DNA of 64,000 nt, from assembly GCF_026210795.1 (NCBI RefSeq), contig NC_089441.1, forward strand, positions 4,340,001 through 4,404,000. The letters run 5' to 3'. This stretch comes from Rhizophagus irregularis (lineage: Eukaryota; Glomeromycota; Glomeromycetes; Glomerales; Glomeraceae). Below are positions 1 to 64,000 of the stretch, one piece after another. Position 1 is the first letter of the stretch. Each line of letters begins with the position of its first letter. A program made the position numbers and the translations under genes. A model generated the notes under the pieces. It saw only the letters and a program-made list of their open reading frames with translations, was not told the origin of the DNA and did not search any database.

Positions 1-2200
1 GTATTCAAGGAAATACTTTTTTTAAGGTAAAAAAAAAAAAAATCCTTTTTATATATATATATATAATTTGCATTGTTTCAAATTTTTTTTTTTCGATCTT
101 ACCCTTCGAAAAAAAATAAATTTAAACACACGATTTCTTGCTTTTTCTTTGTCGTTTGTAACAGCTGAATAAATTCATACATTCACATTGCCACACAGGA
201 CTTTAACGCGGTTAACTGCATGCATAAATTTTCTATTTATATAATATATTTTACATTCAAGCTGCGGTATATGCTAAATAAAACGTAATTATGCGTCAGA
301 AAACTAAAAATGAGTTAATACTAGTTAACGCAAACGTCCAAGACCCATGTGATATATAGAACCAAGATGAACAAAAGTTTATTTTATTGCGTGTAAAAAG
401 TACATGCGAATGTGAGAAAGTATATATGCGTATAAAGTATGCATATATGCGTATAATGGTTAATTAATTAAGAAACCTTCTTAAAAAAACTTGGAACAAA
501 TTTTTTTTTTTAAAAAAAAAATTGGTATGCATTTATTTAGATTCTGCTGTTGAAAATATTCGGCAAGATGGCTTTTTCTTCCTCACCAAATTTATATTAA
601 TTGAAAAGAAAAAAAACCACAAGATTGGTTGAAAATTTTGAAAATTGTAAATTCCCATTTTCGCATGTTTTTAAACCTTTCTTTTTTGCAATTTTAATCC
701 GGATCATCTAATCCTGGTAAAAGTCTATGGGAAACCTGATGATAATCTGGTTCTGTAATTAGTGATTGGTGGAAAAATTATTATAATTTAGGCGGGAATT
801 ATTTGTTTGTATTAGATGAAACGCTAAAAAAAAAAATTCTTGTTTAAATATATTAAAATTATATTACAAATTAGTAATAAATCCTTTATTACCTAATATT
901 TAAACATTAAATGTTAATAATATTTGTTTGATTGCAACTGGCTGAACATTTTTCTTTCTCTTTTTTTTTTAATTATCACATTATTCACATTATTTATAAT
1001 GATTATAACGGAAATATCTCTTTCATTACACGCAGTATTAATATTGTTATTATTTATTATAATCGATCCGGTTTAAAATAAAATCATTTGAAAATCCTAA
1101 AAATGTTTTCCTTTCGTTGATACAATCATAGGTATATTTATTTATTTATTTGTTTTTTGTTTATTATAAACCTGTTTAAATTAAAGTGCTAATTAAAATA
1201 AACCACTTGGCTGTTTTTTAGGATTCCATGATGAAGACCAAAATAAAACAATCGCTCTTTATATGTAATGTTATAGTAAATACTTGATGAATTTCAAGTA
1301 ATATTGGATGTGTTACCAGATCATCGTACTATATTTTATATCATTTAACAACATTTCAAATTTGTATTACAAAATTATAATTTGTATTACTATAACTTCC
1401 ATGTTACTTTCAAACGAGTGGCTGTTTTAGGTATCACAGGTATAAAAAAAAAATTGGATATAAATATATATTATATTCTTCTCCATTTTTTACGGAGTTT
1501 TTTTTTTTGTTTTTGTGAGACTTTCAAATATAGATTTGAGTAATATTTTGATCTATATTACCCTTGTAATTTCACACTTTTCTGAAAACCTTCAAAAAGG
1601 TTCAGTAACTTTCTCCCTTTAAACGCAAGAGAAACGATGCCATTTACTTGCCTTCCTTATATTACCGTATAATCGATTTATTCCACTTTCATTTTTTTCT
1701 ACTCTTTACCTAAATATCAAAGTACTTTCTCTTGCTTTATCGTTTCTCGTCTTTTTTTCTTTTGCAAAATATTATAAATATTACCTACACTAAAAAATTT
1801 AATAACTTTTTACTCATCTCATCTGAATAAATCTTTTTTAAAAGAAAAAGTGTAAAAATTGTACAAAAGCTTTGTTCATAATTTCTCTTAGACTTAATTT
1901 TTTTTTCTCTTATTCGAACTATTTTTTTTTTTAGACCTTTTTTCTTCTTCTCTTCTCTTTTTTTTTAATATTATCTCTTTTGTTAAAATTTTTTTTTTGA
2001 CTCGCAATCACAAAAAAGTATATATATATATATTTCCTTTTTTATTAATTATTTTTATTTTTATTTTATTTCTCTTCTCTTTTTTTTTCTGCGAGTGTAT
2101 AAAAAAAAGTTCCTTTATTATACTATTAAAATCTACTTAATAATATATTATATCTTACTATTATATTAAGAAATATAACATCGTTTGTTCCTCTTTAAAG
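1..2200. other. Upstream region of the Pumilio gene; no gene seen
   Basis: AT-rich stretch with many A/T homopolymers and short repeats of TATA type. From about 1690 to 2190 the plus strand becomes strongly pyrimidine-rich (runs of T and C), a common look for fungal promoter and 5' leader DNA, and this runs straight into the ATG at 2201. I see no conserved coding frame, tRNA boxes or repeat family here. Transcription start sites cannot be placed from sequence alone. Confidence 0.5.
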
Positions 2201-5200
2201 ATGATCCCGCGTACCATGATGGATGACTCAACGTCCAAGGGTAAAGCTGATTTACATCAGCCAAAGGCAAATAATAAACCACAGGGTCAGGTTAGTGTAA
2301 CTTCACCAATAGTTTTTTATGGTTAATGATTTTGATCGTTCTTGATCAAGACTTGATACATACATTATATTTGCATACCCATCTTAGTAATGTAATTTAA
2401 TAAGATTCCTTAACAAAAAAACTAAACTATGTTTTCTTTTTTATCTCACTTTCTTCCCCTCTCTTTCTTTTTTCAACCTTCCAACACTCCAACATTATTC
2501 TCCAATCTTCCAACCTTCCAACTTTTCAACACTACTTCCACCTTTCATACCTTATTCATATGTAGCAATTGGCTGCTCTTTTAAGAGGAAAACTTGACTA
2601 TGATTATGATATGTTTGGAACACAAAGACAAGAAGTTAGTCGTTCAAATAGTGCTCCGCCAACTCAAGTGGTGGATCAGCTTAGTCGGTTCGATCCTTCA
2701 GAAATAGATCCTTCTTCATTAGATCCACGTTTAGACCCTGATTATCCAGCATATTTTTATGCAAATTCACGTCTTGATCCCAGACTTCCACCTCCTTTGT
2801 ATACTCCAGGGCAATCTTGGCAATTATGGGCTGGTAGCGGTTTAGGTGGTTTAAACAATAAATCTAATAACGGTTCTTCTAACCAACCTCCAAAATCTAA
2901 AATTTTGGAAAAATTTAGAGGTTTAGGTATGTATCATTTAAAATCTGTCATCATAAAAAAAAAAAGAAAGAAAAAGAGTATACTCATAAATAAGTTTTCT
3001 TTTTTTATTAAAAAAAAAAGAAAAAAAAAAGAAACAGTAATGAGTTTACAATGATTAATATCTGTAGATCAGTATCACTTTTAAAGTATTAAATTAAATA
3101 TTTCCATTAACCTATTAAGTCAACAATTTCCATATTTGTAAAAAAAATACACACTTTAAATATATGACACATATTCACGCATTTAATATACATAAATTCT
3201 CAACTAATATATCCAAAATATTTTCTTTTTGATTTTTCATTTATAAATAATTTTTTAACAAATTTTATTTTTACCTTGATGTTGTCATTTGTAATTATTT
3301 TATTAGATGCCGATGATGATTTTCTACGTGAACATCCCTTGGATCAAAGTTTAGAACCGGAAAGTCATTCAACATTTGGAGCACAACAGGATTTTCCCAA
3401 TGAAACTGGTGGTCAATATGAACAATTCGGTACCCATGTTGGCAGCAGTGCTGCATCGCTTTGGAGGAATGAATTGACATCTCCACCACCTCAAATGGGA
3501 GCTAATGATCCAAATTCACAAAATAAACGGAAGAATTTAGTTGATATGATCCAAGAAGATTTCCCACGAACTCCCTCTCCAATGTATGCTCTTAGACAAG
3601 CTCAAGCACGAGAACGTCAAGCACTTGCTGAAGCTAATGTAGTTCCATCAAATACTAATGTCGATATGGGAAATGATACGTTTGACGTTCATGATCTTAG
3701 AGCTGCCCTTGAATTGGAAGATCCACTTGGTCACTCAAACCATTATTCAAATTTGCGTATTCCACAGAATGATGATGAACATATGAATATGAAATCCGTT
3801 GTTAATGCCGCTCTAGATGAAGATTATGAACATCGAATAGGAGCCTATACAAGGGGAACTTCACCTCCACCTTCACTTCGTAATACTAAATTTTCTCCAC
3901 CACCTCGTGCTTCATCTACACCACCTACTCAAAATCATTTTCGTAATCATGCCCTTAATTTTCCACAAGAATTTCATGGAGATTTGTCTCATAATGATTT
4001 ATACTATAATTTAAAAAGTTTGGAAGGAACTGTATGTATTGTTTACTATTTCGAAAATAATAATTATTATTATGCAACAATGTTACAATTAATTAATTTG
4101 ATATAATTTTCTTTAGGATGATTATGAAGCTCTCCAACAGGCTCATCTTATCCGTCAACAACAACTTAAGCAACAACAGCAACAACGTTTGAAGATGCAA
4201 CAATCGCAATACAGCTCTTTGTTCAATGATAGTCCCACTTCGACCGGATATCAATATGGACTTGGTGATTATTTTTTTTTTTCTTTTAATATTAATTTTA
4301 AAAAATTAATTAATTTACATCTTTTTTTTAAAAAAAATACTTTCGTTTGTTTATTAATTTAACATTTTAAAATAAATTATCTGCAGAGCCCTATAATTCT
4401 TCTGTATGGGATGCACGCGACGAAGCTGTTTTAAGTCGAAATCTTCTTTCGGCTGATTTAGCATATGGACGTAGTAATTCTTTGAGTGCTTTAAGTTCTG
4501 GACGAGGTTCTATAGACTATCAAAAAGCGCTCCAACAACAACAACTTGGTTCAATCGGTGGTAGTAGAGCCGAACAATTGCTATCGTCTGAATATGGTAC
4601 AACAAAAGCTAGTCCGTATTATAATTCATCTAATCTTAGCAATAACGGTGGTTTGAGTTCTCTTGCACAAACACGTGCTGCAAGTCTTGCTGAGAAAAAT
4701 TTACGTATACAATCTCAGCAATTGATGATTCAACAACAACAACTTAAACAACAACAAATGATACTTGCTAGAGAACAATTGCTAAGACATCATCATTCTG
4801 CTGAATATTTGAATGGCATTGGTGGATACGGTGGTATTGCTAGTGGACGTCGTAGTCATGATTTGAGTTCTAGCATTTCAGATCCTGGTCATGGAATGAG
4901 AAGTCCTTTATTAGAGGAATTTAGAAATAACAAGAATAAGAAATATGAACTTAAAGTAAATAAAAATTTCTTAACTAAATAAAAATTCCTTTTTATTAGG
5001 AAGAAATATTAACTTATGATTTTTCTTTATAGGACATTGTTGGTAATATTGTTGAATTCAGTGGTGACCAACATGGATCACGATTTATTCAACAAAAATT
5101 AGAAACTGCAAATAGTGAAGAAAAACAATTAGTCTTTGACGAAATTCTCCCCAATGCTTTGCAATTGATGACTGATGTTTTTGGTAATTATGTAATTCAA

Positions 5201-6609
5201 AAATTCTTTGAACACGGAAATCAAATGCAAAAGACGATCTTGGCTAAACAAATGGAAGGTCATGTTTTATCATTGGCATTGCAAATGTATGGATGTCGTG
5301 TTGTTCAAAAGGTATGTATATATAGTGGTTTGATAGATGAAAATTTTTTTTTTTTTTTTACTAAAAAAATTATTTGCACTATTTTTTTCGTCAGGCCCTT
5401 GAACATGTTCTTACTGAACAACAAGCTACTTTGGTTAAAGAACTTGATGGACATGTACTTAAATGTGTTAAAGATCAAAATGGCAATCACGTCATTCAAA
5501 AGGCTATTGAACGTGTCCCAGCTGAACATATTCAATTCATTATTAATGCTTTTCACAGTCAAGTATATAATCTTGCTACACATCCTTATGGTTGTCGTGT
5601 AATTCAGCGCATGTTTGAACATTGTACAGATGAACAAACGGTAAGAATAAATTTTATCGTAAGTTTAAATTTTTTGAAGAAAAGGGTTATGTATATATAT
5701 AATTTTTTTAATCGCTTAATTTTTTAAACTTAATTACAGAAACCACTTTTAGAGGAACTTCATCGGTATACTCAAAATTTAGTCCAAGATCAATACGGAA
5801 ATTATGTCATTCAGCATGTTTTAGAGCGTGGAAAAGCAGCCGATAAATCAATGGTTGTAGCTAAAGTTCGGGGCAATGTCTTACAGATGTCAAAACATAA
5901 ATTTGCCAGTAACGTTGTAGAAAAATGTGTTGCTTACGGTAGTAAACGGGATCGTCAAATGTTGATCGAAGAAGTTATTATGACCAAACCTGATGGGTGC
6001 GTAAAATTATTTTATTTTTTTTTCGTTTTAAACGATTTATTTTATTATATTATTATAATTATATTAATTATTATATTATTATTATTATTTTAATAGTACA
6101 TCACCTTTAATTTCAATGATGAAGGATCAGTATGCTAACTACGTTGTCCAGAAAATGCTTGATGTGGTTGATGGTGAACAAAGAGATTTATTAGTCGCAA
6201 AAATCAAGCCACATTTACAGTCATTGAAAAAATACACTTATGGAAAACATCTTATTTCAAGTAGGTTAAAATTCTCGTTTACTAACTAATGATGTTGTTG
6301 TCATCTCCGAAAAGAAAAAATTAGGGATGCCTTTTTTTTCTTATTTAGTTTTGTTATTATTTTGTTATTATTGTAAATGCGTATTCTTGAACAGAGGTTG
6401 AAAAGCTTATGATCATCACAGAAAATCAGAAAAATAGTCAAAACGGCGGCGGTCTTTCAATTGACGGAATGTCAAGTACCGGCCTAGTATCACCCGTTAG
6501 TTCTACTACACCTCTTGGCACTGGTAATAATACTCCAGATATGTCATCATCACCACCTGTCGGTCCTGTTACCAACGTACCAGCACCAGTTATGCCCGAA
6601 CAAATCTAA
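2201..6609 (+). CDS. Pumilio-family (PUF) sequence-specific RNA-binding protein
   Basis: Ten exons join in phase: 2201-2290, 2566-2926, 3307-4031, 4117-4264, 4387-4955, 5033-5311, 5395-5640, 5740-5996, 6097-6260, 6395-6609, giving 1017 residues. The first ~630 residues are low-complexity (Gln-, Asn-, Ser-, Pro-rich). Residues ~632-950 form the Pumilio homology domain with eight repeats. Their RNA-contact triplets read SR..Q, NY..Q, CR..Q, NH..Q, CR..Q, NY..Q, SN..E, NY..Q for repeats 1 to 8. By the established PUF code this predicts binding to UGUAUAUA-like 3' UTR sites, as for animal PUM1 and yeast Puf3. PUF proteins act in the cytoplasm and recruit deadenylation and decay factors or localise mRNAs. 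The start is the first ATG of the exon and another in-frame ATG follows five codons later (2216). The last 60 residues are Ser/Thr/Pro-rich. Which fungal PUF paralogue this is cannot be said. Confidence 0.93.
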
Positions 6610-7987
6610 AGAAGACTATCTCCTAACGATGTTATATATATAATTTTCATTTTTTTTTTATATTAGTGGGTTATATTCCTTTCCTACTTTTTAGAATCGG
6701 TTTTGGTTTGGAAATAAGGAACCCAATATTAATTTATATATATATATATAATTTTTTTTTTTTTTTGCTTTTATATATCTTTTTGCACGAACTATATATA
6801 CCTAATATTTTCTTGATGACAATAATTAAAATAAGTTGTTGTATATAATAACTAGTTTCTTGTCATCAATCTTATATAAAATACAATATTACCCTTTTTT
6901 TCTTTTTATTTTTTTGAACATATTTTTGATCTTTTACCCTTCTTACTACTGTACAGGTGTACTTAAAAAAAATATTTATATATATTCTTCCCCCCTTTTC
7001 TTTTTTTCTTCCTTTGTTTAAAAAAACTTTTTTTTTCTTGTACGTACTATTTTTTTTTTATTTTATATTCTTTGCATAAAGCAAAAAAAAAAAAAATTAT
7101 CTTAATATTTCTAAATTTATTTTATTTTTTTTTTGTTTGAATCGAAACAATGAGGTTAATGATATTTTTATAAATAATTTATTGATTCATCTTTTTTTTA
7201 AAAGATGAGGATATTATTGTAAATGAAAGATTTATTTGTGATTGTTAAAGAAAAAAAAATTTTAGTAATTAAAAAAAAAAGTCTTTTTTTTATAAACATA
7301 TTATTAAATGATGTAAAATCAGCATTTATAATTTAAATTATTATTTTTTTTTTCAGGTTATTAACTTGTTATGAATACATTTTATTTTATCTTTATTTTT
7401 TATTTTACTTTTTGCATTTTTGTTATTATTTTAATTTAATAAATTTAATAAAAATAGAGAGGATTTTTTATCTCGGTAATTATTATCACGTGATTGTATG
7501 AATTAACAGATTTATTTAAAAAATTTAAAAAAATCAAAAATCAATAAAATCAATATATGGTGTACATAACATACATATATATATAATAATATAAAGAAAA
7601 AACATATAAAAAAACTATAACAAAATATAAGTGATATAAGTGATATAAAATTTTTTTTCTTTTTTTTTGCGTATCAAACGCAAAAAAAGTACATATAAAA
7701 AAAAATAAATGTTTTTTGATTATATATTTTTGATAAATTATATTTAAAGTCAACTTGTGAAAGTTTTTCTTTTTTTTTTAAAAAAAAAAGTCTATTCTTT
7801 TTGAAAAATATATATTGTTTATAATATATATATATAATCGTTCAATAAAATTCTCTTATTCTTCAATACTAAAGTTCTAAACCCAAATAATCGTTTCCTA
7901 AATTTTCTTTAATTTCACTTCCCCTAATAATTTATTTTTTTATTGTTTATAATTATTTTTTTTTTTCTTTGGACAAATAAATTATTG
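6610..7987. other. Convergent intergenic region (Pumilio 3' end / phosphatase 3' end)
   Basis: About 1.4 kb of T- and A-rich DNA between the stop codons of two convergent genes. It should hold both 3' UTRs and terminators. A TGTATATA octamer lies at 6840-6847 on the plus strand, 231 bases after the Pumilio stop codon. Other A/T microsatellites ((AT)n at 6738-6751 and around 7825) are present. No coding frame longer than random expectation for this composition is convincing. Confidence 0.5.
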
Positions 7988-10272
7988 TTAAGCACCAACA
8001 TAACACATATTTAAAGTATGAATTTCTTTAGCTAACCAAGCCCAATTAATATTCATTCTTCCAGTTAATTTTTGTTCATATTGTAGCAATTCATACATAA
8101 ATTTAAGGTTAGGTTGAATGATAACATTAAGTCTTCTAGCTCTAACATATAAATATGATGATACCAATGATCTACCAAGATGTCTCATAATGTACGCAAT
8201 TGTTATAGTAGCGGATCTAGAAACTCCTACTCGACAATGAATCAATATACTCCCATTTGATCGTCGAGCATTTTCTATAAAATTGATAAAATTAATCAAC
8301 ATGTTAATTATAACTTTTTCCCATTTTATTATATCCCTATTTCTTACTTACCGATAAAATTAACACAAGCATCTAAATGATTCCATAAACTATCAATACC
8401 ATCATCATACAAATTATCCAAATAATGTACTTCAAATTCTTTCTTATCTAATTTAGAATCTTCACCAACAGATAAAACATGGGTAATTCCAAGGGCTTTT
8501 AACATACCAGCATTACATGCATGATTCAAGTTACCAAGATATAAAAATGGCAAAATTCTACTTGGAAAACTTCCTTCAAAAAATGGAGAAAAAAACCATG
8601 GAAACTTTTCATAATTTTCTATTTCCGGTTGCGATGATGATAATGATGTGGGTGGTGATGTTGAAGATTGCGAAGATGATGACGGTGAAGATGATGAAGA
8701 AGACGAAGTAGATGGTGATGACGGTGATGACGGTGATGACGGTGATGATAACTTTTGTTGCTCTATTTTTTTTCTTTCCCATATACGCTTCTCAATTGTT
8801 AATAACGTTGTTACATCATTTGGGTATACAAAAAAACTTCTTGTCTTCTGAAATCTAAGATATGCTTGTGGTAATCTAAGATTCTCATTATACATTAAAT
8901 AAGTTAAAGTGAATAAAGAAGTTTCCGTATATCCGTCAGCACAATGAATTAATACTTTACGATCAAATTTGTTTGTTTGTAGTGAAATAAATTCACACAA
9001 ATCTATTAATTTTGTTACTATCGAATCAAATGCTGCTGTATTATTGCATCCTACTCCTGATGATATACAATCAATATGAATAATATCATCCATCGGTGTT
9101 GGTCTACAAGTCGGTACATTTGCAAGTTGATCCGAAAAAACTTTTAATGCTGATTTATCTAACATATCTGCGAGATCATGTGATTCTATACAAATACTAA
9201 ATTGATGCGGATTATCATCTATCAACGATATTGCAGAATCTGCTGGGTCCATATCACTTGATACTGGAACATCTTGAGTATTCCCTAGCTGAAACCAAAA
9301 TCCGAAGTTTTGTTAACAGTAATTAGTCGATTAAATTTTTTTTTTAAGAAATGTTTTCTTTAAAACCAACTTCTTCAATATATTATTTACCCAAACATTA
9401 TGTGAAATTTCTGATGCAGCAGTTAATATTCGCATTTCTTCTCTTTCTTGCTCCAGAAAATTAACTTTATTACGTACGATACCTTGTGTATCTATTGCAA
9501 CAAGTTCTGGAAATTCTTTTTCGAAAAAAGAAAATGGATCTACGGAAAAAAAATAATTTGATCCACTAAATATTAAAATAATATGATTGACTAACTTGGT
9601 TTTTAAAGTATGTATTCACTTACCCAATATGACAAAAACTTCATAATCTATTCCATTTGGATTTTCTTCGCGTAATGCTTGTTGGGCCCATGCAGCTTGT
9701 TTAGCAATTTCCAGTACGGTATCATTCAAACCATTTTCACCATAAACAACAATATCTGACAGCGTAACGTATTTAGACACTTGGATTTTAAAATTCCGTA
9801 AATTAATTCCTTCGCCATCGTTCATTTTTAAAAAACTTCTGCGTTGACGATCATCACCGTTTGGAATAGGAGGATTGAAAATATCGGATGGATAAACAGA
9901 GCCAACTAATAAAGATTTTGATGTCTGTTCTTCAGCTTGGACTACAGTCACGCCACGATGCAAAGGAACAGGACTCTCTTGGATTCCGAAAAAACTATTT
10001 TGAGCAGAGTTCGATCCGTCTACACCATGTAACCACGGAAATAAAATATCATTTGGGAGTGGCGAGCTATGATAAGCTTCATGAATAAGATAATATTGCG
10101 ATCCACTTAAAGCTCTGATTGGAGGATCCTCACAAACAAAAGGAAATACATCAAATACAGAAGGCGAAGGAGACCTAACTGTTGCAGGTGAAGAAGGCGG
10201 TGGTGATAAGGGCGAAGAGGGTGGAGTAAAAGGAGACGCTGTTAGTTGTTGCTGTTGTTCTACTGCTGCCAT
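7988..10272 (-). CDS. PPS1: Pps1-type dual-specificity protein phosphatase with a degenerate first phosphatase domain
   Basis: Four exons (10272-9624, 9539-9391, 9288-8352, 8274-7988) give 673 residues in unbroken phase. The C-terminal half is a dual-specificity phosphatase: residues 591-599 are HCRVGVSRS, the HCX5R loop with nucleophile Cys592 and Arg598, after a typical YLGN lead-in. Upstream, residues 381-389 read HCADGYTET, which keeps His-Cys but has Glu at the Arg position, so this second PTP fold is probably inactive or only binds. An acidic-codon microsatellite (GGTGATGAC-like on the plus strand, ~8640-8750) encodes a Ser/Pro linker between the two. In budding yeast Pps1 is a tyrosine/dual-specificity phosphatase linked to the cell cycle and DNA synthesis; assignment here is by domain layout. 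The Met at 10272 is chosen because the upstream frame follows a T-tract ending in AG, so a 5' UTR intron may end just before it. Confidence 0.88.
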
Positions 10273-11375
10273 TTTATTACCATAAGCTGAGAATACTAAA
10301 AAAAAAAAAAACTCAAATAATTTTAATTTAAAAGGTGTGACCAAAAAAAAGTTTAAATCCGCGATAACACGATAATAAATAAATAAAATTTTCGAAAGTT
10401 ATACGCTGAGCCTTACTCGTGAGCAATTTGTACAACCTAATTTAGTAATAACTAACTTTCATTGCAGCCTCAATCTTTTCTATTATTATCCTGGTACGAA
10501 TCTCGTGATGACCCTGTCTAACCTTTAAATAATTTTATCGATTTACAAAGATATTTAACATATGCAAATTTAGCATACTTTTGATAACAGGTTTTCTTTT
10601 TTGTAACAAGATTCAATAAACTAATAAATAGAGTATGTTACTTGATCAGTCAATCTTTTTAATTAATTAGCGTAAATAAAACAAAATTTTAAAAGTTTGA
10701 TGATCAATTCGTTCGTTCAATTTTTGTGCAAACATTTACGGAAATTTTCTCGAATCTATTTTTCCTCAATCAAACTTTCTAAACTTTACAAACTTCAGTT
10801 TAGATCCTTATAAACAAGTTTGAAGCAAGTTAAAGTACACGAGTTAGGTCAATAACTTCCCAAAAAAAATGTCATTAACCCCTGGCCTTTTCCCAATGTT
10901 GATAAGTATGTTACCCAGTTTTTGATACAGATAATTCTGGCCTGAAATTAATTTTAGCCAGGGCTAAAAACTAAAAAATTACAATTTGCTAAGAGAAATA
11001 ATTTATATTAATTTTTCCAACTATCACCGGGGGTGGTGATCACCGGTGACTGAAATTATGATGATCGACCAGCATTAAAAAAATATAGTGCCAGTAAAAA
11101 TTGATAATTCTGGCCAACGGTGATGATCAATTTGAAGTAAAAATCTTTTTTGAAATTTTTTTTAATTATTTTGCGTAATTAGTATGTAATTATATTTATT
11201 TTATATATTTATACCATTTGATACAGCAATTTTGTTATACAAATGATTTGTGCTAAGAATGGCAATATAGACTTATAATAATAATAATAAAATATTTATT
11301 AAGATTAGTTCAAATAATAAATTTCATAAAAGACCAGTACTTTGGAAATTTATATGGACTAATTTATATTAAGGG
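10273..11375. other. Intergenic region with a copy of a dispersed repeat
   Basis: Lies between the phosphatase start and the 3' end of the uridine kinase gene, so it should hold the phosphatase promoter. From ~10870 to ~11160 it contains a repeat with AATTCTGGCC motifs (10932-10941, 11106-11115) and a small palindrome around GGTGATCACCGG (11034-11045). A strongly decayed relative of the part at 11035-11140 occurs at ~34083-34210. (ATA)n lies near 11277-11290. No gene seen. Confidence 0.6.
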
Positions 11376-14300
11376 TTATAAAGTACCATAATATCGGTCT
11401 ACAAATAATAAATTATTATAAATAAGGAATAATAATAATCATTTGTTTTATAATAATAGTTACTTACCACCAAAATTACCCATTCCAGGTTCAATAAATA
11501 AGGTTTCATCATTAATCTTCGGGTCAATCATTGATGTACATATTTTGACTTTTGGAAATACATTCGTTATTACATGTAAACCTATTAGCAAATAATAAAT
11601 AAGAACTTTATTACAGAATTATATAAGATCAAAGGCATCCAAAAATAATTTACCTAATGGAGTTGCAAGAAAATTTAAGAAAATTATTTTATCTTCGGGT
11701 ACATCATGATCTAATAATACTCGTATGGCCATAAGCGCAGCTGCTCCAGTCGCAATTTGTGCATCCTAATTAATTTAGGAATAATTGAATTAACAAATTT
11801 AGTTATCACAAAGATAAATTATATCTCTTACCATAAGTAGTACATAACATTCATGAATATTATCTGGTAAGCTAACAAAATGTAGCTAAAGCATAATAAA
11901 AAGATAGCATGAATTAATAACAAATTTATAACAAACACAGATTTTTTACTTACTGATGGTTCTCCAGTTTTGGGGCGAGACTGAATCAAGATTTTTCCAA
12001 TTAAAGCATCTTTAACAACTCTTCTCAAACCAACTTCCATTGTACCTCCTGCACGTAAAATAGATACTCCACAAATCTAAAAAAGGAGATTGATGTTTCC
12101 ATAAATAAGGTATAATTTCAAAAATAACAGTCATCTTTTGTATACAATTTAATTACCTTTTCTATACATCTTTTTCCAACATATGGTATATTAAGCGGTG
12201 TAACGACTTCATGTTTTTCATAAGTTAATTCAGATAGTGCTCTAAAGAACAAAAGTCCAAAAAAAGAATTCAAAATAAAATGTACAAAATAATTAAATAA
12301 TTGCGCATAAAACTATTCGCTAATGTACTATTATAATTTACCTTTCTACAATAATAGCAACCAATCGCTCAGAATAAAATATGAAATCATCAAGATGCGT
12401 ATTTTTGTCTCTTATAATAGTATGTATTCCCTATCGAAAGTAGGATTTCTTCAGACAAAACGTATAGCGAACGACAGAATTAAAGTGATATGATGAAAGT
12501 TTACCTTAAGTTGAGAAGTTTGATCCAAAATAATGACGTTCTCCGGTATTTTTTTATCATTATAATCAATCTTTAAAAGGTCCCATCGAAAATTAAATTG
12601 ACGTTCATGCAATTGACGTTGAATATGTTTAGTAATTAAATCGATGGCGACTAAATTATCAAGACCACGTGGAATTATCTATGGAGTGAAAAAGTTGGCT
12701 TAAAAACACATCATACGATATAATCTTAATAATATAATAAGCATACCACATCTGCATTTTTAACAGTAGGTTGTATGTATTGATCAAAAGCCGGTTTTAC
12801 AAACTTTTGATATTGCTATCATGAAACAAAAAAAATTGGATCAGAAAAAAAAAATTAGCACCTAAATAGATGTTTGTCGGAATATCATACCTGAATTACA
12901 CCATTTATATCACGCCCTCGTTCACTAATATCTCGTTTTACTAAAATTAAGTTTATAAAATAATAAAGATATTTTATTTGATGACATTTTAAAACATGCT
13001 ACCCAGATAATGTAATTCTTCTTACATCGACGAATAAGCCGAATGTCCGAGTCCGTGTCAACAAATACCTAAAATAATAACATTAAAGATTAGATAATGA
13101 CCCATGTGACTTATATTAAGAGGATTTAATGCTTTGATAGGGAAACGTCATACATATGCTAAATTTTTTATTTTTTTTTGCCTGCGTAAATAGCGAAGTT
13201 ACTAAAAATGATCAGAAATATAAATAATACGAGAGTATTTATTATATTTCACACAAATTTTAATATAGGACGGAGTATTGACATATGTAATTTCCTAAGT
13301 AATTCCTTGCAAATCCACTTTGCCTTATCAAATTGCCTTGTTGAATGTTAAACTTCAAATAATAATAACTCTACGTTATTTTGGATAAAATCCAAAATGA
13401 GCAAAATTCAAGTTTAGGAACAATCAACTATGAAGCTTCATATTGATTAGTTAATTAAATATGCTATACTCTTTAGCCAACTCTTCATAAATTAAAGTTT
13501 TTTATCGGTTCGAAATTTGTCTAAATTTTAATGCTCATTAACCATTTCCTAAATACGATGCCCCAAATGTAATTTAAATTTTACTACAAATTGAATCTAC
13601 AAATTAAATCCGATAAATAAAATAATTCATACTTTGAGATCCATCAAATCCATAATTCTTTGATCGTAAAGTGCAAAAATTCCTTCAAAGATAACAACAT
13701 TTGCACCATATAAAGAATTTTTTTGTGAAGTTCTAATGAACACATAAAAATTATTTTAAATGGGTATTCCAAATTATACAAAAAAAATCATAAATAAAAT
13801 ACCTAGAATGAGTTATAAAATCATAAACTGGGATTTCTGTTTTCTTTCTAAAATATTAAATTTATTGTATAAATTATTAAGAATTAAGAAATTTAATAAT
13901 AATAGATCTTTCTAACCCTTCTTTCATATTCTTTAGCGTATATAATAATAAATCAAAATCAAAGGCATCCGGATGATCGAAATTATAATTACTAAAAAAA
14001 GAAACATAGATGATTATATATAAAATGTAAATGAAATACATTATAACTAAACCTACTTATTTTGTGCCTCTATTTTCTTTTCGAGACTTAATTCTTTATA
14101 AAAGGAATCCATACTCAAAAGAACTACCCATGGCACATTAAGGTTTTCTATAATACGTCTACATATGAAGATTCATTAGTTTAATAAGTACAAATATTTT
14201 AGTGAATATAAGAAAAGCTTACACTGCTACACTAGTTTTTCCGCTTGCACTACCGCCTATTCATAATATTTTTGTTTTAGTAAAGATCATTAATGGAATG

Positions 14301-14580
14301 GAATTAATTAGTATTTACCTGCAACACCAACAAGATAACAATCGAATTTCGATCCATCCAGTCTTAATTTAAGTTTGACGAATTTTGTACTCAGCTTCGA
14401 AAATGTGTTTTTTAAAAGAAATAAAGAAATATCGCGTTAGGTCTTACCTATACCAAGGTCTAGAAGTACAAAATCATAAAGCATGTAAGCCAAAAATTAT
14501 TATCTCAATTTAACTTTAGTATCGAACACTTACGATCTTCCTTCGCCTCGCAGAAACACGTTATTTCTATAATTCGACAT
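11376..14580 (-). CDS. Uridine-cytidine kinase fused to a UPRT-like domain (UCKL1 type)
   Basis: Nineteen exons keep phase throughout: 14580-14534, 14459-14448, 14389-14319, 14256-14223, 14158-14057, 13991-13917, 13847-13803, 13732-13633, 13068-13026, 12940-12891, 12815-12747, 12678-12505, 12430-12342, 12241-12157, 12076-11954, 11885-11832, 11765-11654, 11581-11468, 11398-11376; 473 residues. Residues ~41-51 carry the P-loop GGSASGKT; residues near 170-190 carry the [13 protein letters not shown] block typical of uridine kinases. From ~260 on it matches uracil phosphoribosyltransferase folds, with [10 protein letters not shown], a modified PRPP loop ([10 protein letters not shown], 392-401) and the C-terminal GNFGDRYYGT. 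The kinase half phosphorylates uridine and cytidine in pyrimidine salvage; the UPRT-like half of UCKL1 proteins has uncertain activity. Exon 2 is only 12 bases, and the final exon codes for seven residues. It is divergent from eIF3i with 123 bp between start codons. Confidence 0.93.
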
Positions 14581-14703
14581 TATTGATTTAATGATCTGCA
14601 ATTCCGGTTGTAATCTTAAACAATTCCTTTATCCAATCAAAATTAGTCCCCAAGAAATACCGATAAAAAAAATTTTTCTTGTTATCAACTTTTTAGATTT
14701 GCA
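14581..14703. promoter_or_regulatory. Short shared upstream region of the uridine kinase and eIF3i genes
   Basis: Only 123 bases separate the two divergent start codons, so both promoters must sit here or inside the genes. The stretch is A/T-rich with a T-run before the plus-strand ATG. No individual factor site can be named. Confidence 0.55.
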
Positions 14704-15981
14704 ATGGTAAGACATTATGGCATTTTCAAAATTGATGTTCTTATTCTTACGCTTGTGTTTAAAATTGTTAGAGACCTATTCTTTTACAAGGACATACTCG
14801 TTCCCTCACGCAAATCAAATATAATTATGAAGGAGATCTTCTTTTCTCTGTAGCAAAGGATCAAGTAGTGAACGTTTGGTATTCACATAATGGCGAACGA
14901 TTGGGAACTTATCATGGTCATGTTGGTGCAATATGGACGGTTGATGTTAATTGTAATTGTCTAACCATATTATGTTGTATTATCATAATCTCTTGTTTAA
15001 TTTAATTTTTTGATTTGGTGAAACAATTTAGCAACAAGTTCCATCTTATTAACTGGATCAGCAGATAACTCTGCAAAACTGTGGGAAGTTAGGACTGGTA
15101 AATGCTTACATACTTGGGAATTCAAAACTGCAGTTAAACGCGTTGCTTTTTCTGAAGATGATAGTATGGCTCTCGTCGTAACCGAAAATCGTATGGGATA
15201 TCCAGGAACCGTAACTGTTTTTTCAGTTAAAAACGATATTGATGCAGAACGTAAAATTTTCTCATTTTTTAAAAGTTATTAGGTTAGTTAAGTTATATTA
15301 ACATAATATATTTATAATTTAAATTTAGAATCTGATGAACCAACTATGATTATAAATCAGGAAGGTTCGAAAGCCATGGTTGCTGCGTGGGGATATCTCA
15401 ACAAATACATAATAACTGGCCATGAAAATGGTGAAATTTCTCAATATGATTGGAAGGTTAGCTGAAAAATAAGTTCTTTTTAGAAAAGAGGTCGAATATA
15501 TCGTTAACATATGCATTTAAATTGTTAGACGGGTGAAAAGATTAAATCGATTCATCCGCATACAGATGTGATTTCCGATCTCCAGATGTCAGAAGATCGC
15601 ACATATTTCATTACATCCTCGAAAGATAAATCAGCACAAATTTTTGAATCAAATACACTTAATCCTTTAAAGAAATATGCTACTGATGCTCCTCTGAATT
15701 CAGCATCTATAACTCCGATTCAAGATTTTGTCATTTTAGGAGGTGGTCAAGAAGCTATGGAAGTTACACTCACTAAATTGAGACATGGTAAATTTGAATG
15801 TCGATTTTGGCATAAAATTTTAGAGGAAGAAGTGGGACGTGTAAAGGGTCATTTTGGTCCTATCAATACAATTGCCGTCCATCCGAATGGTAAAGGTTTT
15901 TCCTCTGGTGGGGAAGATGGCTATGTTCGAGTTCACCATTTTGATGAAGATTATTTTAAATTCAAATATCCCGAATTATAA
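14704..15981 (+). CDS. TIF34: Translation initiation factor eIF3 subunit i (WD40 protein)
   Basis: Five coding exons: 14704-14706 (the ATG alone), 14772-14952, 15032-15250, 15329-15456, 15529-15981; 327 residues, the usual eIF3i length. The protein opens [19 protein letters not shown] and shows the expected WD40 blades, e.g. [38 protein letters not shown] and the final [13 protein letters not shown]. eIF3i is a seven-bladed propeller that binds eIF3b in the eIF3 complex on the 40S subunit. The start is fixed because only the ATG followed directly by GTAAGA, spliced to AG|AGACC, gives the family N-terminus. The gene is convergent with Sm-G, with 195 bp between stops. Confidence 0.95.
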
Positions 15982-16176
15982 TAGTATTTATATATCATAA
16001 TATTGGTGATATACTAATTATTATAATACAATAAATTCTTGTATTATTAAAATTTAAACGTAGAGCTTTATATGAATCATTTGTGTTTTCTATATCTAAT
16101 GATTATTACATGTGTGAATATTTGCCGTTTATAAAATATAGCAAAAAAAAAACTATGTACAATCAAAATATTTTTG

Positions 16177-16560
16177 TCAAATTTTTTCCAGTGCTTCCAT
16201 TATCACTACCGAGTTACCACGAATTACCTAAGAAAAATAGTAATAATAATAAATATTTATCAAAGAAAAAAACACCTTTTTTTACAAAGTACTAATGCTC
16301 ACCACCATGCCAACGTTATGTTTTTCAGAAGACGAAACTTCTTCAACTGTATCATCTAATACCAAATTCATAAATGGATCGTAACCACGTAGAATTCCAG
16401 TTACTTTCCTACCTCCGTTCAATTGAATAAATAAACGTTTCTCCATATATCTATTAAAGAAAACAGATAGTTTAAATAATTAATTAATTGTAATGAGCTG
16501 ATACAATACACGCGTCAAAAATAAGTACTTTTTTAATTCTGGTTGTGATGCTTTAGACAT
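16177..16560 (-). CDS. SNRPG: Small nuclear ribonucleoprotein G (Sm-G)
   Basis: Three exons (16560-16529, 16450-16303, 16227-16177) encode 76 residues, the same length as human SmG. It starts MSKASQPELKKYMEKR, contains Sm motif 1 (LNGGRKVTGILRGYDPFMNLVL) split here only by being quoted in part: LNGGRK, GYDPFMNLVLDD, and Sm motif 2 VVIRGNSVV. SmG is one of seven Sm proteins forming the ring on U1, U2, U4 and U5 snRNAs, so it acts in nuclear splicing. If the second intron (GTGAGC at 16302, AG at 16228) were retained, translation would stop soon after GMVV and lose motif 2. It shares a 219-bp upstream region with the divergent KH-domain gene. Confidence 0.95.
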
Positions 16561-16779
16561 TTCGTTTCAAAATTTGGAGGAAATAAATTTGAAAGAGGTT
16601 TAAAAGGTTTTATTTTAGTCAGTGATTAAGTGATGATTTTTTGATCGGTCAAACGTGTCACAACTCCGATAGATTTTAACTAACACTGGTTAATATTGAT
16701 GAATTAAAAAAGTTTCGTATTTTCACGTTCTTACTATTTGTACTATTTGTCAAGAGTAAACAGTTTTTAACAAATTGTA

Positions 16780-19147
16780 ATGTCTTCTTCACAAAACAAA
16801 ACGTAAGTAAAGAAATATACTTGAAATTTGCTTATAATGTCAGTGTTCCTTCTTGATTTTGAGTTATAAATAATATTATAGCCGGAAGCGCAAGTGGGAT
16901 CTTGATGATCAAGGAAAGAAAGCACCCCCTTCTTCAACTACTGCGCCTACATCAAAATCGATAAAAGTAGAAGCTATTAGTGATCCAGATGTGTCTGAAT
17001 CTAAAGTTTCCTCAAATACACCAAATTCCGAAACAAACGATCCTAATCGTGCTGCAGGTTTTTGTGATTTTATTGAAGATATTCTGATACTTATTCAAAC
17101 CAATCCTAAAGTATTGCTTTTGATTTGAAACAAAATAGCCGCTGCTGCAGCAAAAATAAATGCAATGCTCGCTGCTAAAGGCATTCAGGTTCCAATGAAA
17201 TCAGTGGTAGTACCTAAAGCTGAAGCCGCTGATAGTGGTAGTGGTGAGGTATGATATAAATACGCGTTTCTTTTATATTTATTATCTATTAGTTTTGTTT
17301 TCTGTAATAGAATCAAACATCTTTAAAGTTGCTATTTTGGCTTAAAAAGAAGTTTATTTCATATTTTCATTATTTTTTAATTTATTAATTTTTTCAGGAT
17401 TCTAAACACATCAAGCAGGTTACCAAGGAGACTGATATGGAATTTACTACGGATATTACAATCAATGATTGTAAAAATAGATATCTTTTGACTAAAGGTT
17501 CGACTCAACAAACGGTAAGGATCAGAATATTAGAAGCTCAATTTTTTAGATAAGTGTTATCGTTATGATGTAGTATGTTATATTAATTATAAATTTCTTA
17601 TAGATCCAAAAAGAAACTGGTGCAGGTGAGTACTACATTTTAATAAAATTCCGTACAACATAAGATTAATAAAAAAAATTCGTTATTTAGATGTGACAAC
17701 TCGTGGAAAATATTACCCTGATAAACAACTTGCTACCGAAAAGGATCCTCCTCTTTTTTTGCACGTGACAGCATCAACTCGTGAGGCCTTAAACGCAGCA
17801 GTTAAGAAAATAAATGAGTTAATGGAACAATCTTTTACTCCTGCTCCGCCTTCAACAACGCCTCGTCCACCCGGTTCTCATCCAGGAGGAGTATGTATTT
17901 ATAACCTATTTTTATAAATATCACCTTTTCTATTTAAATTAATAACCCTAAATTTATAATAGAGACAATTTGTTCAAGATAAAGTGTTTATTGGCATCGA
18001 ACCTGATCGTACTTTTAATGCGCGAGCAAAAATTGTAGGACCACAAGGTGCTTACGTTAAGCATATTCAGCAAGAGACTGGAGCAAAAGTACAGCTTAAA
18101 GGTCGTGGATCTGGCTACGTTGAACCCACATCGGGAACTGAAGCTTTCGAGCCATTGCATATTCATATCACGTATGTAAAAATAGCCGATTAAAAAAATA
18201 TATGCATATAGTTTTTCTTACTATATTACTATTTTTGTTTTATAGATGTTGGAGTCAAGAAGGACTTGATAAAGCTAAGAAATTATGTGAAGATCTTATA
18301 AATACAGTGAAGGCGGAATGGGATAGACATAAAGCACAACAAGCTGCATATCCTTCCTACGGAAGATCACCATATCCTCGTCCGCCTGCTTATGGGCCTC
18401 CACCTCCAATCGCAGGGGTACGTAGTATATTACTACCAAATAAATTAATGTAAAAGTTATGAATATGAAATTTAATAAAATTTGCCTTGATAGTCTTACC
18501 CTCCACCACCTGCTAATCCTCCTTTGCCCAGTGGGCCACCACCGCCAATTAGCGGTAATCCACCACCCCTGCCACAACCTCCGCCACCACCTCTTATATC
18601 TACGTCGGCCCAAAACACTTCTTCGCAGCCTCCTTTACCCTCTTATCCACCACCACCACCACCTTCACAGCCTTCTTCAACCTCTGCATCAACCCCTGCA
18701 TCAACCTCTGCATCAACCTCTGCATCAACGTCCGTAACAACAAGTTCTTCACCTACCATAGCTTCAAATCCATATAATAATAGTAATACAAGTTCTTATG
18801 GAACAAACACAAATAATGCGTACTCAACTAGTAGCGCTAGCTATAATCCATACAATCCATATAATCAATCTCGGTACTACCAATATTCTCAGTATAATTA
18901 TTATTCACAGGTTACTCAACCTGCCACACAGACCGATGCAAGTAATTATTACGGTTATACGGGTTATCCTACGGGTTATCAGACCTCAACTGGATATCAA
19001 ACCACATCTACGACAGCCCCACTTCCGCCGGTGACATCTTCAGCTGTGACAAACACATCATCATCTGCCTACGAGGATAAAAAGCAAACTGAATCTTATC
19101 ATGCTGTACCACCACCAGATTTTTATGATAATGAGGTTGGTAAATAA
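16780..19147 (+). CDS. KH-domain RNA-binding protein similar to KHDC4/BLOM7
   Basis: Nine exons in phase: 16780-16802, 16882-17057, 17139-17248, 17398-17514, 17604-17625, 17691-17890, 17963-18171, 18246-18417, 18494-19147; 560 residues. Landmarks are an RKRKWD N-terminus, AAAKINAMLAAKG, a first KH-like segment over exons 4-6, and a second KH domain with GPQGAYVKHIQQETGAK and LKGRGSGYVEP, all typical of KHDC4. The rest is Pro-rich, then a (Ala-Ser-Thr)-type repeat from a 12-bp direct repeat at ~18680-18730, then Tyr/Ser/Asn-rich sequence. In animals KHDC4 associates with spliceosomal factors and affects 5' splice choice, and other roles are known. Exon 5 is 22 bases. The stop at 19145-19147 follows a GAG|GTTGGT that could be a weak donor, so the extreme C-terminus is less sure. 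Confidence 0.88.
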
Positions 19148-20181
19148 TAATAATGCAAAGCTTTTAAATTGTATTTATCTGGTTCTTTTATTATTTTTCT
19201 ATTATATTTTATTTTTTGGTGAGGGTAATGGCTGTTTGTGTTGGTTTGATATTTCTAAAAGACTCGAAAAGGGAGGGTTGGGATTTCGCGTGAGAAACGG
19301 TGCGCAGATGCGCACGCTACTTACATTGTAAGTTTTTTTCTTCTTTTAGAGGTGAAAATTAACCGAATAAGCAAAGACTTGGTTTTGTTTCTTATTTTGT
19401 ACGAAAAAAAGGAAACTAGACAGGTCTCCACTCAAACCTTTGGCTACAGAAAATCGTATAATTTTTTGTTTTGCCGTTTGTTAAAGAAACGATGCGTTTT
19501 TAAACTAAACAAATCGATTAAGTTTATTTTAGAATCTTGAAAATATGGACAAGTCTAAAAACGATTCGCGTAATATTTACTCTTAATATTGTCTTAGTTA
19601 TATTTTCCTTTCAAACGTATATTCCCATGATCCTCAGGCTAGTTTATTTTATTTCTGTTCTTTTTATATTGTATCTATGATTATTTATTAATTGTTAAAA
19701 AGTAATAAATGAGGTCAAAAAATCATTTTATATTTCTTTAATTTATAAAAGATTTCTTCATATTAACGATTTTGTTGTTCAAATATAAACTTATTTATTT
19801 TTTCATTTTAAATTGTAGCCATCGCTTTTTGAATAAGCAAGGATTTCAAAAAATTTATGCGAATCCGATATTGGAATAATACTCGGTATATCATATTGAC
19901 AAAACATGAGTTTTTTCATTATATTAGTATCATTTTTTAAATTTACTATTTCTAGTTCATTTACAGTATATAAAATAGATCATTAACCATTTTCTTTTCT
20001 TTTCTTTCTTCTTTTTATTGCTTGCAATTAATTAATCTTCTGTTAATAAGACAGCCGAAATTTGATTGATACTTATTAATCATAAGAAATGAAGGAAATG
20101 GTTAAATAAATTAATTTTTTATAAATGTAAAATAATAATAGTATTCCAAAATAAAATAATAAATAAAGTGTGATATGTACT
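19148..20181. other. Convergent intergenic region
   Basis: About 1 kb between the KH-protein stop and the Sec12-like stop; both 3' UTRs lie here. Open frames at 19101-19540 show no family signal and have a T/A-rich composition, so I take them as UTR or intergenic. No repeat family recognised. Confidence 0.5.
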
Positions 20182-21893
20182 CTACTCAATAAGGTTAAAT
20201 TGGTAAAAAACGGCAATAAAAGCGATCAAAATTCCAATCAAAATCAAAACAAGTTGAAATATTCCTAAAGTAAAAATAATTATAAATATATAACTAAAAA
20301 AAAATTAAAGAAATGTAAATATAATATTAACTGTACCAGGATTAAAATTTTCCGGAAGTTGTAAAATATGAACAGTATTATCAGCAGATCCGCTTACAAA
20401 CAAAGTTGAATCATGGCTGAATGCAATAGTAGTTGGCGGGAACCCATGTACTTTAGGCACATGAAGCAAAACCTTTAGTGTTTGGGAATCGCAAATTCCA
20501 ATGCTATGATCAGATGCTCCGAATCCCAAAAATTTCCCGTTGTCACTTGTTTAGAAAAAAAAAGTTTTTAGACCTAAAGGAAGATATATTCTGCAAATAA
20601 TTTAAATTACCTAATTGTAAATGCTGTAATTCGTCTTTTGCCAATAACTTTTGTTGATATTCTTTCAAAAGTTACTGCATCCCATTTAACAATAAATGTT
20701 CTAGACTCAGAAGTCATATTGACTACGGTGTAAAAAAACCTTGCGGAAATCCCTTTACCAAACCTGCATGCTCTAAATTGACATCGGGAAGATTTCCTGA
20801 ATACAGGTTTTTCTATTTCATGAAAACACTCTCCTTTTTTGGTGGATAGAATTTTTAATGTGTTCACGGATACTACTAAAAGCTATTATTATAATGTTAT
20901 TTAACTTATAATTATGTAATGTATTATTATTATTTGATCATTTAAAAGTTCGTATCTTGCCTGATTTCCAGTTGGATCAAAATCCAAATCATATATTTCT
21001 TGTTTGTTAAAATTCACGGGAGGAAAAGCGACACGTAATGAAGGATAATTTAAAACAGTCAATTTGCTATCTGTACCACCGGTAGCCAACAACTTCCCGT
21101 CTTGACTAAAAGCAGTCACTTTCTAACAATTACACCTGATTTATTAATTTTCCTATAATGAATTAAAATTATGATAGTTCTTTACCTGATAATCATCCAC
21201 ATTTGTACTTGTCATTGTTTGAATCGTTTTAACTAATTCTATCCTTTATATTATTTAAAAAAAATTAATACTTTTCTTATTCTGAAAGAAATAAGACATT
21301 ACATACTTTTCATTTGAGTATTTAAAAATTCGACAATTATTATTTTCGCCGATTATTATCTTTTCTTCAGAACTATTGATACCACAAGAAAAAATATTCT
21401 CCTACCAAGACTTTAAGAGTTTAATTGAAAAAAATTCAACGAAATCAATTGTAATCAAAAATAAAAATCTCAGATTGTCACCTCATTATGAAAAGCAATA
21501 CAAGTTGGCCTGTCCTCTTCTCCGCTTAATATTGTTTCGGTAAGCTTTTCAATAGTTTTTTCTGGAATCTTCAATTTGAATAAGGCCTAAACGAATCATT
21601 TCGAATAAGTATTAAATTATTGTCAAAATTTTAATCATTCTAACATACCAATTTGTTTTTTACACCTGTATTACCAGAACCGCCACCCCCACCAAGTAGT
21701 ATGTCTCCCGAAGGAGTAAATCCTATATTTATTTATACGTATACATAAGTTCTAGTTTCAACATACAACTCATACAACTTTATATTTTTAGAGAGATTAT
21801 CAAAGGTAAATGCGGAAGATCAATTTCCCATGTACCTGTACAGTATACAGGAAAGTCAACTTTGGTTGAGAATTTTTCAATGGTACGCGACAT
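20182..21893 (-). CDS. SEC12: Sec12/PREB-like guanine-nucleotide exchange factor for Sar1
   Basis: Nine exons: 21893-21836, 21722-21649, 21586-21482, 21401-21307, 21243-21186, 21122-20961, 20882-20611, 20545-20337, 20264-20182; 371 residues. The N-terminal propeller begins FPVYC and has the Gly-rich LLGGGGGSGNTGVKN loop that marks Sec12/PREB, a K+-binding element for Sar1 activation. WD-type blades follow (TAFSQDGKLLATGGTDSKL, YDLDFDPTGNQLL, ITAFTIR, IAFSHDSTLFVSGSADN). A single hydrophobic segment of about 20 residues (GIFQLVLILIGILIAFIAVF) sits six residues before the end, so it is a C-terminally anchored ER membrane protein. It loads Sar1 with GTP to start COPII coat assembly. Intron 6 (20960-20883) starts with GC, not GT; the protein only reads through in frame with that donor. 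Convergent with the KH gene. Confidence 0.9.
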
Positions 21894-22099
21894 CTTCAAT
21901 TCAGAGTCTAAAGCGAAAACTGCAAGAACTGCAATAATTGAGCTTTATTGAAATAAAAATGACGACTTTATATGAACAGAATATAAATTGATCACGTGAT
22001 TTATCAACGAAAAATTTTTAGATTAAAAAATTACCATGTTGCCATTTGGAAAATGGAAAAGGATTTTGAAATAATTTTATTTACGCGTTTTAATTGATT

Positions 22100-22797
22100 T
22101 TAAACATCTTTAACCACTCTACCACGTTCACTAACATAAACACCATCTAAAAACTTTCGAATATCTTTATTCTTAACGGTTGTAGACTGTTGAATGTTGG
22201 CGGCTAAAAAATTTTTAATAAATAATTATTAATAATTCAATCTGATTTTCGAATTTCTCGTTAAATACCTGATTGAGAAACATTTTCCAAATCATTTCCA
22301 GTCAAAATTAATTCATCCTTTAGATTCTTAGAAATTTCAATGTCAACACCCTCCAACATCTTTACACGTCTAATAACCTTTTCACCTAAAAAGTTACGAA
22401 TTTCAACTTCTTTTTTATCGTCACTAATATGAACGTTGATAGGAAAATGTGCATAAACATAGCGCATCTTGTATTCGAAGCCCTAATCATAAATTTGTAT
22501 AATTTAGTAAATATTTCGAATATTATTAAGTATAATTCATTAACAAACCTTAGTAACACCAGTGATCATATTTTCGATATGTGCTTTCACCGTACGTAAA
22601 CAAGCTACATGTTTGCGAGTCCCATGCCACACAATAAGTTTGATCTTATCGTTCTTGACTTGTATCTCTAAATCGATGTGACGAAGATTCTTTGTCAAAC
22701 TTCCACGTTCCCCTTCAACTGTGACAATACGGGATTTAACTTTTACTTTTACATTTTTAGGTATGGTAAACTCTTCGATTTTACAGATATCCTTCAT
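22100..22797 (-). CDS. RPL9: 60S ribosomal protein uL6 (RPL9)
   Basis: Three exons (22797-22549, 22482-22269, 22203-22100) encode 188 residues, the usual size for eukaryotic uL6. Recognisable blocks are [60 protein letters not shown] and the C-terminal [16 protein letters not shown]. It is a structural protein of the large subunit near the sarcin-ricin loop. The gene begins 401 bp from the divergent NDUFB11-like gene; a possible leader intron between 22800 and 23000 cannot be fixed. Confidence 0.96.
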
Positions 22798-23198
22798 TTT
22801 TTTTTATTTTTTATCCTGTGAAAGAATAAATATAATAAATATAAAAAGTCAATTGAAATTATCTTGATTAAATAATAAAACAGAAAAACCAAAAAAAGGA
22901 AAGTTATCGAAAATTTTATTTTCTTTTAGCAGAAAGAAAATATTTTCTTTACTTAATTTCAACCGTAATTTTAATGATTGAACTAACCAAACACAAGCCG
23001 ACACTTAAGTGAACGGATGCAAGCTGGATGATGAGGAAAGGAAGAACATTTAATATTATATTTCACGTTTTATATTTTTTTTTTGTGTTGCAGTAGATGA
23101 ATTGTCACGTGTAATGTGATTCCTTTGCAGTGTTACCGGGATATAAAAATTTAATTTTAATCCTCCTCAATTTTTTCGTTTTTAATTTTATCAATAAA

Positions 23199-23701
23199 AT
23201 GTCATTTTCTTTTATAAGAACTTCTTGTACAGCGAGAAAGTTGCATATGCGGCTAGGACAGGTTCAATTAAGAAGAGCAAGTGGTCATGAACCTCAGTAT
23301 AATGAACCTGGAGGTTATCTATTTGGTGAAAGAGTAAGTATGAGTTGATACCGTATTTTCTCTCGTAAATTTAATAATACTTTCATTTTTTTTTTATTCG
23401 TCAGCCTTTACCACCAGGACAAAAACGCGTGAAAGAGGATTGGGAGAATATATGGATTTATGGTATGGGCGGAAGTTTGCTATTGGGAACCATTATCGCT
23501 ATTTATAAACCTGATACAAGGCAAGAGCATTTCTTCGATTTCGATTTAATTCTTTTTTTTTGATTGATGACTATTAATTTGATTTTTAATTGATACTATA
23601 GTATACAATCATGGGCTACAAGAGAAGCTAAAAAACGATTAGAAGAACGTGGCGAGAATTTAACGTATCCAACAACAGAAAACAATGAAAATTCTAAATA
23701 A
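23199..23701 (+). CDS. NDUFB11: Mitochondrial complex I ESSS/NDUFB11-like subunit
   Basis: Three exons (23199-23333, 23405-23520, 23602-23701) give 116 residues. The first ~30 residues are Arg/Ser-rich without acidic residues until GHE, like a mitochondrial presequence. Then comes NEPGGYLFGERPLPPG, a tryptophan-containing WENIWIYGMGGSLLLG transmembrane segment, and a basic helix QSWATREAKKRLEERG, the layout of the ESSS family of accessory subunits in the inner-membrane arm of NADH:ubiquinone oxidoreductase. Similarity is clear but the family is short and variable. Intron 2 (23521-23601) begins GCAAGA, a GC-AG intron; a GT donor that keeps frame is absent. Convergent with NudC, 138 bp apart. 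Confidence 0.82.
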
Positions 23702-23839
23702 TAAATTTATTACAACTTCAACTTTATATTAAGCTAATTATCTTATTCCATTACGAATAAAATAATTCATCGTAAATTTCGAATTTATTTTTTCTCATCA
23801 AAAAAATGTAACGAAAATGCGTATATATACATATATTAT

Positions 23840-24713
23840 TCAAGAGATTTTGGCGTTCGACAAATCAAGTTCAGGATGCTGTGCTTGGAATTTCTTCAGG
23901 ATTTCTTCCTTTTTTAATTCATCTGATGTCTTTTTACCCATTTGTTTTTGACGTTGATCAAACTAAAAAAAAAAAATGTTTTTAAATAAGTGCAAATGTT
24001 AATTTTCAATCTACAAATATAATACTGAATATACTGAATTCAGAATACCATCATCTTCTCCACCATTGCACGAGTTTCGCCATCCAAATCACTTAATTTA
24101 GAATTTTCAGGTTGAATTTTCGTTGTGTCAATAGCAGGATGAGTGGTAATGACATTTTTCCACCATTCCGCGTCATTAACCTTTTCCAAATGAATATAAA
24201 CTTCTTTTTGATCCTCTACCATAGAATTGAATTTTAGTTTAATAAACAAGTATTTTGATTTATTTGTATAAAATATAAAATTTACCAAGCGTCCAAGTAC
24301 AGTCGTCAATTTTAATTTCTTTACATAATTCGCCCTACAAAATAATCCCAAGCTCTTGTTTATAAAATCATCATAAATAATAAAAATGCATGACAAGTCA
24401 ATACCTCAATGATTGGCGGATTATTTTTCAAACCAACGGTCAAATGTTTTTTTTTAATAATAACATTCAAATCCTTAGCTCGCGTTCCTTTTGGTACAGG
24501 GACAGTTACATCAACATCCTGTAAAGTTTGTTTCCACTTATATGGTAAAGCTAAATTGCAGTATTTATTTTAGGATTTGCTCCTATAAAAAAATGATAAA
24601 ATTTCTCCGATATATTTACCAGCTTGTTCGGCAGCTTCTTTTTCTCTGGCTATTCTATCATGTTCAGCTTGTTCTTCAGGCGTCATATCATCATAATTTT
24701 TATTGTCTGACAT
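23840..24713 (-). CDS. NUDC: NudC-type CS-domain protein (nuclear movement protein)
   Basis: Five exons (24713-24620, 24550-24405, 24334-24286, 24215-24049, 23962-23840) encode 192 residues. An acidic, Glu-rich N-terminus of ~30 residues leads into a CS/p23-like domain with [32 protein letters not shown] and [14 protein letters not shown], followed by the family C-terminus ([15 protein letters not shown], ending LDLSNAKIS). The length matches fungal NudC rather than the longer animal form with a coiled-coil start. NudC binds LIS1 and Hsp90 partners and acts in dynein-dependent nuclear migration. Confidence 0.93.
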
Positions 24714-24828
24714 TTCGTTTTCACGTTAATAAATGAGAATAAACAATGCAAGTACTCTTAATTCAAAAAAGCTTTGCAGATGACTGATTATATACTAACA
24801 CGTGATCTAATAAAGTTTCTAATTTTTA

Positions 24829-25454
24829 ATTCTGGCCAACTTTTTTGATTTTGGCCTACATCATATATTTTAGAGACTTTATATCCTTTTGATGCGGTGG
24901 TAGGATTATAATTTAGTTATCTTTCAGCTTAATAATTTATCGCCATTTTCGAATTACTGTAAACAGTTTAAAAAGGATAATAATGATTTTTTTTTCAAAA
25001 ATCCGCGAAAAAGTAAATTTTAATGCATTTTTGGATAGAGAAGGTGCGGTTATAACTTGAAAACGTTAATTTCAGAGCAGAAAACAATTCTTTGCATATA
25101 TGCGACTTTTTGAGATTTCGTGTAACCTAAAAGTTCTCTATAAGTAAGAGTTGGATTTTCCGTTATAATCGCACCCTTCTCCATCCAAAAATGCAATAAA
25201 ATTTACTGTTTTCATGGGTTTTAAGAAAATCCACTTTTTTTTATTTTATTTTTCCTGTTTATACTGTTTACAATAATTCGAAAACGGCGATAAGTAATGG
25301 TTTTTTCAGTTTTTTTCATGGTCATTTGTGACACTATGCGGACAGATGATCATCACGTAAAAATTACGTAAATAAATAGTTTATAGTTTATTTGTTTATT
25401 TAGCCTTTCTATATTGTCAGTTTAAAAATATTACTTATAAATTAGGCCAGAATT
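24829..25454. repeat. Foldback element (MITE-like) with AATTCTGGCC ends
   Basis: The left arm (about 24929-25066) and the right arm (about 25160-25297) are inverted copies of each other, about 140 bases each. Shared blocks include the TCGCC..TTTTCGAATTA block with its TGTAAACAGT neighbour, and TGCATTTTTGGAT with GAGAAG. The element is bounded by AATTCTGGCC at 24829-24838 and its inverse GGCCAGAATT at 25445-25454. No coding frame. It sits between NudC and the ethanolamine kinase gene. A target duplication is not clear. The same terminal motif recurs elsewhere in the window. Confidence 0.65.
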
Positions 25455-25552
25455 GGAATTTTGACCAAAATTCCAAAATTATAATATATGATCAATAACA
25501 AAATTGAGATAATTCTGGTCCGATCCTACATATAGTAATATATAGTAATGAA

Positions 25553-27057
25553 TCACAATGATAAAAATTCATCTTTTCGCTTGTAATACTCTTTAAACCG
25601 TAACACAGCATATTCCATATAATTAAAATCAATATCGGAAAGCTGGGCTTGAATCTATTAAAAAGAAAGATTTAGCAACTTAATATAGAAAATATATAAA
25701 TAAAATTCTTGAATATTACCAAACCCCAAAGTCCCCAATAAAAATGAGAAGCTAACGCAAATTTATTGACTTCTCGATATAATATAGAAATTTCCTCATC
25801 AGTAGCATCGCGAGCTATAAAAAAAGTAAATTAGCACTTTTGTCACTAAAAATTTGAATAAACAAGACTTGAACTTATATTTACTGGAATTAAATGCATT
25901 AAGATAGTGTCTCAACCATTGCATTTGAAATTTCTCATCAGGATACAAACTATAATCACATTCAAATCCAGCAAATTCACAAAAATGGTTTCCGATGTCA
26001 AATCCTCGGTAGCTATAACATGCATATTCATAATCAATGAATGAAACTTTTTTTGCAGATTCATTATAAATAATGTTTGCATAAAGGAGATCGTTATGAC
26101 AAAACGTAACGGGGGAATTAACTTTTACCAATTCCTGTTCCAAACTAATTAACTAAATGAAATATTTAATTTTATTTAATAAATTCATATAAGTTGTTAT
26201 ATTCTGGTGTCATTACCTCTTTATTAAGCTTTTCTATATTGAAATGTTTTAGGAATTTCTCGTCGTTGTCATAAGACTTTGTTACTATACAAAAAAAACA
26301 AATAATTAATATATTGGTAATATATTTGTATAGGTAATATATTGAGTAAAATTATTACCTTCTTTAAGCCATTTCTTTAAGGTAATAAATAAATTCGGCT
26401 TTTTTTCTCCCGCAATATCCGTGCCATGCCAAATAGCCAAATTTTTGGCAGCTAATAAAGATTTGAACGGGTCACTTAAATCAGCAACAGAAAACACTTT
26501 CCCTTCTATAAAACCGTAAACGATTCCGTTATTGAAGCGTCCATAAAGAGGTGGCGACAAATCTAAACTCGACAACGAAACTATATTCTAAAGTTAGGAA
26601 AACCCAATTAGACTTTAAGAATGCTCTAAACCAATACATTTAAATTTAATGGGTCTTACATATATTTCTTGTTTCCTGTCTATTAGAACTTCCGATTTAT
26701 TACCATAGGTTCGAATTAATATAGAAAATCCAAGAGGCTTATTTGTGCACTTGATAACTAGGTTATTTTTAATAAGTTTAAGGTTTTTTAAGTTGTTTAT
26801 AATCTATAATAATAAGTTTATTAGTAAATTTCCAGCAATAACAATTCTTATTTACGTTTATTGGTGATTCCATCTTTACATTGCTCTAACTCCAGGTCCT
26901 CTTTTTTCCAGGTGGGAAATAATCTCAAAGCAAGTTCTAAGGCGCATTCAAAGAGGTTTGACGACACTACGAAATAATCGATATATTTTATGTTATTTTG
27001 TATGTACGTTTCAAGTTGTTCCAAAGAACTAACATCAAACGCTCCGTTACTCAACAT
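25553..27057 (-). CDS. EKI1: Ethanolamine (choline-type) kinase
   Basis: Seven exons (27057-26856, 26757-26660, 26587-26359, 26284-26217, 26152-25885, 25814-25720, 25654-25553) give 353 residues. Motifs in order: GITNKLIKC near 65-73 (nucleotide-binding start), VYGFIEGKVFS, the Brenner motif HNDLLYANI at 218-226 with catalytic Asp220, and IDYEYA at 238-243 with the metal-binding Asp239, then GNHFCEFAGFE and the tail HFYWGLWGLIQAQ. This is the first, cytosolic step of the CDP-ethanolamine route to phosphatidylethanolamine. The FIEGK and GNHFCE variants favour ethanolamine over choline kinase, but the substrate cannot be fixed by eye. Exon 2 uses the AG at 26758, which is the one that keeps the frame. 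Confidence 0.92.
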
Positions 27058-28017
27058 GTTAAAAAATAAGACAGAAAGAATCGGCAGAATTTTTAATTTC
27101 TTGATGTTTTAGGCAAAGTATATGCACTCGTGACATCACCTGGACCGCTGGACGCTTACAAACAATGATCTTCCCCAGTAACACCATAAAAAAGCTTGGG
27201 CATGTGATTTTGAGCATGTGATTTTGTTACATACGGCGCAGTTTGTGGCAGAAAATACGACCTGTAGAAATAAACCTAATATCTTGGAAATCACCAAGTA
27301 TTTGACAGCCTAATTAATTCTCTGCAAAAACTAGTCTGTATTATAAAGTAGCAAGGAAGTCATATAGTTCTATTAATAAATTAGGTGAAGACGTTGAACA
27401 TTATCAAAATAAGTGAACCATGGAAGGGGCATACTGATAGCACTCATTATTTACAATAATTTATTTTAAATTAATGTATTTTAATAAATTGAAATTGAAT
27501 AAATTTTATTGTTAAATTAATATTACATTCTATTTTAATAAAATAATTACTCTAAAAGAATTTGTTTTACTCTTATGAATTAACATCTATAAAATTACAT
27601 TATATTCTAAGAAATTATCTTTGAAGTGAGTATCTTAGGGTAAGGTAAGTTAGTTTAGGCGGAAATACTTATCCTTGAAGGTAACGTAGACGTTGGCATA
27701 TCTTTGGGCTAGGTAAGGAAGGTTAGTTTAGGCTGAAACTTTTACCTTTGGAGTTAGTGTTGACCTTAGGGTAGAAATAACTGCAATTTCCATAGCCACA
27801 CTTAGCCACAGTCAAATCACATGAATCACGTGCCCGAGCTTTTTTTGATCCTCATCAGCATTTTATACATGGTTATATGGTAAATGAAATCAACCGCCAA
27901 TCAGGGTTTTATTAATATTAATACATATGATTGAAACAGAAATTGCTATATTTTGTATGTATTTAAATTCCTCAAGCTGGTATCTCATAATATACTACTA
28001 ATTATGAAGTCAAATTG
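27058..28017. repeat. Intergenic region with an inverted-repeat-bounded element and a short tandem duplication
   Basis: AAAAAGCTTGGGCATGTGAT at 27189-27208 is matched in inverse orientation at ~27824-27846 (AATCACGTGCCCGAGC...), bounding ~660 bp. Inside, 27640-27770 holds two copies of a ~65-bp unit containing GTTAGTTTAGGC. A MITE is plausible but target duplications are not visible. The ethanolamine kinase promoter must overlap the left part. No gene seen. Confidence 0.4.
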
Positions 28018-31000
28018 TTATCTGTCGTTCTTAATCCTATTTATAATAGTTTTCAACACTCTAGTCTGTCTCTTCTCCTTTTCATGTTCAGTCTGATTAT
28101 CTAATGCTCTATCACCTACATCATCATCAATTTTTTTAAATGCAGACTTCAACATAAATACGAAATCACACTGCGTTGAAATTGCTACATTAGAGCCATT
28201 AGCAGTTAAAGTATCGTGCAAGCGCGAAGTTTGTTCGAATTTAGCAGCGGTAACTTCCGCACGATCTACAATTTCTCGCGGAACTCCTGCCATATTAGCC
28301 ACATTCATTCCATAGGATTTGGGACATACTCCAGGTACTAACTTGTAAAGAAAAGTAACCTCTTTTTTGTGTTGATCAACTTGACAGCTCATATGTTTAA
28401 GAGCGACATTAGGATTCTTGTCAAATTCTTGTGTTAACATGCCATAATGAGTAGAAAATAGTCCCAAACAACCGATGTGCGTTGCCAAATAATGTAAAAC
28501 CGAATAGGCAATAGCATACCCATCAAAGGTTGAAGTACCGCGACCTAATTCATCAAGAATGACCATAGATCTTGGTGTCGCTTCATGTAAAATCTTTGAA
28601 GTTTCGTTTAATTCTACCATGAAAGTGCTCTGTCCCGCTAGGATGTTATCATTTGCGCCAATGCGTGTATAGATTCTATCAAAGGGTGTCAAGCGACATT
28701 TTTTTGCAGGCACGCAACAACCTAACTGTGCCATAATAATTGCTACACAATTCTGTAATAAAGATGACATTATATATTATTAATGCTTAGATATATGTAA
28801 ATTTGCTTGAGTAAATTATAAAGTTTCAAACCTGACGCAAGAATGTGGATTTTCCACCCATATTAGGACCGGTCAATAAGATAATATTTTGATTGTCACC
28901 TCCCAAATATGTGTCGTTGGGTATAAAATCTGTCGCAATGCTATTTAACAAGACCGAATAAGTACTTATTAAACACTTAAGAACACTCATCATCCACATA
29001 ACATACCTGGGCGTAACGCAGGGGTGTCTTAGTTCTTCGAATTCCAAGACACTTGGTCCATCTTGCGCGAATTGAGGTCGACACGATGGTTCTGTAAAAA
29101 TAATATAAATAGTTGTTCATTCTTCATAAAGTTATAATATCGACTTACCTCCCAATGCCTTTGAACTAGCAGCCAAGCTGAGCAAACAGTCTATCTCTGA
29201 AATGATTTTAACCGCGGATAACGTCTTTTGATAATGAGCATCAAATTTTTCATAAAATCTTCCTTGTAGAGATTTTAAAATATTGGATTTAGTCTCAAGT
29301 GATTCTTGAAGATCTCTTATAAATTTTTGGAGAGTAGAGTTCCAATAACGATTTACTTTCCGAGTACACGACAACTTCTTCCAATCATTTGGAACCTTTA
29401 TACCATTTGGAACTTCAAGCTGATAAATTTCCTTTCCAATATCTTTGTATACAATCTTATCAGACCTAAAAAAATAAGTAAAATACAGCCATATTTAAAT
29501 TATGTATGAATTTGACTATAAAAAGTTTTATAGCATACTTCAATAATTTTTTTGTCTCTTTCAAATAATCGTCTAGTTGCTTCTCAACCGTGCAAAGTTT
29601 TTGATTAATTTCATCATAATCCTGTTCGATTCCAGGATAAGGTAATAATTTCCCTGTAATCAAATGTGCAATGAATATTACATATAATATTGAATTTGCA
29701 TCTACAAACGATAATTGAAAGAGAATAATTACCCTCTTTTTCAGCTTGATCATGATCAAAAGCTTCTTTAAAATATAACAACATGGGAGACAGATCCGGT
29801 ACGCTCCCAATTAATTTAAGTAATTTACCCGAATAAAATTGTTTTGCATATTCTTTAAATTTATCTACTGTATCCTATTATTTTAAATTAAGATAAAAAC
29901 TACAGTAAGGACACTTCACATCATAATATAAAAAAAGATGCTACTAACCATTAGCTTTTCGAAAGAAGTTAATACGAGTAAAAAGTCTTTTACTCTGCAT
30001 GTTCCTGCATGAATCCGACTGATTAATCTTTCCAGATCTGGAAAATGTAAAAATGTTTCGTCATATAATTCTCGAAAACCAGGATGTTTATTTAATTCTT
30101 CAATAGCATCCAATCGTTCATTAATATCATCTACATTTCGAAGCGGATGACACAACCATTGTTTAAAAGTTCGCTTTCCTTTTTTTTAAATAAATGATAT
30201 CATGTTATGAAATATGCAATGTTAATTTAAATAGTCGATATTCAAACGATTATTGCTTACCAAATGGTGTGATGCAATGATTTAACAATTTAAATACAGT
30301 TCCTTGATCGCTTCCATTTAAGTTATTCTCGAAAATTTCAAGATTCGCCAAAGTTTGACCGTCGAGGATTAGTGAAGTGCTATGACAAATCGGGTCATAT
30401 ATTCTGAAGTTTCGCAATGATACTAGTTCCTCGTCAAGTTTCAACTTTTTATTTTTATATAACAAACTAGTTAGGTTAAAAACATAACATTTTAATAAAA
30501 AGCATATTATATAATAAACTTACTGAACGTAAATACCAAATCAGTCCTATAAAGTATGTTAAATGATATTTTTAGTATAAAAGATTTTTAATAACAAAGC
30601 CTGTCCAAATAATACTTACCGCCTAAAGCGGACAACATTAAAGGCTTGTTCCGGGATATTTTAATAGCTTCAGGCCAAGTTTCTAGTTCCATAAATAATA
30701 TTTGATTAATTAAATAGCATTACGATTTACTCAATACAACCCTAAAAAATACCCGGTTTATATTCATTATCATTATCTTCATTGATGACATCATCTTGAT
30801 CAGATGAATTCTTTGGTTTATTAGAAAAATATCGAGAAAACCTAATCTCATCCCAAGTCGCATTAGCATCCCAAAATTCTCTTTCAGGTATCAGCCCGGT
30901 CCATATTGGGCAATTAATGCATGTTTTTAAAATGCGCTGTGAACGTTTACTGAGCATTCCCTAAAAAAAAGGTGAAAAAAAAAATAATAAAATAAATTCT

Positions 31001-33246
31001 AATAGTTTACGAAATTTATTTAGAAGTTAATTTAAAAGTTGATCATTAGAGCAAGAATGCTAACTTTTTCATATACTATTTCTTTTGGTTTGACTTGCAT
31101 GATTAAAGTTTCGAATTGGGTCCTATCAATGTCATCAACAAATGACGCAAGATTGAATTCGCCGGTCGCAGTATCAACAAAACAAACGCCATAAGAAGGT
31201 GGATCAATTTCGTTTGGACAATGTTCCTGCGAATATAATAAGGTCAAACCGTCAATATCCATAATACTTGACAGGTAATAACATATAAACTTAGCTCGAA
31301 TAAGATAACAACTTTAATTGACATGCAATAAGTTGACATTTCATCAGTTAATAATCCACCATCTACAATTGTTCCGGCAGTAAGAATAGAAGTTAACTGG
31401 CGTCTTATAACTTTTTCCTCCTGTAATGCATTCGATATTATTTAATAAAATTAATTAAGTCCATAAATTTCAAACAAGGAATGAGATAAATCTCCACCTT
31501 ATTCTTGCTCGCTTTTTCGCGCATCTCTTTGCCAAGTGCTGTTTCCATTTGATCAACTCTTGCGACCTTGTGACTTTATATTTGAAAGAATTAGTTATTG
31601 AAATTCTTTAAAGTTGCCGATAAAAACAATTTTATTACCCTTTTGCTATAAACTTAGCTGCCCAATATTCAAAAGAAGACTCGGGTACGCCGACCATACG
31701 CATATTGACACGATCTGTAAGTTTAAGGTCGAATTCTGTGTGACCTATATCTGCATCACGTTCATACAACTCTAAGCAAGTTATACGAATTTGTACAATG
31801 TTGTTAATTATTTTAACGTGAGATGGTCACTATACGGCACATAAAATCATACCATAAAATTTTCCTTTCTTGAAAAATACAACCTAGGATTAATTCATAA
31901 GCACAATGTTATCATTAATTGTAAATAATACATAATCACAAAAATTAATAAATTTATATATCATACAGTATCCCAGTGATTAGATTTGATTTCCCAGTAT
32001 TGTTTTTCGAACGGAGTAAACTTCGCGGATTTAGGAACGTACAAAGTACGTGGATCGTAATTAGGTGATCCTTTTATATTAAGGGAGAAGGAGAATAAAA
32101 ATAATTATCACTTTAAAAGAATAGCATCCAAGATAAAAGTAAAGAAACAACACCTTCAAGATTTCCATCCACATCACAAACATTTTGCAGCCAGCTGTAT
32201 CGCTCTTCATTCTTGGCTTTAAAATCCACAGCACGTTGCTTACATTGTAATACTTATTTAGCAAATTATAATATTATTCATATGTTTATAGAGTTTCAAA
32301 GATTTATACCTTCTTTTTCTCAGTATTAGTCATATGAGCTGAAGATGAGAAACTCGAACCTCGGCGAGAAGATGAACTCGAGGAAAATCCCTAATTATTA
32401 TATGAATGGTAAAATATAATTTATCGATTTTATCAAAAACTTTCGAATTCGTCACTAACCTTTAATTTGAACTGTACGATATTTGAATTTTTATTTCGGT
32501 TTTTCTGATAAGATTTTGCCATTGAATTATCTTCCGAATCATCCTCACTAGCAGCTTCATCATTCATATCTATGCATGTATAAGAACGAATAAATAAATT
32601 TGTGGCAATGATCACACGTTAAAAATTAAAAATTAATTTTTTACCAAAATCATCACTTTCTTTTTGTTCACAATTATCGACATAGTCATCATCAATATTA
32701 GTATGAGGTTTTTCTATTATTTGATTTTGCAAATGATTTATATTTCAGTATGCAACATAATCATCAAACAACAACATGACAAACATACTTGAAGGAGGAT
32801 CTGTGGAATCGTGCTTATCATTCGAATCATCATCATCAGAAGAAACGTAAATTTTACGTTTAACTCTTCGCTACAAGATATGAACACGTAAATTTAGAGC
32901 GTCATTTGTTCAATAAATTCACTTATAAAGAGTATCAACAACATACTCTCAAAACCCTTTCCCCCGAAGTTGACTCTTCGGTTATCTCGGCGATACTCGT
33001 AGTTTCTACATTATTTACTTGCTCGTTATCGATATTTTGCATATTTTTCTCCCGCCGAGATTTAGGAGTTACAGGAGTAAGAGGTAGCTCGAGTTTCTCG
33101 GAAGCTTTTCTTTCATTGTTAGCTTCTACTGGTACTTCTTTCTTAAGAAACGAAAGAAGGCTACTTTGTGTTGCGACTGGGGTAGAAGTTTTTCTTTTAT
33201 TCTGTACTGAGTTCAACTTCGATTGTACCTTATTGCTAATTGGCAT
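28018..33246 (-). CDS. MSH6: DNA mismatch-repair ATPase MSH6
   Basis: Twenty-three exons keep phase: 33246-32947, 32870-32789, 32713-32645, 32569-32460, 32390-32310, 32238-32154, 32070-31967, 31883-31853, 31771-31639, 31573-31498, 31420-31313, 31226-31065, 30960-30753, 30682-30620, 30546-30524, 30444-30261, 30178-29949, 29874-29733, 29653-29539, 29465-29149, 29091-29007, 28940-28832, 28752-28018; 1183 residues. An N-terminal PIP-like box (QSSLLSFL, 27-34) is followed by ~190 disordered, acidic/Ser residues without a PWWP domain. The mismatch-recognition FYE is at 286-288 (split by an intron), the Walker [10 protein letters not shown] at 926-934, and Walker [12 protein letters not shown] with Asp1006-Glu1007. 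MSH6 pairs with MSH2 as MutS-alpha and recognises base mismatches and small loops during replication. The exon-11 donor is a weak GTTGTT. The gene appears intact. Confidence 0.96.
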
Positions 33247-34490
33247 TTTAGCGGAACTTATTTTATGTCTAACTCGAAAAAAACGCGCTGTTCTTGCGTT
33301 GTTCTTGCAAGGATATAAAAAAAAAGTAGATCGCGTCTCCCTATAAGCCGATACGTCGCGTTCATAAATGCTTTTGAGAATCTACCTGAACATCAATCTT
33401 TCCACATTCACGTGACCTTTGGCTAGCATTATTGGTGCTTTTAACAAAATAACGATAATTATCAATTTTCACATGAAAAAGAATGAGGCTAAATCATTAT
33501 TCAAAAGTGTAATCTAAAACAAAAATATACACGTTATTGAAGTTTTATTAACAATATTTGCATTTGTTATAATATATTATTGTAATTACAATATAAGATT
33601 TAATTATATAGTTTTACTTATATGTATATAAAAAATTTCAAAATTATATTAAAAATGAATTTCAAATATTTAATTAATAAAGTTAAAAAAATCAAAGTTA
33701 AAAAGAAATTCTAAAATGCATTTTTTAAATTATGCAATTAATACTAATTATTTACTAAAGTAATATTACATATTTGTGTTTTAATAACAGATAAGTAATT
33801 TTTTTACTAAATTAATCAAATTATTTTTAAAAAACTAGTAATATAATTATTTAATATTTTAACTATCATGATTAATGTTGCTGTCTAAAACTTATTTAAT
33901 GATAAATTTTAAAATCTAAAACTCAAAAACTTTATTTTTAATGAAAAAATTGGTAAATCTGAAACTTTCTGAAATTATAATTAGTTTCAGAAAAGTATAA
34001 AAACAGTTTAAGCAATTAAATTTATTATAAAAAATAGTTTCAGATTGAATTTTAACTAAACTAAAATTTTGAAAAAATAGTTTTGGATGATTACCAATAA
34101 CTGAAATTATAACAATTAACAGCATTAAAAAAATATAGTGTTAGTAAAAAATAAAAATTGATAATTCTAATCAATAATGATAATTACCCTGGTAATTTGA
34201 AGTAAAAAACTTAAATAAAATAAATATAATTGCCAAACAAAGTATTTTTACAGTAAAAATTTAAAATCAAACTTAATTAAAAAATTAATAATATTAATTG
34301 TTATTAGAAATTGGATTTAAAAACTAATTTGATTCAAAGTAATTTAAAGGTATTATATATTATAATTTTTTTATATATATCATTTGGCAAATTATTTTTA
34401 TTTACATCTTATATATATCACATGTTATTAATAACTAATCATGATATTAATAACCAATAATATTTAAGTTTGCTTATTTGCAAAAACATA
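33247..34490. other. MSH6 upstream DNA passing into AT-rich repeat remnants
   Basis: The first 100-200 bases hold the MSH6 promoter (a G+C-richer patch with GCGTCTCC and CGATACGTCGCG around 33330-33360). Beyond ~33500 the DNA is nearly pure A/T with no long frame. At ~34083-34210 it contains a decayed relative of the repeat seen at 11035-11140. Confidence 0.5.
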
Positions 34491-34492
34491 TA

Positions 34493-34668
34493 CAGTGACA
34501 CCTCTCTAAGTGCACCCTCCTTGGGACCATAGTAAAAAAATAGTAGTGCATTTATAGAGAGTAAAATATTAAGAGCGCTTATAAGTTGGGACCAGGCCCA
34601 CCGTGCACTTAAAGAGAATTTATATAGTGCGTGCACTTATAGAGGGTGCACTTATAGAGGTGTCACTG
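34493..34668. mobile_element. MITE with TA target duplication (mariner/pogo type), 176 bp
   Basis: The ends are CAGTGACACCTCTCTAAGTG and its inverse CACTTATAGAGGTGTCACTG, flanked by TA on both sides (34491-34492 and 34669-34670). Internal copies of the GTGCACTTA(A/T)AGAG motif repeat near each end. No coding capacity, so it would need a transposase from elsewhere. Confidence 0.8.
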
Positions 34669-34670
34669 TA

Positions 34671-36326
34671 TTCTTATTCGAAAGTTCTAAAAGGACCCAA
34701 ACATTACATATATAACTTATAACTGATCTGCATGAATTTAGCACTTTTTGCTTCCACTAAAATAAACCTAATTTACTAAAAATCAAATTATCACATTTTA
34801 AATCTATACTAATTTGCTAAAACTCAAAATATGAGTTATCATAAAATTCTAAATAATATAGGTTTAAATTTGCTTAATAAAATATAATTTCAGTTTATTA
34901 AAATTATTTGTAGATTGGTAAATTTAATTGTTAATTTACCGAAATTAACAATCTTTTTTTTTTATTATCAATAAAAAAATAATAATTAATATAAATTAAA
35001 CTGTCAATTTTTATAATTTATAATTAAAAATATGTAGATTATAAATAAAATAATAATTAATAAAAATAATAAATTAAATATAAATAATTATTAAAAAATA
35101 AAATGTTGCGAAACTAATTAGAAAGTTTTTGGCCTGCATTATGCTTAATTTTGGCCGGAATTATACTTAATTTTGGCCAAAAGACCCCGAAACTAATATT
35201 TTTAAAAATATTATCTATAAAAGTTAAAAAAAAAGGACAAGTTAAATTTTAAAAAAAAGTACCAATTTGCTCAAATATAAAATATGACTTTGTAAAATTA
35301 ACACAATTTGCTAAAACTCATAATTATGATTATTAATTAATTTTCAATCAATTTGCTCTTTATTTAAAATTATGAGTTTAACTTAATTTTAATTGAATTT
35401 GCTAAAACTCAAATGTGAGTTATATATGTGATATCTGGAGTCCTGTTCTAAAAAACTTTTTTTTAAAAAAATAAATCTTTTAAAGTTAGTAAATAAAGTT
35501 CAAAAACATAGCTTTTTAATTATATAAATCTTATGTTAAATATTACAAAAATCTATATTATACAAAAATTTGTGTTACTATTTTATATAAATTTGCTATG
35601 CCAATCAATATGAAATCTCACATGAAATAATTACTTATTTTAGAAATTGTTTTTTTTTATTAGTAATTAATTAAATTTAAAGAAATATTTAAATTTAAAA
35701 AAAATAAAAATAGTTAGTGAATTACTCAATATTTATTAAATTAAATTTTAAATTTTGCTATTCCTATTTTTAAATAATACATCTAAATGCATACTATTGC
35801 TATTTTTGAAAAATAAATGTAAATCTGTCCTAAAGTAAATAACTTTTAATATATTTATTTAACAGTTTATAAGTTTAATTAAACAATTTAATTAATAGTA
35901 TTTTTATCTAATTATCTATTTTATTCTAATTAAATAAAGATATAAAGTTATTGAAGTAAATTTTAATAAAAAAAAATTTATGATATGAAGATTTAGTTAG
36001 TAATTGTCAATAAATAAAAATAGATGATATTATTACTATGATTAATTAATATATATATAAAATATTATCTTTACAACTAGTCTGATTTTATTTCTTAAAA
36101 ATTACAATTATAAAAAAAATTGAAAAAAAAAGAGTATAAATGTATATTTTACTCTAAATATTATAAAATTCTAAATATTTTTAAAATAACTTATACAGGT
36201 GATTTAAAGCAAATACAGCATAATACTTTATTTTTATTAATCTATTTTATAATTATTTATACTATTTTTTTTTTATAGATATAATCTTATCTTAATATAA
36301 CTATGTTTACTTATATATGTTATACG
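34671..36326. other. AT-rich repeat remnants, no gene
   Basis: Extremely A/T-rich sequence with short repeats such as AATTTGCTAAAACTCA (34794 region, 35290 region, 35395 region) and TTTTGGCCGGAATTATACTTAATTTTGGCC near 35150, quoted here in part: GGCCGGAATTATAC. It looks like decayed transposon DNA; no frame or known family can be supported. Confidence 0.4.
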
Positions 36327-36613
36327 CACTAGTCGAAATAGTCCAATTCAGCCAGATTTTGTATAGACAAATTTGGCCTGAATTATGGCTAAAATCTGGC
36401 TGAAGTTAGATGAATCTTCTAACCGAAAGTTCATATTGAGTGTTACCATTCAAACTGCCACTTATCTAAATTTCAGTTAAGTTTTGATCTACAATTTGCA
36501 TAAGTTTCAGATAGCATTTTTATACCGAACATTTTGTAATTCATAAAATTGTATTTTATTTAATATTAACAATTTTATTATATAATATACTATATTTTGC
36601 CTATGTATATATA

Positions 36614-37041
36614 CAGTCGACTCTGGTTATAACGAACCTATTTGTACCGAAACCTTGCTATACCAAATCATAATTTCCAGAACTAATTTTTTATAAATAA
36701 TTTCACTGGATATAACGAACTTTTATAATAAAATACTATATAATGCATCCAAACTAAACTTAACCAGCCCCTATATATCAGCTATATAATAACTTTATAC
36801 TTTCTATAACGAATGGTTATGTGACTATATAGTAGTCCAGGCCAATTTTATAGTGCTGGCCAGAATTACTAGTAATTTTTTTGAAAATTTATGTTAAAAG
36901 AAATTATAATTTTGGCCAGCATTACAAATTTGGCCTAAATTACCTATAAAGAAAACTAGTTCAGTATATTATATAACGAATTCACTATATACTGAACTAA
37001 ACCTCCTGGAACAGAGGATTCGTTATATTCAGAGTTGACTG
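36614..37041. mobile_element. MITE with TA target duplication, 428 bp
   Basis: Ends CAGTCGACTCTGGTTATAAC and the inverse of CAGTCAACTCTGAATATAAC, each next to TA (36612-36613 and 37042-37043). This is a mariner/pogo-like terminal repeat, related in its first bases to the ends of the 4.8-kb element at 39662. Internal GGCCAGAATT (36858-36867) suggests an older nested repeat. Several ATAACGAA motifs repeat inside the ends. No coding capacity. Confidence 0.78.
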
Positions 37042-37498
37042 TATTTAATACTAACAATATATGTACTATTTTCAGCCTATATAACATACAGCTGTCTTAA
37101 AGGTTAGAAAATTTTTCATTATTGTGTAAAATAAATAAAAAAACTTTCCACCATAGATCCACACATCTAAATGTCTGAAGAACTGAGCTGTCTAAAAAAT
37201 TAAGAAAAATAAACCATTAAAAATCATTTATTATTAAAGTAATAACAATTAAAGATATAAAAAATTAAAAATTTACTGAATTATCACATCCAAGGAGACT
37301 GAAAACCCCACTTAATAAGATAAAAAAGAATCGTTAGAAGCTGTTCATGAAAATAAAAAAATATTAAAAGAATAAAAAAAATGAAAAAATATACCGATAA
37401 TAAATAGTAAGCGTTAGTATACTTCAAAAAGTTCACTTCCTACAAAATAATGAAATGTTAGTACATTTCTTCAAAGTAAACTTTAAAAGAATTGACTT

Positions 37499-39235
37499 CT
37501 ACACACTTACCCTGTATCCCAAAAACTATAAGAAGCTGAAACCTACAAAATAAAAGAAAAAAATTAAAAAATAATTCATTTTTTTTAAAAAAACAATAAG
37601 TTTTAAAACTATCGAATACTCAAGAACAGAAGCTGAAACCTACAAAATAGAAAAAAATAATTATTTTTAAAAAAATATAAAGTTTCGAAGTGTGTTTGAA
37701 ATGAACTTACCTATCCAAAGTCCAAAAACTGAAGCTGAAACCTACCAAATAAAAGAAAATAATTAATTAAATAAAAAAATTTTTTTAAAAAAAAGACTCA
37801 AAGCTTTTACTTCGAAACTCACCTATCAAAATTCAAGAACTGAAGTTGATATCTACAAAACAAAAAAAAAACCAATATATAATTTTTTTAAAAAAATTAT
37901 TTTAAAAAAAAGAATTTCGAAGTGTTCACTTTGAAACTCACCTATCAGAGCCTATGAACTGATGCTAATACTTACAAATAAACAAAAAAAAAGTTTATTA
38001 AAAAAAATATATATTAAATAAAAGTTTTGAAGCTTTTGCTTTGAAACTTATCCATTCAAAGTCTATAATCTGAAACCTGAGATCTACAAAATAAAAGAAA
38101 AAGAAATTAATTAAAAAAAAACAAATATTTTTAAAAAAAAATCTCAAAGCTTTTAGCTTCAAAACTCACCCATCAAAAGTCCATAAACCAAAACCCAAAA
38201 CCTAAAAATAGAAGAAAGAAATTAAAAAAAGATTATTTTAAAAGTTTTGAAGCGAAAGTGAAACTTCGAAACTTACCTAACAAAACCCAAGAATCGGAAA
38301 ATAAAACCTATAAAATAAAAAAAAACAAATTAATAAAATTAAAAAAAAAAAACTTTAAAAAAAGTTTTTAAGCAAAAGCAAAACTTCAAAACTTACCTAA
38401 CAAAGACCAAGTATCCAGAAGCCGAAACCTACAAAATAAAAAAAAGAAAATTATTAAAAGTTTAAAAATTTTTTTTTAAAAAAAGTTTCAAAGCGTTTCG
38501 CTTCGAAACTTACCTAATAAAGCCCAAGAATCAGAAGCTGAAACTTACAAAATAAAAAAAAAATTATTAAAAGTTTAAAAAAAACTTTTTTAAAAAAAGT
38601 TTTGAAGCATTTTGCTTCAAAACTCACCTGACAAAGCCCAAGAATCGAAAGCCGAAACTTTTAAAATAAAAAAAAGAAAATTATTAAAAGTTTAAAACAA
38701 CTTTTTTTAAAAAAAAGTTTTAAAGCATTTTGCTTTAAAACTTATCTGACAAAGCCCAAGAATTGGAAGCCGAAACTTACAAAATAAGAAAAAAAAATTT
38801 TTTAAGTGACTTTCGAAACTTACCGAATTGAAGCCAATATCAAAATAGAAGAAAAAAAATTAATAAAAAAAAATAATAATTTCGAAACGAAACTTTGAAA
38901 AAAATTAAAATAAAAAAATAAAAATAATTTTTTTATAGTTTCGCAATGAAACTTTAAAAAGAAAAAAATTATTTTTTGAAGTTTTGTTGTGAAACTTAGA
39001 GTTTTAAATAAAAAATAATAATTTAAAAAATTAAAATAAAAATAATTTTTTTATAGTTTTGCAACGAAACTTTGAAGAAAAAAAAATTTTTTTAAAGTTT
39101 CGTTATGAAACTTCAAAAGAGTTTTAAATAAAAAAAAATAATTTAAAAAATAAAATAAAAAATAATTTTTTTATGGTTTCACAACAAAACTTTGAAGAAA
39201 AAAAAAATTCGTTGTGAAAAAATTAATTTAAGTTA
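37499..39235. repeat. Tandem array of ~115-bp hairpin cassettes (array 1)
   Basis: About 13 units spaced 105-125 bases, then a degenerate tail from 38870. Each unit, read on the minus strand, has a T-rich tract ending in TTTGTAG, about 31 bases resembling GTTTCGGCTTCTGATTCTTG, then AG|GTAAGTTTCGAAGC, then a hairpin and an A/T tract. The hairpin arms vary between units in a paired way (for example CAAAGCG/CGCTTCG, TGAAGCA/TGCTTCA, TAAAGCA/TGCTTTA near 38490, 38610 and 38725). The layout resembles repeated mini-exons with splice sites, but their 31-base length does not preserve frame when joined, so coding is not supported. Confidence 0.7.
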
Positions 39236-39869
39236 GATTATCTTATCTGTTATATATGTGATAATTATTCAGAAATAATATTCGTAAAGATATCATATGT
39301 CAAAATTTTGGTCAAAACTTCGCACAGCCGAACTTTGGCCAAAACTTAGCCAAAAGTCACGTGACCGAAATTTTTGATTTCGACTAGTGATGTCAGATTA
39401 GAATAGGCGTAAATTTAAAATTGACTTATGTCAGATTGAAATTTGAATCTGATGTGTGTCAAATCAATTTATCATTTGTGTATTAAATTGAAATGCATAA
39501 AAAAATGTAATCATCATATAATCATTATAAAATAGTCTATTTGGATTAATAATAAATAAGAAAATTGTAGTATTAAGTAATTATTTTTTTCATGTTAAAT
39601 TTAAAATTATAGAGTATTCATTTATTTCTTGTCAAAACTTTGATAATTTGATTAAGCAATACAGTCAACTCCCTCTATAGTCACTCCCGTTATAGTCACA
39701 TTCTACTATATAGTCACACCAGTTGAATGTTCAAAACACTTTATTATTAAAATCTATCCTATATAGTCACAATCTATCTATAGTCACTATCACACCTATC
39801 CTCAAAAATCTTATATTAAAAAGAACCGTTTATAATCACAGTTATATAAAGAATATATTAATAACTTGG

Positions 39870-40610
39870 CATCTAATAATCGTACAAAGATGTATCATAG
39901 CTTGTTAGAATTGTCTCACTGAGACGAATCGAATGGTGGTAGTTTTATCCTTTTCCTTTGCTAGTGTTTACGGCCAGACCACCCACTGCCTCTTATGAGA
40001 CTAATCTCGGGTCTGTGTCCTATCATCTTCAATGGGCAACCATTATACTGAGTACTTAATTCCTCAGGTAACAGCACCACAGTTTTATCCTTTTCCGATC
40101 ACTGGCTGACGAGTTATTCAACAAAATGTTAAACATCGGCATTATAATATTTCTTGATTTACGTTTACTGCGCCATTTAACATTTTGCTAGATTTCTCGG
40201 TACCTAGTGATTGTAAAAAGACGATTTATAGCTCGTTGGAATCGCCTCATCGAGACGAATCGAATGGTGGTAAGTTCACCTCTCTGTGATCAATATTGAC
40301 GGAGTTATTACTTAAAAACCATTTAATATTTTTTAATTTCGGAAATTGATCTAGTGATTAGATTTCGATGTATCTTATACCATTAGATTCGTCTCATCAA
40401 GCCGAATCGAATGGTAGTAAGATCGTCTTTCTAGGATCAATATTGGCAGAGTTATTACACAAAAACCATTAATATTTTTTTAATTTCGGAAATTAATCTA
40501 GTGATTGGATTTCGACGTATTTTATACCATTAGAACCGCCTCATCAAGACGAATCGAATGGCGGTAAGATCATCTCTCTACGATTAATATTGGCGAAGTT
40601 ACGATACAAT
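39870..40610. repeat. 147-bp satellite units with a GAGACG palindrome
   Basis: CTAGTGATT marks unit starts at 40204, 40351 and 40498, exactly 147 bases apart; an older related unit starts near 39870. Each unit contains a near-palindrome of the form ATTCGTCTC-NNN-GAGACGAAT followed by CGAATGGTGGTAAGATC. The same module reappears six times, in alternating orientation, in the palindrome at 48050-49000. No coding frame; function unknown. Confidence 0.7.
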
Positions 40611-40723
40611 AAAGTTTTAAGTATAATTTTGGCTAAAATTATGTTAATTTTTGGCCGGAATTATGATATACAAATATAAGAAATTTTTTATATAGTCACA
40701 TCTCTTTATAATCACCAAATATT

Positions 40724-41358
40724 ACAGCATTCCTTGGAACATATTTTTCTTCACTTACCATATGGTCTATCTTAGATACACCTTTGCACGACTTTCATTT
40801 TGACCTTTATGTCCAAATCTGGTTGTGCCACTCCATTTTCTTTCATCATTGGGAATTAGCTCAAGGCATTACAAAAAAAATGAAATCGTCAGCTCTTGGG
40901 CCTTCTTCTTTTCTTTGTCCTTCCTCTAACATTCCTCTTGACTCTTCGACACCTTCCTTGGCGACAGCTTCCTTGGATTCCTGGGTTTCTTGGGTTTCCT
41001 CTTCTATAATCCGTGGGGGATCTTGGATTTCACATTTGGATTTTTGGCGCCGCTTAACAGTTCAGCCTCTACTTAGGATTTCTTTTTGGTAACGGATTGG
41101 ATCTTAGGACATGCTGGATAGTTGACTCACACTGGCCTTTGGGTAAAGATGGGGTATACGTTTCTGTAATAGTTTAGTTTTTCTTTACTTAATTTTATTT
41201 TGTTTAGATTTCTTTACTTGTATGAATCGTGAAGCTAGTTCTTTTTATTTTTTATGTTTATTCTCTATATTTGATATTTGTAATATTGTTCGATTTGTTT
41301 ATTGTACTTTTCATTTAAAATAATAATAAAAGATATAGTCATAAGACTATTTGCTCAT
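40724..41358 (+). pseudogene. 5'-truncated LINE copy (C-terminal ORF2 and 3' UTR)
   Basis: Plus-strand sequence matching the inverse of the LINE at 53163-53800. It begins just after AATCACCAAATAT (40704-40716), keeps the last ~100 codons of ORF2 (to the TAA at 41090) and the 3' UTR, and ends at another CACCAAATAT junction (to 41371). Such 5' truncation is the normal outcome of target-primed reverse transcription. Confidence 0.75.
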
Positions 41359-41371
41359 AGTCACCAAATAT

Positions 41372-42390
41372 GGGTTGGTCCACCCTATCTCAGTGGTTAG
41401 TCACGAGACCCTCATTGCCCCCTGAGTATAGTGAGGTCGCAGGTTCGATTCCCATGACCACGGAAATAAAAAGAATTTTACTGCGGACGCTACAACCAAT
41501 AGCGTGAAGGTACAGGGATTAGTGTAGTTGGACTGCATCACGGCCGGGTTAAAGCGTGTACGATTAGGCCGCACATTTCAACTAAGGGTTATGGTGTCCT
41601 TCTAACGTTCCCTATGAGGCCATTGGCATGTGCGCAGTCCTGTCTTTGAGGTCACTACTATACCTTGGGGGGACTTCCTGTCTGGGTGGTCACTCTACGA
41701 TACCACTTGGGGTCAGTAATGGCTAGATGGTCGTCCTAGATGGTAAAGTTGAGGGTGCAATGTCTTAGTGGTAGTTTGACCTTCTGTTAGGTCATAGACC
41801 AACCAAGGTGTTCGTGCACAGACAGATAGCTTGGTGATTGGGTTCGATTCCCTTCTCTGATGGGCCCTGGTTGGTGATTTCTGGTGGTTGATACCCACCA
41901 TAAGGGATGATCCTGGGTAACACCTACAAGCTTACTGTTCAGGTGGTCACTACAAAGTATACCACTTGGGGATTACAACTGTACTATCGGTGGTGGATAA
42001 TCGCGGGCTGTAGTGGCCTTTGAGTGAGACCTAGTACCTAATATGGTGGTATGGAAGGGGTCTAGATGTTTGAAAGTTATCTGATGAAAGTCCTCCGTGA
42101 CAGTAGTAGTGGTGAGGGGTTTATAATAGTAGCCATTACAGTATCATGCAACGGATTAAAGGACGAGTAGGGTGGTGTTCTTCCGATCCAAAGGCCTTCG
42201 GGTTCCTGGGGTATGCCTGAATATTGGACGGGCTGGATAAGTTGTCTTGGTTAAAAGGTGGCCTTAATGACATCTGGTGGTTCAATGATGGCGAGGATAT
42301 GAACGACCTACCTCCATAACCTTCAATAGAAAGTGCGGAAAGTAGTGGCCACTAAACGTACAATACACTTGTAAAATAATCACCAAATAT
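41372..42390 (+). mobile_element. tRNA-headed SINE-like retroposon, full copy
   Basis: Begins right after a CACCAAATAT junction. Positions 41386-41400 (TATCTCAGTGGTTAG) and 41442-41452 (GGTTCGATTCC) resemble RNA polymerase III A and B boxes at tRNA-like spacing. A second tRNA-like box pair lies at 41761-41780 (TGTCTTAGTGGTAG) and 41841-41851. It ends TTGTAAAATAATCACCAAATAT, so its last bases equal the target. At ~1 kb it is long for a SINE and could be a larger non-autonomous retroposon. No coding frame of note; short frames on the minus strand overlap the boxes. Confidence 0.6.
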
Positions 42391-43282
42391 CCAATAGCGT
42401 GAAGGTACAGGGATTAGTGTAGTTGGACTGCATCATGGTGAATTAGTGTGTACGGTTAGGCCGCACATTTCAACTAAGGGTCATCGTGTCCTTCTAACGT
42501 TCCCTATGAGGCCATTGGTATGTGCGCAGTCCTGTCCTTGAGGTCACTACTATACCTTGGGGGGACTTTCTGTCCGGGTGGTCACTTCACGATACCGCTT
42601 GGGGTCAGTAATGGCTAGATGGTCGTCCTAGATGGTAAAGCTGAGGGTGCAATGTCTTAGTGGTAGTTTGACTTCTGTTAGGTCTTAGACCAACTACGGT
42701 GTTCGTGCGCAGACAGATAGCTTGGTGATTGGGTTCGATTCCCTTCTCTGATGGGCCCTGGTTGGTGATTTCTGGTGGTTGATACCCACCATAAGGGATG
42801 ATCCTGGGTAACACCTACAAGCTTACTGTTCAGGTGGTCACTACAAAAGTATACCACTTGGGGATTACAACTGTACTATCGGTGATGGGTAATTGCAGGC
42901 TGTAGTGGCCTTTGAGTGAGACCTAGTACCTAATATGGTGGTATAGAAAGGGTCTAGATGTTTAAAAGTTATCTGACGAAAGTCCTCCGTGACGTAGTAG
43001 TGGTGAGGGGTTTATAATAGTAGCCATTACAGTATCATGCAACGGATTAAAGGACGAGTAGGGTGGTGTTCAGCAGATTCGAAGGCCTTCGGGTCCCTGG
43101 GATAAGTCCTTGCGTTCTGGTTGTGGTGTTGAATTGTCCCTGTTAAAAGGTGGCGGGGATGGTTACATCATGGCTTAGTGAGGATGATGCAATGAACGAC
43201 CTACCTCCATAGCCTTCAATAGAGGGTGCGGAAAGTAGTGGCCACTAAACTTACAAAACACTTGTAAAATAATCACCAAATA
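42391..43282 (+). mobile_element. 5'-truncated second copy of the SINE-like retroposon
   Basis: Equivalent to 41496-42390 with modest divergence; starts CCAATAGCGTGAAGG at the junction and ends again in AATCACCAAATAT. It lacks the first tRNA-like box pair but keeps the second (B box GGTTCGATTCC near 42733-42743). Same orientation as its neighbours, so it is stacked head-to-tail. Confidence 0.7.
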
Positions 43283-44458
43283 TGACTTGTCCTTATATTT
43301 TACCTGAATTTAGTCCTTTTAATACTTTTAAAACATTTCTGCTGGACCTTAGAACCGTTTGTCTTGGAAAATTTCTCTCCGCGACTCCTTTCGAAATCTT
43401 TACCGTAACTTTTCTGCTGTGGAATTTACGGCTACATTGTGTACTGCGACCCTCCTTCAAATTCTTGTCTGCGACTTGCACGTGGACTTATACCGATGTC
43501 TCTTACTAGTTTTCTTGGAACATATTTTTCATCATCCACTATTTGTTCTATTTTTGATACACCTTTACATGATTTTCATTTTGATGTCTACGTACAAATC
43601 TGGTTGTGCTGTTCCGTTTTCTTTCATCATTGGAAATCAGTTCAAGGCATTACCAATAAAATGAAATCGTCCGCTATTGGACCTTCTCCTACTTCTCATC
43701 CTTTCTCGCAAATTTCTCCTGCAATTTCAACACCTTCCTTGGCGACAGCTTCCTTGGATTCCTGGGTTTCTTGGGTTTCCTCTTATATAATCCATGGGGG
43801 ATCTTGGATTTCGCATTTGGATTTTTGGCGCCGCTTAACAGTTCAGCTTCTACTTAGGATTTCTTTTTGGTAACGGATTGGATCTTCGGATATGCTGGAT
43901 AGGACCCCGGATATCTAATATAAAGGTCATAATGGACTTTTGGCCAAAAACACCCCTTTTTGCTGAAACTCAAAAAATCGTTTTTTGTAAATATCTCAGC
44001 ATCCAGTAATTCAATTTTAATGAACTTTTTTTTAAATTGTAGAGCTAAATGAGGGCTACAAAATAAAAAAAAAAGTTTATCAAAATTGGACCACTGGATG
44101 CCGAGATATTTACAAAAAACGATTTTTTGAACCCCTGAAAAATGGGCCAATCTACCGAAAGTGTGACTTATGACCTGTTTTGGAGATATCCAGGGTCCTT
44201 GCTGGATAGTTGACTCACACTGGCCTTCGGGTAAAGTTGGGGTATGCGTTTCTGTAATAGTTTAGTTTTTCTTTACTTAATTTTATTTTGTTTAGATTTC
44301 TTTACTTGTATGAATCGTGAAGCTAGTTCTTTTTATTTTTTATGTTTAATTTTCTATATTTTATTTGTAATATTGTTCGATTTGAGTTTTGTACTTTTCG
44401 TTTAAAAATTTATAATAAAAGATAAAGTCATAAGACTGTTTGCTCATAATTACCAAAT
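43283..44458 (+). pseudogene. Second 5'-truncated LINE copy, broken by a foldback MITE
   Basis: Starts at the CACCAAATAT junction with GACTTGTCCTTATATTTTAC, which equals the inverse of the LINE around 54020. ORF2 coding frames are broken (frames at 43282-43509 and 43439-43873 carry different pieces). The 3' UTR is split by a 299-bp MITE and resumes at 44208, ending TTTGCTCATAATTACCAAATAT at the element's GGACTGTCCC end. Confidence 0.75.
43901..44199. mobile_element. Foldback MITE with 8-bp target duplication
   Basis: Nearly the whole 299 bp is an inverted repeat: it begins AGGACCCCGGATATCT and ends in the inverse AGATATCCAGGGTCCT with one mismatch, and both arms contain AAAAAATCGTTTTTTGTAAA. 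TGCTGGAT is duplicated on both sides (43893-43900 and 44200-44207). Superfamily uncertain (8 bp suits hAT or P). Confidence 0.8.
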
Positions 44459-45110
44459 ATGGACTGTCCCAAATGTGTGACTATAAAGAAAGTTGACTGT
44501 ATATTGAAAACTTAGCATCAATTAAGAAAGAAAAAGCTTTAATTAACCAGGAAAAATTACAAAAAATAAAGGAAGTTCTTCTTAACCTACAAATACTACA
44601 TTATACATTTCTAATTTTCGTTACTGGGTTAAAAATAAATTTAAACTACAAAAAATTTCATCAGATTCCTATATTGTACTTCATACTCAAATTCAAAATA
44701 AAAAAAATGATGAAAAAACTAAAGTTGAACTTTCTGTATTAGTTGTAGAAAATATGTATGATGAATTTTGCAAAATACATTCCACAATTACTCAGTATGG
44801 GGGCCAAAAAGAAACTTGGAATCAAATCAGTAGTAAATAGGGATATTGTTAACAAGATCTTGTAAAAAATTTGTGACACAGTGTAATATTTGTATAGCGA
44901 AACTTACACGAATTCGACTATTGGCTGGAATACCAATTATAGAACAAAAATTCATGTCACGTTTGCAGGTAAATTTATTTATTTAGTATTATTTTTTACT
45001 AATTTATAATTATGTATTAAAGTAATTGTTTCTGATTGAAATAGATTGATTTAATTGACATGACTTTTAAGCAAAATAATGAATTTAAATACATTACTCA
45101 TATACGTGAC

Positions 45111-46239
45111 TAAAGATGTTAGCCGTAATTGATTGGCCGATGCCGTAATATTACAGCATACAACATTACAGTTATGACACTTTTCGTAATACTGTAATTA
45201 GGCCGTAATGCTGTAATTAGGCCGTAATGCTGTAATTAGGTCGTAATGCTATAATTAGGTCGCAATGCTATAATTAGGCTGTAATGTCGTAATTTTTAAT
45301 GCTATAAAAATTTAAAATAAAAGAAATGAATTATAAAAGTAAATTACAATAGTTTATATGTCGTGTAATTTTAATTTTTAGGGGGTACATAAGACGTGTC
45401 GCATTTTTTTTGTATTTTGTATACGCGTTCATGTAAAGAAAAAAATTATATAATGAACTAAAATTTCTAGGGTAAAGCTCTGAACGGTTCGGGTTAAACC
45501 GGGGAACCAATCTGAAACCGGCTCAAAATTTGGTTCAGTTCTTACGGATTTCAGCTCTAATCCGAACCGTCTATAATCCAGACCAAACCGACCCATTCGG
45601 AGCTTTACCCTGAGGGTGGGAAATATTAAGTTTTTTTCAAAAAATTTATATTAAATTAGCATAATATCTTTAATAATTAGATGATTTTATGCATAATTTA
45701 CATATAAACTTTTTTACAAAAAAAAAAATTATTATTATTATTATTTTTGATATTATTTACCCCTTAAAATTGAAATTACATGGTCACATATTTCCTAAAA
45801 TCCGAAATCCGAAATCCGAAATATAATTCCGGCCGAAATTAACGTAATTTCACTTAAACATGTAATTTTAGCCGAAAATCATAATTCAGCCAAAACGGGA
45901 ATGCAGATCTTTCCTTTTTTTGGCAATAGCCGTTCCACAAAAATTGATTTTAGTGGGAACGACACTGGAATTTTGTGTAACAACACTTTCCTTTTTAGGA
46001 TATTTGTTAATTTCTGCTAAAATTAAGTGCATAATTCTGGCCGAAATTACATACGTAATTTCGGAATTACGGCATTACGGATTAGTTACGGCATTAAGAC
46101 CTAATTACAGTATTACGACCTAATTATGGCATTACAACCTAATTACAGCATTACAACTTTTGCTTTTTAATGTAGATAGGTTGCAACCTATTACATACGA
46201 CACTGTGTCTTAATATTACAGTTACGGCTAACATCTTTA
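45111..46239. mobile_element. hAT-like non-autonomous element with 8-bp target duplication
   Basis: Ends TAAAGATGTTAGCCGTAA and inverse TTACGGCTAACATCTTTA; TACGTGAC is duplicated at 45103-45110 and 46240-46247. The YARNG-type end and 8-bp duplication fit hAT. Inside, GTAATGCTGTAATTAGGCC-like units repeat about six times at 45185-45290, and related motifs recur inverted near the right end (46060-46150). A 142-bp MITE is nested at 45470-45611. No transposase. Confidence 0.78.
45470..45611. mobile_element. Small MITE with AAAGCTC ends nested in the hAT-like element
   Basis: Bounded by AGGGTAAAGCTC and GAGCTTTACCCT. The interior, rich in GAACCG and CGGTT motifs, matches the two outer parts of the palindromic element at 47931-49132 in inverse orientation, so both are copies of one family. 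Confidence 0.65.
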
Positions 46240-47930
46240 TACGTGACCATTTTACAAAATATTCATGAGCTTGTGCACTTACTTCAAAACGTGCAATAGA
46301 AGTTGCTGCTTTTTTATTTGATATTTTTACTACATTTGGACCACCTTTAATTTTTCAGTCGGATAATAGCAAAGAATTTGTTTCTTCAATAATTATTGAA
46401 TTAGTTAATTTATGGCCTACAATTCAAATTATTAATGGAAGATCAAGACATCCTGCAAGTCAAAGTCTAGTTGAACAAGCAAATAGAATTCTTGAAACTA
46501 AATTAGGAAAATGGATGGAAGATAATAATTGTTAAGATTGGTCATTTGATTTAAAATTTGTAATTTATGCAATGAATAATTCAGTTTGTAGAGCACATAA
46601 TAAAAAACCATATGAGCTTGTATTTGGTGGAACTCCACATAGATATTCTGCCATGCTTGATCAGTTATTCCAAAATAATATTTTTTCTGAAGATGAAATT
46701 CCAAATGAATTTGAAGGAAGTATTCAAGAATCTATAAATAACTTAGATAATTTGATTGACAATACCACTTATGAAATTAATTCAACAAACTTAAATTAAG
46801 AATTAAATTTAGATGAAGATGCAGTTAATAATTTTTTTATGTTTAAATAGTTATTTTGCAGACAAGTTTTTATTATCTTAAAAAATTATATAATAAAAAA
46901 TACTAATATTATTTAATACAATTTCATTTAAAGCATTCTTTACAATTACTGACAAATCAATTAACAGTAGGACATCAAGTATTACAAAACTTTGCTTATC
47001 AAAATTTAAAGACTTATATCATAAAAAAGATTTCTACAATGATTGTAAAATCAAAGCATAAGCTAAAATATGAGATTGGAAAGTATGTAAAGATTCTTAT
47101 TTCAAAAATTGACCGATTTGGTACAGATCAACCTGTACTTCCATGCAAAGTCATAGAGAAGTTAAATTATAATGATATATTCAAATATTATCTTGAATGT
47201 ATTAGTGAAATATTGAATAATTTATATTATGCAGATGAATTAAATTCATTTAAAGTGAAAGAATATCCAGAGTTAGATCATATTCCAACAGATAATATAT
47301 CTGTTAAAGAAGCTGCATGAAATCAGAATTCTAGTACTGATATGCTTACAGAAAGTATGTGCAAATGCAAAATTAATAATATGTACCAGATAAATTTATT
47401 ACATTACTTTAAAATTTACATATAATTACAAAGATTTTTAAAATTGCTAATATTATAAATTTTAAAGTATGTATTTTAATTTGACGCACAAATAATAAAA
47501 TATGCATTTCAATTTAACACACAAATGATAAATTGATTTGACTCACATCAGATTCAAATTTTAATCTGATATAAGTCAATTTTAAATTTACGCCTATTCT
47601 AATTTGACATACAACATATATACTAAACTTATAAAAATAATAAAAAAATTAAAAGACTATTTCTCCAAAAAAAAAAGTTAACCTGTCATTTAAATAATTA
47701 TACTACTATTACATAACTAAAAGTTTTAGGTGACTGTCAAAATTTACCTAAAAATTTATCTAATAGCCTCTCCAATGAAATGCTAAATCATTTCATTTAT
47801 TTCAATTAATTTTACTAAAGTGTTCTATTTTATCGTACTTTTTATCATACTTTTTACTATTCAACTTCATTTTTTATTTATCTTTATTATTAATATTACA
47901 TTTTTTCCCTCTATTTGCAGTTCATTTTTA

Positions 47931-49132
47931 TTAAAGCTCCGAATGGGTCAGTTTGGTCCGGATTATAGACAGTTCGGATTAGAGCCGAAATCCGTAAGAA
48001 CCGAACCGAAAAACTGGCGGTTCAGTTTAGTTTAATCCGATTTTTATAAAAATGCGAAAAATCGAATAGCCGGCCATCTAGTGATCGTATAAAGTCGAAC
48101 CATATATCATTGGATTCGTCTCGACGAGACGCGTCGAATGGTGGTAAGATCATGTCTCTAGCATCGATAGATCACACGTTAACTCATGCTAAATGATTTA
48201 TCAATAATTGGAATTAGCAAGCTATCTATTGGTGCTAGAGACATGATCTTAGCACCATTCGACGCGTCTCAGTGAGACGAATCCAATGAATATATATTTG
48301 TCCGTATACGACCACTAAATGGCGAATAATATCAAGTTTCGCATTTTTTTAAAATTTTCGAGCGTTAAAAATTAAAAATTCCGATACATGAATTTATTCG
48401 TCGTCCAATGGTCGTACAAATATGAATTAGCACTCATTGGATTCGTCTCGATGAGACGAGTCGAATGGTGGTGAGATCATGTCTCTAGCATTAATAGATC
48501 GTAAGTTAATTCACGCTAAATAATTTATAAAAAATTGGCATTAGCAAGCTATCTATCGATGCTAGAGACGTGATCTTACCACCATTAGACTCGTCTCATC
48601 AAGACGAATCCAATGAGTCCTAATTCATATTTGTACGACCATTGGATGACGAATAAATTCATGTATCGGAATTTTTAATTTTTAACGCTCAAAAATTTTA
48701 AAAAAATGCGAAACTTGATATTATTCGCCATCTAGTGGTCGTACACGGACGAATTTATATTCATTGGATTCGTCTCACTGAGACGCGTCGAATGGTGCTA
48801 AGATCGTGTCTCTAGCACCGATAGATAGCTTGCTAATTCCAATTATTGATAAATCATTTAGCGTGGGTTAACGTGTGTTCTATCGATGCTAGAGACATGA
48901 TCTTACCGCCATTCGACGCGTCTCGTCGAGAGGAATCCAATGATATATGGCTCGACTTTGTACGATCACTAGATGGCCGGCTATTCGATTTTTCGCATTT
49001 TTATAAAAAATCAGATTAAACCGAACCGAACCGCCAGTTTTTTGGTTCTAATACCCGAACCGAACTGAACCGAATTTTGAGCCGGTTTTGGATCGGTTCC
49101 CCGGTTTAGCCCGAACCGTTCGGAGCTTTAAT
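47931..49132. mobile_element. Palindromic element built of three nested hairpins
   Basis: Ends TTAAAGCTCCGAA and TTCGGAGCTTTAA. From ~48006 to ~49050 an insert divides the small MITE; this insert is one large inverted repeat centred near 48525, and each third of it is a hairpin of its own (centres near 48205, 48525 and 48855). The arms carry the ATTCGTCTC/GAGACG module and GGTAAGATCATGTCTCTAGC. TTAA at both ends could be target duplication of piggyBac type, but this is not sure. No coding frame. Confidence 0.75.
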
Positions 49133-49800
49133 TTTTATACTTCTACTTTATGCTATAAATAGCATGCATATATAAATCTTTCTTTATTAGCTGTATATAT
49201 ATCACTGGTCAGAATAGTCCATTTCATCCAAATTTCAAATTGACGAATGTTAGATAAAAGTTGTTCTAATTTTAACCGATCATTGCCAAAAAAATTTTTA
49301 AAATTAAAATGGACGATTTGCACAGTTTGCCTACCACTTGGCAATTACAAATCAGCAAAAATTCATTAAAAAATTGGAAATAAACTATTTGTCAACCTTT
49401 ACTAGACATTCGTCCAAATTTCAAATTGCTGAATGTTGGACGAAATTAAGTCTAATTTTGTCTAATTGTTAATGATTTTTATGTATTTAGCTTATATTTA
49501 ATTTTGTAATAACAATCAATTGATTATATTTTATTATTTCGCTTTATTAAAATTACATATTAAAAATTATCATATTAAATATCTAATATCTACAGTATCT
49601 GTCTATTTACACCTACCATCCACCATTCACTATCTACCATTTACCATTTACCATTTACCATTCACCATCCATTGTGTCAACTATTGTCAACCATCATTAA
49701 CCATCATCCACATTATCTACATCTTGTCTACTACCCATCATCTACCATCCATCGTCCACCATCATTCACCATTATCCACTTATCCAAAATTATTCACGTA
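49133..49800. other. AT-rich spacer with a CCATT-type low-complexity tract
   Basis: At ~49201 a CACTGGTCAGAATAGTCC end resembles the CACTA-like end at 36327. TCCAAATTTCAAATTG followed by GAATGTT occurs twice (49237 and 49412 regions). From 49605 to 49790 the plus strand is a run of ACCATT/ACCATC-like words. The frame across it is a repeat artefact. Confidence 0.5.
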
Positions 49801-52095
49801 CATCCAAAGACCAAGCCGAAATCTACAAAATAGAAAAAAAATTAAAATAAAATTAAATAAATACTTGTTTTAAAAAAAAGTTTTGAAGTTTTAATTTCAA
49901 AATTTACCCATATATCCAAACCTAAGAACTGAAAGCCGAAATCTACAAAATTGAAGATAAAAAATTTAAAGATATTAAAAAAAATACTTTTTTAAAAGAA
50001 AGTTTCAAAGTTTTAACTTCAAAACTTATCCATATATCCAACGCCCAATAACCAAAAGCTGAAATCTACAAAATTGAAGATTAAAAAATTTAAAAATATT
50101 AAAAAAAATATTTTTTTAAAAAAAAGGTTTGAAGTTTTTACTTCGAAACTTTATATATCCAAAATCTAAGAACTGAAAGCCGAAATCTATAAAATAGAAA
50201 AAAGAAAAAATTAAAAAAAAATAATTTTTTTTAAAAAAAGTTTTGAAGTTTTTACTTCAAAACTCATCTATATATTCAATGCCCAACCGAAAGTTGAAAC
50301 CTACAAAATAGAAAAAAAAAATTAAAATAAAATTAAAAAATTACTTTTTTAAAAAAAAATTTCAAAGTTTTCACTTCAAAACTTACCTATATATCCAAAA
50401 TCCAAGAACTGAAAGCTGAAATCTACAAAATAGAAAAAAGAAAAAATTAAAAAAAACTTGTTTTAAAAAAAAGTTTCAAAATTTAACTTCGAAACTTACC
50501 CATATATCTAAAGCTTAACCGAAAGTCAAAACCTACAAAGTAGAAAAAAAAATTAAAATAAAATTAAAAAAATACTTTTTTTAAAAAAGTTTCAAAGTTT
50601 TACTTCAAAACTTACCCATATATCCAAAGCCCAATCGAAAGTCAAACCCTATAAAATAGAAAAAAAAAATTAAAATAAAATTGAAAAAAATATTTTTTTT
50701 AAAAAGTTTCAAAGTTTTTTTAACTTTGAAACTCACCCATATGTCTAAAATCCAAGAACTGAAAGCAGAAATCTACAAAATAAAAAAAAGAAAAAATTAA
50801 AAAAAAACTTGTTTTAAAAAAAAGTTTCAAAGTTTTAACTTCAAAACTTACTCATATATCCAAAGCCTAACCGAAAGTTGAAACCTACAAAATAGAAAAA
50901 AAAATTAAAGTAAAATTATTATTCTTTTTAAAGAGTTTCGATTCTTTCACTTTGAAACTCACCTATATATCCAAACACCTAAAAACTGAAAGAAATCTAC
51001 AAAAAAAATTAAAATAAAATTAAAAAAAATAATTTATTTTAAAAAAATTTTGAAGATTTTACTCTGAAACTCACCTGTATCCAATGTCCAAGAACTAAAA
51101 CAAAATAGAAGAAAAAAAATTTTTAAAAAAAATTTAAAAAAAATAATTTTTTTTAAAAAAAAGTTTTGAAGATTTTACTCTAAAACTCACCCGAGAACCG
51201 AAGGCCGAACCTACAAAATAGAAGAAAAAAAATTAAAATAATTTTTTTCAAAAAAAGTTTCAAAGTCTTACTTCGAAACTTACTTTTGAGATTCAGTATC
51301 CACGTTAGAACTGATATCCCTATATAAAATATAATAAAAAAAAACGTTTTTAGTATAAAAACGTTTTATTAAAGAAAGTTTTAAAATTTTTTTTTCAAAA
51401 CTTATCTTTGAGATTCAGTATTTATGCCGGAACTGATATCCCTATAAGTAAAAATAAAAAAATGTTTCATTAAAAACATTTTATTAAAAAAGTTTCGAAA
51501 CTTTAGTTTTGAAACTTACCTGGAATATTAGTGTTCAAGTTGGAGCTGATTTCCTATACAAAAATAAAAAAAAACAGTTTTAATATTAAAAAACATTTTT
51601 TTTTATAAAGTTTTGAATTTTTTTTCGAAACTTATCTGGAATATCGATATCCATGTCAGAGCTGATTTTCTGCAAAAAAAACAAAAAAAAATGTTTTTTT
51701 ACGTTAAAATGTTTTTTTTAAAAGAAAGTTTCAAAAGAGTTTCAAAACTTACCTAGAATATCGGTATCCATGCCAGAACCAATTTTCTTTGTAAAAAAAA
51801 ATAAAAAAGAATCGTTTTTTAGTTAAAAAAACGTTTTTTAAGAAAGTTTTAAAATTTTTTAAAACTTTACCTAGGAAAACATTTTTTAGTTATAAAACGT
51901 TTTTTTTTTAAGAAAGTTTCAAAACTTTTTGAAACTTTACCTAGGGAAACGGTATCCATGCTGGAACTAATTTCCTAAATAAAAAATATTATAAAAAAGA
52001 TGTTTTTTAGTAAAAAACATTTTTTTTTTAAGATAGTTTCAAAAATTTTTCAAAACTTTACCTGGAATATCAGTATCCACGCTGGAACTGATTAA
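49800..52095. repeat. Tandem array of ~115-bp hairpin cassettes (array 2)
   Basis: About 20 units in the same orientation as array 1. Up to ~51280 the minus-strand cassette core resembles ATTTCGGCTTTCAGTTCTTG and ends in ATATAG|GTAAGTTT; after 51280 it changes to a second type, e.g. GAAATCAGCTCCAACTTGAA, ending CCAG|GTAAGT. The second type, read in one frame, gives variants of EISSSMDTDIP in at least seven units. Each is bounded by TAG or CAG on one side and GTAAG or GTAAA on the other. Hairpin arms vary in a compensating way as in array 1. Confidence 0.7.
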
Positions 52096-53123
52096 ACAAA
52101 AAAACTATTTCAAGAAAAAAAGATTTTTTTTCAAAATAGTTTAAACTATTATTAATAGTCTAAATTCGGTAATAGATCAACTAATTACTGTGGCTAAACT
52201 TTTGCCATTATTTATATTAATTATAGTAATAGATCAACTAATTACTGTGGCTAAACTTTTGCCATTATTGATATTAATTATTAAAAAATTGTTTAAAAAT
52301 CGTCAAAAAAGTTTTTAAGTTGATTGTTTGTTGTTAATAAAAATCAATAAAAAAAATATTGGTCGATTTATGGTTTTTTTTATGTTACAACTCAACCAAA
52401 AATCGACCAAAAATCGACCAGTTGATTTATGCCGATTTTTTTCTGATTTTTGTAATTAGCCGAATGTGTGACGAATCATGTGATCGATTTGCCAAATTGT
52501 TGCCGAAAGGTCTTATTGACGAAATAAAATGATGAATTGGATAAAACAAATAATTTAATAAGCAACATAAAAGAAATTTATATATTTTTCTTATTTGTTA
52601 TATGTAAATATTATTATCAAATATAATTATTTATACTATTATATATCAAAAAAAAAATAAAATAAAATAAATACTAACCAAAAGTAAAGTTATATGGATT
52701 TATCTTTAGTACTTGATTTATCCTTAAATTTCTGGGAGAAGTATGGAGAAGTGTAACAGCACCAATCTAGAGTTTTGCCATCAATTTTATACCATTTACT
52801 ACCTATAAGATTGTTTAGATCTTCTTACATTTTCAAGTAAATTACAAGCTTGTGCTTTCTTTCTTTCATTGTAATAACTTTAAAGGCTTTAAAACTATTA
52901 ATCGCTATTAAAGTCAGATGGATTTGATTACTAATAAACAGTATAGCAGCGGTCATTGATTCTGGAATATCATAGATAGCTACTTGACCTTTCTTTTTGT
53001 TCATGAAAAGACCAGATGGCTGAAAACTACCTCACTAGAATATTCTCTAATGATACTATTTAAGTACTATTATTCCAGATATATTTACAAAGTTGATTCA
53101 TCTCCAATTTAAGTCTAATAGTA
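52096..53123 (-). other. AT-rich region with a 56-bp duplication and an unrecognised ORF remnant
   Basis: 52170-52280 holds two adjacent copies of a unit containing CAACTAATTACTGTGGCTAAA. On the minus strand, ~53035-52683 transl. reads nearly open (pieces such as KGQVAIYDIPESMTAAILFI and GKTLDWCCYTSPYF) with one internal stop. I do not recognise the family; a transposon-borne or fast-evolving protein remnant is possible. Confidence 0.35.
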
Positions 53124-53162
53124 CAGTCAACTCTCTTTATAGTCACACATTTGGGACAGTCC
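53124..53162. mobile_element. End of a second mariner/pogo-like element
   Basis: After TA at 53122-53123 comes CAGTCAACTCTCTTTATAGT and ~20 further bases, matching in inverse the right end of the 39662-44499 element up to GGACAGTCC. The LINE starts directly after it. The other end of this element would lie beyond 64000. Confidence 0.7.
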
Positions 53163-53477
53163 ATATTTGGTGATTATGAGCAAACAGTCTTATGACTTTA
53201 TCTTTTATTATTAAATTTAAACGAAAAGTACAATAAACAAATCGAACAATATTACAAATATCAAATATAGAAAATAAACATAAAAAATAAAAAGAACTAG
53301 CTTCACGATTCATACAAGTAAAGAAATCTAAACAAAATAAAATTAAGTAAAGAAAAACTAAACTATTACAGAAATGCATACCCCATCTTTACCCGAAGGC
53401 CAGTGTGAGTCAACTATCCAGCATGTCCTAAGATCCAATCCGTTACCAAAAAGAAATCCTAAGTAGAGGCTGAACTG

Positions 53478-56400
53478 TTAAGCGGCGCCAAAAATCCAAA
53501 TGCGAAATTCAAGATCCCACGGATTATAGAAGAAGACCCAAGAAACCCAGGAATCCAAGGAAGCTGTCGCCAAGGAAGGTGTCAAAGAGTCAAGAGGAAT
53601 GTTAGAGGAAGGTCGAAGAATAGAAGAAGGCCCAAGAGCTGACGATTTCATTTTTTTTGTAATGCCTTGAGCTAATTCCCAATGATGAAAGAAAATGGAT
53701 CGGCACAACCAGATTTGAACATAAAGGTCAAAATGAAAGTCGTGCAAAGGTGTATCTAAGATAGACCAAATGGTAGGTGAAGAAAAATAAATTCCAAGAA
53801 ATTCTGTCAAAGATATCGGTATAAGTCCTCTTGCGAGTCGCAGGCAGGAAATTGAAGGAAGGTCACAATCCCAACAATTAAGAGCCATAAATTCAGCAGC
53901 AAAAGAGTCCGGTAAAAAGATTAAAGATGACGCGGAAAGGAAATTATCAAGATAAGTAGTCCGAAGAGCCAATAGTAATGTTTTAAAAGTTTGTAAAGGG
54001 CTAAATTCTGGTAAAATATAAGGACAAGTCCACAAGTGGTCTAAAGTCTCAGGGAAAGGAATTACATTGAGGACAAAGCCAACTTGGATTATAAAGATGA
54101 GGCTTTCGTCTCTGAAGAGTTGTAAGCGTTGGAAGCATATCTAAAAGTAGCTTGATACGGAAACCACAAAACTCGGAACGGCCATTCTGATGAGAGACAA
54201 AATGCTTATTGTTATTGAGACAAAATTTGGTGCAAGCCCAATCACTATCAGAAGTTGAGGAATAGGAATTAAATCTTGGTAATACAGCAAGAGTTAAAAG
54301 ACTTTTAGCGTCAAAAATATCTCTAATAAATTTCCGGATATTCATATCCACAGGTAAGGAATTAAATTGTAAAATGCAAGGAGCCATCAATTCCGGTGGT
54401 GGATAAGAAGAAAGATGTAAGTCAGTATGAGCGGCTTTGGCTAATGCATCCACATGATTATTCAAAGGGTCGTCAGCGTGAGCAGGAACCTTGATCAAGG
54501 TAACATCCAGATTCTTTTGCAACATAATAGTGCGTATGGAGGACCACAAAAAGTGGTTGGATTCTTTAAGCATTCTGGGAATAAAAGGAGCATCCACATA
54601 TAAAGACCATAAAGAAAGTAATTGAGCACAATCAGTGGCGACAGTAATCTTTGAATTCTGAGAAAGGGAGTCCAATCCGTGCAATAAAGCAAAAACTTCT
54701 GAACGTAAAGCAGAAGGAAAAATGGAAGAGATGATATTATAATGGGATTCCAAAATAAATTTATCAGGATCTATAGCAGTCCATGCATAAGCCATCGAGG
54801 ATGCCGGATGACTAGGAGGAGAAAGGAAGGAATCATCAATATAAAGGGTAAACACCGAAGAAGGAAGTTGGATATCAGAAATCCTAAGCACTAGTTCATT
54901 CGTAGGAGGTAAGCGAACCGGAGCAAAAAGATGAAATAGTAAAAGAGATTTGGCATAGCCTAACGAGGCAGAAAGTGAAACCGAACGAGTATCCGCATGT
55001 ATATAAGTACGAGGTTTCGTAGGATAACGGATCAAACTTGATAACGGAACATAAGAGAAACATCCTTCAGAGGGACATCGTTTAATCAAAGTCTTAGAGG
55101 TAAAGAATCGCGGAATAGCAGAGGCACAACCTTGGCATGCAGTAAATTCAGAAAGTAAATCATCAACCGATGACGCAATCCAATGTGAAATAAGAGCTTC
55201 ATTACGTGGAGCAGGATAGGTAGTAATCACACAGCCAATGAGGAAAGAGTTAGTATTGCGATTAAAAGAAATAGCTCATTGAGGGTTAAACCAATAATTT
55301 TGACTAATATCTATAAAAGAAATAGAAGCTACAGTATGAGAACTAGGAATTCTAAATTGTTGTAAAATAAAAAAAGAAAGTGAATTAGGAATAACAATAA
55401 GATTGAACAAATAATTAAACCAAGCAGGCACAGATCCTTTGTTCGATACTCGTTTAAAAAAGCATAAATCTTTCCATGAGAGAAGTCGAGAGCCACACGG
55501 TGTAATCAATTGAGCAAGAAATTGAGTGCAGAAATTTTTCCGAACATTTTTCATGGAAGTAAATAAATCTTTTGGTAAAATAGACCGGAGTGGAATCGCT
55601 GGACGTAAATCTTTCCTCAGAGGTCAGAACAGTAAAGACCACGTGATATTTAAACGAGAAGAGAACAATAAAGAATTAAATAAAGAATGTGTTCGCAAAG
55701 AAAAGGTGTGGGACCATGGTTCCAGGTCAATAGTAGAAGGGCAGACATCACAGTCCAAAAAACCTTGGAGATAAGTAATCATATAATTAGCAAAGAGTTT
55801 ATATGAAGGGTGAGAAAAAATTTTCTGCCATGAAGCCACATAAGATGATAGAAATCGACCAAACGCTTGTTGAATAGAGAAAGGCAACAGTGTGAAGAGT
55901 GTGGAAAGAAGAGTGACTGAGGCCAAACCAGCCTTCTGACGAATAAGAGAAAGCATTGGAGAAACCATGCGATTAATGGTGGATTCTGCAAATAATGTGG
56001 TTTGTGGGCGAAATTCTAGCCTCGGAAGTAGGACAACGTTATAAAGATAAGCTATATGTTGTGCTAAAAGTTTTTTAGGACTGAGTAGAGCGGCCATGTC
56101 TTTGACCATGGAAACAGTTTGGTTATGAACGAAATGAGAAGAAACCGAAAGGTTAAACCAAACACCTAAAAACCGAAAAGATGTAGATAAGGCTAACGCC
56201 TTTAAAGTAAGGGTATGAATCGTATTTAAAGAAGATGGAAATAGATCAAATACAATAGTTTGAGAAAATTGTTCAGAAGAAAGAAGGATATATTTTGCTG
56301 AATTTGCTTGAGTATTATTTAAAGTGTAAAATTCAGCAGTGATGGAAAGTCGATCTTCAATTCCTTGTTTAGATGAAGCAATCAAAGTAGAGTCATCCAT

Positions 56401-58750
56401 AAATGTAATATGTGAAACAGGAAGATTATGTTGTTCATATTCAATTGGAGAATAATCCAATAATGCAGAAGATTTCAAAATAAAGGGATCACAAGCTTCT
56501 CGATTAAGTGTGGTAAGTAATGGATCCAAGTATATAACCCATAATAGTGGAGAGATGATTTCACCTTGGTCAATACCAATTCTAACTCTATATCCAGAAG
56601 TATCACCATGATGTGTAATAATTTTATTATTACGCCTTGTAAAAAAAGGTTAATGATAAATTTGATCAATAAAGACGGAATATGCAGACGAATTAAAGCC
56701 AGTCTAAGCATGTTCAAATCAATTGAGTCAAAGGCCTTAGAAATGTCCTGAGAAACAACCCATAGTTCTTGGTCATCGCTTTTATCAAAGCGTCGTTGAT
56801 GAATAATAGCATCAAGCATCTTAATAGGAATGTCGGTGGAGCCGCCTGGTAATCCGGCAAAATTACCACCTTGGAGCACTTGATTGTCGGCTAGGATTTT
56901 TGATAGTCGAGTTGTAATGACCTTAACCACACATTTTCGTACTGTTTCCAATAGAGTGATAGGTCGCGTATTCTTCAATTGGGCGTCAAATTCATGAGGC
57001 TTTGGAATGGGATAAACAAGCGCTTCACGCCAATCGGCAGGAATATCTCCATGAATGAGACAAGCATTGGCTAATACAAGGGACAAATTGAAAGTTTCTC
57101 CAGTTAAATGTTTGAGCATCTCATAAGAGATCTTGGAAGGACCAGAGGCTTTATTATTAGGCATAGAATTGAGAGTGCTTTTCCATTCATCGGCCAGAAT
57201 AGGAGACATAACCGAGTTATATAAGGACGAATCAATATCTGGAAGAGGAGTATAAGCTCGTTGCCATCGTGGAGGAAATGAATCCGTAGAAGAATACTGG
57301 ACCAAAGGAGGAGTGACAACCGATTGGAAGTGTTTAATAGCAGCTTGTTTGATATCTGAAGGATCAGTAAGTAATGTGGGTTTGGAGTCAATAACAACCA
57401 AAACTCTATCAAGGACGATAGAACGATGTTCCACTGATAGGGCTGAAGAAATAAAAGAGCCCGGGGATGTAGAGAAATGTTCATCTCTAAGAGCAGTATA
57501 ATATTCAATGGAATCTACACGATGCTGATGAAATTGTGTGGAAAGATAAGCTGAGACCAAAGCTTTTTGTGAACGTAAAAATTTGACAAAAGTAGGAAGC
57601 GGTGTTGTACTATAAGAAGGTATAGTATAATCTGTTAAAAGAGACTTAAGAAGGATTAATTGGGTTGGTAAAGAATTAATCATTTGTGAAATTTGAGCAG
57701 GACGACTAGGCCTAGATGTGGTCAATTTAAACAATAATCCTATCCAAGAATTTGTTGACGCAATAAGCATGGTAAGTTCGGGAGGATATTTATGGTGATG
57801 AGTATTGGATACGTGTTGGAATGGTAGAGAATCAATGGCACCAGCGAGAATAGAACGTTTAAGAGCGTGCCAAAGTTTGTCCAATGAAAGAGCTGAAAGT
57901 GAAGATACTGAAGGGTGGTGTGTGGTCAAGTATAACTCAAGACGTGAGTTTACTTCATTGGAAAATTTGTCCCAAGTGTCATCTTTCAAATTTTTGTAAA
58001 GAAAGATGGTGCGTTGTTCGCTTTTCTGCTTTAATCGAGCTTTGGATAAAATAGCGAAACATGAGCTAAAATCAAAGGCCGTTATAAGTACACGATGATC
58101 AGTAAATTGATTATCATTCAGCTTAGGACAAGTTGCAACTTGAGAGAAAAGACCGGGAGCAGGAAATCCAGGGGATGACCAGATATAATCAAGTCTTGAA
58201 GAACCATTTTGATGATAAAAGGTAGGACTAGGACCTGAAATTGAGAAAATATGGGATTGGTGATCCGTAAAATATCGAGAAGAGAGTGATCGTAAAATTT
58301 TCAAATGATGTTGAGGAAGATGTGAATGTGAAATTTCATCTGCATTAAAATCACCAAGGATAACTACGTGATAGTTATTGGAACGGGCTTTATCAAGCCA
58401 TAAATTAAGTTGAACAAGAATAGCATCACGTTCTTTATAATGAATAGAATGATAAGGAGGAATATAAACAGAGATAATAGAAATTTTTGTCTGATGAAAA
58501 AAAAGATCTAATTTTAAAAGACGACCTTTCCAGGGATCAATCTTCTGAACATGTTTGTGTAAAGAATGGCGAAGTAAAAGACCAACACCATCATATGGTC
58601 GCGAATTGAGAAGGGGGAAGGAGCCCAATAAGATTTAAAATTATATTGGGAATGTTCATTTTGATAAATAAATTTAGCACTAGAAGAAGTAAGACGAGTA
58701 TCATTTAAAGATAAACCGCCAAAAGAAGAATGAAGGAAATAATTTAACAA
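53478..58750 (-). pseudogene. LINE copy A ORF2: endonuclease, reverse transcriptase, RNase H, Zn motif (broken)
   Basis: Order on the minus strand: AP-endonuclease (GDFNADE ~58360-58340, SRLDYIWSS ~58205-58180, TDHRVL ~58105-58090); reverse transcriptase with NKASGPSKISYEML, NFAGLPGGSTD, SQDISKAFDSID (first catalytic Asp) and FMDD (~56402-56391); RNase H (YIDDSF, RSEVFALLHGL, ATDCAQL, NNHVDALAKAA); then CPQCN...H...C-type zinc motif (~54080-54010). Breaks: a frame change near 58610 in the endonuclease, one near 56640 in a homopolymer inside the RT, TGA for Trp at ~55277, a one-base gain near 54043, and a short deletion near 53520. Copy B differs at these sites, which shows they are lesions. 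The enzyme would nick DNA and prime reverse transcription at the nick. Confidence 0.88.
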
Positions 58751-59254
58751 ATGCAGTTGTCGTACGGGGAACGTAATCCATTAACATTGATTTGTCCAAA
58801 GTTAATAAGAGGGGAAGAAAAAGGAGGAGAAGGGGGATTATAAGGACTATTAAAATTAGGTATCATACTATCAGGGGGGTGAAATCCCTGTGAGACACCC
58901 GATACAAGTTGGTGTTCAATCATTAGAAGGGGAGGGTTTTAAAGGAGAGAAGGAGTCCAATTTTTCTATAATCGAACCAAGTTGGGCAGAAAGATTCTTT
59001 TGTGTAGTAGTAACATTAAAAATTTCTGATTGCAAACGGGAAGTGTTAGCGTCGGGGGTGATATTAGTAGGTCGGGAAACAGGTAAGGGGACATGTCGTT
59101 TTGATAGGATGGAGCTAGGATCCAAAGCTGAGAAGGAAGCATCAGGGAGAAACGTCCATAAGAAGAGGAAGTATGGGGAGGAAGATTGAAACCAGAATTC
59201 GTGTCACGGGTTGGAGCATCATCCCATCCATTATCATAAGAATAATTTTGATTT

Positions 59255-61034
59255 TCATGATCGTCGCGGCGGATACAAATCAGAGTCACCAGGGTTATCA
59301 TAATTCATCATTGATTCAAGCTCAGATAGCCTATATTCATGGGACGTGATAGTATTATTCATCCAAGAGACAGTTTCCTCGAGAGTATGGAGGGTGTTAG
59401 CGATCTCTTTAATCTGCGCCTTTAGTTCATCAATAATATGTTGAGGAAGCGTAGGGGCAGGATTGTCAGATGAAGAAGTAGGTGTTGTAGAAATAATAGG
59501 ATGAGGTTTGTGTGGAGGTTGAGTAGGTCCGGAAGAATTTCCATTGTTCCTGGGATTATTATTATTATTGTTATTCCGGTTACTACTTCGAGGAGTATTG
59601 GGACGAAAAGTGTTAGACTTATTATTGCTGTTGTTAGAACGGGATGAAGAGGAATTATTATTGCGAGATCGAGAATTGGAACGCGATCTTGAACGGGAAT
59701 TAGAATTGTCACGTGATTGTCGTGAATCCTGACGGCCACGTCTAGGGCCAGCATTGAAGCGAGAGTAAAGTTTGTTAAGGCAATCGTCCACTTTTCGTGT
59801 GGGGCGAGGGCTACATACAGAAGGAGAGCAACCCGAACGTCCACAGATATGACATAAAGTGTGAGCTTCATTAGGAGGGTGCCAAGTTAAACTTTTGCCG
59901 CGGAAAGCCACGGTCATTTCTTTGGCAGCTTCAAGAGATTTAAACGAGGAGAAGTTCAAATATACATAGGGTTTAGGCTTGTAGAAGCTGATAGATAGAG
60001 GAACGTTAAGGGCTTTAGCGTTAACTTGAGTAGCAATTTCCAACAGATCAGCTTCTTTAATATTCTTTGGGATGCCAGCAAGGATGGCGACATGTTCTCT
60101 ACGGCTGTCGCGTTGGGTTTTCGAGAAAGATGCCGGGCAGACGCGTAAAGAATTACCAAGGCAAATGATCGCCCAAATATCATTAAATTGGGTAACTGCA
60201 TCCGCGGAGGAAAACTGGATATGTCCATTATAGTAATGTTTCCTAGGAGTAAGTTTGCACTTGATTACAGTACCATATCGGGAAAATGCCTGACGGACTT
60301 GAGTCTCAGTTAGGAAAAGTGGGATATCAGGTGACGAATAAGGACTTCATCTCGTCGCTGAGTTTGGCGTCTGCAGGGGAGTAATGACTGAAGGCCAAAT
60401 CGAGGAGATCGGCACATGGAGAGGTGATACAATCGGTATAATCATCATGATTATTAAAGAAGACAAGGATTTTTTTGTTATCGCCTGATCCATCACATCG
60501 TGCGCGAGCACCATAAGAGGAATAACGGGAGAGTGAACAATCCACCTCGTCACACATAGAGCGATTGGTGGTGAATTTAGCTTTGAACACGTCAGGTGCG
60601 TCACGTAGATAGGCCGCAGCATGATAACGAGAGGGTGCAGATTTGATAGCAGCAGCATTACCATCGGGAGATGGTCGTCGTTTTGGGACATCAAAGACGA
60701 CAGCTTTGCCTTTACCACTGGTGTTAGAGGGAGCATGGATAGAAGCGTTAACAGTTTCAACAGGAGTAGTAGTAGTATGAGGAGAGGTAATCACTTGGAC
60801 TTTGTTGACAGGAAGACCAGAAGGAACGGTAGAAGTAAAGGTGGGAGTAGAAGCTGAGGGCGAAGTTATATCAACATTCATTACGTCATCAGAGACAGTA
60901 CGTGTACGTTTATTGGGTGCGCCAGCGGTACTAGTGGGAGATAAAGGTCGGTCTCCAGAGGGAGTAGAAACAATAGGACGCGGTGGCGGCGGAATATCCG
61001 GGTTAATAACAGAAGGAGCTGGAGGTGTAGTCAT
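59255..61034 (-). pseudogene. LINE copy A ORF1: RRM-type RNA-binding protein (one frame break)
   Basis: From the Met at 61034: a Pro/Ser/Thr-rich N-terminus with a basic KRTRTV patch, then after a frame change near 60330 two RRM-like folds (QVRQAFSRYGTVIKC with GHIQFSSADA; then HVAILAGIPKNIKEADLL with YVYLNFSSFKSLEAAKEM), a zinc-knuckle-like CHICGRSGCSPSVC (~59857-59816), an Arg/Ser/Asn-rich tract encoded by ~59760-59560, and a C-terminal helix with heptad-like spacing (ELKAQIKEIANTLHTLEETV). ORF1 proteins of this class coat the element RNA. The Arg-Ser tract resembles those of nuclear RNA-binding proteins. Confidence 0.82.
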
Positions 61035-61175
61035 AGTTTAAAGCTCAGTAAAGAGGAAAGCAACTGTGGAAATATTAGTATTGTGAACGAGCACTTAGAA
61101 ATTTTCGAACGAAAATTTCAAAAATAAATTTTATTAGTATTTTCAAAAATTCAGGAAAGAGTTGCGATGATCCTC

Positions 61176-64000
61176 ATATTTGGTGATTATGAGCAAACAG
61201 TCTTATGACTTTATCTTTTATTATTAAATTTAAACGAAAAGTACAATAAACAGATCGAACAATATTACAAATATCAAATATAGAAAATAAACATAAAAAA
61301 TAAAAAGAACTAGCTTCACGATTCATACAAGTAAAGAAATCTAAACAAAATAAAATTAAGTAAAGAAAAACTAAACTATTACAGAAACGCATACCCCATC
61401 TTTACCCGAAGGCCAGTGTGAGTCAACTATCCAGCATGTCCTAAGATCCAATCCGTTACCAAAAAGAAATCCTAAGTAGAGGCTGAACTGTTAAGCGGCG
61501 CCAAAAATCCAAATGCGAAATCCAAGATCCCCCACGGATTATAGAAGAGGAAACCCAAGAAACCCAGGAATCCAAGGAAGCTGTCGCCAAGGAAGGTGTC
61601 GAAGAGTCAAGAGGAATGTTAGAGGAAGGTCGAAGAATAGAAGAAGGCCCAAGAGCTGACGATTTCATTTTTTTTGTAATGCCTTGAGCTAATTCCCAAT
61701 GATGAAAGAAAATGGATCGGCACAACCAGATTTGAACATAAAGGTCAAAATGAAAGTCGTGCAAAGGTGTATCCAAAATAGACCATATGGTAGGTGAAGA
61801 AAAATAAGTTCCAAGAAATTCTGTCAAAGATTTCGGTATAAGTCCTCTTGTGAGTCGCAGGCAGGAAATTGAAGGAAGGTCACAATCCCAACAATTAAGA
61901 GCCATAAATTCAGCAGCAAAAGAGTCCGGTAAAGGGATTAAAGATGACGCGGAAAGGAAATTATCAAGATAAGTAGTCCGAAGAGCCAATAGTAATGTTT
62001 TAAAAGTTTGTAAAGGGCTAAATTCCGGTAAAATATAAGGACAAGTCCACAAGTGGTCTAAAGTCTCAGGAAAGGAATTACATTGAGGACAAAGCCAATT
62101 TGGATTATAAAGATGAGGCTTTCGTCTCTGAAGAGTTGTAAGCGTTGGAAGCATGTCTAAAAGTAGCTTGATACGGAAACCACAAAACTCAGAACGGCCA
62201 TTCCGATGAGAGACAAAATGCTTATTGTTATTGAGACAAAATTTGGTGCAAGCCCAGTCAATATCAGAAGTTGAAGAATAGGAGTTAAATCTTGGTAAGA
62301 CAGCAAGAGTTAAAAGACTTTTGGCGTCAAAAATATTTCTAATAAATTTCCGGATATTCATATCCACAGGTAAGGAATTAAATTGTAAAATGCAAGGAGC
62401 CATCAAATCCAATGGTGGGCAAGAAGAAAGATGTGAATCAGTATGAGCGGCTTTGGCTAATGCATCCACATGATTATTCAAGAGGTCGTCAGCATGAGCA
62501 GGAACCTTGATCAAGGTAACATCCAGATTCTTTTGCAACATAATAGTGCGTATGGAGGACCACAAAAGGTGGTTGGATTCTTTAAGCATTCTGGGAATAA
62601 AAAAAGCATCCACATATAAAGACCATAAAGAAAGTAATTGAGCACAATCAGTGGCAACAGTAATCTTTGAATTCCGAGGAAGGGAGTCCAATCCGTGCAA
62701 TAAAGCAAAAACTTCTGAACGTAAAGCAGAAGGAAAAATGGAAAAGATGATATTATAATGGGATTCCAAAATAAATCCATCAGGATCTATAGCAGTCCAT
62801 GCATAAGCCATCGAGGATACCGGATGACTAGGAGGAGAAAGGAAGGAACCATCAATATAAAGGGTAAACACCGAAGAAGGAAGTTGGATATCAGAAATCC
62901 TAAGCACTAGTTCATTCGTAGGAGGTAAGCGAACCGGAGCAAAAAGATGAAATAGTAAAAGAGATTTGGCATAGCCTAACGAGGCAGAAAGTGAAACTGA
63001 ACGAGTATCCGCATGTATATAAGTACGAGGTTTCGTAGGATAACGGATCAAACTTGATAACGGAACATAAGAGAAACATCCTTCAGAGGACATCGTTTAA
63101 TCAAAGTCTTAGAGGTAGAGGATCGCGGAATAGCAGAGGCAGCCTTGGCATGCAGTAAATTCAGAAAGTAAATCATCAACCGATGACGCAATCCAATGTG
63201 AAATAAGAGCTTCATTACGTGGAGCAGGATAGGTAGTAATCACACGCCAACGAGGAAAGAGTTAGTATTGCGATTAAAAGAAATAGCCCATTGAGGGTTA
63301 AACCAATAATTTCGACTAATATCTATAAAAGAAATAGAAGCTACGGTATGAGAACTAGGAATTCTAAATTGTTGTAAAATAAAAAAGGAAGGTGAATTAG
63401 GAATAACAATAAGATTAAACAAATAATTAAACCAAGCAGGCACAGATCCTTTGTTTGATACTCGTTTAAGAAAGCGTAAATCTTTCCATGAGAGAAGTCG
63501 AGAGCCACACGGTGTAATCAATTGAGCAAGAAATTGAGTGCAGAAATTTATCCGAACATTTTTCATGGAAGTAAATAAATCTTTTGGTAAAATAGACCGG
63601 AGTGGAATCGCCAGACGTAAATCTTTTCTCGGAGGTCGGAACAGTAAAGACCACGTGATATTTAAACGAGAAGAGAACAATAAAGAATTAAATAAAGAAT
63701 GTGTTCGCAAAGAAAAGGTGTGGGGAAGTTTTGTTGCGTCAATAGTAGAGGGCGACATCGCAGTCCAAAAAACCTTGGAGATAAGTAATCATATAATTAG
63801 CAAAGAGCTTATATGAAGGGTGAGAAAAAATTTTCTGCCGTGAAGCCACATGAGATGATAGAAATCGACCAAACGCTTGTTGAATAGAAAAAGGCAACAG
63901 TGTGAAGAGTGTGGAAAGAGGGGTGACTGAGGCCAAACCAGCCTTCTGACGAATAAGAGAAAGCATTGGAGAAACCATGCGATTAATGGTGGATTCTGCA
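61176..64000 (-). mobile_element. LINE copy B, 3' part (runs off the window)
   Basis: Very similar to 53163-55980 in copy A. The 3' end (ATATTTGGTGATTATGAG on the plus strand) starts at 61176, directly against the 5' end of copy A. ORF2 pieces: 63978-63739 (RT thumb region), 63758-63240, and 63093-61456, the last an unbroken 545-codon stretch covering RNase H (YIDGSF, RSEVFALLHGL, ATDCAQL, NNHVDALAKAA) and the zinc motif to the stop. A one-base loss near 63085 and other small indels near 63130 and 63740 break the upstream frame. Copy B keeps YIDGS where copy A has YIDDS. Confidence 0.9.

Follow-up and report, generated by a model that had tools for sequence, protein, structure and literature searches.

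LINEs and SINEs inserted at three defined sites of one DNA transposon family in Rhizophagus irregularis

Why do truncated retroposons of unrelated types, lying one behind the other inside a single DNA transposon, all meet at the same short word? This question is posed by the window analysed here, a 64-kb stretch of DNA from the mycorrhizal fungus Rhizophagus irregularis, for which an earlier note had claimed that LINE and SINE copies stack at one word inside a mariner-like host element.

Arrays joined by one word in the window

The word TAATCACCAAATAT (site A) has seven matches with at most one mismatch in the 64-kb window, compared with 0.11 expected, and none of 100 dinucleotide shuffles contained seven such matches; chance recurrence was therefore rejected. 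At three mismatches, 34 matches were found where 27 are expected and 10 of 100 shuffles reach 34 in this AT-rich window; these matches being unremarkable, the case rests on the matches with zero or one mismatch and on their locations. All seven are the junctions that the earlier note described, although its coordinates differ from these by a few bases.

The plus-strand array lies in host copy 1, which spans 39660-44501 including inserts. This copy has an inverted repeat at either end; its left end occupies 39660-39685, and the host sequence to the right of site A occupies 44461-44501. In order, the array consists of host sequence, a fragment of LINE1a, a SINE1, a second SINE1 that is truncated, a fragment of LINE1b and host sequence again. 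Following the word at the host-left junction (40709-40722) is a 5′-truncated LINE1a (40723-41357), 97% identical over 596 bases to the LINE at 61229-61824, and a word with one mismatch, TAGTCACCAAATAT (41358-41371), joins it to the longest SINE1 in the window (41372-42376). The next word (42377-42390) leads into a 5′-truncated SINE1 (42391-43269; 95% identity over 228 bases to the first), and another (43270-43283) into a 5′-truncated LINE1b (43284-44446). Comparison with LINE1a assigned LINE1b to a related subfamily (81% identity across 625 bases, rising to 96% in the final 249). The host-right junction carries TAATTACCAAATAT, again with one mismatch (44447-44460). Within the LINE1b fragment there is a nested foldback insert at 43902-44199 that had been missed before; the two Rfam matches, both in this insert and below gathering scores, were taken as chance.

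On the minus strand the order is LINE copy A, LINE copy B, host copy 2. Both LINE copies are LINE1a: copy A (61190-64000) extends past the window end, and copy B (53177-61175, 7999 bp) has broken frames. One word joins copies A and B (61176-61189) and another joins copy B to host copy 2 (53163-53176), the right end of which lies at 53122-53162.

Copy B encodes an APE-type endonuclease and a reverse transcriptase (RT) at 56475-58628 and RNase H at 54049-55230, and in copy A an RNase H domain is encoded by the ORF spanning 61456-63093. The domains Exo_endo_phos, RVT_1 and RNase_H are present in the window ORFs and their relatives; RVT_1 scored just below the curated cut-off in the window ORF (27.6 vs 29.6 bits) and above it in relatives P0001, P0006, P0016 and P0062, and RNase_H was also found in relatives P0009 and P0062. 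The elements show two features of a target-specific non-LTR retrotransposon, encoding RT and endonuclease and having copies at a defined sequence with a target duplication; a third would be that the endonuclease cuts the target sequence. Their RNase H does not fit the absence of this domain expected for the Tx1 clade; in the part of PMC4640811 available to us, R1 is among the clades listed with RNase H and Tx1 is not. RNase H placed after RT, as here, is a feature of the I group (R1, I, Tad1, Ingi and others), to which it is not exclusive. A tRNA-derived SINE would have a tRNA-like head with pol III boxes; SINE1 contains the B-box-like GGTTCGATTCC near its 5′ end, at 41442 and 41841, but ARAGORN found no tRNA in the window.

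The host family and the word as target duplication

In empty copies the host element is about 965 bp long, with imperfect inverted repeats and TA at both ends, and it is present in hundreds of copies across the 146.7-Mb assembly, whose protein matches point to Rhizophagus irregularis. TA was found at both start and end in 18 of the 19 empty-site loci having both ends in reach, among 30 loci sampled. Inverted repeats with a TA duplication characterize Tc1/mariner/pogo-type DNA transposons, and a mariner/pogo-like identity of the host is plausible from these terminal features. The site A word, which ends 41 bp from the host right end, is ordinary host sequence, as 444 near-exact empty sites hold it without any retroposon. 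Allowing up to three mismatches, empty sites numbered 444 for A and, for two further sites introduced below, 384 for B and 462 for C, and the backward-read controls gave 0.

Genome-wide, the word occurred within two edits in the next 22 bases at all 103 distinct LINE1 3′ ends read, and beyond it lay host (55), another LINE1 (21), a SINE (25) or BLAST-unclassified sequence (2), the last two resolving by eye, one as a 5′ variant of LINE1 and the other as a host end of variant sequence. LINE2-type tails (L086, L088), ends followed by fewer than 80 bases and duplicates with the same 120-base stretch were dropped from this count, and the 95 exact places among the matches listed reduced to 94 distinct ones; the LINE1-tail pattern had 294 matches in all, LINE2-type tails included, and base-by-base reading extended to all of these except some 190. 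Downstream SINE pieces were counted as one class because the SINE1 and SINE2 heads are too similar to assign them. Likewise, the 20 SINE1 ends that were read all run into the site A word and then into host or another retroposon; a few of the LINE1 and SINE1 ends had to be assigned by eye. Among SINE1 tails genome-wide, 74 of 76 have the word within two mismatches, and one of the other two, as read, has its array's variant word plus an extra A. LINE1 occupies site A in a single orientation, and the word also precedes retroposon 5′ ends.

Some arrays possess a private version of the word. At C12:3792-3814 kb it recurs at five of five junctions read, LINE1 and SINE1 alike; private words were also seen at two of two junctions on C27 and at LINE1 and SINE1 junctions on C5. 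Since such single-array variants are common to junctions of unrelated LINEs and SINEs, the word is a target duplication, as the earlier note had read it. That note proposed tabulating LINE and SINE 3′ ends and seeking empty sites, and named copies at unrelated sequences, or a word fixed in the retroposon ends, as outcomes that would speak against it; the LINE1 ends read abut the word throughout, and the empty hosts and private variants show a word that is not fixed in the retroposons. With the word restored at every junction read, its proposal of head-to-tail arrays also stands. The variant words at 41358 and 44447 differ from their neighbours in the window array, for which later mutation has to be assumed, and this counts against the explanation favoured below.

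Two further sites used by LINE2 and SINE2

The system is larger than the earlier note described, and its single target site proved too narrow: the host family has at least three sites, divided among two LINE and two SINE types. The two others, B (GGAAAAGGATAAAAC) and C (GTAAAAAGACGATT), lie in the host interior. With words within three edits, all 20 LINE2 tails read were at B or C (19 B, 1 C), as were all 20 SINE2 tails (16 B, 4 C). The LINE2 tails were the first 20 of 46 places drawn as every second of 91 tails, and the SINE2 tails, all exact matches, the first 20 of 40 places drawn from 299; one downstream sequence in each set was unclassified by BLAST. SINE2 has the head of SINE1 and a different tail. 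LINE2 is a sister of LINE1 with a nearly identical tail, yet their target sites differ. Comparison of the SINE1 and SINE2 tails with those of LINE1 and LINE2 gave no convincing match, although a tRNA-derived SINE would have its 3′ tail in common with a partner LINE. The last two observations also count against the explanation favoured below.

Position 2 of site B is polymorphic in empty hosts (G74 C19 T7, 100 among the matches listed), and this polymorphism reappears in LINE2 junctions (G80 C7 T11 A2, 100 among the matches listed). Host copy 1 itself contains a 5′-truncated SINE2 that the earlier note missed, on the minus strand at 39957-40081 (96% over 125 bases to the SINE2 3′ end in L061), between two target duplication copies of the site B word at 39942-39956 and 40082-40096 that read GTTTTATCCTTTTCC on the plus strand. 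Site C of the same host copy is empty (GTAAAAAGACGATTTATAG, 40213-40231, plus strand); it is occupied in L061 and L088. We claim no common motif of A, B and C: the best ungapped 18-mers agree at 14/18 (A-C, B-C) and 11/18 (A-B), and 54 of 300 random host-window pairs score at least 14/18, chance matches of this quality being frequent owing to internal repeats of the host.

Explanations and known systems

The best explanation, to which we give a probability of roughly 0.88, is a guild made up of site-specific LINEs with an APE-type endonuclease and of partner SINEs, all devoted to a single family of DNA transposons. Among everything read, LINE1 and SINE1 use site A, LINE2 and SINE2 use B or C, and no other sites occur; target duplications are about 14-19 bp, 5′ truncations are found and many sites are empty. 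The APE-type endonuclease of the LINE would nick the host site, the LINE RNA would be copied at the nick by target-primed reverse transcription, and SINE RNAs would be carried by the same LINE proteins. Because the word is restored at each junction, later insertions stack head to tail.

That the word is instead part of the retroposon 3′ ends, with the true duplications outside it, is scarcely credible: every LINE1 tail read is indeed followed by it, but it is also present in the 444 empty hosts and before 5′ ends, varies privately by array in LINE and SINE together, and at site B mirrors the host polymorphism at LINE2 junctions. We consider it very improbable that a few insertions were followed by spread of composites and arrays through host transposition and tandem duplication. 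Although the host is mobile, so that composites could travel, and some arrays show near-regular spacing of about 8 kb as from tandem duplication, LINE1 is cut at six different points at the six host-left junctions read, the points at which downstream LINEs and SINEs begin are very diverse, the outer sequence differs among host ends next to LINE1, LINEs and SINEs alternate within arrays and hundreds of host copies are empty.

Recruitment by host transposase or chromatin, with a loose endonuclease preference, would account for three sites in one element family and for the position of site A near the host end, where transposase would bind. However, insertion is base-precise and always in one direction, B and C lie inside the element, and recruitment alone would spread insertions across the element, making this account unlikely. 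A possible though less probable variant keeps the same targets but makes each SINE depend on another, as yet unseen, LINE family that has the tail of that SINE, in place of LINE1 and LINE2; in its favour, neither SINE1 and LINE1 nor SINE2 and LINE2 have a common tail, and the part of PMC3747384 available to us counted 58 SINEs with a partner-LINE tail. Against it, no LINE with a SINE-type tail was found, which is weak evidence as the searches started from tails that were already known.

Beyond the favoured guild of LINEs and SINEs, we give even odds to a broader reading, in which the host family is a landing platform that renews itself and offers several berths, two sister LINEs split three base-precise sites, and the SINEs moved to another site by acquiring a new 3′ tail behind an unchanged head. 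On this reading the SINE tail would decide the LINE machinery used, and hence the site. Site-specific LINEs are usually viewed as a compromise with the cell, settling in rDNA, telomeres or other safe repeats; in Rhizophagus irregularis the safe place is another parasite, whose spread keeps producing new targets. With a pair of sister LINEs, three sites, empty sites in the hundreds and polymorphic targets at hand, the specificity of the endonuclease and how it evolves can be tested directly. The two SINEs, with similar heads and different tails, offer a test of what sets the LINE machinery used. Repeat annotation of Rhizophagus irregularis would also change, with apparent unclassified repeats becoming stacks of few families at three sites.

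This system was not found in the literature on Rhizophagus and fungi, Tx1L/Tx1D or LINEs in DNA transposons, as covered mainly by titles and abstracts and with few subscription journals. The Rhizophagus irregularis transposable element library in PMC11075540 includes SINE, LINE/L1-Tx1, LINE/L1-R1, LINE/I and Tc1-Mariner families, so far as its accessible part shows, and may already catalogue the retroposon and host families; no insertion-site specificity was found in that part. In the accessible text of PMC4640811, transposons appear as one of the targets already known for LINEs, at odds with the earlier note's view of a DNA transposon as an unusual target.

Our LINEs resemble the R1 clade, and other APE LINEs with a specific target, in their APE-type endonuclease, exact target and similar duplication length. 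The R1 target duplication is 14 bp. Those elements target rDNA or telomeres, whereas the Rhizophagus LINEs target a DNA transposon. The nearest precedent is frog Tx1L in Tx1D, which likewise tempers the view of such a target as unusual. In Xenopus laevis, Tx1L and Tx2L reside in the DNA transposons Tx1D and Tx2D; Tx1L is an APE-type LINE that inserts at an exact site in a non-autonomous DNA transposon and forms composite elements. The Tx1L/Tx2L system was reportedly the subject of papers by Christensen et al. in 2000 and 2001. An APE-type LINE at an exact site within a DNA transposon is what the two systems have in common. The target duplication is about 14-19 bp in Rhizophagus irregularis compared with 23 bp for Tx1L. 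Unlike Tx1L, the Rhizophagus irregularis system is fungal and has three sites in a single host, two types of LINE together with partner SINEs, head-to-tail arrays of mixed composition, and RNase H in the LINE.

Host transposon and its empty sites

The genome searches covered a 146.7-Mb assembly of 32 contigs, in which the window is C13:4340001-4404000. Empty copies of the host, a DNA transposon family of about 965 bp (L089, 965 bp; L067, 966 bp; L084, 818 bp), start with TACAGTCAACT and finish with AGTTGACTGTA, and the sequence outside them is unrelated. Both host ends could be reached in 19 of the 30 loci read with an empty site A, giving lengths of 818-1553 bp that vary largely in steps of an internal 147-bp repeat, and TA stood at start and finish in 18 of these 19. 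The left end was out of reach in the remaining 11, ten of which were interrupted at two further insertion sites, B or C, and one (L080) elsewhere, near host position 309, by sequence matching none of the four retroposons. The right end lies 41 bp past the end of the site A word, the short sequence standing at each junction, and the reverse of site A was absent from all 30 loci (~3 kb each, ≤3 mismatches). No ORF of at least 150 aa was found overlapping the host copy of the window.

An inverted repeat at window 48041-49009 (arms of 470 bases, 94% alike, spacer of 29 bases), with units ~61-66% alike to the 147-bp repeat, may be an older relative of the host. Mutually related, degenerate AT-rich tandem repeats of ~115 bp occupy 37500-39200 and 49800-51550, and an ORF at 28018-28770 (minus strand) looks, by eye, like the C-terminal region of a mismatch repair protein of MutS type.

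LINE1 and SINE1 at site A

The junction words of the window, reported in the earlier note, proved genuine, with 7 matches against 0.11 expected (≤1 mismatch). The LINE1 tail pattern matched 294 genome places (≤2 mismatches), LINE2-type tails among them, and its backward-read control none. We examined the flanks of 100 listed places (95 exact, five with one mismatch) together with flanks fetched earlier; once LINE2-type tails were excluded and identical sequences collapsed, 103 distinct junctions were left, 94 with exact tails. Tabulating the bases after LINE1 3' ends, as the earlier note had proposed, revealed the site A word (≤2 edits) within the first 22 bases in all 103 among the matches listed, exact and immediately 3' of the tail in 91; in L041 it begins a few bases later. 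Beyond the word stood host (55), LINE1 (21) or SINE (25), and two flanks unclassified by BLAST were judged by eye to be a LINE1 5' variant (L097) and a variant host end (L123). At L123 (C28:612034-612236), the host-like end that follows LINE1 tail and word (GGACTGTCCCTTTAACG...GGACTGTA) is unlike the common right end and may belong to a further host subfamily likewise targeted.

LINE1 tail plus word matched 130 places (≤3 mismatches), and the anticipated empty sites were plentiful (444 for site A). Word plus right flank matched 487, and since this pattern differs from the empty-site pattern, the filled share can be put only roughly, at perhaps a tenth or more. The word (≤2 mismatches) follows 74 of 76 SINE1 tails; of the other two, C12:3813486 and C12:3812463, the former was read, in L056, and carries its own array's variant word plus an extra A. 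All 20 SINE1 tails read base by base run into the word, in line with what had been expected of SINE 3' ends.

Six host-left junctions run from host through word into LINE1 at six distinct LINE1 cut points. In the C12:3792-3814 kb array, TAATCAACAAATAT stands in 5/5 junctions read, behind LINE1 and SINE1 tails alike, and in two matched SINE1 junctions, one already counted in the five. The C27 array has the variant ..AAATAC (2/2 junctions) and the C5 pair ..AAATAA behind one LINE1 and one SINE1; none of these variants was seen outside its own array among the junctions read. Counting against a duplication, the one-mismatch words at window 41358 and 44447 are each unlike neighbouring words and must be later mutations. 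Several copies carry AT, AG, ATA or similar extra bases between word and retroposon 5' end, a common feature of LINE 5' junctions. The array-private variants common to LINE1 and SINE1, with the host-left junctions, identify the site A word as a target duplication, as the earlier note had read it.

The fragment of the LINE1b subfamily (window 43284-44446) contains a foldback insert (43902-44199) whose inverted arms are ~92 bases long and which lies between two copies of the 9-base repeat TGCTGGATA, at 43893-43901 and 44200-44208. It is another, later DNA element; Rfam matches within it were below threshold only.

LINE2 and SINE2 at sites B and C

LINE2 is 82-85% identical to LINE1 at the 3' end. 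It lies at site B in L086, with GGAAAAGGATAAAAC on either side, and at site C in L088, and L072 and L073 presumably hold LINE2 5' ends at site B; SINE2 lies at site C in L061, with GTAAAAAGACGATTTATAG on either side, and, truncated, at site B in the window host. Twenty of 91 exact LINE2 tail matches were read (19 at B, one at C), as were 20 of 299 SINE2 tail matches (≤2 mismatches; 16 at B, four at C), allowing ≤3 edits in the word; beyond it, BLAST left a single flank of each type unclassified (LINE2, L149; SINE2, L194). The single target site claimed earlier thus holds for LINE1 and SINE1, but sites B and C are also used, by LINE2 and SINE2.

LINE2 tail plus site B word matched 138 places, empty B 384 and empty C 462 (≤3 mismatches). 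In the first 100 listed of each, sorted by mismatches, position 2 of site B read G74 C19 T7 in empty hosts and G80 C7 T11 A2 in LINE2 junctions, position 1 G93 A5 C2 and G97 A3, and at every remaining position a single base accounted for 97% or more of each set. Since the same positions vary in hosts and junctions, the LINE2 junction word is a copy of the individual target.

SINE1 and SINE2 are 87% identical across their first ~735 bases and match again over 33 bases, beyond which the last 180-205 bases showed no similarity. Alike in the first part, they have dissimilar tails and different sites, so that in the SINEs each tail goes with its own target. Neither SINE tail gave a convincing match to the LINE tails, so these SINEs seem to lack the customary tail in common with a partner LINE.

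LINE affinity and precedent

The LINE1a copy at window 53177-61175 (minus strand) spans 7999 bp with broken frames. The LINE encodes APE-type endonuclease, RT and RNase H domains, an RRM is present in the relatives P0006 and P0040, and its closest named protein relatives are from Rhizophagus irregularis (80-93% identity, top matches). RNase H fits the I group, for whose clades it is listed in passages of PMC4640811, and speaks against Tx1 clade membership. Compared with the window copy, LINE1 3' ends at 60 loci, a set that includes some loci twice, that copy itself and a few short alignments, show 85.5-100% identity, so the family has been active over some time. The LINE1 and LINE2 termini (..GACTGTTTGCTCA and ..GACTGTTTGCACA) are almost the same yet their sites differ; it is likely the LINE protein, and not the tail, that chooses the site.

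In everything read, one DNA transposon family is used at three sites, base-precisely and one way, by retroposons of four types (two LINEs, two SINEs), with the target regenerated and copies stacked. The LINE endonuclease would nick the host site, target-primed reverse transcription would follow there, and the SINEs would be mobilised in trans. The nearest precedent is Tx1L in Tx1D. Transposons are also named among known LINE targets in passages of PMC4640811. The kind of system is therefore already known, and a DNA transposon as a dedicated LINE target, which the earlier note took to be unusual, has a precedent; what is unusual relative to precedent is the fungal setting, the three sites and the mixed arrays.
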